From positions 42,238,755 to 42,302,754 of the forward strand of contig CM048853.1 in the NCBI GenBank assembly GCA_026545225.1: a stretch of 64,000 bases of DNA. Reading direction: 5' to 3'. Source of the stretch: Cornus controversa. Its lineage: Eukaryota > Streptophyta > Magnoliopsida > Cornales > Cornaceae. The number at the start of each line of letters is the position of its first letter. The stretch's first letter is position 1. The notes below the pieces were generated by a model, which saw only the letters and a program-made list of their open reading frames with translations, made no database searches and had not been told where the DNA came from. The position numbers and the translations under genes are program-made. Below, piece by piece: positions 1 through 64,000 of the stretch.

Positions 1-200
1 GTTGGGATGGTTGGAGTGGTGGTGGCACCGTTGGTTTGGGGGTGGGTTTTATGTTGTCGATGTGGGTTTTATGTTGCTGATGTGGGTTGGGATTGTGGTG
101 GTGGTGACTGTGGTTGTGGTGGCGCCGCTAGGTGTGGGGTTGGGATGATTGGGGTGGTGGTAGCGCCGCTAGTTTGGGTGGTTGGTTAGGATGATTGTTT
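1..200. repeat. GT-rich low-complexity tract
   Basis: The tract is rich in GGTGGTGG and GTTTGGG words, with a phrase of about 40 bp near 7-45 recurring imperfectly at 145-185. A similar G/T-rich stretch lies at 55270-55400. Short open frames here are Val/Gly/Cys-rich and look like composition artefacts, so no gene is called. Confidence 0.5.
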
Positions 201-231
201 GTTTGTTAACATTAGTATTTATAGAAATAAA

Positions 232-310
<79 letters not shown>

Positions 311-660
311 TTTTAATTCCTTTTTTATTTTATGTTAACATTAGTAGTTTTGGAAATAAATAATTATATATAGGTTATATATTATAGTATAAATATATAT
401 ATAGCTAAAGAAAAAGAAAAAAAATAGTTCCTTTTTTTATTTTATGTTAAACATTAGTATTTATGTAAATAAATGATTATAGTGTATATATATATAGATA
501 GAGAAAAGAAAGACAATTTTAGTTCCTTTTTTATTTTATGTTAACATTAGTATTTATGGTAATAAATAATTATATATATAGGTTATATTATTGTGTTTAT
601 ATATATATATACAGAAAAAGAAAAAAAATTTTAATTATTTTTTATTTTATGTTAACATTG
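200..660. repeat. Tandem repeat of about 110 bp with embedded microsatellites
   Basis: A phrase beginning GTTAACATTAGTATTTATG recurs near 207, 332, 440, 540 and 648, each time followed by AATAAATAATTATATATA and then a T-rich stretch. The first unit carries an expanded (TA)n(GA)n microsatellite at 236-306. No coding signal is visible. Confidence 0.7.
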
Positions 661-3653
661 TTATTTATGAAAATAGGGTTGATGAAAGAGGTATTTTGAT
701 TCATTAGACAGGATTAAAAGAATAAATTTAGTATTCAAATGTATTAAACCAGAAGTCAAAGGGTAATATGATCTTTTCACCATAAAAAATGTCTGACACG
801 TTGTACTTTTGATAGAAAGGGGTGTATGTGATATACGACACAAACTATAAGAGATGTTGGTGACAAAATTATATAAAGTTATAACCGCGTAACAATACCT
901 CAAAGTTCAGAAGGGATCAATAAAATTTATCTTAAAATATATTCTGTTGAGCTTCCAATTAGTATTTTATCAAATCCAGAAAACCTACTAGGCTCTTTGA
1001 ACTCACCCTCTTAATAAAACATTTTCGAGTTGTAGACGTTGGGAGCAAGCTAGGAAGAAGAAGCAGGGTGTGGACTTGAAACGTTTTGGGAACTTAGGTT
1101 GTAATTTTAGACTAGTTAGAGAACTGAGTTGTATTGTTTCTTATGTATATCAATGTTTAATCATATGAAATTGTTAAACTCTAAAAGTAAAAAGGTTTTG
1201 GATATTTTTATTTTTTTTATTAATTTTTTTTCCAGGATATTTTTATTGATATTGTTGTATCAAATCAAGTTTTTCTTGATGATGATTTAAGATGTTATTG
1301 TCGCTTTCGAAATTTGTAGATACTTTTCACTATTAATTTTTATCTACCAAACGGAGGCTAAAAGTTTCAAATGTAATCATACAAAACTTGTCACTTCAAC
1401 TTTTTTAGTGCTTTGTTCCAAATATGAGTGAGGCACTCCATTAAATGTAATCGCAATTAAAAAAAAAAAAAAAAAATTTAAACATCCACAATTCCTAATT
1501 TAAAAACGAACTCTATATTGCCAAACATTAGCATTAGCCAATTCAAATCGATAATCAAAATAAAAAAAACCAAGATGACTGATAATAAAATAAAATAATA
1601 ATGAATAGGGTAAATTATTTTGATCTTTTCTAGAATTTGTCTTAATTAATCTCAAATTAAAAATTTTGTAAAATTATTTTAACAACCCTGTCAGACTAAC
1701 TATCTGTTAAATAAAATCACATCTAATATATAATTACAAAAGCACTATAAAGTTATAATACTTTTGTGCAAAAAAAAGTCCAATTTTTAAACATTTGATT
1801 GAGATTAACATGTTTTACATATATATTTTCTTCATCAATGTTACACCAATACTACTGTCACCAATAGTAGTTTTGACATTTTAATTTTTTTATCTTAATT
1901 GATTTTAACGAAACTGATTGTCAATTAAAGAAAAGAATACCTAGAGTAAAGTCAATTAAATCTCAAAAGATGTTGACCATCATATTTTATAAATTTTAAT
2001 TCAAAAATAATTAGACAAAACTTATGAGTAATTTACCCTAATGAATAAACATCGATGAAATGAGCCACAATCATCGACAAATGACTCACAATCTTTTCAC
2101 ATTAATTAATCAACTAACACAATCTTTTCACATTAATTAATCAACTAACATTTTCAACTTGAATATATTTGATTATTTTTATCGAAAATATTATTGTCAC
2201 GTCCAACTCTAAAAGTTTGTCTACTTTATCTCTAAAAGTCCGTCAACTTGAAGCGAGAAGTCTCGCATATTTTAATTTCCACCCTGTCATTGTCTAAACA
2301 GCAAAGATTCCAAAACCATTAAACGTTTACACCTTCTGTGAAAGTCATCTCCTCTGAATTTTTTATTTTCTGCAACAATAATTTTCCTCTGAAATTATTG
2401 TTATCAAGTGTGTGCAACACACTTCCACTCAATACTAATTCTTTAATACGTGTAGACCGGGTACAATCATTGTTTTTTAATTCGATTGGATGGTAGAGTC
2501 AATGTTTATTAGTCGTTTATTAGTCCCATTGACTGATTCGAACTCAGTTCCAAATCATGATGTGTGATTGTGGAGCTCATTTTATTTAATTATCATCATC
2601 TTTTATTTATCGTATTATAAGTCCGACCATTTGTTGTTGATCACTTGCGAAGGATATGTTGTTTTAGCATTGTCATTTAATTACTCAATATTACTTCTCT
2701 TACCTAATGGGGAATTTCCATTTATTTTATTTTATTTTTTATAATTAACGCGTCAACATGTTATTATTAAAAAGTAAATTGTACATTGGTACGGTTTCGA
2801 ACTAAATCAGAATTGGAATTAGAATTGAAATCGGAATCGATTTCAATGATTCTTTAATTTTGAAACCACAATTGAAACAATTGAGACATAAAATCAAATC
2901 AAACCAAATCGTGAAAGAACGGTTCAATTCAGTTCGACTCTGATTGTGATTCTAGAATTTTTTTTTTTTACTCTCATTCAATATTATGTTCTATTATATT
3001 TGGATAAATTACACTGACTTCCCCTATAAGAGCTATCAAGAGGATGTCGTTAACAATTCTTGTGTAAGTACGTTTCTATCCTTACAACATTACACAAATT
3101 AATGATTCTTGTGTACACGTTTACTACACTAACCCTTACGGCCGTTAACCGAAGGAAATGCGGTGTTATAAAAATATAAACCTTAAATGAGATCAGTGTT
3201 ACAAAAATACAAACCTCAAGGGAGGGCAATGTAATTTTGCAAACAAGAAGGAATGTAAGTGTATATTAACAAAACTTCAAGGAGGTCAATGTAATTTACG
3301 TAATATATTTTACTCTTATTATAACAAACAATCTTATTTTTAATAATATAAAATTGAATGTATATAATTTTTCATAACGAGAGTACATAAAATTTCATCA
3401 AACCACAGTAACCGTTATGCAAACGTTCTTTAAATTTGGAATCGAAATGTTCTGATTTCAAAATTGAAGAATCGAACTGTTATGCAACAATTTCTTCAAA
3501 TTTGAAATGGAAATTAAAATCGAATACTAAGATTTAATTAGATTTGTATCGGTTTAACCGATTCTTTGTGTACCCCTAAATACCTGTTCTATATATGTAT
3601 CCATCTTGATTGTTTATTGATACTTTAGTGAACAACTGTATAAGCGACTTGAA
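661..3653. other. AT-rich intergenic DNA upstream of copy A, duplicated upstream of copy B
   Basis: I see no gene here. Several phrases recur in order upstream of copy B: AACCAAGATGACTGATAATA near 1570 and a close match near 37507; the region around 2460-2640 and 42400-42630; the block around 3003-3290 and 43240-43440. This supports a block duplication rather than chance. A 28-bp phrase is tandemly doubled near 2085-2150. The 3003-3290 block belongs to a widespread repeat type, with another relative near 36110-36290. Confidence 0.6.
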
Positions 3654-4146
3654 TAGGGATGACAACGGGGCGAGTATGCCAAAACCCTACCCCGCCCCAT
3701 CAAGGAAATATTCAATCCATTTCCTGTTAAAAACCCTAACGGGTTTGTGGTAAGCATACCACCACCGCCCCATTTAGAAAAAGAGAGAAATAACAAAATC
3801 CTTAAAATCATTTACTTTATTTGCTTTGAATTCGATGTTTGAGCTAAATGTACCCAAACGATGATACAACACTCCTACAGTCAAAACCCCAATATAAAAG
3901 ACCAAAGAAAATGACACAAACATACATACGTACGTAGATGGAGATAGAAATAGTTTTGGTCTTCAAGAAATTTTTTATTATAGATCTATTATGTACATAA
4001 GATAAAGAAAGTTCTCTTTTAGTCATAAAATAAAGAGATGAATAGAGTAGAACAAGGTAAATCCTTGTGGCTGCCATATATCTGGTATACTATATTTATA
4101 TAAGTAATATAATAATAAAAGAAATTACAAACTTCATATAATTATG

Positions 4147-4184
<38 letters not shown>

Positions 4185-4317
4185 CGGGGTGGGGCGGGTA
4201 CTAAGCGAGTTTTCTTAAAAAAAATTATATCCGCCCCTACTCCTATTAGGGACAGACTAAATCCCCTCTATTATGAGCGGTGCAAAATCTGTTAGGACGG
4301 AGGAAATTGACACCCTA
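3654..4317. mobile_element. Non-autonomous hAT-type element (MITE-like) in the promoter region of copy A
   Basis: The left end reads TAGGGATGACAACGGGGCG and the right end TTGACACCCTA, which are imperfect inverted repeats. They are flanked by 8-bp near-identical duplications, gacttgaa (3646-3653) and gaattgaa (4318-4325). An 8-bp duplication and TAGGG-type ends fit the hAT superfamily. The subterminal G/C-rich text (GGGGCGGGTA) resembles the element at 33013-34220, so they are likely one family. No transposase frame is present. The right end is about 250 bp upstream of the chosen start of copy A, so it may affect that promoter; this is inference. Confidence 0.7.
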
Positions 4318-4439
4318 GAATTGAATGAGACTAACGCGTGACAGCAAAGCTTTGCCTGGAAAGATGACAAACTAGTTACTACGAAAACAATTGGAAAAAA
4401 CCAAGAAGATCACTGAGGGACTTTTTGTGGTTAGAGAGT

Positions 4440-4566
4440 TGCTATATATATATATATACACATATATGTTGGTAAGAGAGTTACATGACAGAACCAAGTC
4501 TTTGAAGCATAAACAAAGTTCAATTTTCAGTTTATGTTTTTCCAAGCTCTAACTTCGGCTCTGGAC
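4440..4566 (+). promoter_or_regulatory. Putative TATA region, 5' leader and six-codon uORF of copy A
   Basis: A TATATATATATA run at about 4444-4458 could serve as TATA region. The leader has an ATG at 4485 opening a six-codon frame ending at TGA 4503-4505, out of frame with the main gene. The homologous upstream ATG in copy B (46597) stays open and in frame. An in-frame ATG at 4534 is also possible, but its counterpart in B is out of frame, so the conserved ATG at 4567 is preferred. Confidence 0.45.
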
Positions 4567-7122
4567 ATGTTGCCTTCACTTCCTAGTACTTCAAAAGTTC
4601 CTAACAAGCCCCCTCTTCCTCCACAATCCTCTCGCGATCTACCTGCACTAGTGGTTGACATTCCCTCCATCGAGCTTAGAAAGCCCAGAGGGCGATGGCG
4701 CTATGCTTTTGCAGTAATCTATTCTACTCGTGCTCTACTTTCTCTTGCCAAGGGAATAGTAGCTAATACAACTCATACCATCCTCGACATCAATCCAAGA
4801 ATTGATTACCGCAATTTAAATGATGAAAATCACAACTACAACTTCGAACCAACAAGCCTAGTAAAGATAGTGAAAGAGAAGAACTTTCATCTTCTTCGCC
4901 AGCTAGGAGGAGTAAAAGGCGTAGTAACCAATCTTGAAAGTCATGTTGATAATGGCATCAATGGTGATGATAAAGATGTGAAAAGGCGGCGCGAGGCCTT
5001 TGGTTCAAACACTTGCCACAAGCAGCCTCCAAAGGGCTTTCTTTATTTCTTGTTGGAAGCCTTTAAAGATGCCACTATTATGATCCTTCTGGTATGTGCA
5101 GCCCTATCTCTTTCTTTTGGCATTAAAGAAAATGGAATAAAAGAGGGATGGTATGATGGCGTAAGCATACTCTTCGCTGTCCTTTTGGTTGTTGCTGTAT
5201 CAGCAGTGACTAACTTCAGGCAATCAAGACAATTTGATGAATTGTCCAAAGTTAGTAGCAATATCCAAGTTGAAGTCACAAGAAATGGGAGACCTCAACA
5301 AATCTCCATATTTGATATTTATGTTGGAGATGTGGTGAATTTGAAAATTGGAGATCAAATTCCAGCTGATGGATTGTTCTTGTATGGCTATTCCTTACAA
5401 GTAGATGAATCAAGTATGACAGGAGAGAGTAACCACGTCGAAATTGATGAAAATTTCAATCCATTCTTATTTTCTGGAGCCAAGATAATGAATGGGTATG
5501 CCCGGATGGTTGTCACAGCGGTGGGGATGAACACTTTGTGGGGTGAGATGATGAGCTCCATAAGCCAGGACTCCAAAGAACAAACTCCATTGCAATCTCG
5601 GCTCAACAAATTAACGTCCTCTATAGGAAAGGTAGGTTTGGTTGTTGCTTTTCTTGTTCTTCTTGTGTTGTTAATTCGTTACTTTACAGGGAATACCAAA
5701 GATGAGAATGGAAATCGCGAATTCAATGGTAAAAGTACCAAATTTGACGATGTTATGAATGCCATGGTACGTACTATAGCAGTCGCAGTGACAATTATTG
5801 TTGTGGCAATTCCTGAAGGTTTGCCATTGGCAGTGACACTCACTCTGGCCTATTCCATGAAAAGAATGATGGCTGATCAAGCCATGGTTAGGAAACTCTC
5901 GGCCTGTGAGACAATGGGCTCAGCAACTACCATTTGCACTGACAAAACTGGTACACTTACCATGAATAAAATGAAGGTCACCACATTTGTGCTAGGCAAA
6001 GATCACATTACAGGCAATTTTAATGACATAGTGTCCCTTAATGTTCTAGAATTGCTCTACCAAGGAGTGAGTCAGAACACTACTGCTAATTTTTACAAAG
6101 CCACCAAAGGGTCTGAGCCTGAGTTCTCGGGCAATCCAACTGAGAAAGCTATTCTCTCTTGGGCTGTCCAAGAATTAGACATGGACATTGAAGTATTGAA
6201 ACAAAATTATGTCATCCTCAATGTGGAGACATTCAATTCACGAAAGAAACGAAGTGGGGTTCTGATAAAAAGTAAGGTTGACAACATTTTCCATGTCCAC
6301 TGGAAAGGAGCTGCTGAAATGATCCTAGCTATGTGTTCAAGTTACTATGATAAGTCTGGCATCATCAAAGCCATGGATGATAGTGCAAGAGAGGAAATCA
6401 AGCGAATAATTGAAGGTATTGTTAACCATCATCTACTCTATAAGATATTAGAGAAGGTGCAAATTTATATCCTCTAACATGTCTCTCATGCAGGAGCGGA
6501 GCCAAAAATGCTTTGGGGGGGGGGGAGGTGGTTGGTTGGTGGGTGGTTGCAAATTTTTATCTTTTCTCTACTAATTCATAACAAATAATATATATATTTA
6601 TGTATGTATGTGTGTAAATATATATGAAACTGAATGCAATATTGTTTCAGAACATTTTAATTATTTATCCATAATACACAGAAAAAACAAGCTAAAGAAA
6701 ACAAGGTTAGTATAACAAAACTAATATAATAAACAGAACAATCGAAGCTGAGGACTTGAAGGGGTGATAAGTAATTTCATTTGCAAACCACCATTAACTT
6801 TAATTTTTATATAAAAAATCACCATTAATAACTATAATTTAGTACCATAAAAAAATTCCCCCCATGTTGTTTTGGTCCAACACTTGCAGGGCCGGCTCTG
6901 GGCCTAGGCGGTCGCTTTGGGCCCCCAATTTTGGGGGCCCCAAATTTTAGACTGGGTATGTTACACTAGTATATAAATTGGGCTCATAATAATATATTTC
7001 ATTGGACTTTTATAATTTTAATTCAAAACATTTAATTTATATACTTTAAATTTGGGCTCATAATAATATATTTCATTGGGCCTTATAATTTAAAACCCAA
7101 AACACTTGCCCATATACTTTAA

Positions 7123-7189
<67 letters not shown>

Positions 7190-8941
7190 GTGCGGCTGTC
7201 ACTGCTCACAACTTTATTTATTCTTTAAACTTATATATATATATAAAATATCAATTGCAATTACAGAAGTAACAGAAGTTTCGTGAGTTCGTAACTTTCG
7301 TCTATAGTGGTTCATGATTGATAGAATTTGCACAGATTACACACATCTCTCCCTCTCTCTTGATTGGAGCACTTTAATTGATAATTTTGCCGCTCAAAAT
7401 GTAATACGATCACATTTACTTTGATATGCTCGTGTAAAACTTTTTGTATAAAGGGCCCCTTATTTGAAAGTTCGCTTAGGGCCCCTCAAAAATTTGAGAA
7501 TCTCAGGGCCGGCCCTGAACACCTGTTTCAGTTTTAATTATTAGAACAATGATGTTTGACCTCAAAACCTTACCTGCTCCGAGACAATGTTAAATACCAT
7601 ATACTTTAAAAGTTGAAGTTATCAGAGAAGGTGTAAGTTTAATATTTATATTTTCTAACAGGTATGGCCACAGAAGCACTTCGATGTATTGCATTTGCTC
7701 ATAAAGAAATTATAGAGCCAGAGTCACATTCCATTGATGATGGCAAGACACATATAAAATTAAATGAAGACAGCTTGATTTTCTTAGGCATAGTGGGTTT
7801 GAAGGACCCATGTAGGCCTGGGGTTAGAGGAGCTGTGGAAGTCTGCAAAAAGGCTGGAGTGAACATAAAGATGATCACTGGTGACAATATTTTCACTGCA
7901 AGAGCTATAGCCATTGAATGTGGGATACTTGGATCAGATCAAAGCATACATGACAGTGAAGAAGTAGTAGAAGGTGTAGAATTTCGAAACTATAGCCCGG
8001 AAGAAATGATGGACAGGGTTGAAAAAATTCGAATCATGGCAAGATCTTCCCCACTCGATAAGCTTTTAATGGTCCGGTGCTTGAAGCAGAAAGGCCATGT
8101 TGTGGCAGTCACAGGGGATGGCACAAATGATGCACCTGCTCTAAAAGAAGCCGATGTTGGACTGTCTATGGGCATTCAAGGTACTGAAGTGGCTAAGGAG
8201 AGCTCAGACATTGTCATTTTGGATGACAACTTCACTTCAGTAGTGACTGTTTTGAAATGGGGGAGATGTGTATACAACAATATCCAAAAGTTCATCCAAT
8301 TCCAACTCACTGTCAATATCGCCGCCCTTGTGATCAACTTGGTTGCAGCATGTTCTGCTGGTGAAGTCCCACTAACAGCAGTCCAATTGTTGTGGGTTAA
8401 TCTGATCATGGACACATTGGGGGCTCTAGCTCTGGCCACAGAGAGACCAACTGATGAACTTATGGAGAACAAGCCGGTGGGTCGAGTTGAGCCACTTGTG
8501 ACTAATATCATGTGGAGGAACCTCATTTCTCAAGCACTCTATCAACTCTTGATCCTCTTGATACTTCAATTTAAGGGTCAGTCTATCTTCAATGTGAGCT
8601 TAGAGGTAAAGAACACACTTATCTTTAACACATTTGTTCTTTGCCAAGTCTTCAATGAGTTTAATGCTAGGAAAATGGAGAAGAAGAATGTCTTCAAAGG
8701 GATACACAAGAACAGATTGTTTCTCTGGATTGTGGCACTAACTGTCGTTCTTCAAGTTATAATGGTGGAGTTTTTACAGAAATTTGCAGATACAAAAAGG
8801 TTGAATTGGCTTCAATGGGGTTTGTGCATTGGATTAGCATCAATGTCTTGGCCACTTGGTTGGGTTGTGAAGTGCATACCAGTTCCTGAAAAACCATTTC
8901 TTACCCGTATAAAATGGAAGCTTTTGAGAAGTCCAATTTAG
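4567..8941 (+). CDS. Copy A: plasma-membrane-type autoinhibited Ca2+-ATPase, ACA12/ACA13-like (two exons)
   Basis: P2B Ca2+ pump that uses ATP to export cytosolic Ca2+. Exons are 4567-6415 and 7662-8941, giving 1042 residues (1053 from ATG 4534), close to the usual 1010-1035 of ACA12/13. The N terminus has a calmodulin-binding-like stretch, GRWRYAFAVIYSTRALLSL. Transmembrane helices 1-2 lie around residues 165-215, the actuator motif DESSMTGES follows, then TM3-4 with PEGLPLAVTLTLAYS, the phosphorylated Asp459 in CTDKTGTLT, the nucleotide-binding KGAAEMIL, hinge GDGTNDAPAL, and TM5-10 with NLIMDTLGALALATE. Exon 1 ends after the first base of a Gly codon; exon 2 supplies GT and then ATGGCC, exactly matching the uninterrupted frame of copy C. 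No frameshift or stop is visible. Arabidopsis ACA12 and ACA13 are intronless, so the intron is unusual. Assignment to ACA12 versus ACA13 cannot be made by eye. Confidence 0.93.
6490..6868. mobile_element. Insertion of uncertain class inside the copy A intron
   Basis: Copy B runs directly from CACGTCCCCTCACGTG to TGCCCATGTTTTGG, whereas copy A has about 370 extra bases between the corresponding points. The insert opens with CAGGAGCGGAGCCAAAAATG and a long G run, and ends near AAAAATTCCCCCC. The GGAGCC end motif resembles, in reverse, the right end of the insertion in copy B (CTGGCTCTGTCACTG at 51173-51187). Boundaries and target duplication are not resolved. Confidence 0.45.
6887..7517. mobile_element. 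Non-autonomous hAT element nested in the copy A intron
   Basis: Terminal inverted repeats are CAGGGCCGGCTCTG at the left and, read on the minus strand, CAGGGCCGGCCCTG at the right. They are flanked by 8-bp duplications aacacttg (6879-6886) and aacacctg (7518-7525). The copy B intron has one unduplicated site, GGTCCAACACGTGTTTC, at the homologous point (about 52914-52930). The interior has no transposase frame and includes CT and TA microsatellites at 7134-7188. Confidence 0.9.
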
Positions 8942-9060
8942 ATGTGTCTATATATATATATATATATATAATATTTGATATGCTTTAGTAATAAAATTAG
9001 AAATTAAGTAATGTCATGTCTCTGTGTTTTCTTTGAGCCAAACAATCACATATTTGATCT
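8942..9060. other. 3' flank of copy A
   Basis: A (TA)n run at 8951-8970 follows the stop codon. The 8970-9030 stretch (TATGCTTTAGTAATAAAATTAG) is homologous to 57195-57240 in block 2. No canonical polyadenylation signal can be chosen with confidence among the AT-rich words. Confidence 0.4.
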
Positions 9061-12000
9061 TGTTGGTGTCACGCCCCAATTTTCAATATCCAAATCAATA
9101 TAGGAAAGGGAGGTGATTAAATCAAAACTCATCATACATCATCGCTAAACATGCTTTGATACCATACGACAACGTCCCAAATTCTCGTACCAGAACTGTA
9201 TAGGAACTCAAGGGAGAAAATGCGGAACATCAACACATCTTACCACAAATCATCACTCCTTAACCTTAATTACTCTCCAATACCATTTTATCACACTTGT
9301 ATCCTTGCTACTGGGTCCCTCGCAGGACACCCATACAAGCTTACAGTCCAACTCAATTAAAGCAGCACCTTAAGTGTTTCAATTAATCGCACTTCGTGAG
9401 AAACTTCAATCAAAACATACGGGTTTCAAACCCAAAAATGTGGCTTGACCTTCGAATAATCACAAGTCATGGTTTGATTAATCGAAGGTTAAGCCACATT
9501 TTTGGGTCCGAAACCGTATGTTTTGATTGAAGTTTCGCACGAGGTTCGATTAATCAAAGGGTCGATTAATTGAAGATCTTGTTTCGATTGATCATAGGTT
9601 CATCCGTAAGAATTCCCATTTCCCTAACCTTGAGGCCTTAAATGCCAATTCAAGTGCATCAAACTTATCCCAATCTAATTAACATACATCTGAACGAGTT
9701 TATACACAATTATTGCATGCATAAACATTGTTTGAAATCATAAGAGAGATTTCATACATGAAGCATACCCATGTATATCACTTATTTGTCCAAACGGCAA
9801 CATTCGAAGCATAATCGCCTAAATACAACATTTCAAAACATAAATCTCTTTATACATTCCTAAAGCACTATGTCCACATCCCGGATGTGCATAACACCAA
9901 AATGACCAAAAAGAGAACTTTAATCTCTATATCGTACTCATGGTTGTTCACCATGCACATCCTCCTTGCCATGCTTTGAAATTGTTATTCAATCCACGCA
10001 AGTTCACATTTCATATCAATGCATAACACAATGTAACGTACATAGCATATCATAGCTAAATGTCATGTTTCCTAGCATTCTAGTCAAACGCCACAATTCA
10101 CATTTCACATGGCATACATCAACATACTTCACAACCACATAGTTCAATTTAGCATGCTTCGATGTACAACTTCATCATATTTATAACATACGACAAAAAT
10201 GAATTCGAATTTAAATCTAACACAAATCACATAACTCACATTATTACACTTAAAACTCGTATCGCTCTCGAAATTAGACTCACACTCACACACCCAAATT
10301 GGATACGTGCCGAAGCCCCATACCCAAGTTCATAGTCATTTTCGTACTACTAACTCACCGGTGACCAACCCTCTTGCACAAGTTTGAAGACTTTCAACTC
10401 CAGAGGATTTGTTCCCATTTTACTTTGTACATGAGCCACTTCTAAGATAACACTCCACACACACAAAACATGTCACATTTTGCATAGACATACACAAGTC
10501 TCGATACATTTGCACTCATTTCATGTCTTATATTTATCTTTAGTATGTCACACAAGAAGTCATATCGACACATGCACATATTCAACCTTTTTCACAAAAT
10601 TCACATTAAACTAGGGTTTTCAACTCACATCACCAAAATCTCATATATGCATTATATTACCCATAAAGCATACTTTAGCAATTCATACATTCTAAACCAC
10701 ATATCAATCATTTCCAATTCAAGAAAACTATATATACATCAATTTAATCAAGAATCTCTTCACAAGAGTTCATAAATTCATATATAACATGAAAATATTA
10801 ATTTTATACTTATGACATGAAATTTAACTTGCATTGAAAGACACAACATACACCCCCTACCTCAAGAAATATAATCTCAAGTTACTCCTCAATTTCACTA
10901 ACACCAAAACTTAGAGAGAAACTAAAGAGCTTAAGAGAGAGGAAAGACTTCTAGCTTTTTAGAGAGAGAGAATGACTGTAAATATCTGGGTTTTGATATT
11001 TATAAGTCGTAGGGCGTAAAATGATCAAAACACCCTTAGTTCACTTAACATACCTTCTTGACCTCTATTTTTGAATCCAAAAGCGGCTATGGCCTCGAAA
11101 TCAATTCTACGTCTCTTCCAACATTCTAATTAGTTTATAATCAAAAATAAATTTTTAAAAAAAAATATCCAATTTTTCGGACCCACCCAATCCCATCCCG
11201 AGTCCCAAGGACCCAAAATTTCAAATCAGCAGAATGACTCATAAAACTCTCTAGATCTCTAAACAAGTCCCCACATATGAAAATCACATTTATAATATGT
11301 GCAAATATATTTATAGTCCTATTTCAAAAAATAAAAAAATAATAAAAAAATGAATCTTTACAGTAGGTGTTAGACATGCGTTGTTCATGTGGCCACATTT
11401 TCAGATTTGAAAAGTCAAAAAGGCAAAATATTCACATGGCCAACTCAAAACCGAGAGACGATTCTCGAGTCCAAAAATCCTGATAGTAACTAGTTGCTTC
11501 AAACCTCAAAAAGGCAATCATCGAGTCTAAAACCTTGACACCGTCACGTTACTCTGAACATCGAGAAAACAATCCTAAAGTACAAAACCTTGACACCGCT
11601 AGGTCACCACAATTACAAAATATCGAGAATAATCCTCGAATACTAAAACTCTGACGCCATCAGGCCATCAGCTTTAAAGAGTCTCGACAAACAAACATTG
11701 AGGAAAAGACTAGTAAAAATATCCTCGTACTTACGGCAACATTATGGGACACTTAGAAGGATATTGGAATGGTGGACGAGAAGTCCGAAAATGTCCAAAC
11801 CCTCGAACGACGGGCCTAACCAAAGAGGTAGTGAACACATGACATGACAAAAACACTTGTAATCACATTTAATGTTGTGTTTAGGTCAAATAATGCTCAA
11901 ACCACCATCGTTGTCAAATAACCGAAGGAATTTAATGTTGCTTTAACTATTTGTTGTGTCATTGTGAAACTTAATTGGGACAGAAGGAAGACTTGACCCC

Positions 12001-12339
12001 TTAACCGTAATAACGACGATTAGGGAATCATGACTTCAAACCCTAGGTACCAAGTAATATCTCAACCAGGTCTTGAACCTCGGATATTACCCGAGGAACC
12101 TAGGACTATAAATATAGGGATGATTAACCATTAATGGAACAGAACTTCTGCAACCCTAAAACCACCGTAATTAAAGCTCATTTATTCTCTGTTAGAGGCA
12201 CAAACATCCCTACGTTCACCATTAATCTCTTTGGTTTGTCTGCTCATTCTCTTTCTTCCAGATCAGATCTCTAGGTCGCTCAACTTTTGTTTACTATCTC
12301 TTTTTATTTATATTTGTACTCCAGTAGAGAACCCTTACA
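9061..12339. mobile_element. LTR-retroelement-derived insertion downstream of copy A (probably two solo LTRs or a composite)
   Basis: The interval begins TGTTGGTGTCACGCCCC and ends CCCTTACA. It is flanked by gatct (9056-9060) and gatat (12340-12344), and block 2 has the uninterrupted site near 57345-57360 (CACATTTGGTATCATAAACC). Inside, 9061-11359 also has TG...CA ends. On the minus strand that part has a TATA-like CTTATAAATATC near 11000, suggesting a minus-strand LTR of about 2.3 kb. From 11366 to 12339 a plus-strand LTR-like unit has TATAAATATAGG near 12107. No gag or pol frame is visible, and internal repeats of about 70 bp occur at 11455-11690. Confidence 0.55.
9377..9560. repeat. Long foldback (inverted repeat, arms of about 87 bp)
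   Basis: The left arm (about 9377-9463) is nearly the reverse complement of the right arm (about 9474-9560), with a loop of about 10 bases. Shared arm phrases include CTTCAATCAAAACATAC and CCCAAAAATGTGGCTT. By eye only around ten positions differ. A transcript would form a long hairpin. It lies inside the LTR-like unit 9061-11359. Confidence 0.85.
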
Positions 12340-12344
12340 GATAT

Positions 12345-13797
12345 CATAAACCAATTATATTCATATTTATATCACATATTTTGATATATCATATACCAAT
12401 TCTATATGCTATTGTGTAATTTATAATGGTCAAATTTTTTGTAATGTCTATTCCTCAATCTTTCTATGAATAGACGGACTGACAGTCCTTAGTCTGCTCG
12501 AAGCCTTGATACGCATTATCTATGACTGTAATGGAGGATGTGAAGCTGCTGGTACAATCTAGTCTGGGTTTTAGGCTGATGTGGACTCAATGACAGATTT
12601 GGCCTTCATGGCTTTCTGATGTAGTTCAGTCTGATTTTCCAATTAATGGAATCTGATTTTCTTGTTGGTGTTAAAAAAAAATGAAGAAGTAGAAGGACAA
12701 ATATCATTTCTCCAAGGATTGAACTCAAATCCACCTTAGGACATGCATTAGAACATAGGAATTTTGCCATGACAGCTTATTAGTTCACTCGTCTGTTCTA
12801 TCTCCTTTTTTTCTTTTTATTTTTTTCTTTATTAACAAACTTCTTTACATTTTCTCAAGACAAGTTTTAGGCAATAATCATAACTTTGGAAAAATATTGA
12901 GTACTCTGGGCATTGCGTATATAGTACTCCCAGTCAACGAAGACTCATGTTTCTCTTGATAATAGGAAATACTTACTTAACATTAGCCGGAAATACTACA
13001 TTGTCGATACTCAGGAGTACCCAATATTTTTTCCATGACTTCAAGCTTAATTAGAATGCGACTGCTCTCAGAAGCTTCAATCACTGCTCCAACTGCAACA
13101 ACAGCATTTTGTGATTAAAATTTTGTCAAACCCCTTCGAAAAATTAGAGTGGACTCGAGTTGGATTCGGGTTACAAGTAACTCAAATCAAGAATCAAGAC
13201 TAACATGAATCAACCTGATTTTTAGTTTGATTTTTCTAACATGTTTAAAATTTTAAATGTGGATTGGACTTGAGTTGGAGATTTTGGATTGAAATTCAAG
13301 TTGAATTAGACTTTGAGTTGAAAGTTTTATACCCGTAACTCGAATTTTAACCCCTCACCAGCCCGAGTTACTGAGCACTGTGCTTATGAACCCCACTATG
13401 CCATCAACAAGGAGTGCAATATACTCTTTGCTTGTCTGAAGTGGATTCCACACTGCATTGCAGTCATCAATCATGAGTGCAAAGAATAAGTGCTCAATTG
13501 GTTTCCTTTAGAGTTTATTTATCACATATGTGCATTTATTTTCCCTGTGTATATATGTATTATGTACTATGGACGAATTGCATCAGTTTTAATTTGTAAA
13601 TTTAAGAAATTGAATATTATGACAATGACTTCATTTTCTTGTCTTCCAAGTTTATTCCTTATGAGTCAAGATGTGTAGATCACACGACACACGCTAATGA
13701 CTAAATGATCAACATAATTGACAAAAAATTATTATGATAGTGATCAAATTTTCTGCCTTCCCAAACAAGTTTTTTTAACCGTGTCACTAAAACTAGA

Positions 13798-13845
<48 letters not shown>

Positions 13846-14646
13846 ACTTTCGTTTGCAATATGTGCATGACTAACCAAATCCACGAAGGACTAACTAACT
13901 GCACCAAGAAGCTACAGAGAAATCTCTCTTTTCACCTTTTTTTTTCATTGAAAAAAAGAAAAGAAATAAAAAATAAGTGTGAATATTAACATTATCACAT
14001 GGTTAATTAATGTGGATTCCATGTTTTTATTCTTTTATACACTCCTTTGTTTATTCTTAAAATAATGAGCTAACCATAATCACTCAATATTCACAGTTCA
14101 TACAACTTTTCCACCAATGAAATGCAAAATGATTTAATGCGTATATTATAAAATATGATACAAAGTCATGCAAAGATAAATGTTCAGGAGAGCAATGTTT
14201 TTTTTTATTTTACAATTATATAATACCATAATGAATAGCTCTAACATATAGGCACAAAATACTAATTGATTTTTATGAAATATTTTAAATAGTATGAATT
14301 TTTATTGGATATAATAGTTGTAGTTGTATAGATGACACTTCTACAATCTTTTAGAATTATGTAAAAATAAATAAAAAATCACGAACTACTAATTTCATTC
14401 GATTTTCTATTCGACTAGCGAATATAATTCAAGACTCAGTGAGTAAACTATTGTTTCATCAACCTGGACGTAATCAATGGGCAAACGACTTGGAATTTCC
14501 ATAATAGGATTCAAGATAAGTTTGGAGAATTCAATTCATATTCCATTTTTGGATTAAATGAATGACCTCAGTTCAAAGACATCATGTAGGATATTGTTTG
14601 GAGATTTAACTTCAACTAACAAAATAAATATATACGTAATAGTGCT
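12345..14646. other. Intergenic DNA between A and C, homologous to 57350-63000 of block 2
   Basis: No gene is supported. Phrases pair with block 2 in order: 12345-12425 with 57355-57440; 12840-12920 with 57540-57600; 13380-13500 with 58635-58780; 13860-13925 with 59800-59865; 14060-14130 with 61635-61705; 14475-14640 with 62830-63000. About 300 bp at 12430-12750 is extra here and ends in an A run near 12670, possibly a retrocopied fragment. A (GA)n microsatellite lies at 13798-13842. Confidence 0.6.
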
Positions 14647-15513
14647 TGTAGACACATAAATTTTATGATGGTTTAATCACCGTCCAATTGGTCAATAAGT
14701 CAAACAATTTTGATCAATTTAAGTCTACGATTGTGGGTCCCAGCAACAGACACGTGTCAAAATCGTGAAGGTTCAGGCCTTTAAAAAACATGTGTGATAA
14801 TTCAAATTTAAATTTAATTTATTTACATATAAAAGGAGGCAAAATCTCTTTTTATGGAAGTTGGCACAATTAATGGGGAGTTACCAAAATAAACCTCCAC
14901 CCCTTTTGCCTATAAATATAAGGTCACTCTACACATTCAAGGAAGCAGACAGAAGGAGAGGAGGACAGACACAAAGAGTTCAAGAGAACACAAAAGCTCT
15001 GCCAAACCTCTGCCTCAACGAAGACTCGAAGTTCTGAAGACGAAGAACATCAAGCACGCCACACAAGTGCCGTTTTACTTCAAAGATCTTAAGTCCTCGA
15101 AGAATCTGAAGACGAAGAACATCAAGCACGCCACACAAGTGCTGTTCTACTTCAAAGACCTTCAACCTTCGAAGTTCTGAAGACGAAGAGCATCAAGCAC
15201 GCCACACAAGTGCCGTTCTTCTCCAAAGACCTTCAATCCACCGTTCGAGATCAAGCTCTATCGGCCCTCGATCGAAAATCCAGACAAGCCTTCCTCAATC
15301 CTGAAGTTTTGAAGAAAGCTCGTCACTACCGGTTCAAGAACAAGCTTTCGAAGCCCTTGTACCGAAAATCAAGGAGATTGAATCAGAGGAAGATTCTTTA
15401 TTGTAAAAGAATCGACCACAGAGAATTGTACCCCTTTTTCTTAAATTAATAAAATTGACTGTTTGTTCCTCAATTTCGTTCCTAGGTTTTCGGACACGAA
15501 ATTTGTGTGTACA
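14647..15513 (+). repeat. 5' LTR of element 1
   Basis: The LTR has a TATA box TATAAATATA at 14911-14920, downstream of which the transcript probably starts. A 71-72 bp unit containing ATCAAGCACGCCACACAAGT repeats three times between about 15031 and 15235. Small frames through this repeat (Leu/Cys-rich on the minus strand) are artefacts of its near-multiple-of-three period. Confidence 0.93.
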
Positions 15514-15599
15514 AATTTCTGGCACGCCCGGTGGGACCTCTCTGCCTCTCATCTCTATCTCCTTAATCAATTCCTCAAAGATTTTTCTTGCTTGCATCG

Positions 15600-17870
15600 A
15601 TGGCCCCTAAGAAGATTCAACTCGGTCAAGGTTCAAAGAATGTTGGCAAGAACGTTGCCGCTGCAACAACCAACAACTCTCTGGCTAGGAATGTGATGGC
15701 TCCATCAAGTGGTAGCAGCACCTCTATTGGACCAGCAACTCGCAGCAAAACAAAGGCACCTGTTTCTCTAGCACCGAAACAAAGCATGACGGATGTCAAC
15801 TCGACCAAGCCTGCAAGTGCAAAAGCTCGTCATTCATTTATCACTCTCAAGTCCTTGAGGATAATGAACTTCAACAATACGAGTCTTGAAAAAGTTCCTC
15901 CAGTTTCTGAAGGCTCTGTTCCAAAAGACATGTCACCGCGCTCATCTCGCTCTATGTCGGATTCTAATTTGAATACGGGATCACGCTCAGTTTCTTCCCC
16001 TGGATCTCCGAAAGAGTTAATTTCTCTAAAGTACTTAGATTCTCATACACAATCACAATCAACCAATATGCAAGTTATGATGACCGATACAACATCGGTA
16101 GAGGAACAACTTGCGACTATGGCTAGCGCTATTGAAAAGCTCACCAAAACCATTGAAGAAAAAGACTTGCAAATTGCTTCCCTCATGAATAGATTGGAAT
16201 CTCAGAAATCTAAGAAGCCAAGTCAAGAACTCTCACACCCGCCCGATTTTGCACCACAAGGGGCCACAGCAAATAAGGCTTATCATGCAAGCACATCCGA
16301 ACAAAGGGCAAATCATCCCAGTTTTGCTCCCTCTATCGCTTCCTTGTCTGTTCAACAACTTCAAGACATGATCACTAACACAATCAGGTCACAGTATGGC
16401 GGTGTTTCTCAAAGCTCGCTCATGTATTCGAAGCCTTACACAAGACGAATTGACAACATGAGGATGCCAGCTGGGTATCAACCTCCCAAGTTTCAACAAT
16501 TCGATGGAAAGGGCAACCCTAAGCAACACGTCGCTCATTTTGTGGAGACATGCAATAACGCTGGCACCAAAGGGGACCTCTTAGTCAAGCAATTTGTCCT
16601 TTCCCTCAAAGGGAATGCATTTGATTGGTACGCAGACCTCAAAGCTGGGAGTATTGACTGTTGGGAGCAAATAGAGCAAGAGTTTCTCAACCGCTTCTAC
16701 AGTACTCGTAGAATAGTAAGCATGCTAGAACTCACTAACACTAAACAAATGAAGGACGAGCTTGTGGTCGACTATATCAACCGTTGGCGAGCGCTAAGTC
16801 TTGATTGCAAAGATCGTCTTTCTGAAGTCTCAGCAGTCGAAATGTGTATGCAAGGCATGCACTGGGAGTTACTCTACATTCTACAAGGAATCAGGCCTCG
16901 TACATTTGAGGAACTGGTTACTCGTGCCCATGATATGGAGCTCAGCATAACAAGTAGTGGTGAAAAGGTTTTTGCCTTTCCTAATATATCTGATGACTGT
17001 CCTAAAGATGTAGGGGTTGAGTCCAAAGAGGAAGACAAAATACTTATTAACTCGGACAATGAAATAGATACGTCTTATGTCACAAGCGTCGTATCTAAAG
17101 AAATGTATCAAGAAACACATCATATTTCGGTGACTTCATCTGAAGGTTCGCAGTTACATAGTGCATTAAGTCAAGAAAACCTTGGTAGAAGACTGGACAA
17201 ACAGGGGGCAAACCTTCCATACAAAGTTCATTCTCAACTATCTCATATGAAATACTCTTGGCAAGGGAGCAAGGTCCATGCATGTCCTTTAAAAAGACCT
17301 ACACATTTTCTCAAACCTCAAAATAAGAAAGAGGTCTCAAAAAAGGAACAAGAAAAATTAAGGCATAACAAAAGTGACAAATTGCAAAGATTTGCATCAA
17401 AGAAGCATTATGAAGGTAATTCTTCAAATTTTCCTCAAACAACTTCCAATGGAAAGGATCAAAAAATTGTGCTTACTTGGAGGCCAAAGAAGAATGCTCT
17501 TGAAGGGGATGGTTCTAAAAAGATCTCACAGGAATCAGTTGCTGGAAATATACAAATGACAACTCAAGTAATTCCTTCCCAACATGTCATCGACAAGCAC
17601 CAAGGTAAGAGTCTAAAACTGCAAAATGAGGAACAAGAACAAAATCATCTACAATCCCAGATGGAACGAGAGACTCGACAAATCAAAAGACTAGAGGAAG
17701 GGAAAGTGTGGGGACCGAAGCCCGAAGATGCTGTTTGGATCGAATCTCGCAGCGGAATGAAAGCATACTGGGTGAGGTTCAATCCGCCTACATGGACTAT
17801 GACAAATGAAACACCTCTATCTTCTGGGTGGGGAGACGAGTTCAAAGGAGATGTTTCTTCTCAAATGTAA
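15600..17870 (+). CDS. Retrotransposon Gag polyprotein of element 1 (756 residues)
   Basis: Structural Gag-like protein that would package the retrotransposon RNA. Start ATG 15600 is chosen over upstream in-frame non-ATG codons and lies about 85 bp after the 5' LTR. A Lys/Ser-rich N terminus is followed by a likely coiled coil around residues 165-200 (TMASAIEKLTKTIEEKDLQI). The retrotransposon gag core (Retrotrans_gag family) lies around residues 300-450, with motifs FDGKGNPKQHVAHF, LKGNAFDWYADL and FLNRFYSTRR. The long C-terminal extension is Lys/Gln-rich. I see no CCHC zinc knuckle. The frame is intact, consistent with young LTRs. Confidence 0.85.
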   Translation: MAPKKIQLGQGSKNVGKNVAAATTNNSLARNVMAPSSGSSTSIGPATRSKTKAPVSLAPKQSMTDVNSTKPASAKARHSFITLKSLRIMNFNNTSLEKVPPVSEGSVPKDMSPRSSRSMSDSNLNTGSRSVSSPGSPKELISLKYLDSHTQSQSTNMQVMMTDTTSVEEQLATMASAIEKLTKTIEEKDLQIASLMNRLESQKSKKPSQELSHPPDFAPQGATANKAYHASTSEQRANHPSFAPSIASLSVQQLQDMITNTIRSQYGGVSQSSLMYSKPYTRRIDNMRMPAGYQPPKFQQFDGKGNPKQHVAHFVETCNNAGTKGDLLVKQFVLSLKGNAFDWYADLKAGSIDCWEQIEQEFLNRFYSTRRIVSMLELTNTKQMKDELVVDYINRWRALSLDCKDRLSEVSAVEMCMQGMHWELLYILQGIRPRTFEELVTRAHDMELSITSSGEKVFAFPNISDDCPKDVGVESKEEDKILINSDNEIDTSYVTSVVSKEMYQETHHISVTSSEGSQLHSALSQENLGRRLDKQGANLPYKVHSQLSHMKYSWQGSKVHACPLKRPTHFLKPQNKKEVSKKEQEKLRHNKSDKLQRFASKKHYEGNSSNFPQTTSNGKDQKIVLTWRPKKNALEGDGSKKISQESVAGNIQMTTQVIPSQHVIDKHQGKSLKLQNEEQEQNHLQSQMERETRQIKRLEEGKVWGPKPEDAVWIESRSGMKAYWVRFNPPTWTMTNETPLSSGWGDEFKGDVSSQM

Positions 17871-19056
17871 GAAGAGTACAATGAAGAAACAAAGCCAGAA
17901 AGAAATTTTCAAATTGACGCCGAGCTGGTTCACACTTTTCAATGCAAGTTTGGACTGTCTTATGAATCTTGTAGAGTTAAAGAATAGTCAAAGATGGAGT
18001 GCTCTTGATTGCATGAGCCTAAACTGCGCTGCACTCCTGGCCCGCACGAGTATAAACTGTGTACGGCCCAAAAAAAAAAAAAAAAAACTTTTCGAAGTTG
18101 CATGTTATATTATATTCCGAGGGTTTATAGATACATGGAATGGTGTAGGAGAGATGGAGTGGTGTTGGAAGAACTTTTAAAAGGTCTCAAGTTCAAAACC
18201 TTTAAAAAGCAAAAAAAAAAAAATATACATTTTTTATTTTAGGCAACTACACCTTCATGTGAAAAAAAAAAAAAAATTAGAAGAAGAAGAAGTGGCGGCT
18301 AGGAGAAGAAGAGAAAGAAAGAAAAAAAAAAAAAAAGGTGCGTGAGAAGAAGACGAAAAAAAAAAAAAAAAAAGAGAAAAATGAAGCAGAGGCGGCAGGG
18401 AGAGAAGGAAAGAGAGAAAAGAAAGAAAAAAAAAAAAAAAAGAGGAAGAAGAAGAGGCGGCTAGAAGAAGAGAAGAGAAGAAAAAGAAAAAAAAAAGAGA
18501 AAAGAAAGAAGAAAAAAAAGAAAAAAAAAGAGGAAGAAGAACAAGGGCGGCAGGGGAAAAAAAAAAAAAAACTTAACTTACAGTTGTTGGGTGAGTTTCT
18601 GCCAATTTCCTTTCCGTAGCAGTTGGAGGGACTTCTCTCAATTATTCTCTGAAGTGAAAGGTTTATAGCGTGGGCTACATATATATAATGGCGGATTAAT
18701 CCTAGTTGACATAGGATTCTCAAATTTCCAATTCTGTTTGGAAAAAGAAAAAAAAATCCTGTTTCTAATAGAATTCTCAAATTTCCAATTCTGTTTGGAA
18801 AAGAAAAAAAAAATCCTATTTCTAATAGGATTTTTAAATTTTCAATTCTGTTTGGAAAAAAAAAAATCCTATTTCTAATAGGATTCTCAAATTTCCAATT
18901 CTGTTTGGAAAAGAAAAAAAAATCCTATTTCTAATAGGATTCTCAAATTTCCAATTTTGTTTGGACAAAAAAAAAAAAAAAAAAATTAATACTTCAAGTC
19001 CCGCTTTAAAAACGTGACAAGCTCAATATAGCGCGAGACTTGAAGTGGGGGCAATT
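17871..19056 (+). repeat. Non-coding 3' internal region of element 1: purine tract and hairpin array
   Basis: After gag comes an untranslated region with several A runs, then a strongly A/G-rich stretch (about 18255-18575), then five tandem units of about 57 bp at 18690-18985. Units carry the near-palindrome AATCCTATTTCTAATAGGATT, a 9-bp stem with a 3-base loop. The purine tract beside the 3' LTR is at about 19040-19056. Lys-rich or Phe-rich open frames here are composition artefacts. Confidence 0.8.
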
Positions 19057-19923
19057 TGTAGACACATAAATTTTATGATGGTTTAATCACCGTCCAATTG
19101 GTCAATAAGTCAAACAATTTTGATCAATTTAAGTCTACGATTGTGGGTCCCAGCAACAGACACGTGTCAAAATCGTGAAGGTTCAGGCCTTTAAAAAACA
19201 TGTGTGATAATTCAAATTTAAATTTAATTTATTTACATATAAAAGGAGGCAAAATCTCTTTTTATGGAAGTTGGCACAATTAATGGGGAGTTACCAAAAT
19301 AAACCTCCACCCCTTTTGCCTATAAATATAAGGTCACTCTACACATTCAAGGAGGCAGACAGAAGGAGAGGAGGACAGACACAAAGAGTTCAAGAGAACA
19401 CAAAAGCCCTGCCAAACCTCTGCCTCAACGAAGACTCGAAGTTCTGAAGACGAAGAACATCAAGCACGCCACACAAGTGCCGTTTTACTTCAAAGATCTT
19501 AAGTCCTCGAAGAATCTGAAGACGAAGAACATCAAGCACGCCACACAAGTGCTGTTCTACTTCAAAGACCTTCAACCTTCGAAGTTCTGAAGACGAAGAG
19601 CATCAAGCACGCCACACAAGTGCCGTTCTTCTCCAAAGACCTTCAATCCACCGTTCGAGATCAAGCTCTATCGGCCCTCGATCGAAAATCCAGACAAGCC
19701 TTCCTCAATCCTGAAGTTTTGAAGAAAGCTCGTCACTACTGGTTCAAGAACAAGCTTTCGAAGCCCTTGTACCGAAAATCAAGGAGATTGAATCAGAGGA
19801 AGATTCTTTATTGTAAAAGAATCGACCACAGAGAATTGTACCCCTTTTTCTTAAATTAATAAAATTGACTGTTTGTTCCTCAATTTCGTTCCTAGGTTTT
19901 CGGACACGAAATTTGTGTGTACA
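19057..19923 (+). repeat. 3' LTR of element 1
   Basis: Same 867-bp length as the 5' LTR. The three differences I counted are at 14944 versus 19354, 14998 versus 19408, and 15330 versus 19740. Confidence 0.93.
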
Positions 19924-19928
19924 GTGCT

Positions 19929-21299
19929 GTTGGGATTTGATTTTGTATTTATATTGGATATTCATCAATTATTCCAAGAAAAAAAAATGAATAAAAAAAG
20001 TATACATTTGTATCAATTTCATAGTTTGAGTTCGGAAATGCATTTAATAAAACTGTCATTATTCTGAACAAACACACTTGAGAAAAAGACCAAATAAAAT
20101 ACCCTAAAAAAATTGAGTGCCTACCTACCACCAGAGGTTATAGTTCAATAGTTTGTTATTTACTTTCGTGTAAGAGTATCTCCTCCTTTCCAAAACAAAA
20201 CTCCACACAAGTTCAAGAGAAAATCTATGTTACCTTTGGAGTAAATACACGAATGAATATAGGTTGTACGAATTATACATTCGTAGTGAGTCATACAGTG
20301 CATATTAAACACATATAACTAAGATTTATTCGGTATATTTACATCAGGTGCATTGTATACGTTCTCCAAATTCAGATATCGCATTTTGAAAGAACCTCAA
20401 AACTAATTCTTTTTTTTTTGGTACCAAATAAACCGCTTTTTAATAACGATTTTTGCAAATCCCCCTTGAAGAGGAGCATAATTGATTTTCTGGTTAAATA
20501 TATTACGAGATGTTTTTCCATACTTTTCGCATTCAGTTCTAGCTATTTCTACACATTTTCATTGACCTTAATATGGTTCTTGTCATAATCATGTTCACCC
20601 GTTTAATTAATCATGTCGTGTTTTGGAGCTCAACTCGTTTAACGTGATTAGATCCGTTTAATTAATAATGTCAGGTCAACCTTAACACGTAGCCTATTTT
20701 AACCCAATTACTATCGACAATTTATTAATTCAATATAAATTTAATATGAATATTGTATTTGATTTTTTTAATTGTATTGTTCCAGTTATTCTCATTTTCA
20801 TGAATTTAGTTATCTCAATTTTTTCATTATATTTGCATTTTATACTTAAATTAATAAAAAAATTACATGACTCATTTATTGAACGGATTACATGGATCGT
20901 GTCAGGTTGACTGTTTAACAAAATACTCATTTATTGACACAACACAATTATGACTCGCCAACACGAATTGGCACCCTATTTGGAAGGTTGGATAAAGCAA
21001 GCATCCGCTTTGGGTGATGTCGCGCTTTATGCATTCTTGTCATCAAGTGTGCTGTGATTAGTGATACATAATTTTAACTGCCTAAATTTGAAGAACGAAC
21101 CATAAATCAATTTTTTTTATATATATATACTTGTTTGAATTTTTTTTTAGTACTTCCTTTACCTATTTTTTAATTGTATATCATGATTGAATAAACACTT
21201 AATTTATTCAAAATTAAGTGATTAATTCAGTTATAAAACAGTGTATGCGCAATTGAGAAACCACGAAACTATTATCAAGTGCACGTCATGAAAACGCTC
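19929..21299. other. Intergenic DNA, partly homologous to 63100-63260 of block 2
   Basis: 19990-20160 matches 63115-63260 (for example AAAAAGACCAAATAAAAT), confirming that element 1 inserted into the duplicated block. From about 20400 to 21290 I recognise no gene or element. Confidence 0.45.
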
Positions 21300-21984
21300 T
21301 AATGAAAAGTTTAGCAAGTGCAATTATTTAATTTTTTTCTTCTTTTTTTTTAACCTCGGAAAAAAACTCACTCTCACATGCCAACTTGTACCCTTTTGAG
21401 GAAGAACCACTTGTAGGTAATTATCTAATTAAACTCACTCTCACATGCCAACTTGTACCCTTTTGAGGAAGAACCACTTGTAGGTAATTATCTAATTTTA
21501 TTATCCAGTTAATGCCTAAAGAAAGAACTTATTTGCAAATCTCTTAATAGTCAAAAGTCTCTTGTTTGTTTTCTTTTTGGGTAAAGTGCGGAAAACACCT
21601 TACGATATACCGTTTGTGCAAGATAACTCTCTACTTTTTAAAATGAGTGATGTCAGTCTCTAATTTTACAAAAATGTGCATATACCACGCTCTGACCATT
21701 TTTTTGACATAAATTGAATGTATTATTCTAATTTTACCCTTTTAAATGCCCAAAATGTCCCTCTTCTCTATACATTTCTCTCTCAGAAGCATTTTGTCCC
21801 TCTCACATAAACTTGGAAGTTTGCTCTTCAAGCTTGATCTTTTTTCTTTTTTCTTTCCCGAATAAGCTTGCACCAATTTTTAATTCTAGTGACCCGTCAA
21901 TCGAACAAATCATTGTTGTATGTTAGCTTGTTTTCTAGTTATGCCATTAGCGGAGATTTTATTGTGACAGTATATGCATAAATC

Positions 21985-22024
<40 letters not shown>

Positions 22025-22480
22025 GGAGGAGGTAATTAAAGTAAACAACTCCGAAAATCAATAGATTATGAACAAGAAGGTAAGGGGTATATTAAAGGGA
22101 AAGTCCAATGATCATAAGAAGAGGAGGCTGATAGAGATGCCATCGTTAGGCGACGCCATGAATGGCTTGATCGCCAACAAGGCGGTGGCGGTGGCGGCAC
22201 CACTAAGTTACTAGATCGATGTTGGTAACTGCATGACCTACACGTGCCACCATGCGCGTGTGGAATTACAATGACCCAAAGTGGGTCTTCTTCTTCATCA
22301 TGCACTAATAACCCATCTGATGGCCCCATATCAAGCTTCAGCTTTAGTCTATGGAGATACCCAATTACTCTTTCGAACTTTCAATATAGTTTCAATACCC
22401 TCCAATTCGCCCACCATTATCCTGAATCAGATTCTTTAATTTTAATCATTGCTAAAACTATAGTTTCTAAGACTAACAAG
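21300..22480. repeat. Direct duplication upstream of copy C, unit 1
   Basis: This unit and 24516-25650 match over roughly 1.15 kb, from TTTAGCAAGTGCAATTATTT to CTAAAACTATAGTTTCTAAG. Unit 1 has an extra internal tandem doubling of a 67-bp phrase at about 21366-21500. Both units hold a (TA)n run followed by AGGAGGTAATTAAAGTAA and a short open frame. Confidence 0.85.
22068..22214 (+). CDS. Possible small open frame (48 codons) in duplication unit 1
   Basis: A Lys/Arg-rich start is followed by the segment PSLGDAMNGLIANKAVAV. The second unit has a matching 45-codon frame. The indels between the copies near 22130 and 22190 are 3 and 6 bases, so the frame is kept. I do not recognise the family; a minus-strand frame is also kept open because the same indels preserve it. 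Both copies share a second short in-frame extension after the TAG, ending at the same TGA. It could be a small peptide, an exon fragment or chance. Confidence 0.25.
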   Translation: MNKKVRGILKGKSNDHKKRRLIEMPSLGDAMNGLIANKAVAVAAPLSY

Positions 22481-22489
22481 TGGGGTTCC

Positions 22490-24500
22490 TACATCTAGTG
22501 TAGTTCCTTTCTCCATGACATCGTTCTTTCGTTCTAAAATAGTTACAGTGTTTGCCTTGAAGCTTTCGAAGAAAGCCATGATTGACATAAGTCAAATGTT
22601 GTTTACATGACAAGAAGAAAAACAAGTGTTCAAAAAGGACTAACAAAAGTGACCCCAAATGGACGATAGTATTCCAAAGAAACTAAGTGACCCCAAAGGG
22701 ATGATTAAGTGACCCCGAAGGGACGATAAAGTATTTCAAATGAACTAAGTGACTCCGATGGGCACTAAGGGACCCCGAAGGGACGATAAAGTGTTCCAAC
22801 AAAACTAAGTGACCCTGAAAGGCACTAAGGGATCCCGAAGAGACGATAAAGTATTCCAAATGAATTAAGTGACCCCGAATGGAACTAAAGGACCCCGAAG
22901 GGATGATAAAGTGTTCCAACGAAACTAAGTGATTCCGAAGGGCACTAAAAGACCCTGAATGGAGTAATGAATGACGTTTCGAACTCTATATTCTGAGAGA
23001 AGCAATTTGACTTGCAAGAATTGACAAAGGAAAAAAAAATTGAAACTTGCCAAGAAAAAAGTTGAGTGACTTATGAAAAGTTGTCTTCCTCAATGAGTTC
23101 GATGAATTTGTACATTGTTCCAAAGGCAATACAAAACTCGAGTAGAGTTCACAAGTAAAAGCTGATCTGAAAAAAAAAATTGATTACTAGTGAGCATGGA
23201 AGACAAACTTGCTATTGAAAAAAAGAAGTGTTCTTTTCGAAATTCAACAGCATGTATGTTTTGTTTAAAGGGTTCACAATACATGAAGTAGTGTAGGAGA
23301 CATGGTGTGATGTTGTAATAACTTTTCACGAGGCCTCAAGTTCTAAACCAGCAAGCAGCACAACAATTCTTATATTTTTACACATCAAGTCATCTACCAC
23401 ATCATTGTCCAATCAGCAAAGAAAAGAGAAAGAAAGAAGTGTGAAAAAAAAAAGAGGAAGAGAAAGAAAGAAGTGACGTTGTGACAAAAGAAAAAAAGAA
23501 GCACGTTGTGGCAAAAAAAACAAGAGAAAGAAAGAAGGCAGATTATAATCAAGGAAAAAATAATGCTTAGAAAGCAAGAAAATCGATTTCAAGTCATCTT
23601 CTCACTTCTTTCCGGTCAATGAAAGTCTTTTATACAATTATACAAGTAAAAAAAAAGAAAAGAAAGAAGGGTGAAAAAAAAAGGAAAAGAGAAAGAAAGA
23701 AGTGACATTGTGACGGAAGAAAAAAAGAGCACGTTGTGACAAAAAAAAAAGAAAGAAAGTCTTTTATACAATTATACAAGTAAAAAAAAGAAAAGACAAG
23801 AGAAAGAAAGAAGTGTGAAGAAAAAAAAAGAAAATAGAAAGAAAGAAGTGACGTTGTGACGGAAGAAAAAAAGAGCACGTTGTGACAAAAAAATAAAGAT
23901 AAAGAAAGAGGCAGCTTACAATCAAGGAAAAAAAAATGCTTGAAAAGCAAGAAAAGCAAAAATTGGTTGTACCCGACCGATTTCAAGTCATCTTCTCACT
24001 TCCTTCCAGTCGGCGAAAGTCTTCTATACAATTATACAAGTAAAGGGTCGTGAATATGTAGCCAACACTGGTTTAATCCTATTTGCAATAGGATCTTCAA
24101 GTCTTCAATTTTGCTTGGATAAGGAAAAAAATCGTATTTGTAATAGGATCCTCAAGTTTTCAATTCCACTTGGACAAGGAAAAAATATCCTATTTGTAAT
24201 AGGATCATCAAGTCTTCAATCCCGTTTGGACAAAAAAAGAAGAGTTATATTTGCAATAAGGTTTTCAAGACTCTAATTCAACTTGACAAAGAAGATATCC
24301 TTTTTGAAATTGGATTTTCGCAAGAAAAAAAAATTTTTGCTAAAATTAAATACTTCAAGTCTCGCTTTAGATACGTAACAAGCTCGATATAGAGCAAGAC
24401 TTAAAGTGGAGGCAATTTGTATACATTAAAAACTTACATGACGGACCCAAAATATAATTTGAACTTATCTTCAATTTAGCCCACTTTGAAATGTGGCCCA
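22490..24500 (+). mobile_element. Remnant of a gag-only LTR element related to element 1 (3' internal region)
   Basis: From left to right: a 63-bp minisatellite (22640-22960), a purine-rich repeat region (23400-23990), four hairpin units of about 57 bp (24065-24290), and a tail ACTTCAAGTCTCGCTTTAGATACG...AAGTGGAGGCAATTTGTA (about 24350-24423). The tail matches 18990-19060 of element 1 closely. The sequence after TTTGTA resembles an LTR start but soon ends. No gag frame remains. It separates the two duplication units. Confidence 0.7.
22640..22960. repeat. Minisatellite of about 63 bp
   Basis: Words such as CTAAGTGACCCCGAAGGG and GACGATAAAGTATTCCAA alternate about five times. The minus-strand frame through it reads as 21-residue repeats (HFIVPSGSLS), reflecting the 63-bp period rather than a gene. 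Confidence 0.8.
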
Positions 24501-24515
24501 ATGAGTTAAATAATT

Positions 24516-24943
24516 CTAATGACAAGTTTAGCAAGTGCAATTATTTATTTATTTTTCTTCTTTTTTTAACCTTGGAAAAAAACTCACTGTCACATGCCAA
24601 CTTGAACCCTTTTGAGGAAGAACCACTTGTAGGTAAGTATCTAATTTTATTATCCAGTTAATACCTAAAGAAAGAACTTATTTGCAAATCTCTTAATAGT
24701 CAAAACTCAAAACTCAAAAGTCTCTAGTTTCTTTTTTTTTTTTTTTTTTGGATAAAGTGCGGAAAACACCTTGCGATATACCGTTTGTGCAAGATGACAT
24801 TTTACTTTTTAAAATGAGTAGTGTCAATGCTTAATTTTACAAAAATGTACATATACCCCCCTCTGACCATTTTTTGACATAAATTGAATGTATTATTCTA
24901 CTTTTACCCTTTTAAATGCCCAAAATGTCCCTTTTCTCTATAC

Positions 24944-24989
<46 letters not shown>

Positions 24990-25170
24990 GAAGCATTTTC
25001 TCCCTCTCATATAAACCAAGCTTGATCTTTTTTCTTTTTTCTTTCCCGAACAAGCTTGCACCAATTTTTAATTCTGGTGACCCGTCAATCGAACAAATCA
25101 TTATTGTATGTCAGCTTGTTTTCTAGTTATGCCATTAGCGGAGATTTTACTGTGACAATATATGTAGAAA

Positions 25171-25205
<35 letters not shown>

Positions 25206-25650
25206 AAGGAGGAGGTAATTAAAGTAAGATGAACAACTGCGAAAATCAGTAGATTATGAACAAGAAGGTGAGGGTTATATTAGAGGGAAAGTCCAATGAT
25301 CATAAGAGAAGGCTGATGGAGATGACATCGTTAGGCGACACCATGAATGCCCTGATCGCCAACAAGGCGGTGGCGGCACCACCGATCTACTAGATCGATG
25401 TTCGTAACTGCATGTCCTACACGTGCCACCACGCGTGTGTGGAATTACAATGACCCAAAGTGGGTCTTCTTCTTCGTCATGCACCGGCAACCTATCTGAT
25501 GGCCCCATATCAAGCTTCAGCTATGGTCTATGGAGATACCCAATTACTCTTTCAAACTTTCAATCTAGTTTCAATACCCTTCAATTCGCCCACCATTATC
25601 CTCAATCAAATTCTTTAATTTTTAATCATTGCTAAAACTATAGTTTCTAA
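24516..25650. repeat. Direct duplication upstream of copy C, unit 2
   Basis: Second copy of the 21300-22480 unit, lacking the internal 67-bp doubling and with an expanded (CT)n(CA)n microsatellite at 24950-24988. It runs to within about 600 bp of the copy C start and may carry part of that promoter. Confidence 0.85.
25256..25393 (+). CDS. Possible small open frame (45 codons) in duplication unit 2
   Basis: Counterpart of the frame at 22068-22214, sharing TSLGDTMNALIANKAVAA near its end. Frame conservation despite indels is the only argument for coding. Confidence 0.25.
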   Translation: MNKKVRVILEGKSNDHKRRLMEMTSLGDTMNALIANKAVAAPPIY

Positions 25651-25829
25651 GATTTTGATTGCAACTATTCTTAGTTCAAACTCATGAGACCATGGCTTAT
25701 ATCCACACATACATGTCCTAAACTGTCATTTTACTTCACATAAGGTAATTTTAATCTTTTGGAATGCATAGGTTCATATTTGCACACTTTTATAACCTGA
25801 GTGGTGTTTTTTAATTCACAAGGGATATA

Positions 25830-26274
25830 TGGATGGTTTTTCGCACTTTACCCTTTCATTTTTCTTTCTTTTTAAGTTCAGGAATGTTCTTTGCACATTC
25901 AGACTGCTTGCTTTATCAGAATATATATATATATATATATAGAAAGAGAGAGAGAGTGATAGAGAGGGATGAACTACCTCTCTTCTTCAACAAGATGTAC
26001 ATGATGGTGTGGCGTCCTAATCCTGAGAAGACCTACATTCAATGCAGAGACCACGAAACTACAGTGAAATTTCATAAAAGCGCGTTTTAAAACTTCTATT
26101 TAAGCAACAATAACTAAATTACATCACATATAAATCTCTTCTCTATTCATACGTACCACAAAAGACTAAATCGGGACACTCTCTTGCTCTCTATTCAACC
26201 TGTTTTCCAAATCTTGTTCTTGTTCTTCTTTACCTTTCATGCCTCATAACTCCTCTCAACACATTGATACAATC
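25830..26274 (+). promoter_or_regulatory. Promoter and leader of copy C, conserved with that of copy D
   Basis: The stretch from about 25870 to 26274 aligns with 63430-63769 upstream of copy D. Shared marks include TTCAGGAA.GTTCTTTGCA, a TATCAGAATAT phrase, a GA-rich microsatellite, CAGAG.CCACGAA near 26044 and 63543, and a TATTTAAGCAA / TATATAAGCAA box near 26097 and 63583. That box is the best TATA candidate for both genes. An upstream ATG at 26239 is in frame in C but has no counterpart in D. Confidence 0.55.
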
Positions 26275-29200
26275 ATGTTCAAGGACAAAGATTGCTCCAT
26301 TGTGAGACCCCAAAAACGATTACAATTGGCTTTCAGGGCCATATACTTCATAGTTTCTTTGTCCAAGAAGGCTTTTAAGAACACCCGAATTCTCACCAAT
26401 GTCATTCATAGCCCACCATACCTGGCAATTAATATCCAATCCACCAATGAAGACGACAATGAAGACGATCACGTGCCCTTTCTAACCATCGACAAGAAGG
26501 CACTTGCCGACCTAGTTAAGGAGCGAGACATTGATGGTCTCCATCAATATGGAGGAGTGAAAGAAGTTGCAGCCATTCTTGAAACAGATGGGAAGTTCGG
26601 TATCAGTGGCAACAATGGTGATACCAAGCAGAGAATCGATGTGTTCGGCTCCAACACATACCAGAAGCCTCCGGCAAAAAGCTTCATCAGTTTTGTCGTC
26701 GAAGCATTCAAAGATACAACAATTATCATACTTCTGGTATGTGCAGTTCTCTCTCTTGGCTTTGGGATTAAGCAGCATGGCCTCAAGGAAGGGTGGTATG
26801 ATGGAGGGAGCATCATTGTTGCTGTTGTGTTAGTTGTTGCAGTCTCTGCTATCAGTAACTTCAAGCAGAGCAGACAGTTTGAGAAACTGTCCGAGGAGAG
26901 CAGTGACATAGCAGTGGAAGTAGTGAGAGACGGGCGGCGACAACCCATATCAATCTTTGAAGTCGTTGTGGGTGACGTTGCATGTTTGAATATTGGTGAT
27001 CAGATTCCTGCAGACGGATTGTTCTTGGATGGTCACTCGTTGAAGGTGGATGAATCTAGCATGACCGGTGAAAGTGATCATGTTGAAGTCAATGAGGCCA
27101 CAAATCCGTTTCTGCTTTCTGGTACAAAGGTGACGGATGGCTATGGTCACATGCTTGTCACTGCAGTAGGTATGAACACAGCATGGGGCCAGATGATGAG
27201 CTCCATAAGCCGTGATTTGGATGAGGAGACACCATTGCAAGTCCGCCTCAACAAGCTGACTTCTTATATCGGGAAGATCGGTTTGTTCGTGGCTTTTCTC
27301 GTTCTCGCAGTTTTGGTGATTCGTTACTTCACAGGACACACTGAAGACCAAAGCGGGCACCGCGAATTCAATGGCAGCAAGACCAAAGCTGATGAGATCA
27401 TGAATGCCATGGTGCGTATCATTGCTGCAGCAGTTACAATAGTTGTGGTGGCAATCCCAGAGGGTTTGCCTTTGGCTGTTACTCTGACTCTGGCTTATTC
27501 CATGAAGAAAATGATGGCTGACAATGCCATGGTCAGGAAACTCTCTGCCTGTGAGACGATGGGTTCAGCTACAACAATCTGCACAGACAAAACAGGCACG
27601 CTTACATTAAACCAGATGAAGGTCACTGAGTTTTGGCTGGGAAAAGAGGAAGCGAAAGACAGAACATCATCAGAACTAGCCCCAAATTTTCTTGAATTGC
27701 TACAAGAAGGTATTGGTTTAAATACAACAGGAGAAGTTTATAGACCAGTATCTACATCAACTCCTGAGATTTCTGGTAGTCCAACTGAGTCGGCCATTCT
27801 CTCTTGGGCCGTGTTTGAGTTGAATATGGATCTTGATGAAATAAAGCAAGTTAATGAAATTCTCCACGTAGAAGCTTTCAATTCGGAGAAGAAACGAAGC
27901 GGGGTTCAGGTGAGAAGAAAAGGTGGAGAGAGATTTCATACACACTGGAAGGGAGCTGCAGAGATGATTCTCGCAATGTGCTCAAATTATTACGTGAGAA
28001 GCGGGATAATCATAGCAATGGATGATTCAGAGAGAACGCAGTTTGAAACAATTATTAAAGATATGGCAGCTAAAAGCCTGCGATGCATCGCTTTTGCATA
28101 CAAAAAAGTCGGAGGAGAAAGTTTACAGGGCAATGAAAAGCTCGAAGAAGCCGAACTGACATTATTAGGGCTGGTGGGGTTGAAGGACCCATGTCGGCCA
28201 GGTGTTGGAGCAGCAGTACAGTCATGCAGGGATGCTGGAGTTGACATCAAAATGATCACCGGAGACAATATGTTCACTGCAAAAGCTATAGCTATTGAAT
28301 GTGGTATTCTCAAACGCAATGACAATTCAAATGATGCAGTAGTAGAAGGTGAAACATTCAGAAATTACTCACAAGAAGAGAGAATGTTGAAGGTTGAGTC
28401 TATCCGTGTATTGGCCAGATCATCCCCGTTTGACAAGCTTCTGATGGTGCAATGTTTGAAGCAGAAAGGGCACGTGGTAGCAGTCACAGGCGATGGAAAC
28501 AATGATGCGCCCGCACTCAAAGAAGCAGATATTGGGCTCTCCATGGGGATCCAAGGCACAGAAGTGGCAAAAGAGAGCTCCGATATAGTCATCTTGGATG
28601 ATAATTTCACCTCTTTGGTGACAGTTTTGAGGTGGGGCAGGTGTGTGTACAACAATATTCAAAAGTTCATCCAATTTCAACTCACAGTCAATGTCGCTGC
28701 CCTAGTCATCAACTTTGTTGCTGCACTATCATCTGGTGAAGTCCCACTTACAGCAGTCCAGCTGTTGTGGGTAAATCTCATTATGGACACTTTGGGAGCT
28801 TTAGCCTTGGCCACTGAGCAACCCACTAATGATGTCATGAAGAACCCACCTGTGGGTCGAACTGAACCTCTTATAACAAGAGTCATGTGGAGGAACTTAA
28901 TTGCTCAGGCCTTGTATCAGGTCACCGTTTTGCTGATCTTGGAGTTCAAGGGAAGGTCTATCTTTCACGTGAACGAGAAGGTCAAGGACACCCTCATTTT
29001 CAATAGTTTTGTTCTCTGCCAAATTTTTAATGAGTTTAATGCGCGGAAGCTGGAGAAGAAGAATGTATTTAAGGGGATACTGAAGAACAAATTGTTTCTA
29101 TGGATTGTTGGGATAACAGTAGTTCTTCAAGTGGTTATGGTGGAGCTTCTCAAGAGGTTTGCTAATACTGAAAGGCTGAATTGGGGCCAATGGGGTGCAT

Positions 29201-29292
29201 GCATTGGGATTGGTGCATTGTCATGGCCAATTGGTTGGCTTGTCAAGTATATTCCAGTCTCCAGTGAACACTTTCTCAGACTTCCAACATAA
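26275..29292 (+). CDS. Copy C: plasma-membrane-type autoinhibited Ca2+-ATPase, ACA12/ACA13-like (single exon)
   Basis: Intronless P2B Ca2+ pump of 1005 residues (1017 from ATG 26239). ATG 26275 is preferred because copy D has only that start. Order of parts: basic N terminus KRLQLAFRAIYFIVSLSKK at about residues 13-31; TM1-2 around 140-195; actuator motif DESSMTGES; PEGLPLAVTLTLAYS in TM4; phosphorylated Asp438 in CTDKTGTLT; KGAAEMIL; hinge GDGNNDAPAL with Asn742 where A and B have Thr; TM5-6 with NLIMDTLGALALATE; TM10 near the C terminus. The N-terminal stretch lacks the Trp seen in A and B. Frame is uninterrupted, including at the codon where A and B carry their intron. Likely function is Ca2+ efflux at the plasma membrane; relatives in Arabidopsis are linked to defence and pollination, which this sequence alone cannot show. 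Confidence 0.94.
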   Translation: MFKDKDCSIVRPQKRLQLAFRAIYFIVSLSKKAFKNTRILTNVIHSPPYLAINIQSTNEDDNEDDHVPFLTIDKKALADLVKERDIDGLHQYGGVKEVAAILETDGKFGISGNNGDTKQRIDVFGSNTYQKPPAKSFISFVVEAFKDTTIIILLVCAVLSLGFGIKQHGLKEGWYDGGSIIVAVVLVVAVSAISNFKQSRQFEKLSEESSDIAVEVVRDGRRQPISIFEVVVGDVACLNIGDQIPADGLFLDGHSLKVDESSMTGESDHVEVNEATNPFLLSGTKVTDGYGHMLVTAVGMNTAWGQMMSSISRDLDEETPLQVRLNKLTSYIGKIGLFVAFLVLAVLVIRYFTGHTEDQSGHREFNGSKTKADEIMNAMVRIIAAAVTIVVVAIPEGLPLAVTLTLAYSMKKMMADNAMVRKLSACETMGSATTICTDKTGTLTLNQMKVTEFWLGKEEAKDRTSSELAPNFLELLQEGIGLNTTGEVYRPVSTSTPEISGSPTESAILSWAVFELNMDLDEIKQVNEILHVEAFNSEKKRSGVQVRRKGGERFHTHWKGAAEMILAMCSNYYVRSGIIIAMDDSERTQFETIIKDMAAKSLRCIAFAYKKVGGESLQGNEKLEEAELTLLGLVGLKDPCRPGVGAAVQSCRDAGVDIKMITGDNMFTAKAIAIECGILKRNDNSNDAVVEGETFRNYSQEERMLKVESIRVLARSSPFDKLLMVQCLKQKGHVVAVTGDGNNDAPALKEADIGLSMGIQGTEVAKESSDIVILDDNFTSLVTVLRWGRCVYNNIQKFIQFQLTVNVAALVINFVAALSSGEVPLTAVQLLWVNLIMDTLGALALATEQPTNDVMKNPPVGRTEPLITRVMWRNLIAQALYQVTVLLILEFKGRSIFHVNEKVKDTLIFNSFVLCQIFNEFNARKLEKKNVFKGILKNKLFLWIVGITVVLQVVMVELLKRFANTERLNWGQWGACIGIGALSWPIGWLVKYIPVSSEHFLRLPT

Positions 29293-29765
29293 AGAGCTTC
29301 TGCATCCTGAAACAGACAACCACAATCAAGTGTCACATCAAAATCATATTTGGTGAACATTCTGGTAGAATTTAGAAGACATTGATCTCTACTGCTTTAC
29401 TTTACTGCTTTAATTCAGTCTCTGAATAGTTTCCCTAAGACGTTTTCCGAATTTTAGTTCTTGAATATAGGCTCTCTCTTAGAAGAAATTTCCTTTTTGT
29501 TAATTTTCTTGCTTCAGTGCCTCGAAATTTTAAAAATATGCGTACACTTAAATATCATATATCAATGATGAAGTGATTACTTAGACATGCAGGCAGCTTC
29601 TTCCTTTAGGAAGAAATAGAAGGGTCCATCATTTCCCATGACCTTTTTTTTTATTTACATGGTTCCTGCAAACAAAAAGGAAATACAGACCCGGGAAAAA
29701 AAAGAATTAAATTACCCATTAATTTGTACTTCATGTGAAGGATTAAACAGATATAGTGTGTTTAC
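29293..29765. other. 3' flank of copy C
   Basis: Holds the presumed 3' untranslated region. I see no further gene and no single convincing polyadenylation signal. Confidence 0.4.
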
Positions 29766-29800
29766 TACGTTGATAAATATAAGATTTGCCAAAACCAATC

Positions 29801-30604
29801 TACAACAACAACAACTAAGCCTTTCTTCCAATTACTTGGGGTCAGCTACATGAATCCGATGTTTCCATTTCGCCCTATTTAAGGTCATCTCCTCAGTTAA
29901 TCCACATGTTATCATATCTTTCTTTACTACCTCTACCCATGTTAGTTTTGGTCTTCCTCTTCCCCTAATATTGCCCTCAATTTGGACTATGTCACTTTTC
30001 CTGACCGGCGCAGTTAAAGGTTTTCTTTACACATGTCCAAACCATCTTAACCGATTTTCCCTCACTTTATCTCCAATTGGTGCTACACCAACCATCTCCC
30101 GAATGTGTTCATTTCTAATTCTCTCATTTCTAGTCTTCCCGCACATCCATCTCAACATTCGCATTTCTGCGACACTCACTTTATGCAAATGTTGTTGCCT
30201 GGCTGCCCAACATTCAGTACCATAAAGTATGGCTAGTCTAATAGTTGTTCGATAAAACTCCCCTTTCAATCGTAAGGGGATACGCCTATCATACAATGTA
30301 CTAGATGCACCCCTCCAATTAACCCATCTTGCCTTGATTCTATGATTAATGTCATCTCCAATTTCTCCCTCATTTTGAATAACTGAGCCTAGATAGTGAA
30401 AATATTCACTTTTTTGTACCTCTTGATTCTCAATCCTCACTACATCCTCATTTGTCATTCTAGATTTACTAAAGTTACACTCCATGTATTCAGTTTTATT
30501 TCGACTTCTCTTAAACCCTTTTAGTTCTAAAACTTCTCTCCAAACCTCCAATTTGGCATTAACTCCTTCTCTAGTCTCATCAACTAAAACTGCCAAAACC
30601 AATC
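29801..30604 (-). mobile_element. 5'-truncated non-LTR retrotransposon (RTE-type LINE)
   Basis: The minus strand encodes the C-terminal end of a LINE polyprotein, with motifs YLGSVIQNEGEIGDDINHRI, LYGTECWAARQQHLHKVS and MRMLRWMCGKTR, ending near RENRLRWFGHV. The 3' end, read on the minus strand, carries CATGTAGCTGACCCCAAGTA and terminates in a (TTG)n tail, typical of RTE elements. The insert is flanked by a perfect 35-bp target duplication (29766-29800 and 30605-30639). Most of the endonuclease and reverse transcriptase is missing. Confidence 0.9.
30027..30604 (-). pseudogene. LINE reverse-transcriptase C-terminal fragment
   Basis: About 190 residues of the thumb and post-RT region of an RTE-type polyprotein stay open on the minus strand; the remaining open frame up to 30671 runs into flanking DNA. 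It is a dead fragment, not a host gene. Confidence 0.8.
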
Positions 30605-30639
30605 TACGTTGATAAATATAAGATTTGCCAAAACCAATC

Positions 30640-31455
30640 CCTCCATCCCACTTTTTTATAGAGTGATGCATATTTCTATAAATTTAAAATTACTTTCACC
30701 TAGATGATCCCTCTTAACAAAAGAGATACTGAGAATAGGACAACTGTCCTACATCATCCTCCGTTCTTCATGCAAAAATATTAGCAAGAGCATAATAATG
30801 TGGCTCACAATGGAGGTAGTTACAAAATTTTCCACAACCACTTTTATTTTCCCCACCATCTTTAAGGCTTCTTTTATTGGAATAACTTCGAAGAAAATTC
30901 ACTACCGAATAGACAAGGTGATAAACAAATGCTGAGCATATTAATTCAACTGATTGCCTTCCCTCAGCCTTTGACACAACACAAAAACTCGCAGAAAACA
31001 AAGGCAAACCATTTTTTTTCTGAGGATTACAGTGAAAAAGTGTTAATTTCGAAACAACAAGATCATCATTCTTCCTTCAATTTGCTTTAAAAACACAAAG
31101 GAAAAATTTATAGGCAAACATGGAAACAATACATAGAAAATCAAAATACAGTGATTGGACAAGGCATGCTGCATAATCTTCTAGTCATACTTCCAATTGA
31201 AAAGGTTGCAACAACAGGAAAGCTGTGATAAGGTGTTGCATTCAGTTAAATGCATCTTATTATTCTGAATTATACAGCCTCCAATATTGATGCTAAGCTA
31301 CGTAAAATCATATCCCCTTCTAAATTTTGACTTCCACGACTCCAAATTAGAGTAAGCTAGTTCTTTTATTTTATTTTATTTACTTATTTATTTATTTTTT
31401 ATAAGTGAGTAAGCTAGTTCTTTTGTTTACATAATATAATTTTAATCAGGCATAG
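30640..31455. other. Intergenic stretch with no recognised feature
   Basis: AT-rich, with short simple repeats such as (TTTA)n at 31370-31400. I see no gene. Confidence 0.4.
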
Positions 31456-31467
31456 CTACAAACTGTT

Positions 31468-31585
31468 ACCACCAAGGGATGTAATCCAGTGGTATGTCTC
31501 CTACCTCTCAAAGTGGAAGTTGAGGGTTCAAGTGCCATAGGGGCAAAGTGGGTGTGTGAGTTACTTGTCAGGATAAAATATATAA
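31468..31585 (+). mobile_element. tRNA-derived SINE
   Basis: The body starts ACCACCAAGGGATGTAATCC, has an A-box-like CCAGTGGTATGTCTCC and a B-box-like GGGTTCAAGTGCC about 45 bases further. Flanking 12-bp duplications ctacaaactgtt (31456-31467) and ctgcaaactgtt (31586-31597) differ at one base. Confidence 0.75.
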
Positions 31586-31597
31586 CTGCAAACTGTT

Positions 31598-33012
31598 CAA
31601 GGTTCAGATGTTCAACCCTCCTGACATTCAGTAAATCAATCCTGACGGAGTGCGCAAGAAGGAATTCCCTAAAATCAACTATCAAATATCCAGACAAGGA
31701 AAAATATATAGATATATATAATGTATGTTGTACGATATATTATTTTCATATTTTTGTTAGATTTTTATTGTACCCTTCTATTTTTGAGCTTTTAAGATTC
31801 CCTGCATTTATGAATTTCCATGCAATTTAGTTGGGTAAAATTCATATATTACGAACATTATATTATTAAAAGAAAGGTGCAATACAAGATCTGAAGCACT
31901 AAGGAGTCCATTGCTTATGTTGAGAAGAAAGCGTGGAAGATATCCCTTTTTTTGCCTTATTTATGCGTCATTCACATGGACACAGAGGACATGGATCTAC
32001 AGTCTGGTGCACTTGTCGACACATTGCACTCTAGTACTAGAGTAGCATCCAACATGTAATAGCTAAACCATCATGTACAAGCATTTAATGGTAGAAGCCA
32101 GTAAACTAATGTGTTTATAAGGTTTCATAAGAAAGAAACTTATATATATTGGTGCATCAGTATTACAAACCAAAATGGAAACAAAGTAATAAGGTATACC
32201 AAGCTCCTTTGTCAAGCCTGCATGTGGAGCCAATCCTGCCATTTAGCAGACTTTAGTCAACTAAACTAACGACATTCCAGAACCAAAAGATTTCACCTGT
32301 GGAGAAATTTAAAAAAGCATATTCCAAAACATCAATTTCGTACGGGGCAATGTGGGGTCAAATAAATCGCATCTTACCCTATATCTTTCATTATGACCAT
32401 CTTGTTTCAGATTCATCTTCTTGACGATCAACTCCTTTAAAACTTAAGCTGCTATAACGGATGTAACTCAAGCACTTATATCATTAACATGTCCTGTCAC
32501 ACGTGGCCAAACTTCTCTCCAAAAGTGGGCCAAGATGAGCATCAATTACAATTAAGACGATAAAATTTGAGCCCAAGTTCTTTCTGCGTTAATATCATGT
32601 CAACAGTTAATATTCTAAAAGCTTAAGCAACTAAAGGATGTTATCTTAAGTACTTGTGTTGTCAACATGATCCCTTATGTGTAGTCAGATCCTCCATGAG
32701 TGAGCCTAAGATACGAACACATTGACTGTCACAGACATATGGATGATCCACACTTAAGGTGCTGCACACAAATTATTTTTTGTTATGAACAACTCTTCAC
32801 AAAGTGTAAATTGTCAGAGATGGTGTAACTTAAGTACTTGTATCATCAACACATCTAAACCATTTCAAGTACTTGTATTATCAACACATCTAAACTTAAT
32901 GAACCATCAATCTAGAAGTTAGGATATTTATTCTAATTCCAAATTACACTTGAGCAGGGAAAAAAAATTACAATGAAGCAGCTGCAACTCATGGTTGACC
33001 CTAAGTTCTGAT
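31598..33012. other. Intergenic DNA with degenerate miniature-LTR-like repeats
   Basis: No gene seen. Around 32437-32510, 32620-32700 and 32815-32875 the phrases AAAACTTAAGCTGCTATAAC, GTAACTCAAGCACTTATATC and AACATGTCCTGTCACACGTG resemble diverged copies of the SMART-like element in the pump introns. Confidence 0.4.
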
Positions 33013-34220
33013 TAGGGGTGGCAATTTCCCCCGTCCCACCCCGATTATATATATATGCATAAATACCGATTTGGTATGCCCCTAATAGGAGCAGGGGCAG
33101 GGATGGGTTTTAAAATTAAACCCGACTCGGGTTCACCGTTCAGGGCAGGGCGGATTTATAGTTGAACCTGCCCCGCCCCAATTATATATATGTGCGTAAA
33201 TACAAATATGCCCCCTACATTACTTTGTTTTCTCGTTACTAGTTACCATCCAGTCTACCTTCATATATACTATTTAAATATATACTACATTCTAGATACC
33301 AGGGTTTCTTCTCATTTGCTTGTTTCAGCGCCTCACCTTCACTAAGAGTTTCTCAGAAAAAAATCATCTCTCTCTCCACATATACATATATCTACATATA
33401 TACCAAAATTCAAAGCGTTTTTGACTCTTTCTTCAAAAAATTACAATGAAGTTTGTAAATTTTCTTCAAAAGCATACATTTCAATTTTCCAAAACTTAAA
33501 CCCCTTTCTCTTCTTTTTTTTTTTTTTGGTAGGTACCTTTCTCTACTTTTTATGATGATCAGGGTTTTAATCACACCTCTATAAATTTTCTTATACTGTA
33601 ATTGATTTCAAATTATCACACTTCATATCAGCTTCATTTCCTTCACATTCCTTTCTTTTAGGTTGTTTTCTCAACTGATGATTCATTGTGTATATATGCA
33701 TCAAAATTTAGGGTTTTAGACAAAAATTAATACAATCATTGTGTCTTAGATAGCATGTGTTATTAGGTTTTTTGGATAATTCAGATCTGAAACTCTGAAC
33801 TTTAGAAGTCTGTTTTCAAGAAATCATGGCGATTCCAGTAATAGCTCTATATGCAAGGCCGCCGGGTAGCGTGTGTTCCGCACAACACTCTTTCCAGATC
33901 AATTCACATGTGTCCTATGATTTCAATTTGAACGAGCAACACTCGTTCTTGTCGCCCTCCACTGTTTCACCGTCCCGAAAGCCAGTCATCAACGGGCTGT
34001 CTTGCCTGTTTTCGCCACCATTGGTAAAACACGCCTCATCGTCATGCTATTCCGGGCCAGGCGGTAGGGTGGTATACCGATTAGCTTCCTGGGGGTGGGG
34101 ATGGTATGCTTAGCAAAAACCTATCCCGGGTTCTTCACAGATGTGGATTTGGTATTTTCTTAACGAGGCGGGGTAGGGTTTAGGCAAACCCACCCCATAC
34201 CCGCACCATTGCCACCCCTA
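33013..34220 (+). mobile_element. hAT-type element carrying a captured host gene fragment (Pack-type transposon)
   Basis: Ends are the 13-bp perfect inverted repeats TAGGGGTGGCAAT and ATTGCCACCCCTA. Flanking 8-bp sequences gttctgat (33005-33012) and actctgat (34221-34228) agree at six positions. G/C-rich subterminal text (GGGGCAGGG, GGCGGGGTAGGG) frames an unrelated interior, about 33240-34056, that looks like a gene's 5' leader and first exon. No transposase is present. The element at 3654-4317 has similar ends. Confidence 0.8.
33826..34056 (+). pseudogene. Captured 5' exon fragment of a chloroplast RSH ((p)ppGpp synthetase/hydrolase) gene, RSH2/RSH3 type
   Basis: The frame begins MAIPVIALYARPPGSVCS and continues with SPSTVSPSRKPVINGLSCLF and VKHASSSCYSG. 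From memory of plant RSH2/RSH3 proteins, this matches their N-terminal chloroplast-targeting region (MA.PTIALYA.PPSSVCS..., then GLSCLFSSPSV.HASSS). Only about 77 codons are present; the catalytic HD hydrolase, synthetase, TGS and ACT domains are absent. The frame then runs 18 codons into transposon sequence to a stop at 34111-34113. About 600 bp before it (from about 33240) resembles the leader. Ser/Pro richness fits a transit peptide. No symbol is given because it is a fragment. Confidence 0.65.
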
Positions 34221-34664
34221 ACTCTGATTGGGACTCCCATTGATCAGCATGAAGCCCACAACACTATAATAAATTCAAAAGAATACTAACTTAAAATTTA
34301 AATAAAAAATGCATATAACATAATTGGAACTAGTTACTGATTATTTTCAAGATATTAATTTATTTTTTTTTGGGCAAGGATCAAGATATTAAATCTTGGG
34401 TGCTTTAACAATGAACCAATTGCCAAAGAACCAGGTTCTATAACTTCATTTGCTTCACCATTCTATAATAGCTCAAATTATCGGATAAGTAACAGGTTTC
34501 TGGTAATTGGACCAAGTTCCATAACGTCATTTACTCCAGCTTCATTTGTCTCTCTAGATTTTATCTTTAATTTTTCATATTTTTGAGGGATCACTTGTAA
34601 GTTTCACTCAAACAAACGGCTTTGTTTTCTATATATATAGCTTGAAAAACAAACTTATTATCAA

Positions 34665-34770
34665 GGGTTTAGCCCAAGTGATATTCCTCCTACTTCCAAA
34701 GATGAGAGTTTGAGTCACTGATGGAGCATTGATATGTGTGATTTACGGTACCTATCAAAAAAATAAAACT
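34665..34770 (+). mobile_element. Degenerate SINE-like sequence
   Basis: GGGTTTAGCCCAAGTGATAT, CCTCCTACTTCCAAAGATGA and GAGAGTTTGAGTCACTG keep the A-box/B-box spacing of the SINE at 31468, and an A-rich tail follows. No clear flanking duplication. Confidence 0.4.
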
Positions 34771-34999
34771 CTATAGCATTTGAAGTTTAGTATAGCCCAT
34801 GTAACTTAAAAGATTCAATCCTATAGATCGACTGTCACATTAACATATTCTGTTTGGCAGTGATCTTTTTTTGTGTTTATTCTTCGTTCTATGCAGTTGA
34901 TACAGGGAACACATTGCCATCAACCCAATTTATAATAAAATAAAAGAATTGATTACCAGAAAATAGAAACCCACATGTACGTGTGTATATACATATACA

Positions 35000-35041
<42 letters not shown>

Positions 35042-35406
35042 GGAGGGAAAGTAATTGTACCTCCGTTCGAAAGCTCCTCGACAGTTGGGACCCAGAAAAC
35101 AGATATAATTGTACGTCCTGAGAATTGAAACTTTCTGAATGTCTAGGGTTTTTAAAGGAGGGTAAAGGACACATGTCTGGTCGCTGTGGGGTTGAGGATT
35201 ATACACTATTAGACTGGTCTATAATAATGCCTTCCCGGAATTGGGTTTTTGGAGTGGAATCGGGTTGACCCACTACGCAATGGATTGTTTTGTGGGTCAC
35301 TTGCGAGTCCGGAAAGAAGAGAGATTTTTTTTTCCCCTAGGAAAGAAGAGAGAATATGTCCAATTTGAGCATTAGATGTGTGGAGTATATGTTAAATTTC
35401 CTATCA

Positions 35407-35462
<56 letters not shown>

Positions 35463-37300
35463 CATTTGGCAGCATGAAATTATGTTTCAGAACTAAAATT
35501 GAGAACCATATTAGTTCAAATATTAAATAATTTTTTGTCAAAATTCTCGCATTGCTTTTTAGTTATTCAATAGGATTCTTAGAGTTCCGGACCTCCGGTA
35601 ATGGTTCAAAATAATTGGGCTGAAAGTAATGAAAATTTCGGTTTGGCCCAAATTTGAGATTTGGTTTTAACACTCTCTATTACCATTTCAAATTATTGGG
35701 CGAATTTATTTATTTATTTATTTTTCCTAAATCAAATGTATAAATTTTATTTTCACTAACTTTCTACGGGACAAGTAACCCAATCCTTTTTAATCATATG
35801 ATTATTGTCTCGCCAAGATTAAACTCATGCAAAAAATAAAGAAAAAATAATCCATTTTCATAGGCTAGATTAAATGAAGTGAATTTTGTTATAAAGCAAC
35901 TTGTTTGGTTGGTGGTTAGCCACTTTTCTTATTTATTTATTTTTATTTTCACAAGAACTTATACACTCACTTTGTTCGTACGAGAATTTCAATCATCAAC
36001 ATAATCAATAAAAAAAAATGTAATCAGAAAAAAAAAAAAAAAAAAAAAAAAGATAAAGAGTCAATAAATAGTAATAATACAACATCAAGTATTGTTCAGT
36101 TACGTAATGAGTAAATTCCACTTATACCCCCTCACGAATGCTTAAATTACATGTGGTACCCTTGTAGTTTGAAAATTTCCAAAAACACCCCTTCGCATTC
36201 ATGTTCATTACACTAGCATCCCAACTATCAAACCACGTTAACAAAAGTGTTGAAATTACCATATAGCCTTTGTATTTTAAATATATATTTATGTTGTTCG
36301 GTTAATATTCGTGAAAAGTCACTTTTGCACCTTTTATGTATATGGTCATTCACCGTATCCAAAGAACACTTTAATAGGGTTCTCACAAATACGATCAAGG
36401 TGTGTGAGATTCTATTAGGGTTTTGATGTGGTCTATAATTTCATTATTATGAGTTACTCATTATATTATGGTTATGATTGTTCATTCTATTAGGGTTTTT
36501 ATCATTTTCTGGTTTCATCATTTTGGGTTCATCGTTGTTTGGTTTAATCAATCTCTATTTCTAATCGTTGCTCAAATTGACACATCACTCTCTTTGATTC
36601 GATTGTCAACTTGGTCTCACCCAAAGCGATGTGTCGTGGATTGAGACTTGGGAATGGCCTATTCAAAAAATAGGGATAATGCTTGCCCAATATTCACATT
36701 TTTCAGACCCCACTCAAATAGAAGTCTTGTGCATTGGGAACAACCATAGAGATAAGGCTCATCAACATCCACCTTTTTCAGACGTTACGTTAGTCTTGTA
36801 AACGTATCCGTGCTTCCTAGATCAAAAGCCATATTGAATGCTTTTCTATGAGATCCTACTCAAACGGAAGTCTTGTGCATTGAGTACGACCTTTATATAC
36901 TTAATGTTTGTTTTGGGTTATTGTTTTTCATTTTTGATTGACTTCAAGCAAGTTCATATGCTTTAACGTATTTGGAGTTTTAAAAAAATTAGGGCTTCTT
37001 CATTTTTGGTTGTATATATCATTGTGATTAGTATAAATTCTTGATGAGTTTTGTATATTTTTCATTTGATTGGAGTATTTATTGCCTTGCATGCCTCTGA
37101 TTGCTCATTTTTCTTGATCCTCGCAAATTAAGGTTTAAGGGAAATTAGAACTTTCTTAATTATTCTTAATTTCTGTAATTTGCTTGCAGATTCTTCAAAT
37201 CTACCATGTTAGTTGTCCATCGTGAGTCTCAACCCTATTGAGAATTGGCATCCACGTGTCCTTGGTTTTCTTTCTTTTTTTACCTCATCAGTAAACCAAA
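34771..37300. other. Intergenic DNA with microsatellites
   Basis: Contains (TA)n(GA)n at 34998-35046, (TA)n at 35409-35460 and an A run at 36027-36050. 36115-36290 (TAAATTCCACTTATACCCC) is a relative of the repeat at 3003-3290. 36400-37240 has no recognisable gene. Confidence 0.45.
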
Positions 37301-37863
37301 ATATTTATTTAAAAAAATTTAAAAATTAAAATTTAAAAGAGTACTCCGTTTATGTTCTTAAACTAAAAGAGAACCCCTTCTAATATAACCCAACCAAAAA
37401 GAGTGTTTATCAAACAAAAGTTCCCACTCACACCATTATAAGAGCTAGGTGGAAAAATCATTTTAAAAATATATTCCATGTTGCCAAACATTAGCAAATT
37501 CAAAACGAAAAACCAAGACGACTAATAATAATATAAAAAAAAATAATGAATAAAGATTGATGAAATGATGTTGCATCAACCTTCCAATCATCCATGTATT
37601 GGTCATAATTTTTTTCAGATTGATTAATCGAACAATATTTTTAACTTAAATTCTATTATTTTTATCAAAAATATCATTATCAAGTCAACTCTAAAAGTCC
37701 GTCAATTGGAACTGACAAGTCAACCATATTTTAGATTCCACTTTCCATCTTTAATAACAAAAAATCCAATCCCCATTACATGTTGACACCTGTAAAACTC
37801 ATGTCTTGAGAATTTTTTATTTTTCCTAAAAATTATTCTTACAATTACTTCTTAATCACTTAT
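37301..37863. other. Start of block 2, homologous to about 1440-2420 upstream of copy A
   Basis: Phrases such as AAAAACCAAGACGACTAATA (37506) and the CCGTCAATTGGAACTGACAAG region (37700) pair with 1568 and 2235. No gene. The homology is interrupted by LTR element 2 and resumes after 42297. Confidence 0.6.
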
Positions 37864-38271
37864 TGATAGAGTATTTGAGTCCAATTATGAAACGTACTAC
37901 GTGGGGATTGGGTTCAAGCTGACGTGGATAAGAAGTCTACGTTAAGAGGACTTCTTTGTCTCCAAGAGCCAGTCTCCTAGTAGGATGTAGCCTCACTTGA
38001 CCGCTATAAATACAGAGACGGTCCGTATACTAGGTACGCAATTAATACCCCCTGAGTTCCTTTATAGCTAAAAAAGCTCTTTCAATTTCTGACTTGATCG
38101 TCGGAGCGTAGTCGGCCGGCACCACGCCGATGCCCTCTCGATTACCCTTCTCTTGTCCTTTTTTACAGGTTGGCGTTTGATCAGTTCGGGGTGGATTTTT
38201 GCTTCATCAATTGGCGCCGTCTGTGGGAACAATCACAAACTTGATTGTTCTACACGAATCATATACAAAGC

Positions 38272-39660
38272 ATGATGCACCTACGATCTGGGTTAGAGAC
38301 TACCACTGTACAGGACCCTCCAGCGTAGGGCCCTCCTGCCGGCCATAATCCCCTAGCGCAGGACCTTTCTGCCGGTCACAATCCTCCAGCCGCCCAGGAT
38401 CCTCCTGTAGGCCATGACCTTCCTGGCGGACAGGGCCCTCCAATTGGACAAGGAGGCATGCAACCCCCTGGACAGATGGACTTCCCTGGGGCACACCCCG
38501 AAATCCCAAACGACCAAGGACGGATCGCAGCGTTGGAATGCCAAGTCCGAAACTTGAATCAAAGTCTGGCCCAGATACTCCAACAGAATGCGGCAATTCT
38601 GCAGCGCCTCCCTCCTATCGAGCCAGTACCATCGCCGGGTCACCCTGTTGATCCAGAAGGGGATGGTGTTGGACGAGACAGTGAAGTCCCAACGGACGAC
38701 GCAACTCAGAACCGAGTAAGAGGTGGGACGAATCCCAGTTACCTAGTCCCACTCGGAAAAAACCAACCCCATGGAGACTCAGGGCACCCAGGGAAAACTA
38801 TCTATTATGACATGGAGATGCAGGACCTCAGAGCTAGGGTAGAAAGCATGACCCACTCCATAAGGGGGAAGGGCCCTGCTACAGTAAAGGAGCTGGTCCA
38901 GCAAACCAACCTCCCTTTCTCCGCGGGGATAATGAGTTGTCCTTTGCCCAACAAGTTCAAGATGCCCACCCTTGAAAGCTTTGATGGGACCAATGACCCG
39001 CTAGATCATCTGGAGACCTACAAAGCTCTGATGCACCTCCAAGGAATACCAGATGAAATCCTATGTAGAGCTTTTCCTACTACATTGAAGGGTTCTGCCC
39101 GGTCATGGTTCAACAACCTGAAACCGACATCTATACGTTCCTTCAAAGAACTGAGTCAATGGTTCGTAGGCAATTTTATTACCGCCCAAAGGCACAGAAA
39201 GCCAGCCACCTATCTCCTGAACGTAAGACAGAATAGAGGGGAGTCATTGCGAGACTACATTTACCGGTTTAACAGGGAGATGTTGCAGGTCGATTCTCTG
39301 GACGATAAGGTGGCAATTACCGCATTCATGGGGGGGCAACTGCCTTCAAAATTTTTGTACTCAATTTCCAAGCACCATCCAAAAAGTATGTCCGAGCTAC
39401 TTATGAAAGCCCAAAAGTACATGAACGCAGAGGATGTCCTTGATGCAAGAAAGGCAGACAGGAAAAGGGGGGACATTCCAGTGAGGAAGATAGAGACCCC
39501 AAGCATGGCAAAATGTCACCGGGGCAGACCGGTAAAGCATCACGTCATGAGCAGGGAGGCATGTGGCATATTGACTAGAGACATTAAAAGTGGAGGCAGT
39601 TGGCCCATCCTTGGATTGCTGAGCATTTGTGGAAACGCCACCAGTAAGACTTTCTTTTAA
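38272..39660 (+). pseudogene. Retrotransposon Gag of element 2, with one in-frame TAG
   Basis: The natural start is probably ATG 38272, in frame with the long open frame from 38458 to 39660 (400 residues). A single TAG at 38326-38328 interrupts it within a Pro/Gly-rich leader of repeated GPPAGH-like units. The gag core has motifs FDGTNDPLDHLETYKALM, GSARSWFNNL, FIAQRH-like FITAQRHRKPAT and GESLRDYIYRF (Retrotrans_gag family). After about 350 residues the frame drifts into a short unrelated end. There is no zinc knuckle or polymerase. Translation from 38458 would bypass the stop; otherwise it is a decayed gag. Confidence 0.75.
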
Positions 39661-39821
39661 AAGTTGCATCTACTTTAATTATTCTAGTTGAAGCTCAATT
39701 TAATATCGAGCCTCAGGGCGATAGCTCCGAAGTTTTTGCACGAATAATTCTCTGTTTGTTACTCAAATATCAATAGCAATCCTTTTGTTTCAAAATTTGT
39801 TGTTATAACTAAAACAAAAAG

Positions 39822-41260
39822 TACACCTCCAAGGAGGGCCTTTAATGAAAAAGGCGGGATGGATGAATCCCGAGAACATTGTTTAAACAGCCCTACGGGG
39901 GCACAGCCTTACGGGGTCACAGCCCTACGGGGTCCCAGCCCTGCGGGGTCATAGCCCTACGGGGGCACAGCCTACGGGGGCACAGCCTACGGGGGCACAG
40001 CCCTGCGGGGGCACAGCCTTACGGGGTCCCAGCCCTGCGGGGTCATAGCCCTACGGGGGCACAGCCCTACGGGGTCACAGCCTTACGAGGGCCACCCTAC
40101 GGGGATACACCTCCAAGTAGGGCCTTTAATGAAAAAGGCGGGATGGATGAATCCCGAGAACATTGTTTAAACAGCCTTACGGGGTCACAGCCCTACGGGG
40201 TCCCAGCCTTGATGGGGTCACAGCCTACGGGGGCACAGCCCCGCGGGGTCACAGCCCTATGGGGGCACAGCCCTACGGGGTCCCAGCCCTGCGGGGTCAT
40301 AGCCCTACGGGGGCACAGCCCTACGAGGGCCACCGTACGGGGATACACCTCCAAGGAGGGCCTTTAATGAAAAATGCGGGATGGATGAATCCCGAGAACA
40401 TTGTTTAAACAACCCTACGGGGTCACAGCCTTACGGGGTCACAGCCCTACGGGGTCCCAGCCCTGCGGGGTCATAGCCCTACGGGGGCACAGCCCTGCGG
40501 GGTCACAGCCCTACGGGGTCCCAGCCCTGCGGGGTCATAGCCCTACGGGGGCATAGCCCTACGGGGTCACAGCCCTACGAGGGCCACCCTACGGGGATAC
40601 ACCTCCAAGGAGGGCCTTTAATGAAAAAGGCGGGATGGATGAATCTCGAGAACATTGTTTAAACAGCCTTACGGGGTCACAGCCCTACGAGGGCCACCCT
40701 ACGGGGATACACCTCCAAGGAGGGCCTTTAATGAAAAAGGCGGGATGGATGAATCCCGAGAACATTGTTTAAACAGCCCTACGGGGTCCCAGCCTTGATG
40801 GGGTCACAGCCTACGGGGGCACAACCCCGCGGGGTCACAGCCCCGCGGGGTCACAGCCCTACGGGGGCACAGCCCTACGGGGTCCCAGCCCTGCGGGGTC
40901 ATAGCCCTACGGGGGCACAGCCCTACGAGGGCCACCCTACGGGGATACACCTCCAAGGAGGGCCTTTAATGAAAAATGCGGGATGGATGAATCCCGAGAA
41001 TATTGTTTAAACAGCCCTACGGGGTCACAGCCTTACGGGGGCACAGCCCTACGGGGTCACAGCCCTACGGGGTCCCAGCCTACGGGGATACACCTCAGAG
41101 GAGGGCCTTTAACTAAAAAGGCGAGATGGATGAATCCAGACAGCCTTACGGGGGCACAAACTCAGCCCTACAGGGGCCTAGCCTTACTAAGGAGACACGA
41201 CCACACTTTTTCAAGGGCCTTTTAGTCCAAAAATATTGTTAACCTACCCTACGGGGGCAC
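39822..41260. repeat. Satellite-like array of a 16-bp unit with higher-order periodicity
   Basis: The basic word is CCCTACGGGGTCACAG with variants (GGGGCACAG, GGGTCCCAG, GGGTCATAG). Runs of it are interrupted by a conserved spacer of about 70 bp (CACCTCCAAGGAGGGCCTTT ... GAACATTGTTTAAACAG) starting near 39824, 40108, 40346, 40600, 40710, 40948 and 41091. Two intervals are exactly 238 bp. Open frames through the array are periodic artefacts. Confidence 0.9.
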
Positions 41261-41365
41261 AACCTGTTAAAAGAGATTCTAGCAAAAGGCAGGTAAGTCC
41301 CACCAAGGTGGTCACATGGCTTTATCAAGAGCCGCGCTATTAAGCTTATTAATTAGATTTTATTA

Positions 41366-41450
41366 ACCAAGTGAGTTATTGGCATAATGGTTAGGGTGAG
41401 ACCATCAAAGCTTATTAGCTAAGGTTCGATTCTTCAAATTGACAATCATT
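41366..41450 (+). mobile_element. tRNA-like SINE fragment inside element 2
   Basis: ATTGGCATAATGGTTAGG resembles a pol III A box and GGTTCGATTCTTC a B box, with about 35 bases between. A (TA)n run follows at 41455-41466. No cloverleaf could be closed, so it is not called as a tRNA gene. Confidence 0.45.
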
Positions 41451-41499
41451 TTTTATATATATATATAAACCGGATTCTTATATACCGGCCAAAGGCCGG

Positions 41500-41930
41500 A
41501 CCCAAGAATAAACCGCCCGACCAAAAACCAAGCCCAAAAAAAAATCGGCCCGACTAAGGACGGGCCCACCGGACTAGACGCGACCGGGCCGGCCAGGCTA
41601 AGCGCCGGGCCGGGCCCGCCTGGCCGGGCCGGGCGCGGCCGGGCGCTACCCCGGCCGGGGCGCTGCCTGGCCGGCCTTGGCAGGTTGCTGCCCCGGCCGG
41701 GCGCGGCCGGGCCCACCCAGCCCACGCGCGGAAAGAAAGGGAAGGAAAAGAAAGGAAAGAAAGGGAAGGAAAGAAAAAGAAAGGCCCACCCAGCCCACGC
41801 GCGGAAAGAAAGGGAAGGAAAAGAAAGGAAAGAAAGGGAAGGAAAGAAAAAGAAAGGAAAGGAAAGGAAAGGAAAGAAAAGAAAGGAAAGGAAAGAAAAG
41901 AAAAGAAAAAAAGAAGGTGTTTATTTGTAT
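41500..41930. repeat. GC-extreme block followed by purine-rich duplicated block
   Basis: 41560-41720 is almost entirely G and C (GGCCGGGCC words). A 71-bp phrase starting CCCACCCAGCCCACGCGCGG is then duplicated at about 41714 and 41785, followed by AAAGG/AAGAAA repeats to 41925. Open frames here are composition artefacts. Confidence 0.75.
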
Positions 41931-42297
41931 AACAGATGAAGCTCGGTAAGCAGTCCAAAATATTCATAAGGCCCAGTAATTGACCCTCACGAACAGGGGA
42001 CATCTGATAGAGTATTTGAGTCCAATTATGAAACGTACTACGTGGGGATTGGGTTCAAGCTGACATGGATAAGAAGTCTACGTTAAGAGGACTTCTTTGT
42101 CTCCAAGAGCCAGTCTCCTAGTAGGATGTAGCCTCACTTGACCGCTATAAATACAGAGACGGTCCGTATACTAGGTACGCAATTAATACCCCCTGAGTTC
42201 CTTTATAGCTAAAAAAGCTCTTTCGATTTCTGACTTGATCGTCGGAGCGTAGTCGGGTTGGCATTTGATCAGTTCGGGGTGGATTTTTGGTTCATCA

Positions 42298-44079
42298 TTA
42301 CACTATGCACCGAAATAATTACAATTTTAGATACAGTACACACGTTATCAGAACCAATCACTACACCTATAATTGTGATTATCTGATGTATGTTACCACG
42401 GAAGCAATCAAAATTTTCCATAGACGAGGTACGAGTCAATGGTTATTAGACTGATTGAATGGGTATGAGTCAATGTTAATTTGTCTGATTGGATGATTCG
42501 AACTAAGGTCCAACCGTGACCTGTAATTGTGAGCTCAGGTTATTTATCGTCATCTTTCAACTTTTTTCCACACTCACCTAAAACAGTAGGTCATCGACTC
42601 ATCGTATTACAAGTCTACAATGACCGAACAGAAAATGCTCCCTTGGATATATATATATATATATATACTGTTATCAACTTATCTGCTGTTATATAGTACT
42701 TATCATTCCTAAAGTAATTTTTACTTTGTTTTATAACAATATTGTTTAAAACACTCCAAGTACTACTATTTTACAGTATTTCTTTAAAAGAAGTGTTCTT
42801 ATATTTGATTATAGGACTTTATATAAGAAGGTATAAAATTGTTTTTATAAAAAAATTAGGGATAAAATCTCTAATGAGATACAGTTACAAAAAGTATAAA
42901 GTATAGAACCTCTTAGAAAACAATTTTCATTTGAAAGTGATTTTTCTGTTATTAAACACATGTAAAAACAATTTTTTTAAATAAAAACATTTTTAAGTTG
43001 TCCAACAACAAATCACACACGAGCTCTACATTCATTGAAATCAGAATTGAGAAAAATCAATTTAAAATCTAAATTAACATTGATCCAAAATTCAAATTTA
43101 AGAAATGGATCCCATCATTCCAAGTTGCCAAACATATCATTAAGAGAGTCAAATTGATGTTCTAAGTAAAATAAATAAATAAATTTTATTAATTTCTCTT
43201 GAATTTTCGTTAATATACACTTACCTCTCTTTTTATTTGTAAAATTACATTGACTTCTCCTGTCAGAGATATCGAAAGAATATCATTAATAATCCTTGTG
43301 TAATTATGTTTTTATCCTTATAACATCACATAAATGAATGATTCTTGTGTACACGTTGATTACATTGACCGTTAAAAGAAAGGAATACAGTGTTATAAAA
43401 ATAAAAATCTTAAAGAAGATTAGTATAATTTTGTAAATAAAAATAAAAATTAGTATTAAAAAAATACAAACCTAGCTTTCATCTTTTCAAAAGGAAAGAA
43501 AAAGAAAGAAAGAAAGGAGATTGAAGTATTACGGGTGTTTGTACTTATCTAATAAAATGATAATAATTAAAAATATATAAATAAACATTAATAAAATGGC
43601 GTACGGACAAGTCAATGATATTTAATTTTCACTCTCGATAGCGAACGAATCTGATCCCTATTAAATATTGCCACCTTCGAAGAAACTCAGCTCTTCGAGA
43701 ATTTTTTTTTTCTCCTGACAAATTTCTTGAGAAATTGTCCACAGACTTCCATTGAAGAGTACTACTTTAATCACGTAGAGTGGTTATGAGTCATCAATGT
43801 ATGTCACGTGATGTCACGTTACTTATCTCATTTAATCATTTTCCATCCTCATAGACACGTAAAAAGTGGGCCATCGTATGATTCGTATCCGATTGTTTGT
43901 TGAGCAAACATTAAACACGCCAAGCTCTACATGAGATTGGATGAGTTTGAACTTTTGTGGAATTTTGATTTTCTATCAATAATTTTTTTTAAAATTTTTT
44001 TGTTAAAAGCTCCTACTTTTAAAAAAATTTATTTATTTAAAAAGAAGAAGAAAAAAAACCTTGAATCTCGACCTTTTAG

Positions 44080-44119
<40 letters not shown>

Positions 44120-46385
44120 GGGTAAACCTCTCCTCTAATTAAAATTTATTACACTTACATTTCTTGTGTTTTGGCATATTACAGTACCTCCTTCTACGAG
44201 ATGAACGTTAGTGTCCGTTATTAGAGCATGTGAAATTATTTTTATATTCTTATTATTATATAAATTATTTTAATTAAAAAATATTTAAAAGTTGCAATTA
44301 CTTTTATACCATCGCTTTGATTTCTTTAGTCGTGGGTATTTGAAGGACATATTCATCATATAATACTTGAAAATTGGCTACGTTAATGTTGACGATGACT
44401 GAATGTTAACTCAACTAATGACAATTGTGTGTTTGTTACAAACGTGCAAACTAGATGATGTAATTGTAATATGCCAAACGAAAGATAAACGGGTGTAATA
44501 AATCATAACTAAAGTGGAGGTAAGCATAATTTACTCTTTTTATTATTAGTTATTATCTTTCTCTCATGAACTCTATTAAACTCTATGCATGTGTTTGCAC
44601 CCAAATTGGTAATTTTCTCCACCATCCATAGATGAGACACACAAGCAAGTTTGTCGGCTATATCGATGAAACAGAATTGAGGCCGATAGAATGGGATACC
44701 ATATCAACATGATGGACCCACTACCGTGGTTCTTTACTCAAACCATTTTTCATCGAAAACAAGAATACTACTACGGCCGATTGAATCACGGCAGATCTCT
44801 CTCTCCGCTATCCACACAAAGCTTGCTTTGAAATGGATTTGACTGGAAGGATAATAAAACACTCAAGCTTCAAACACGAAAAGAGATGTCCCAAGTTATC
44901 CCATCAGCAAAAGGAGCTCCTTATCTTGTTCGTGCTGCAATTTGAACATCTTATAGTGTTATCACTCCCTTGCACCCTCACGTAAGCTATTGCCAGCTTG
45001 CATCAAGACTCCATCGCGGTCTTTCTCGTGGACAGTGATCCAACGCCAATGTAACTCAACTTGCACAATAAACAGAATTTATTTATCTCTGAACAGAAGT
45101 CCAACATCAACACATTTGAACTTATATATTGTCCCCAATGGACTCTAACACTTAATTTATTTCGAAACTTTCTCCTACAGTGTAGCTCAAGGTTGTTACC
45201 TTAGGTCCTTAGTTTATTAAGCTTTCATTTAACTTTACAGTGTAATTTAGATTTATAATTTCCTTACATTTACTCCTTTAAGTAGTTTAAGGTTTCAACA
45301 CTTAGTTAATTGTTAAATTTCCAACTTTTAATTCATAGAGCATGCCTTCGGGCTTGTTATGTTAGAGTGTAACTAGGACCAAAGCCTTCTTATACCGAAG
45401 AAATATATATTTTCAACCATTGTTGTCCAACATCTGTTTTTAATGTCAGTAATATCAAATTTAATAGAACAAATAATTTTTTTCTAAAAATTACAAAGTT
45501 GAGTAGCTCACATTTGGTGATGATAGTGAATACTTTGATACTGCATTTGATCCCATGAAATTCACATGAAGAACTGAAATTGGAATTGCGAACCATGTAA
45601 TTAATTAAAAAAATTAAATTTGTTCTAGTTCTAATCTCAGAATAAGAATTTCATGCTATATGGAAGTTTTTGTGATGAAATTCTATTGTACATAAAAAAG
45701 AAAAAAATTTGAAAAAAGTAAAAGTGAAAAGAAATTATATGAGATTTTGAGTGTATTTTTATGTTTCTCTTCAGCTCAATGATCAAAATACTGATCAGCT
45801 CTGGTATTTCATAAAGTCAAAGTATAGTACTCTTTCGTCATCCAATTTATTTATTTATTTTTTATATTTAAGTTAAATTAGCAAACACATACTCAAATCA
45901 CAACTTTCAACTTCCTTTTGAGAAAGAGAAAATATACTACCATACAGGATAGAGGTAATTGTTAATATCCTATTCTATCCAACTTAATGGTATATTTGAT
46001 TAGGTGTGAACATTTTTTTGTTTATTTTGTTTTACCCGGGTCGCTTCATGGGTCCAGATTTTTTAACCCGTGTTATTGGAAGGATTTGATCTGGTTCTTT
46101 GTTTTTATTATAACCCGGGTGATATGATTTTGTATTATTTGGGCAATATTCAGAATTAGACATCGAGTGTTTATTGAAGTTAAGGTTGAAAAACTTAAAT
46201 TTTTTTCTTTTTTTTTATGTATAGGGAAATTTATTCGCTATTTTCACCTATTGATGCAAGTTATAAACCAAACCTGTTAAAAAAAAAAATCAAACAAGGA
46301 AACTAGTTACATATTTTCCGAGTAGTGTGTTTTTAGTGTCTGTTATTTCTTTATTGGAATTTTGTGTTTTGACGTGTTTGTCATA

Positions 46386-46417
<32 letters not shown>

Positions 46418-46596
46418 GCTGAGGTAAAAAAGTTCACTTGCAAACACCGCAAAGCAAAGTGGTTGTAACGAAAACTTCATGGAAATATCCAAGAAATTAA
46501 GGCACTGACCAACCTCTCAAAATTCTATATATATATATATATATATGGAATTTCTCCTCTGTGCCTATGTATATATATATGTTAAAGAAGAGTTGA
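42298..46596. other. Intergenic DNA upstream of copy B, partly homologous to 2460-4530
   Basis: 42400-42630 pairs with 2460-2640, and 43240-43440 with 3005-3240. A phrase around 43600-43720 is a second copy of the 37690-37830 text, so this region holds an internal duplication. Microsatellites occur at 42648-42666 (TA) and 44079-44118 (TTA). 44600-45170 is a slightly less AT-rich stretch I do not recognise. There is no counterpart of the hAT MITE found upstream of copy A. Confidence 0.5.
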
Positions 46597-46674
46597 ATGG
46601 CAGAACACAAGTCTGTGAAGCATCATATTATTAGTTTATGTTATTGCTCTTGCTATTGGTTGTTCATACAAAAG
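46597..46674 (+). promoter_or_regulatory. Leader of copy B with an upstream in-frame ATG
   Basis: ATG 46597 is homologous to the uORF start of copy A (4485), but here it stays open into the main frame, offering a 26-residue Cys/His-containing extension. The conserved start is ATG 46675, matching 4567 in copy A. A (TA)n run at 46527-46545 is the nearest TATA candidate. Confidence 0.45.
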
Positions 46675-49600
46675 ATGTTGACTTCACCTCCTAACCCCTC
46701 AAATATTTCTAACAAGCCCCATATTCGTTCATTGTTCTGCGATGATTTGCCTTCTTCACTAGTGGTTGACATCCCCACCATCGAGCTCAGAAAGCCCAAA
46801 AGGCGTTGGCGCTATGCTTTTGCAGTGATATATTCTACGCGCGCTCTACTTTCTCTTGCCAAGGGAATTTTAGTTAACAGAACTCATGCTATCCTGGATA
46901 TCAATCCAAGCCGAAATAGAGGTAAGTAAGAGTTGGGTTGAGCCTTTTTATTTATATTATATAATACAAAAATTATAAAAAAGTTTGTAAATTCCCTGCT
47001 CATTTTGTTTCGGTAAAAACTCCTATACATATTTGCAACTAACACCCACCACAACCATAGTATCTCACTTTAAAAACTTCGTAATATTATCACTTTTGAT
47101 TCTCTCACTAAACACAACTCGATCTCATTCTGTCTAAAGTTTATTTCATTCTCTATATAATGCATATGTAATTCTCTAGTTGAAAAAACTTCCTATATAA
47201 GATTGCAAATGAACTGAGTACCTCTCTAGTTGAAAAAAGTTCCTATAAAGTAGCAAATGAACTAAGTCGATCTAAGCTTTATTACGTTTCACCGATTCAA
47301 AACAAGGGATATCATAACAACCTTAAATATAACAGAATAATCTAGAAAATCTTATTTATATGACAAGTTGTGGGAACGTAATAAACTTTCTTCGTCTACT
47401 TTGTTTGTGAGCTCAGCTCGGGCTCGGGCTTGTAATAAGCTTGAGTCTATTCGGCCTCAGCTCGTTCGTTTGGGAGCTCAACTCAAGTTCAAGCTCATGA
47501 CGAATCGATTTGAGCTTGTATTCAAGATCATTGTAGTTCTTAATATACAATAAACTATCAAGTATAACAAAATTTTATTTATATGACAAGTTGTTGGAAC
47601 ATAATAAGCTTCAGTCTGTTCGGGTTCGGCTTATTTGTTTTTGGGCTCAGCTCGAGGCTGAGCTTGATCTCAACTTGGCTCGTTTAATAAATTTTTTTTT
47701 TTGTTAAAGTTCCATTAGAGCTCGTGTTTAAGATTATTTTAGCTCTTTTTAAACTGAAACAAGCCTCACATTCCTATGTTCATGAATATATTTATGAGCT
47801 TACGTTGACGAATCTATACAAACCTATACAAGCCTATGTTCATGAACATATAGGAGTCTACATGAGTCATGTTCACTAGCTCATGTAGACTTTAAAAATC
47901 TAGGAAGGGTGTTTTCAATTAGAATTTTAAAAGACTTTAAAAATTTAGGTGTATTCAATCCAAACTTTTATACACTTTTAAAGAGTCCATACAAATCTAA
48001 CAGGATTCAATTATAATTTTAAAAAAGTTTACAGACTTTTAAAGAGTCCATACAAATCTAACAGTATTCAATTATGATTTTAAAAAAGTCTACAAAAAAG
48101 TCTAAGTGTATTCAAAAAGTATTTTGAAGGATTTCATTGAGTGGTGGATTTTGATAGATTTGAGGGTGAAAGTTATAAATATCGAAGCTCATAACAAATT
48201 CAATCTTTTTCCCACAGATTTTGGTGGACATTTTTTTTCTGCAAAATATGAACAACATTTCTCCATCTCAAAGTACACTACTTTTTTCTCTCTTGATTTT
48301 TTTTTCTCTTCTTAGATTCTCTCTTTTTCTATTCAATTAAGATTTTAAAAAAGTCATAGTACAAACAAAACCAAACGAATTGCACAAACAAAACAATCAA
48401 TATATCAAAGATCATCAATTCTAAAATCTAGTTTGGTGCATAGTCCAATTTGTACCACAATACCGAAACCAAGAACTAAATTTTAGAGGGTGTAGTGGAT
48501 CTTTGATCTATAAACAAGGATATCAATTCTTAAAATAATATATATATACACACACACACATACACATACACAAAATAGAGTTTGTGAGGATGGTATTACC
48601 TTGTCGTTGAAAATAATGGTCCACTGATGGCACGTATTTTCCATACCCACAGTCCACGTTGTCTTCAATATAAAAACAATTTATTTAAAAGTTGTACAGA
48701 TTTACATTTTATTATATATCAATGCATATACACTTGTACGAATTTTCTCTCATATAGATACTCATTTAACATGTTACAATATTTATATACACTTGTACAT
48801 ATTTATACTCGTATGTATAATCATTTAGCAAGCCATACATACAATAAAACAAATGTCTATATACCTTTTAAATATTTTGTTTAATTTTTTGAAAACAAAT
48901 TTATGTTTCAGATAAATGAAAACTCAGAAAGTTGTATAAAAAAAATTGTTTTATAAAAATTTAGTTATAAAAAAAATTATTTGTAGAGAGCTATCTTTTA
49001 TAATTTTTTAAAAATAATTTTTCAAATACAAGAACAACAACGAGATAATGTTAATGAATAGAGAGTTAGTATAGCTTTGAACATGTGGAGAGATGTCAAG
49101 CACAATGATAACAATGAGAACTAAATATATTGAGTAATGAATGTTAAATATTTTCTTTTAAATTTTGCTTTCAAATTTGTTATAAACTTGTCACCATACT
49201 TTTATTAGTGTCAATTATTTTGCGTTTGTTATAACTTTTGCTTTTCGTGAAAATTATGGTGCATGCCGCAGTAGCATAAACTTTTTTTTTATAAAAAAAA
49301 ATATGTCTATATATCCTATCTATCTAATATAATATGGCAAAAATTAAAAAATATGAAAATATACCATAAGCATAACTTTTTTGTTATTAGCTTAACATAT
49401 AATAGAAATAAAATAACAAAAGAAAGAATATTGTTTTGCCCAATCCAAATCATACTTTTACTTTCATTTTGACATATATTGCTTAATCATTTTTTGTACT
49501 ATTATGAGAAGGGATACATGTAACTTTGTATAGGTTCTTAATAATTCTATTGAATAACTCCAAATAACCTTGGTTTACTTGTACGCAAAAATGTTTATCC

Positions 49601-52600
49601 ATTTTACATTATACCTGTCCCTTGAACATTGGTTTACTTGTACGCAAAAATATAATTCAATGACACAAATAAATAAAATATATTAAAGAAATTATTATAC
49701 GTCTATAAAAATTCATAAAAATATCTAATAAAAGTCTATATTATTTTTTGACATATATTACTTAATCATTCTTCGCATTATTATGAGAATTGATATATGC
49801 AATTTTGTATAAATTCTTAATAATTATATTGAATAACTCCAAATAACTTTGGTTTACTTGTACGCAAAAATATAATTTAATTATACAAATAAATAAAATA
49901 TATTAAAGAAATCATTATACGTCCATAAAAATTTATCAAAATTTCTAATAAAAGTCTATAGAAATTAAAATTTACAAAAATTCATAAAAATTTTAAAAAA
50001 ATTTTCAAAATTCTTTAAAATCGTAATCGAATAAACGCCCCTAAAATTGAAATGACGTAAAACATTGTTGTTTTGGTCTCCATGGCCCATTTTCCATAGT
50101 TACTCTCTCTCTCTCATTCTATCGACAAGGAGATCGAACTAGATTTCTATGGTTTGGTGCCTTCTAATCGAAGTACAAAAATATTCGAGGTCTACAGAGA
50201 CGGGACACCTCTGTCCAGTGTAAGCCATGGCCGCCGGTGGTCGACTTAGCCACCAGCGCCGTCGAATCTCTCAAGTCGCCGCCATTGGCTAGCACTGTCA
50301 ATTGGTACTTTTTTCAATCATAGGCTGATAGCATACTCAGTTCCTATATATATATATATATATATATATTACTTAATTGAATGATTTATGTTATTTTCTA
50401 GTGAGTGACATTGATTAATTGCTGGCTTAAGCTATACATGAAAACACCAATTGCAGAGTTTCGTCCCTCCTTATTATATTGAAATTGATTATTTTGCTGG
50501 TTCATTACTACTATAGCTTTCGTTGCTATTGCTGCCTTAAAAATGGTCTAACATTTCACTTATGTGTAATTTTGGAATTAAGTGATTTGATCCATAGAAG
50601 ACCTTTCTTTCATATGTTTCTTTTGAAATATTTTTCTATTGGGGTCTTTCTTTTCTTTTCTTGATCTGCCATGTTATACATATACACGTATATCTATATA
50701 CACACAAGTATATGTACATGGAGGAGATTTGGACTCGTAGCTTGTTTACCTCTTTTTCTAAACTTGTTTATTGTTTCTCTAATCTATTAATTTTTTATTC
50801 TTACGTCTGGTTTCTTGGATATGGGTTGACGAACGATTTTTTAAAATTGTCTTTATCACCTTGGTATATCAAAAAATTCTAAGATTAATCATATCAAATT
50901 TGCGAGTTGTCAATTTCTATTTATCTTTTTAAATTAAAATTTTTTTGAGTATACATGATTCTTGCTAGCATTCTTTTATTTTGGAATACTTTTAATATGT
51001 TAACTTGATAGTAATTGAAATGAAAGCATTTATTGAAAAAAATGATTGAAATAGAAGTATGAGCAATTTTTAATAAAAATATTAATTAATGTCAAAATTC
51101 TTTTGTTTATTATTGTAGTTTGAAAATCTTTTACTTATTGTTGTTTAAGGTTGCGCTGTTTCAAATCATTTTCTGGCTCTGTCACTGAATCAAAGTATTG
51201 ATCATTTCACTTTAAATGATCAAAATCACCACTACCGCATCGAACCAACAAGCCTAGTAAAGATAGTGAAGGAGAAGAACTTTGATCTTCTTCGCCAGCT
51301 CGGAGGGGTAAAAGGCATAGTGACCAATCTTGAAAGTCATGTTGATAATGGAATCAATGGGGATGATGAAGATGTGAAAAGGCGACGCAATGCCTTTGGT
51401 TCAAATACTTACCACAAACCACCTCCAGAAAGCTTTCTTCATTTCTTGCTGGAAGCCTTAAAAGATGCCACTATTGTTATCCTTCTGATATGTGCAGCTC
51501 TTTCTCTTGCTTTTGGCATTAAAGAAAATGGGATAAAAGAAGGTTGGTATGATGGCACGAGCATACTCTTCGCTGTCCTTTTGGTTGTTGCTGTATCAGC
51601 AGTGACTAACTACAGGCAATCAAGACAATTTGATGAATTGTCCAAAGTTAGTAACAATATTCAAATTGAAGTCACAAGAAATGGAAGGCCTCAACAAATC
51701 TCCATATTTGATATTTTAGTTGGAGATGTGGTGAATTTGAAAATTGGAGATCAAATTCCAGCTGATGGTTTGTTCTTGAATGGCTATTCCTTACAAGTAG
51801 ACGAGTCAAGCATGACAGGAGAGAGTAACCACGTCGAAATTGATGAAAATGTCAATCCATTCTTATTTTCTGGAGCCAAGATAGCGAATGGGTATGCCCG
51901 GATGGTTGTCACATCAGTGGGGATGAACACTTTGTGGGGTGAGATGATGAGCTCCATAAGCCATGACTCCAAAGAGCAAACTCCATTACAATATCGACTC
52001 AATAAATTAACTTCCTCTATCGGAAAGGTTGGTTTGGTTGTTGCTTTTCTTGTTCTTCTCGTTTTGTTAATTCGTTACTTCACAGGAAATACCAAAAATG
52101 AGAATGGAAATCGCGAATTCAATGGTAAAAGTACCAGATTCGATGATGTTATGAATGCCATGGTACATATTATAGCAGCTGCAGTGACAATTATTGTTGT
52201 GGCAATTCCTGAAGGTTTGCCATTGGCAGTGACACTCACACTGGCCTATTCCATGAAAAAAATGATGGCTGATCAAGCAATGGTTAGGAAACTCTCAGCC
52301 TGTGAGACAATGGGCTCAGTAACTACCATTTGCACCGACAAAACTGGTACACTTACCATGAATAAAATGAAGGTGACCACATTTGTCCTAGGCAAAGATC
52401 ACATTACAGGCAATTTTAGTGACATAGTTTCCCTTAACATTCTTGAGTTGCTCTACCAAGGAGTGAGTCAGAACACTACTGCTAGTCTTTACAAAGCCAC
52501 CAAAGGGTCTGAGCCCGAGTTCTCGGGCAATCCAACTGAGAAAGCTATTCTCTCTTGGGCTGTCCAAGAATTAGACATGGACATTGAAGAATTGAAACAA

Positions 52601-54337
52601 AATTATGTCATCCTCAATGTGGAGACATTCAATTCACAAAAGAAACGAAGTGGGGTTCTGATAAAAAGTAAGGTTGACAACACTTTCCATGTCCACTGGA
52701 AAGGAGCTGCTGAAATGATACTAGCTATGTGTTCAAGTTACTATGATAAGTCTGGCATCATCAAAGCCATGGATGATGGCGAGAAAGAGGAAATCAAGCG
52801 AATAATTGAAGGTATAGTTACCCGTCATCTACTTTGTAACTTAAGTTATTGTAGAAGGTGTAACTTTAATATTTATATCCTTTAACACGTCCCCTCACGT
52901 GTGCCCATGTTTTGGTCCAACACGTGTTTCAATTTTAATTATTAGGGTGACAGCGAGATTTGAATTCAGGACCTTGCCTGCTATGATACAATGTTAATTA
53001 TCATCTACTTTAAGCTATTAGAGAAAGTGTAACTTTAATATTTATATTTTCTAACAGGTATGGCCGCAGAAGCCCTTCGATGTATTGCATTTGCTCATAA
53101 AGAAATTATAGATCTAGAGTCACATTACATTGATGATGGCAAGATACATATAAAATTAAATGAAGACAACTTGATTTTCTTAGGCATAGTGGGTTTGAAG
53201 GACCCATGTAGGCCTGGGGTGAGAAGAGCCGTGCAAGTCTGCAAAAAGGCTGGAGTGAACATAAAGATGATCACCGGTGACAACATTTTCACTGCAAGAG
53301 CTATAGCCATTGAATGTGGGATACTTGGATCAGATCAGAGCATACATGACAGTGAAGAAGTAATAGAAGGTGTAGAATTTCGAAACTATACCCCGGATGA
53401 GAGGATGGCCTGTGTTGAAAAAATTCGCATCATGGCAAGATCTTCCCCCCTTGATAAGCTTTTAATGGTCCAGTGCTTGAAGCAAAAAGGCCATGTTGTT
53501 GCAGTCACAGGGGATGGCACAAATGATGCACCGGCTCTAAAAGAAGCCGATGTTGGACTGTCTATGGGCATTCAAGGCACTGAAGTGGCTAAGGAGAGCT
53601 CAGACATTGTCATTTTGGATGACAACTTCACTTCAGTAGTGACTGTTTTGAAATGGGGAAGATGTGTATACAACAATATCCAAAAGTTCATCCAATTCCA
53701 ACTCACTGTCAATGTCGCCGCCCTTGTGATCAACTTGGTTGCAGCATGTTCTGCTGGTGAAGTCCCACTAACAGCAGTCCAATTGTTGTGGGTTAATCTG
53801 ATTATGGACACATTAGGGGCTCTAGCTCTGGCCACAGAGAGACCAACTGATGAACTCATGGAGAACAAGCCAGTGGGTCGAGTTGAGCCACTAGTGACTA
53901 ATATCATGTGGAGGAACCTCATTTCCCAAGCACACTATCAAATCTTTATCCTCTTGATACTTCAATTTAAAGGACAGTCTATCTTCAATGTGAGCTTAGA
54001 GGTAAAGAACACACTAATCTTTAACACATTTGTTCTTTGCCAAGTCTTCAACGAGTTTAATGCTAGAAAAATGGAGAAGAAGAATGTCTTCAAAAGGATA
54101 CACAAGAACAGGTTGTTTCTCTGGATTGTGGCACTAACTGTTGTTCTTCAAGTTATAATGGTGGAGTTTTTACAGAATTTTGCAGATACAAAAAGGTTGA
54201 ATTGGCTGCAATGGGGTTTGTGCATTGGATTAGCATCAATGTCTTGGCCACTTGCTTGGGTTGTAAAGTGCATACCAGTTCCTGAAAAACCATTTCTTAC
54301 CTATGTAAAATGGAAGCCCTTGAGAAGTCCAATTTAG
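46675..54337 (+). CDS. Copy B: plasma-membrane-type autoinhibited Ca2+-ATPase, ACA12/ACA13-like, first exon split by a 4.3 kb insertion
   Basis: Close paralogue of copy A; I count about 25 differences over the last 425 residues. Proposed exons are 46675-46921, 51150-52811 and 53058-54337 (1062 residues). The N terminus keeps the Trp-containing KRRWRYAFAVIYSTRALLSL. DESSMTGES, PEGLPLAV, CTDKTGTLT (Asp codon 52337), KGAAEMIL, GDGTNDAPAL and NLIMDTLGALALATE are intact, and no other frame break is visible. The first intron is a transposon inserted in coding sequence; its AG|GTAAGT donor and TTTAAG|GT acceptor match in phase and would add about 16 transposon-derived residues before TM1. If not spliced this way, the gene is broken after about 79 residues. 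The second intron is the same miniature LTR element as in copy A. Confidence 0.75.
47357..47760. repeat. GAGCTC-rich direct repeats
   Basis: TATGACAAGTTGT.GGAAC.TAATAA starts two units at about 47358 and 47580, each followed by AGCTCGGGCTCGGGCTTG-like text. It is probably internal transposon sequence; no gene. Confidence 0.55.
47905..50043. mobile_element. Putative terminal-inverted-repeat element nested in the copy B insertion
   Basis: The left end, GGGTGTTTTCAATTAGAATT with a following AAAAGACTTTAAAAA, is an imperfect inverse of the right end (minus strand GGGGCGTTTATTCGATTACG, then TTTTAAAGAATTTTGAAAA). Arms extend about 40 bp at roughly 70 percent by eye. Target duplication is unresolved. 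Inside, a unit of about 280 bp is tandemly repeated at 49468-49960 (GAATAACTCCAAATAAC, GGTTTACTTGTACGCAAAAA). A related one-sided end lies at 61745-61850. Confidence 0.5.
50044..51149. other. Right part of the copy B insertion
   Basis: A less AT-rich patch at 50090-50300 includes ATGGCCGCCGGTGGTCGAC and a 21-codon frame; it could be captured host DNA but I cannot identify it. The rest is AT-rich with a (TA)n run at 50346-50370. Confidence 0.35.
52816..53056 (-). mobile_element. Miniature LTR retrotransposon (TRIM/SMART class) forming the second intron of copy B
   Basis: Total 241 bp, flanked by GGTAT at 52811-52815 and 53057-53061. Terminal repeats are 52816-52887 (72 bp) and 52992-53056 (65 bp) around a 104-bp interior. 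The outer end of the first repeat has decayed from TG to AG. On the minus strand, TTGTATCATAGC after the LTR matches 10 of 12 bases of the initiator tRNA-Met primer site TGGTATCAGAGC, and GTGAGGGGACG precedes the other LTR as a purine tract. This is the clean version of the element expanded in copy A. Confidence 0.87.
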
Positions 54338-54338
54338 A

Positions 54339-54405
<67 letters not shown>

Positions 54406-55741
54406 GTGTTTGTCTTAGGAATGTTTTTAAGTTTTTGTTCATAAGATGAAATGTTATTGATATATATAACATGTATAATCAGTGTAGACAATGAGAAACT
54501 TAATTTTTTGTTGGCATTTTTCCTTTAATTTGTGTCTTGATCATCTAAGTTCAGCATCGTATGAATAGATATCGTGAATTCGATGAGAACATCAATTAGT
54601 ACATGTATGTAAGTGAATGCACCAATGACTTTAGTTGGATTGACTAGGACTTCAAAAAAAAAAAATGTTAAAGCTTTTTAAATTTATTTTATTTTTAAAG
54701 TCATTTTTAAAATTTATTTTTTTATGTTTTTGACATTTTGTGGAGTCCAACCGGGTTAAACTTGTTTTGGGTAACAAATGCATGTACATACCCACATGCC
54801 TATTTAAGAGATTTGTACATTATATTTATATATATAATAAAGTAACCATTATTTTACTTCTTTCTTTTTTACTTTTTCAAATAATTTTGTAATTATTACA
54901 ACTATATATATATATATGGCAAAAGCTAACATCCGCTTTAATGAGGAGGTTACAATGTCGCCATTTTTTTTTTTGACCAAAAAAACATTTCGGCTCATTA
55001 AAAAACATAGACTAACTTGTAATTTCAAATTCCCACCCACTTCTGTTTTCTCTCTCTCTCTCTTTTACATCCTCTCTCTTGCCATTGTCGAGATCAACCT
55101 ATTGCCTTCCCACCATCACCACACTCCGAGGGCTTGCTCCTGTCGTCGTCGCCACCACCACCAACACAATTACAACACTTTAACCGTGAAAATAGACCGG
55201 GACAAGGTGATCGATGGTGGTGTTAGATGGGTGGCGTTGATTTTTTTATTTTTATTTTTTGTGCGTAATGGGTGTATACTGTTAGGGTGGTGGTGGTGGT
55301 GGTGCCGCCAGATATTGTGGAAGTGGTGTTGTTGGTTATGGAGGTGGTTGCGCAGACGGTTATGGTGGTCGGTTGTTGCCCCTGTGGTAGTGTTTGTGGA
55401 GCAGTTGCAGGCAAGAGAAAAAAAAATCCATTTTCTAAAATTATAAATGGTCTAAAATAACCTATCATAAAATGGTTACAACCTTTATATTAAGGGCACA
55501 TTTGTCGCTTGAAAAATGGGTACAAGTTAGTGTTTCTCGTAAAGGAGACGATGTTAGTCATACCAATATATATATTACATTTAAGCATTGTATTTGAATT
55601 TTTCTAAAAAAAAATGTTTAAAAATTAATTTTACGATTCAAAATATTTATATCTATAATAACTCTCTCTATCTAAGATCAAACGGCCACCATTAACCCAT
55701 TATATTCACACCTAAATTTATATACACATTTATAATTTTTT

Positions 55742-55953
55742 GAGAAATGCAAAACGTCACAATTTTATTTCACGAATTTTAACTCGAATCTATGTGGCAA
55801 GTGATAATACCATAGGGATTCTGTGTATGGGGGAATCCTACCAATAATAACTTACTATTTAATTTTATCTCCTAAAATAATGGAGTATATCACCTGCCAC
55901 ATACATTCGAGTTAAAGTTAATGATATTTATTCGAGACGTGTAGTATTGCTTT
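55742..55953. mobile_element. Foldback MITE
   Basis: The left arm (GAGAAATGCAAAACGTCAC ... TTTAACTCGAATCTATGTGG) is the imperfect inverse of the right arm (CCACATACATTCGAGTTAAA ... GACGTGTAGTATTGC). Arms are about 60 bp. A separate half element with the same kind of end starts at about 55974 (GAGTAATGCTACACGTCATG). Confidence 0.65.
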
Positions 55954-56161
55954 AATTTTTTTTAGAGTAATGCTACACGTCATGAAATTATTTAATGAAT
56001 TTGTATCATGAATGATGTGACAGGCTATGAAGCACGGATACGGATACGGGATACGGATACGGCGATACGGCAAATCTCAAAAAAATAGGATACGGGTACG
56101 ACACGCTATCTATGTGGCAAGTGATAAATTTTTTTTTTTTTATAGTGTCTTAGACACGCTA

Positions 56162-56208
<47 letters not shown>

Positions 56209-56642
56209 AAATTCCAACTCACCAACCGGTTGAATTTCTCTCGATAGTTGCGCTTTTTTTCTTCCAACAAAGTTTAATAGGTTCGAAATTTCCCAACTAG
56301 TTGCACGAGTCCTAACAGATACGAGACTTCACTTTTTTTTTTTGGGTAAAGTTTTTGATTCCTTTTCCAATTAAACTACTTGAGATGTCCAATAGAATTT
56401 TAAAAACTCCTTTTTAAAAGCCTCGCTTTGCTCCTGTACTAAACACACCAAGAGATTTATTATATTTCACCTTTCAGATAAAGTTTCCTTTCCTTGATTT
56501 TCGCGTTCGTGAATGGTAGGAAGGTGAATTTCACATGAAGAAGTGGATTATGGTGAGGTAAATATATGGGGGTGGATAGGTGTTGTTGGCCTCCGAAAGT
56601 ATGGGAGTTAGAGGACACTAAACGTTAGAGGTAAATCAACAA

Positions 56643-56854
56643 GAGTAATGTTACACGTTATGAAATTATTTTATGAATTTGTATCATGAATGATGTGACA
56701 GGTAACATAAAGAGTTAGTATTGGTGAAATTTTTTTCATACACAGAGTTCGATAATATTATCACCGAATCCCATCAATATTAATTCTCCACGTTCTATGC
56801 CACATCATTCATAATAAAATTCATGAAATAATTTCATAACGTTTAACATTTCTC
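56643..56854. mobile_element. Foldback MITE, same family
   Basis: GAGTAATGTTACACGTTATG at the left and, on the minus strand, GAGAAATGTTAAACGTTATG at the right. Arms continue for about 55 bp (ATTATTTTATGAATTTG, ATGAATGATGTG). The interior is about 100 bp and non-coding. No clear target duplication. Confidence 0.72.
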
Positions 56855-57180
56855 AATAGCAATAAGTGATTCATTCATGATTTCGAAGGCATTGGACCAT
56901 AGAATCTTGTGGAGAGTAGTTCATAAAACTCCCTTGTGGTTTGTAGGTGAAATAAATTTATAGTGTCATCGCTTACTCCACTCTACTTTTAGTATTATTT
57001 ATTGTTTTGTGTGATTGATTTAAATTTTAAATAAATAAAATTAAAATAATATGAAAATAGCAAATTTGAACAGTTCACCCACTTTAGGTCTTTTATCTAA
57101 TATTCAAACTTCAACACTACTTCTGCTGCGTACGTCACATACAATATTTTTTACAAAATAAAAATATTATGAATTTAAAA

Positions 57181-58846
57181 CTAAATAAATGTATTTGACA
57201 TGGTTTAGTAATAACATTAGAAATTAAATGATGCCATATCTCCCTGGTTTTTTTTTTTCCCTTTTATTTACTACATTCATCTCGCACTTTTACCAGACAT
57301 TCTATTTATATTATTAACCAATTATATTCATACTTATATATCACACATTTGGTATCATAAACCAATTATATTCATATATACTTGTCTCACACATTTGATA
57401 TATCATATACCAATTCTATATGCAATTGGTTAATTTATATCGGAACATATATATGTTGCCACGACAGTTTATTAGTTTACCTGTCAGTTCTGTCTCCTTT
57501 TTTCTTTTAATTTCTTCTTTATTATCAAACTTACTTTCTTTTTCTTAAGACAAGCTTTAGGCAATCATAACTTCAAAAAATATTGGATACTCCTGGATAT
57601 TCACTATATGGTACCTTAGTGAATGAAGACTCACTATTAAGAGCCGAACAAGCCTCTACTGATCCTGAGGTGACTATTGGAGAGCAAAACCAATGCCAGA
57701 CTAACTGAGCAACTCCGCCAGGTTAACCCGGATGGGTTTAAATGATTGTTATACAATAAATAAATATGTAGAGAAAGGATTTATCATAATTTTGAAAAAT
57801 ATTATATATAATATATTTAAAATTATGAATGTATAAAAAGTAGAGTAGAATTTGAGTTCAGATTAGATACGGACTAGTAATACTCTATCCAAATCTATCT
57901 CTAATTGAGTTAGAGTTTTTAACCCAAGTCCAATCTTAATTACAAAAATAATTGTCCAAACCCATAAAAATTTAGAATGGACTCGAGTTGGATTCGGATC
58001 GACATGCCCAAGTTGCCATCCTCCCCAAGATTTTGAAAACCCTAATAAATGGTTTAATATGTGACCTTTGCCCCTCAAGTCTCAACCTCCTTTTTTTTTT
58101 TTTTAATCATGGCAAGAAACTTACACATTGCCACTATGGCGATTTAAATCCTCAACCACTTTACAAGGTGAATACGTACAGCTAAGTTTAGTGTATTTAG
58201 TAGTATCTGATTGTTCTATTTTTTTGTGAACCGTCTAATTTCTTGATTTGGGCATTATTAAAAACTTTTAATGTGTTCCTTTGCTAGTAGCTAAATTTTT
58301 AGGGTTTTTTCCACTATAAATAGTTGTAATTCTGAAGCTTTCAAGTAGCTTTTCTCATTAATAACAACCATGCAAGTTCTCTCTCTACCAGTGGATTACC
58401 CCTTTGGGGTTCTTATTTTTGAGAATTTGTTCACAAGTTTCTATACGAGAAACTTGTAAACTAACCCGAATCAATTTGATTTTAATTTCAGTTTAATTTT
58501 TTTAACCCGAGCTCAATAATAAAAATGTGGATTGGACTCGAGTTGGAGAGTTTGGCTAAAAGTCAAGTTGAATTAAGCTAAGGTTGAAAGTTTTACCAAC
58601 CATTGTGAATATTAATCCCACAACTCTCTAAACCCTACCAACCATTGTGTTTATGAACCCCACCCCACCAATCCACCATCCCATGAAGGAGGAGTGCAAT
58701 GCACTCTTACTTGTCTGAATTGGATTCCACTGCATTAATTGCACTCATCAACCTTGCAAAGAATAAGTGCTCACTTGGTTTCGTTACACTGAAGATTACT
58801 ATGCCCTCAAATTCTCTTTTGGAGTAATTGTTCATTTAGCATTTAT

Positions 58847-58895
<49 letters not shown>

Positions 58896-61800
58896 AACTT
58901 CGAGCACATGCATGCGCGCGCACACACACCTGTAATATATATATTGCTCCGAGAACGAACAACCTAAACATTCAATCTCCTTCTTAAAGGAAGAGAACTT
59001 GTACCATCTGTACTAATGGTAATTCATGACGTGGTCCCAAACCATTCGTAAAAAATATTTTGAACACATTTGTTAAAAACTTTAGTGTTGGAAAATCTTA
59101 AATGCACTAAAGAAGGAAAATCAAACCATTTTCAATTTCAAGACGGTGGCATCAGTGTGAAGGAAAAAATTATTGAGAACTGTTATAGTAACCTAGTAAT
59201 GAAAATATTCCATTAAAGCAAGTAAATCAAATGAATCAATGAATAAACTGATAATTTTAAAATCTTTACTTTATTGTACCATGTAAGAAATATATATAAC
59301 GGTTGTTGTGTTACTTGTGTGTGTGTATATATACCTACTTTAAATGAAAATATTGCACTGTGTATTGCGTCACTTTTCTTTGTAAATTTAGGGAATTGAA
59401 TGTTATGGGAATGAAAATGAAATGGCTTCATTTTCTTGTACGCCAAGATGTGTAGATCACATGGTAATGACTAAATGGTCAAAATAATTGACGAAAAATT
59501 GTTATCATAATGATCAAAGTTCATGGGTTGTTGAAGTGGTTGGTAAGGTCATTACTCATTACCCTAGAAATTAAGGAAAAAATAATAGTGACTTCAAAGT
59601 AGGACTTTAAGGCTCATTCTCGAAATGGAATACCACTATTGCATTAAACCCTAAGTCACAAGAAATCCAAGATATGTACTTCATATTTGTATTTTCTGTC
59701 TTCCCAAACAAGTTTTTTTTTGACTGTGTCAGTGGTCTACTAAAACTTCTAAACTAAAACCAGAGAGACAGAGACTTCTTTTGCATGCAATAATAGCATG
59801 ACTTACCAAATCCCTGAAGGACCATGACTAACTGCACCAGGAAGCTACATAGAAATCTCTCTTTTCATTTGTTTTTAAAAAATAAGAATAAAAAATTGAT
59901 ATACATGCACAGACGCAAATAAATAAATAGATAAATAAATAAAAGGAAAAAAGAAAAGAAAAGAAAAATAAATAAGTGTGGATATTAATGCTATCAAGTG
60001 ATTGATGTGGATTCCCACTGCATTGTACTTACCAAGCAATTACAATGCCCATGATCTTTTAGCCCTAGTGGAAATCTTAATAGAGGAGGTGACTTGTATG
60101 CCTATACATCCAAAGAATAATTTTTCTTTCCAAAAGAGAAAAAAATATGTGAGCAATTTGAAAAGCTTGAGTGCACTAAAGAATTAGTCTATTTCTTAAG
60201 TTATTGAGAAATACTTTTGATCAGGGTGCTTGAGTTTATTTTTTTAAATTTATTATCAGGGAATCTTCATGAAATTTCTGGTTTTGGTGCAACCATTGGG
60301 CCATTAGTCCAGCTCAGATTATCTCTCACCCCTCGAAGGGAAAGTGAGAGGTTCGAACTCCATAGTAGGCATTTGTGGGTGTGGACGTGGGTGTGCTTCT
60401 CGAACGGTTTCAAGTAATGGATCTTGAAGTACTATTATTGCATCTCCGTGATCAATTTGCCTAATTTCTGGTCATGGAGGGATAATATCGGCGTACTATT
60501 TGTGCATTTCCATCATCAATTCACCCAATTGCTGGTTCTGGAGGGATAATATCAACTACGTGATGTCCATCCAATATAACACGATAATGAATACGGTGAT
60601 ATGACAAATCTAAAAAAAATAGGATACGTACTGGACATACAACAATGTAAAAATAATAAATTATATTTTTTATATATACAAAAAAATTATTTTTATTTTA
60701 TATATTTTGTTATTAACATTTTTTTTATTATAAAATTTAATGATTAACAAACAGAAGAAGTCTTAAGAATTATATTGCATAATTTGCATGGATAAATTTT
60801 GAACTAAATCATGATATATATCCCAATATTTCTTTTTAAATAAATTTTAAACTTTTCTTAACAATTATACTATGATATGATTATTGAAAAAACTACTTTT
60901 TAATGTTCAAAACTTGTTAAAAATGTGTTGTAAAGTATTTGAAAAGTATTGAATACACGGTCGAAGTATATGAGTAGTATCTATTAGAAATAAAAAAATA
61001 TATATTATATATTTTATAATTACGTATACGCTATAGAAATATGGAACACACATATGAGGAGTATCAATATGAACACCATACCAGTTCGTTATTCCTATAA
61101 AAATATACCTACTTTCTAGATTATTTCGTATCCCCTTTTCTATTGGATATTAAAATCATCATGTGATTGATGTGGATTCCTCTGCATTGCACTTACCTAG
61201 CAATTACACTAGCCATGATCTTTTTGCCAAACTGGAAATCTTAATAGAGGAGTGACTAATTAATGTGAACATACAGAAGAGGAAAATGATGAATAGTCCA
61301 AAGAATAATTTTGTATTCCAATTCAACTTCATGGAAATGTTTACATGGTTTCTTTATAAGGAATAAGAGAATCAGAACAATTACAAAAGCTTGAGTGCAC
61401 TAAAGAATTATTCCATTTTTTAAGTTATTGAGAAACACTTTTGATCAGGATGTTAAGAGTTTATTTTTAAAAATTGATTATCAAGGAATCTCCGTGCAAT
61501 TTATTTTTAAAAATTCATTATCGAAAATAATAATATATCTTGCTTTTTGTTGTTATTATTTTTATTATTATTTGGATGGTAGTAAAGAAAGTGGTATAAT
61601 TGGGTTAGAAATAAAAAATAAAAAGAAACGCGCTAATCATAATCACTCAGTATTCACAGTTCACACTTCACACCGCTTTTTCCAATTGAAATGCCGTATG
61701 ATTTAATGCTTTATATTATTATATATATGATACAATAATTAATACCTAAGGAAGGTAAATTCAATTAGGATTTTAAAGAATTTTGAAAGACAATTTTTAA

Positions 61801-63400
61801 GTGACAGACTTTCATGAATTTCTATAGATTTTTATTACAAATTTTCATGGATTTGTATAAATAAATTATGAAAGAAAATAAGTGAAAAGATAATAAAGAT
61901 TAAAAAGAGAGAAAAGAAAATAAAGTATTTTAAATACCCAATTTACTATCATACTTTTTTGTATTTACTATTATACTTCCTTTGTCTTTTAAAAAGTAGA
62001 GTTAGTTTTGGTATTATGAAAATTTTACTTAGTCTTATCATTTATTTAAGTTTTTTCACTTTTGAAATGATAGCATACGAGAGGTACTATCCTTTCAAAT
62101 CTCTTCTTGTTAACAAACCAAACATAAAAACTTAAATATGAGAGACCGTACATATGAGACCTAAGAAGCACGGACACTCTGTCGGAGGTGCTGTGACGGT
62201 GTTGGACATGAACACGCTAGAGATACAGCCAGATACGTGTCCGACATGACTAAGTTGTCCATATTTTTAAATGATTATTTTTACATGGACATGGCAAAGA
62301 ACATGGCTGGACATGTGGGAGTCAATTTGTGAATAATTTTTTTAAACCATTAGACTCCATTCAAATTTTAAATCTAATGGAGTAAAAATGTAAAAATAAA
62401 AAATGGGCTTAAAAACCCAATAGCAACCTAAGAGCATCAATTATCGAAAAATAATTTAATTATCAAAAAAAAAAAAACTTAAGAGCATTCATATCTTTGT
62501 TCTTTTTGTCTAAATCTTTGTTCTCGCTTCTTATTTCAAAATGAATGAGAAAAGAAAACAAGAAAAAGAGGAACAAGAATAACATAAGAAAAAGGGGAGA
62601 CATTCCATATAATGTGTAAGGTATTATTGAGAAATTAAAAAAAAAAAAAAGTTACTTTTTTGTATATATATATATATATATATTGACGCATTTTTGTCTT
62701 ATTTTTTCTAAAATTTGCAGTATGATCGTATTCGTATTTTCTAGATCTGGACTAACGCCATTGGTATCCGCTAAAAAATTTCTTACACCAAAAACCCATT
62801 GTTTCGTCAATGCTTCATCGTCAATGGACGTCTTCAATGGGCAAAAGACTGCAGAAAGAAGGTGTTGGAATTTCCATAATGGGCTTCAAGATAAGTTTGG
62901 AGTCAATTCATATTCCATTTTTGTATTAAATTGAATGACCACACTTCAAAGACGTCATGTAAGATATTGTTAAGAGATTTAATTTCAACTAACAGGATAA
63001 ATATCACATAACCATCATGAAGAGAGGAGAGAGATGCAATTTCTGGACTGTAGGAGGAATAAAACAAACATTACATCTATAATATATATACCTAGTTTGC
63101 CATTCAATATATATAAAGTATAAATTTGTATCTAATTCATAAGTTTGAATTCGAAATAAATTTAATAAAATTCTCTCTATTTTAAACAAACACACCTTAG
63201 AAAAAGGCCAAATAAAATCCTCACTAGAGGTTATGGTAATTCAATAGCATCGTTACTTGAGCGGTGGCTCATTCATCCATCATTTTCTTTCCTACTGCTT
63301 TCTTTCCCACCAAACAAGGAAAATTTATTTTCTCTCCTTCCTTTCTTCCCTCTTACCAAATAGAGCATAAAGAAAGACCTTATATTCAAATCTCTTAGTC
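57181..63400. other. Intergenic DNA between B and D, homologous to the A-C interval
   Basis: No gene supported. 58010-58455 is extra relative to block 1 and contains CACTATAAATAGTTG near 58310, so it may be an LTR-derived piece. A unit of about 250-300 bp is duplicated at 59990-60250 and 61155-61470 (TTGATGTGGATTCC..CTGCATTG, AAAAGCTTGAGTGCACTAAAG). (TA)n microsatellites lie at 58852-58890 and 62663-62683. GATACG-rich patches at 60585-60650 and 62160-62250 resemble 56035-56105. Confidence 0.5.
60285..60415 (+). mobile_element. SINE-like tRNA-derived sequence
   Basis: GTCCAGCTCAGATTATCTC followed at tRNA-like spacing by GAGAGGTTCGAACTCC, a near-consensus B box. The tail is GT-rich (TGTGGGTGTGGACGTGGG). 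It sits inside the 59990-60250 / 61155-61470 duplication gap. No flanking duplication found. Confidence 0.5.
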
Positions 63401-63429
63401 GTCGTGGTCTTTTTCTTTTCTTTTTTTAA

Positions 63430-63769
63430 TTCAGGAAGGTTCTTTGCAAATGCACACTGGTGTATCAGAATATCAAGGAGAGAGAGAGAGAGAGACGTAA
63501 AACCCTAATCCTAGGAGGAAGCAACGTGGCAAGGTTCAACGCAGAGTCCACGAAGCTTCATAACAAGGCGGTTTCAAATCCTATATATAAGCAAGAATAA
63601 CCGAGTCACATCACATAAATATCTCCTCTAAACATACGTACAAGTATACTACAAGTGCAAGTTAAGATTCTCTCTCCCTCTCTCTCAAATCTCTATTCAG
63701 CCTTTGTTCCTCATCTTGCTTTTCTTCTTCACCTTTCTTAACTCTTCTCAACATCTTGATACAATCATC
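63430..63769 (+). promoter_or_regulatory. Promoter and leader of copy D
   Basis: TATA box CTATATATAAGC at 63581-63592. The stretch is co-linear with the copy C promoter, including GGTTCTTTGCA and GAGTCCACGAAGC. A GA microsatellite lies at 63478-63495 and CT-rich leader at 63671-63690. There is no upstream ATG equivalent to 26239 of copy C. Confidence 0.6.
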
Positions 63770-64000
63770 ATGTTCAAGGGGACAGATTTGACAGATTGCT
63801 CCATTGTGAGACCCCACAAACGATTACAATTGGCTTTCAGGGCCATATACTTCATAGTTTCTTTGTCCAAGAAGGTTTTCAAGAACAACCGAATTCTCAC
63901 CAATGCCATTCATAGCCCACCATACGTTGCAATTGATATTCAATCCATAATTGAAGACGACAATAACGATGATCACGAACCCTTTCTTGCCATCGACCAG
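63770..64000 (+). CDS. Copy D: 5' end of a fourth ACA12/ACA13-like Ca2+-ATPase (cut by the window edge)
   Basis: 77 codons are visible and open to the last base. The protein begins MFKGTDLTDCSIVRPHKR and continues RLQLAFRAIYFIVSLSKK, nearly identical to copy C; further matches are RILTNAIHSPPY and EPFLAID. It has a few extra residues after MFKG relative to C. As in C, the calmodulin-binding-like stretch has no Trp. Function is inferred wholly from similarity to copy C; whether the rest is intact cannot be seen. Confidence 0.88.
   Translation, partial: MFKGTDLTDCSIVRPHKRLQLAFRAIYFIVSLSKKVFKNNRILTNAIHSPPYVAIDIQSIIEDDNNDDHEPFLAIDQ

What the first reader, a model, noticed from the sequence alone, without database searches (positions are those of the whole stretch)
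6415..7665. Intron of a Ca2+-pump gene born from a miniature LTR retrotransposon, with splice sites made by its target-site duplication
Seen: the copy A intron lies exactly between two GGTAT duplications and consists of a TG...CA element with short terminal repeats. The GT of the left GGTAT is the donor. The element's terminal CA plus the first G of the right GGTAT makes the CAG acceptor. Removing GT...AG takes out the element plus one duplication and restores the codons gaa-ggt-atg. Copy B has the same arrangement (52811-53061); copy C is uninterrupted there. Known: SMART/TRIM elements are tiny plant LTR elements with 5-bp duplications, and ACA12/13 genes are normally intronless. Inference: any such element ending in CA and landing on a GGT-type target could become a near-seamless intron at once.
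Basis: partly seen in the sequence, partly recalled or inferred. Interest (0 to 1): 0.92.

Follow-up and report, generated by a model that had tools for sequence, protein, structure and literature searches.

The report
Plant intron born from tiny retrotransposon
In a dogwood-like plant, a jumping element of about 240 bases landed in the coding part of a calcium-pump gene and very probably became a clean intron, because the short repeat made on landing, together with the element's own end, formed the splice signals.

Summary
In copy A (6416-7661) and copy B (52812-53057) the intron is one 5-bp duplication (GGTAT) plus a TRIM-like miniature LTR element; in B nothing else is left over. The element lies antisense to the gene. 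In B it is 241 bp, with repeats of 72 and 65 bp beside a degenerate tRNA-iMet primer site. The left duplication supplies AG|GTAT; the element's final CA plus the first G of the right duplication makes CAG. Removing GT...AG restores GAA-GGT-ATG.

No RNA was available, so splicing is inferred. A and B share the insertion, then diverged (dS 0.12-0.18). Over 967 compared codons there is no indel and no stop; dN/dS is 0.26 before and 0.23 after the site. At 184 conserved downstream codons each copy has 1 change; 25.6 are expected if neutral. Unspliced, the frames stop after 19 and 23 further residues.

Tempering points: the donor matches 6 of 9 consensus positions, and copy C is a distant paralog without the GGTAT target.

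Introners that take a donor from their target duplication, and splicing of exonic LTR elements, are known. A retained TRIM-born intron in a land plant looks like a new variant.

The parts
4534..6415 (+). Copy A, coding part before the intron (exon 1), Ca2+-ATPase of ACA12/13 type
   Evidence: Open frame; Pfam P-type ATPase domains in 4534-6474
6415..6419 (+). Left target-site duplication GGTAT, copy A; holds the donor GT at 6416-6417
6416..7661 (+). Proposed intron of copy A (GT...AG, 1246 bp)
6420..6479 (-). Left terminal repeat of the element, copy A (60 bp; 3' LTR in the element's own direction)
6492..6865 (.). Nested insertion in copy A, class not determined; borders approximate, set by eye against copy B
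6887..7517 (.). Nested hAT-like element in copy A with inverted ends CAGGGCCGGC(T/C)CTG and 8-bp duplication at 6879-6886 and 7518-7525
7576..7587 (-). Degenerate tRNA-iMet primer-binding site next to the repeat, copy A (9 of 12)
   Evidence: the reference 12-mer is recalled
7588..7660 (-). Right terminal repeat, copy A (73 bp; 5' LTR in the element's own direction); its end gives the T-rich tract and CA of the acceptor
7661..7665 (+). Right target-site duplication GGTAT, copy A; its first G completes the acceptor CAG
7662..8941 (+). Copy A, coding part after the intron (exon 2)
51188..52811 (+). Copy B, coding part before the intron that aligns with A; the N-terminal part at 46675-46910 is parted from it by a 4.3-kb insertion
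52811..52815 (+). Left target-site duplication GGTAT, copy B
52812..53057 (+). Proposed intron of copy B (GT...AG, 246 bp)
52816..53056 (-). TRIM-like element, copy B (241 bp), antisense to the gene
52816..52887 (-). Left terminal repeat, copy B (72 bp)
52980..52991 (-). Degenerate tRNA-iMet primer-binding site, copy B (10 of 12)
   Evidence: the reference 12-mer is recalled
52992..53056 (-). Right terminal repeat, copy B (65 bp)
53057..53061 (+). Right target-site duplication GGTAT, copy B
53058..54337 (+). Copy B, coding part after the intron (exon 2)
26239..29292 (+). Copy C, uninterrupted paralog, 65-67% identical in protein; reads GATAT where A and B have GGTAT

Best explanation
A TRIM-type miniature LTR retrotransposon inserted, antisense, into the coding exon of an ACA12/13-type Ca2+-ATPase gene at GAAGGTATGG, before copies A and B were duplicated. 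Integration duplicated GGTAT. The left duplication keeps an exonic AG|GTAT that serves as donor. The reversed start of the LTR (TTTATATTTTCTAACA), a T-rich tract ending in CA, meets the first G of the right duplication and gives the acceptor CAG|GT. The spliceosome then removes the element plus one duplication, and the protein is unchanged. Shown: anatomy, duplications, restored frame, common origin of the insertion in A and B, constraint on both halves afterwards. Inferred: that splicing uses exactly these sites, and that it worked well enough from the start for the insertion to survive.
For: Intron B is exactly duplication plus element, 5 + 241 = 246 bp. Removal restores GAAGGTATGG in both copies. 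The two left repeats share CC where the two right repeats share TT, so A and B descend from one insertion. Repeat divergence within a copy (K2P 0.193 in A, 0.200 in B) is larger than between copies for the same repeat (0.150 left, 0.117 right). After the split: 0 indels and 0 stops in 967 compared codons; dN/dS 0.26 (0.17-0.39) over 541 codons before the site and 0.23 (0.13-0.41) over 425 after it. At codons at least 99% conserved among 116 of the 120 listed homologs, A and B each changed at 1 of 184 downstream (25.6 expected per copy if neutral) and at 1 of 161 upstream (32.4 expected). Unspliced, the frames stop after 19 (A) and 23 (B) more residues (ORF ends). The proposed acceptor ties for the highest T content among 21 Y-AG sites in intron A and 6 in intron B and is the only C-AG at that level.
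Against: No RNA evidence. The donor matches 6 of 9 consensus positions, as do 20 of 170 GTs of the coding sequence at 6 or more. A T-AG site ties with the acceptor in T content in each intron. Over a longer stretch (133 aligned positions) A and B elements differ by K2P 0.190, as much as the repeats within a copy, so the repeat-based order of insertion and duplication is noisy. A change to no constraint in the last 15-19% of the time since the split cannot be excluded. Copy B carries a further 4.3-kb insertion in its N-terminal coding part. The first 86 codons of A have no counterpart in the A/B comparison for that reason.
Confidence: 0.87

Rival explanations
1. The insertion killed the gene: A and B are pseudogenes disrupted by a TRIM, and the good frame is a relic.
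For: No transcript evidence. Both copies carry further insertions: nested elements in the A intron and a 4.3-kb insertion in the B coding part.
Against: After the shared insertion both copies kept 967 codons without indel or stop and a dN/dS of about 0.25. At conserved downstream codons each has 1 change against 25.6 expected. The intron itself shows at least 4 indel events in about 192 aligned bp, counted by eye.
Confidence: 0.07
2. An older intron already sat at this codon; the TRIM landed in it and the old sequence was lost.
For: TRIM-like elements are found in existing introns far more than in exons: of 262 SMART sequences in rice, 74 lay in introns and 3 in exons (PMC3281118, passages read).
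Against: In B no base of the intron lies outside duplication plus element, and both duplications straddle the exon edges. ACA12/13 are intron-less in Arabidopsis and one-exon in soybean (passages).
Confidence: 0.03
3. The gene was split: the two halves are made as separate proteins, the second from the ATG at 7664 or 53060.
For: Each second half is an open frame that starts with an ATG right at the junction.
Against: The cut falls inside the catalytic hydrolase domain: the second half holds only profile positions 78-191 of 191 in A and 85-191 in B. The ATG is the ordinary Met of GGT-ATG, also present in the Nyssa, Camellia and Cornus P0001 proteins at that place.
Confidence: 0.02

Closest known systems
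Introners (PMC9860276, passages read)
   Same: A transposable element makes an intron; in one type (their Fig. [quoted passage not shown] That is the geometry here.
   Different: Those are repeated families of similar introns, mostly with signs of DNA transposition, and none was found there in land plants. Here the element is LTR-type, the host a land plant, and a single insertion event is seen.
New ONSEN (LTR) insertions in Arabidopsis (PMC12112155, section 2.3 and passages read)
   Same: A full-length LTR element in an exon was spliced out whole.
   Different: Fresh laboratory insertions of a large autonomous element; one exonic case, named AT5G32415 in the results and AT4G34215 in the discussion; other exonic insertions gave chimeric transcripts; no role of the duplication in the splice sites in the passages seen.
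Drosophila 412 in vermilion (1990) and maize Dissociation (1994)
   Same: Exonic transposon removed by splicing; 412 is an LTR element (recalled).
   Different: Seen only as reference titles in PMC2586383; splice sites not checked here.
SMART / TRIM elements in plants (PMC3281118 and PMC4717578, passages read)
   Same: Small non-coding LTR elements with 5-bp duplications, enriched in genes; some altered exon-intron structure (11 genes in the SMART study).
   Different: The passages seen describe insertion into existing introns, altered exons and recruitment as exons, not a new intron with splice sites made by the duplication. The smallest size given is 292 bp; this copy is 241 bp.

Membership tests
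TRIM (miniature LTR retrotransposon) | Direct terminal repeats around a short internal part, under 1 kb, no coding capacity | tested here: met
   72 and 65 bp repeats in a 241-bp element, copy B. The longest open frame around it is copy B's own, ending at 52885 (minimum 150 aa).
TRIM (miniature LTR retrotransposon) | TG...CA ends | tested here: met
   Met in copy A; in B one end has mutated.
TRIM (miniature LTR retrotransposon) | 5-bp target-site duplication (4-6 bp in PMC4717578) | tested here: met
   GGTAT on both sides in A and B.
TRIM (miniature LTR retrotransposon) | Primer-binding site directly inside the 5' repeat | tested here: met
   9 of 12 (A) and 10 of 12 (B) against the recalled tRNA-iMet site, adjacent to the repeat. 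Degenerate.
TRIM (miniature LTR retrotransposon) | Polypurine tract before the 3' repeat | tested here: inconclusive
   By eye GAGGGGACG before the repeat in B and GAGAGACA in A (sequences); short and not statistically tested.
TRIM (miniature LTR retrotransposon) | Multi-copy family in the genome | tested here: inconclusive
   Within the window only the A and B copies, from one insertion. The genome search did not complete.
Introner | Intron created by a transposable element, length-neutral to the mRNA, with a splice site from the target duplication | tested here: met
   By sequence; splicing itself is inferred.
Introner | Several similar introns of one family at unrelated sites in one genome | tested here: inconclusive
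   Only one insertion event in the 64-kb window; genome not searchable. Not filed as an Introner.
ACA12/ACA13-type plasma-membrane Ca2+-ATPase | P-type cation ATPase domains and closest relatives of that name | tested here: met
   Pfam domains; best two of 7652 matches are Cornus florida ACA12-like proteins at 89% and 86%.

The most novel reading that the evidence does not exclude
Plant TRIMs act as rare land-plant introners: any TG...CA element with a 5-bp duplication that lands on GGTNN, AGGTN, NAGGT or NNAGG in an exon can yield a length-neutral GT...AG intron, so that a detectable share of lineage-specific plant introns, above all in otherwise intronless genes, are TRIM or other LTR insertions at such targets.
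Probability: 0.2. Interest if true: 0.85.

Novelty: new variant of a known kind. Interest (0 to 1): 0.57.

Why it matters
Where new introns come from is an old question, and a survey of 3,325 genomes reported no Introners in land plants (PMC9860276, passages). Here the steps are still legible in sequence: target, duplication, element, splice signals, unchanged reading frame, and constraint afterwards. The case also gives a simple rule that can be counted in any plant genome: in copy A's coding sequence 44 of 3158 positions are GGTNN and 108 of 3158 fit one of the four length-neutral target types.

Tried and rejected
Other copies of the element in the window: only A and B matched at E up to 1e-3.

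RNA family in the copy B intron (52700-53200, E up to 1): one match, SCARNA7, 13.5 bits against a threshold of 65, E 0.34; taken as chance.

Helenus (TRIM with a tRNA-like sequence in its LTR; PMC10886601, outline with abstract and passages read) as the family: no tRNA match in that stretch, so not supported.

Copy C as an empty-site control: set aside, too distant and without the target.

Independent insertions in A and B: rejected on the shared repeat-specific bases and identical site.

Structure prediction, PDB searches and scans of viral or prokaryote collections were not used: they do not bear on splicing.

Papers: 10 searches. In the rows listed I saw no report of a TRIM whose target duplication makes the splice sites of an established plant intron. 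Most papers in those listings I saw only as title and start of abstract; 12 were opened, for passages or single sections. Three of them bore little on the point: PMC4902974 and PMC9312197 and PMC9456015. PMC11782384 reports direct repeats near the borders of all 213 introns it examined, so a repeat alone is weak evidence; here the whole element fills the intron. The library holds openly licensed papers only, and the first TRIM paper (PNAS 2001) is not held; from recall, its abstract says TRIMs affect intron-exon structure.
Full report
What is there. The coordinates of the finding are right. Copy A has GGTAT at 6415-6419 and 7661-7665, copy B at 52811-52815 and 53057-53061. Between them lies an element with direct terminal repeats: 60 and 73 bp in A (10 mismatches in 60 aligned positions), 72 and 65 bp in B (11 in 65) (the B slices there were each one base too long). 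In B the element is 241 bp and the GT...AG intron 246 bp: one duplication plus the element and nothing else. In A the same element has grown to 1241 bp by nested insertions. One is a hAT-like element at 6887-7517 with inverted ends and the 8-bp duplication AACACTTG/AACACCTG. The other lies at about 6492-6865 and was not classified.

Element class and orientation. On the minus strand the right-hand repeat is followed directly by a 12-mer that matches the plant tRNA-iMet primer-binding site at 9 (A) and 10 (B) of 12 positions (the site itself is recalled). Before the other repeat there is a short purine-rich stretch (by eye). Orientation matters: in gene direction intron B is 38.6% T against 28.1-28.3% in the exons of A, and the reversed LTR start TTTATATTTTCTAACA forms the 3' splice region. 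PMC4717578 (passage) gives 292 bp as the smallest TRIM; at 241 bp this copy is smaller, though it is old and has small indels.

How the splice sites arise. The empty site reads GAAGGTATGG. With the insertion the left side reads GAAG|GTAT then the element, and the right side reads TTCTAACA then G|GTATGG. Donor GT and acceptor G come from the duplicated target; the T-rich tract and CA come from the element. Removal restores GAA-GGT-ATG. By T content in the 17 positions before the site, the proposed acceptor ties for first among 21 Y-AG sites in intron A and 6 in intron B (listed second behind a T-AG in each) and is the only C-AG at that level. The donor is mediocre: 6 of 9 consensus positions in both copies; 20 of 170 GTs in copy A's coding sequence reach 6 or more.

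Is it spliced? There is no RNA. The test was selection after the insertion. A and B share it: the two left repeats have CC where the two right repeats have TT. Divergence between the repeats of one copy is K2P 0.193 (A) and 0.200 (B); between copies it is 0.150 for the left repeat, 0.117 for the right, but 0.190 over 133 positions of the right half. The order insertion first, duplication second therefore rests mainly on the shared bases and the identical site. After the split, 541 codons before the site have dN 0.046, dS 0.177, ratio 0.26 (0.17-0.39); 425 codons after it have dN 0.028, dS 0.120, ratio 0.23 (0.13-0.41); 967 compared codons hold no indel and no stop. The first 86 codons of A were not compared, because B carries an insertion there. 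Using 116 of the 120 listed homologs, 184 downstream codons are at least 99% conserved: A changed at 1 and B at 1, with 25.6 expected per copy if neutral; upstream 1 and 1 of 161, with 32.4 expected. At most about 15-19% of the time since the split could have been free of constraint. The aligned intron has at least 4 indel events in about 192 bp (by eye) and diverges about as fast as synonymous sites. Unspliced, the frames stop at 6477 and 52885, after 19 and 23 further residues, inside the catalytic hydrolase domain; the rest of that domain and the C-terminal membrane domain lie downstream. Selection on the downstream half therefore requires that it be translated, most simply by splicing.

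Host and gene. The best matches are two Cornus florida ACA12-like proteins (89% and 86%); Nyssa sinensis follows among full-length ones at 76%. The window most likely comes from Cornus or a near relative. A and B group together (support 0.96) beside the two C. florida proteins, whose own grouping is weak (0.53). Whether C. florida has the intron cannot be seen from proteins. ACA12 and ACA13 are called intron-less in Arabidopsis (PMC5920303, passages); soybean GmACA12/13 have one exon (PMC9161174, passages).

Against the reading. Splicing is inferred. The donor is not strong. Copy B has a 4.3-kb insertion (46911-51187) in its N-terminal coding part; two GT-AG pairs would bridge it in frame, one with donor GAG|GTAAGT at 46922, but that is unproven. 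Copy C is a weak control. The 120 listed database proteins include no product of A or B itself; the best is 89% identical to A.

What is known. Introners whose donor comes from the target duplication and whose acceptor is borne by the element are described, for example in a dinoflagellate, and that survey found none in land plants (PMC9860276, passages). A new ONSEN insertion in an Arabidopsis exon was spliced out whole, while exonic insertions most often gave chimeric transcripts (PMC12112155). Drosophila 412 in vermilion and maize Ds are older cases, seen here only as titles. TRIM surveys report insertion in introns, altered gene structure and recruitment as exons (passages). In the rows of the ten searches made, nothing describes a TRIM whose duplication makes the splice sites of an established plant intron. 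It works like an Introner; it is not shown to be one, since only one insertion event was seen.

General rule (derived by going through the offsets, not a tool result). With TG...CA ends and a 5-bp duplication, a length-neutral GT...AG intron needs a target GGTNN, AGGTN, NAGGT or NNAGG. In copy A's coding sequence 44 of 3158 positions are GGTNN and 108 of 3158 fit any of these; in copy C 52 and 133 of 3050. The fit is thus not rare; recognition by the spliceosome and survival of the insertion must be limiting. The source genome could not be searched to count such cases.

Verdict. Observation confirmed; interpretation supported, with donor strength and the role of copy C toned down; new variant of a known kind.

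Noticed in passing
window 63690-64000: Start of a further ACA-type gene, 84% identical over 318 aligned positions to the start region of copy C, running off the window end; the pump genes form a cluster.
   Followed up: partly
window 46911-51187: 4.3-kb insertion in the N-terminal coding part of copy B, flanked by AATCCAAG/AATCAAAG. Two GT-AG pairs would bridge it in frame, one with donor GAG|GTAAGT at 46922 and acceptor at 51149; possibly a second insertion-born intron.
   Followed up: partly
window 6887-7517: Non-coding hAT-like element nested in the copy A intron, absent from copy B, so younger than the duplication.
   Followed up: yes
window 14647-19923: LTR retrotransposon with 868-bp repeats 99.7% identical, GTGCT on both sides and a gag domain at 15588-17867: a recent insertion between copies A and C.
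   Followed up: partly
window 37864-42256: Pair of 252-bp direct repeats 99.2% identical around a gag frame at 38458-39657 and a block of repeats at about 39822-41087; likely another LTR element, no 5-bp duplication seen in the flanks printed.
   Followed up: partly
window 21431-22472 and 24580-25652: Direct repeats of about 1 kb, 87% identical; possibly an old LTR element.
   Followed up: no
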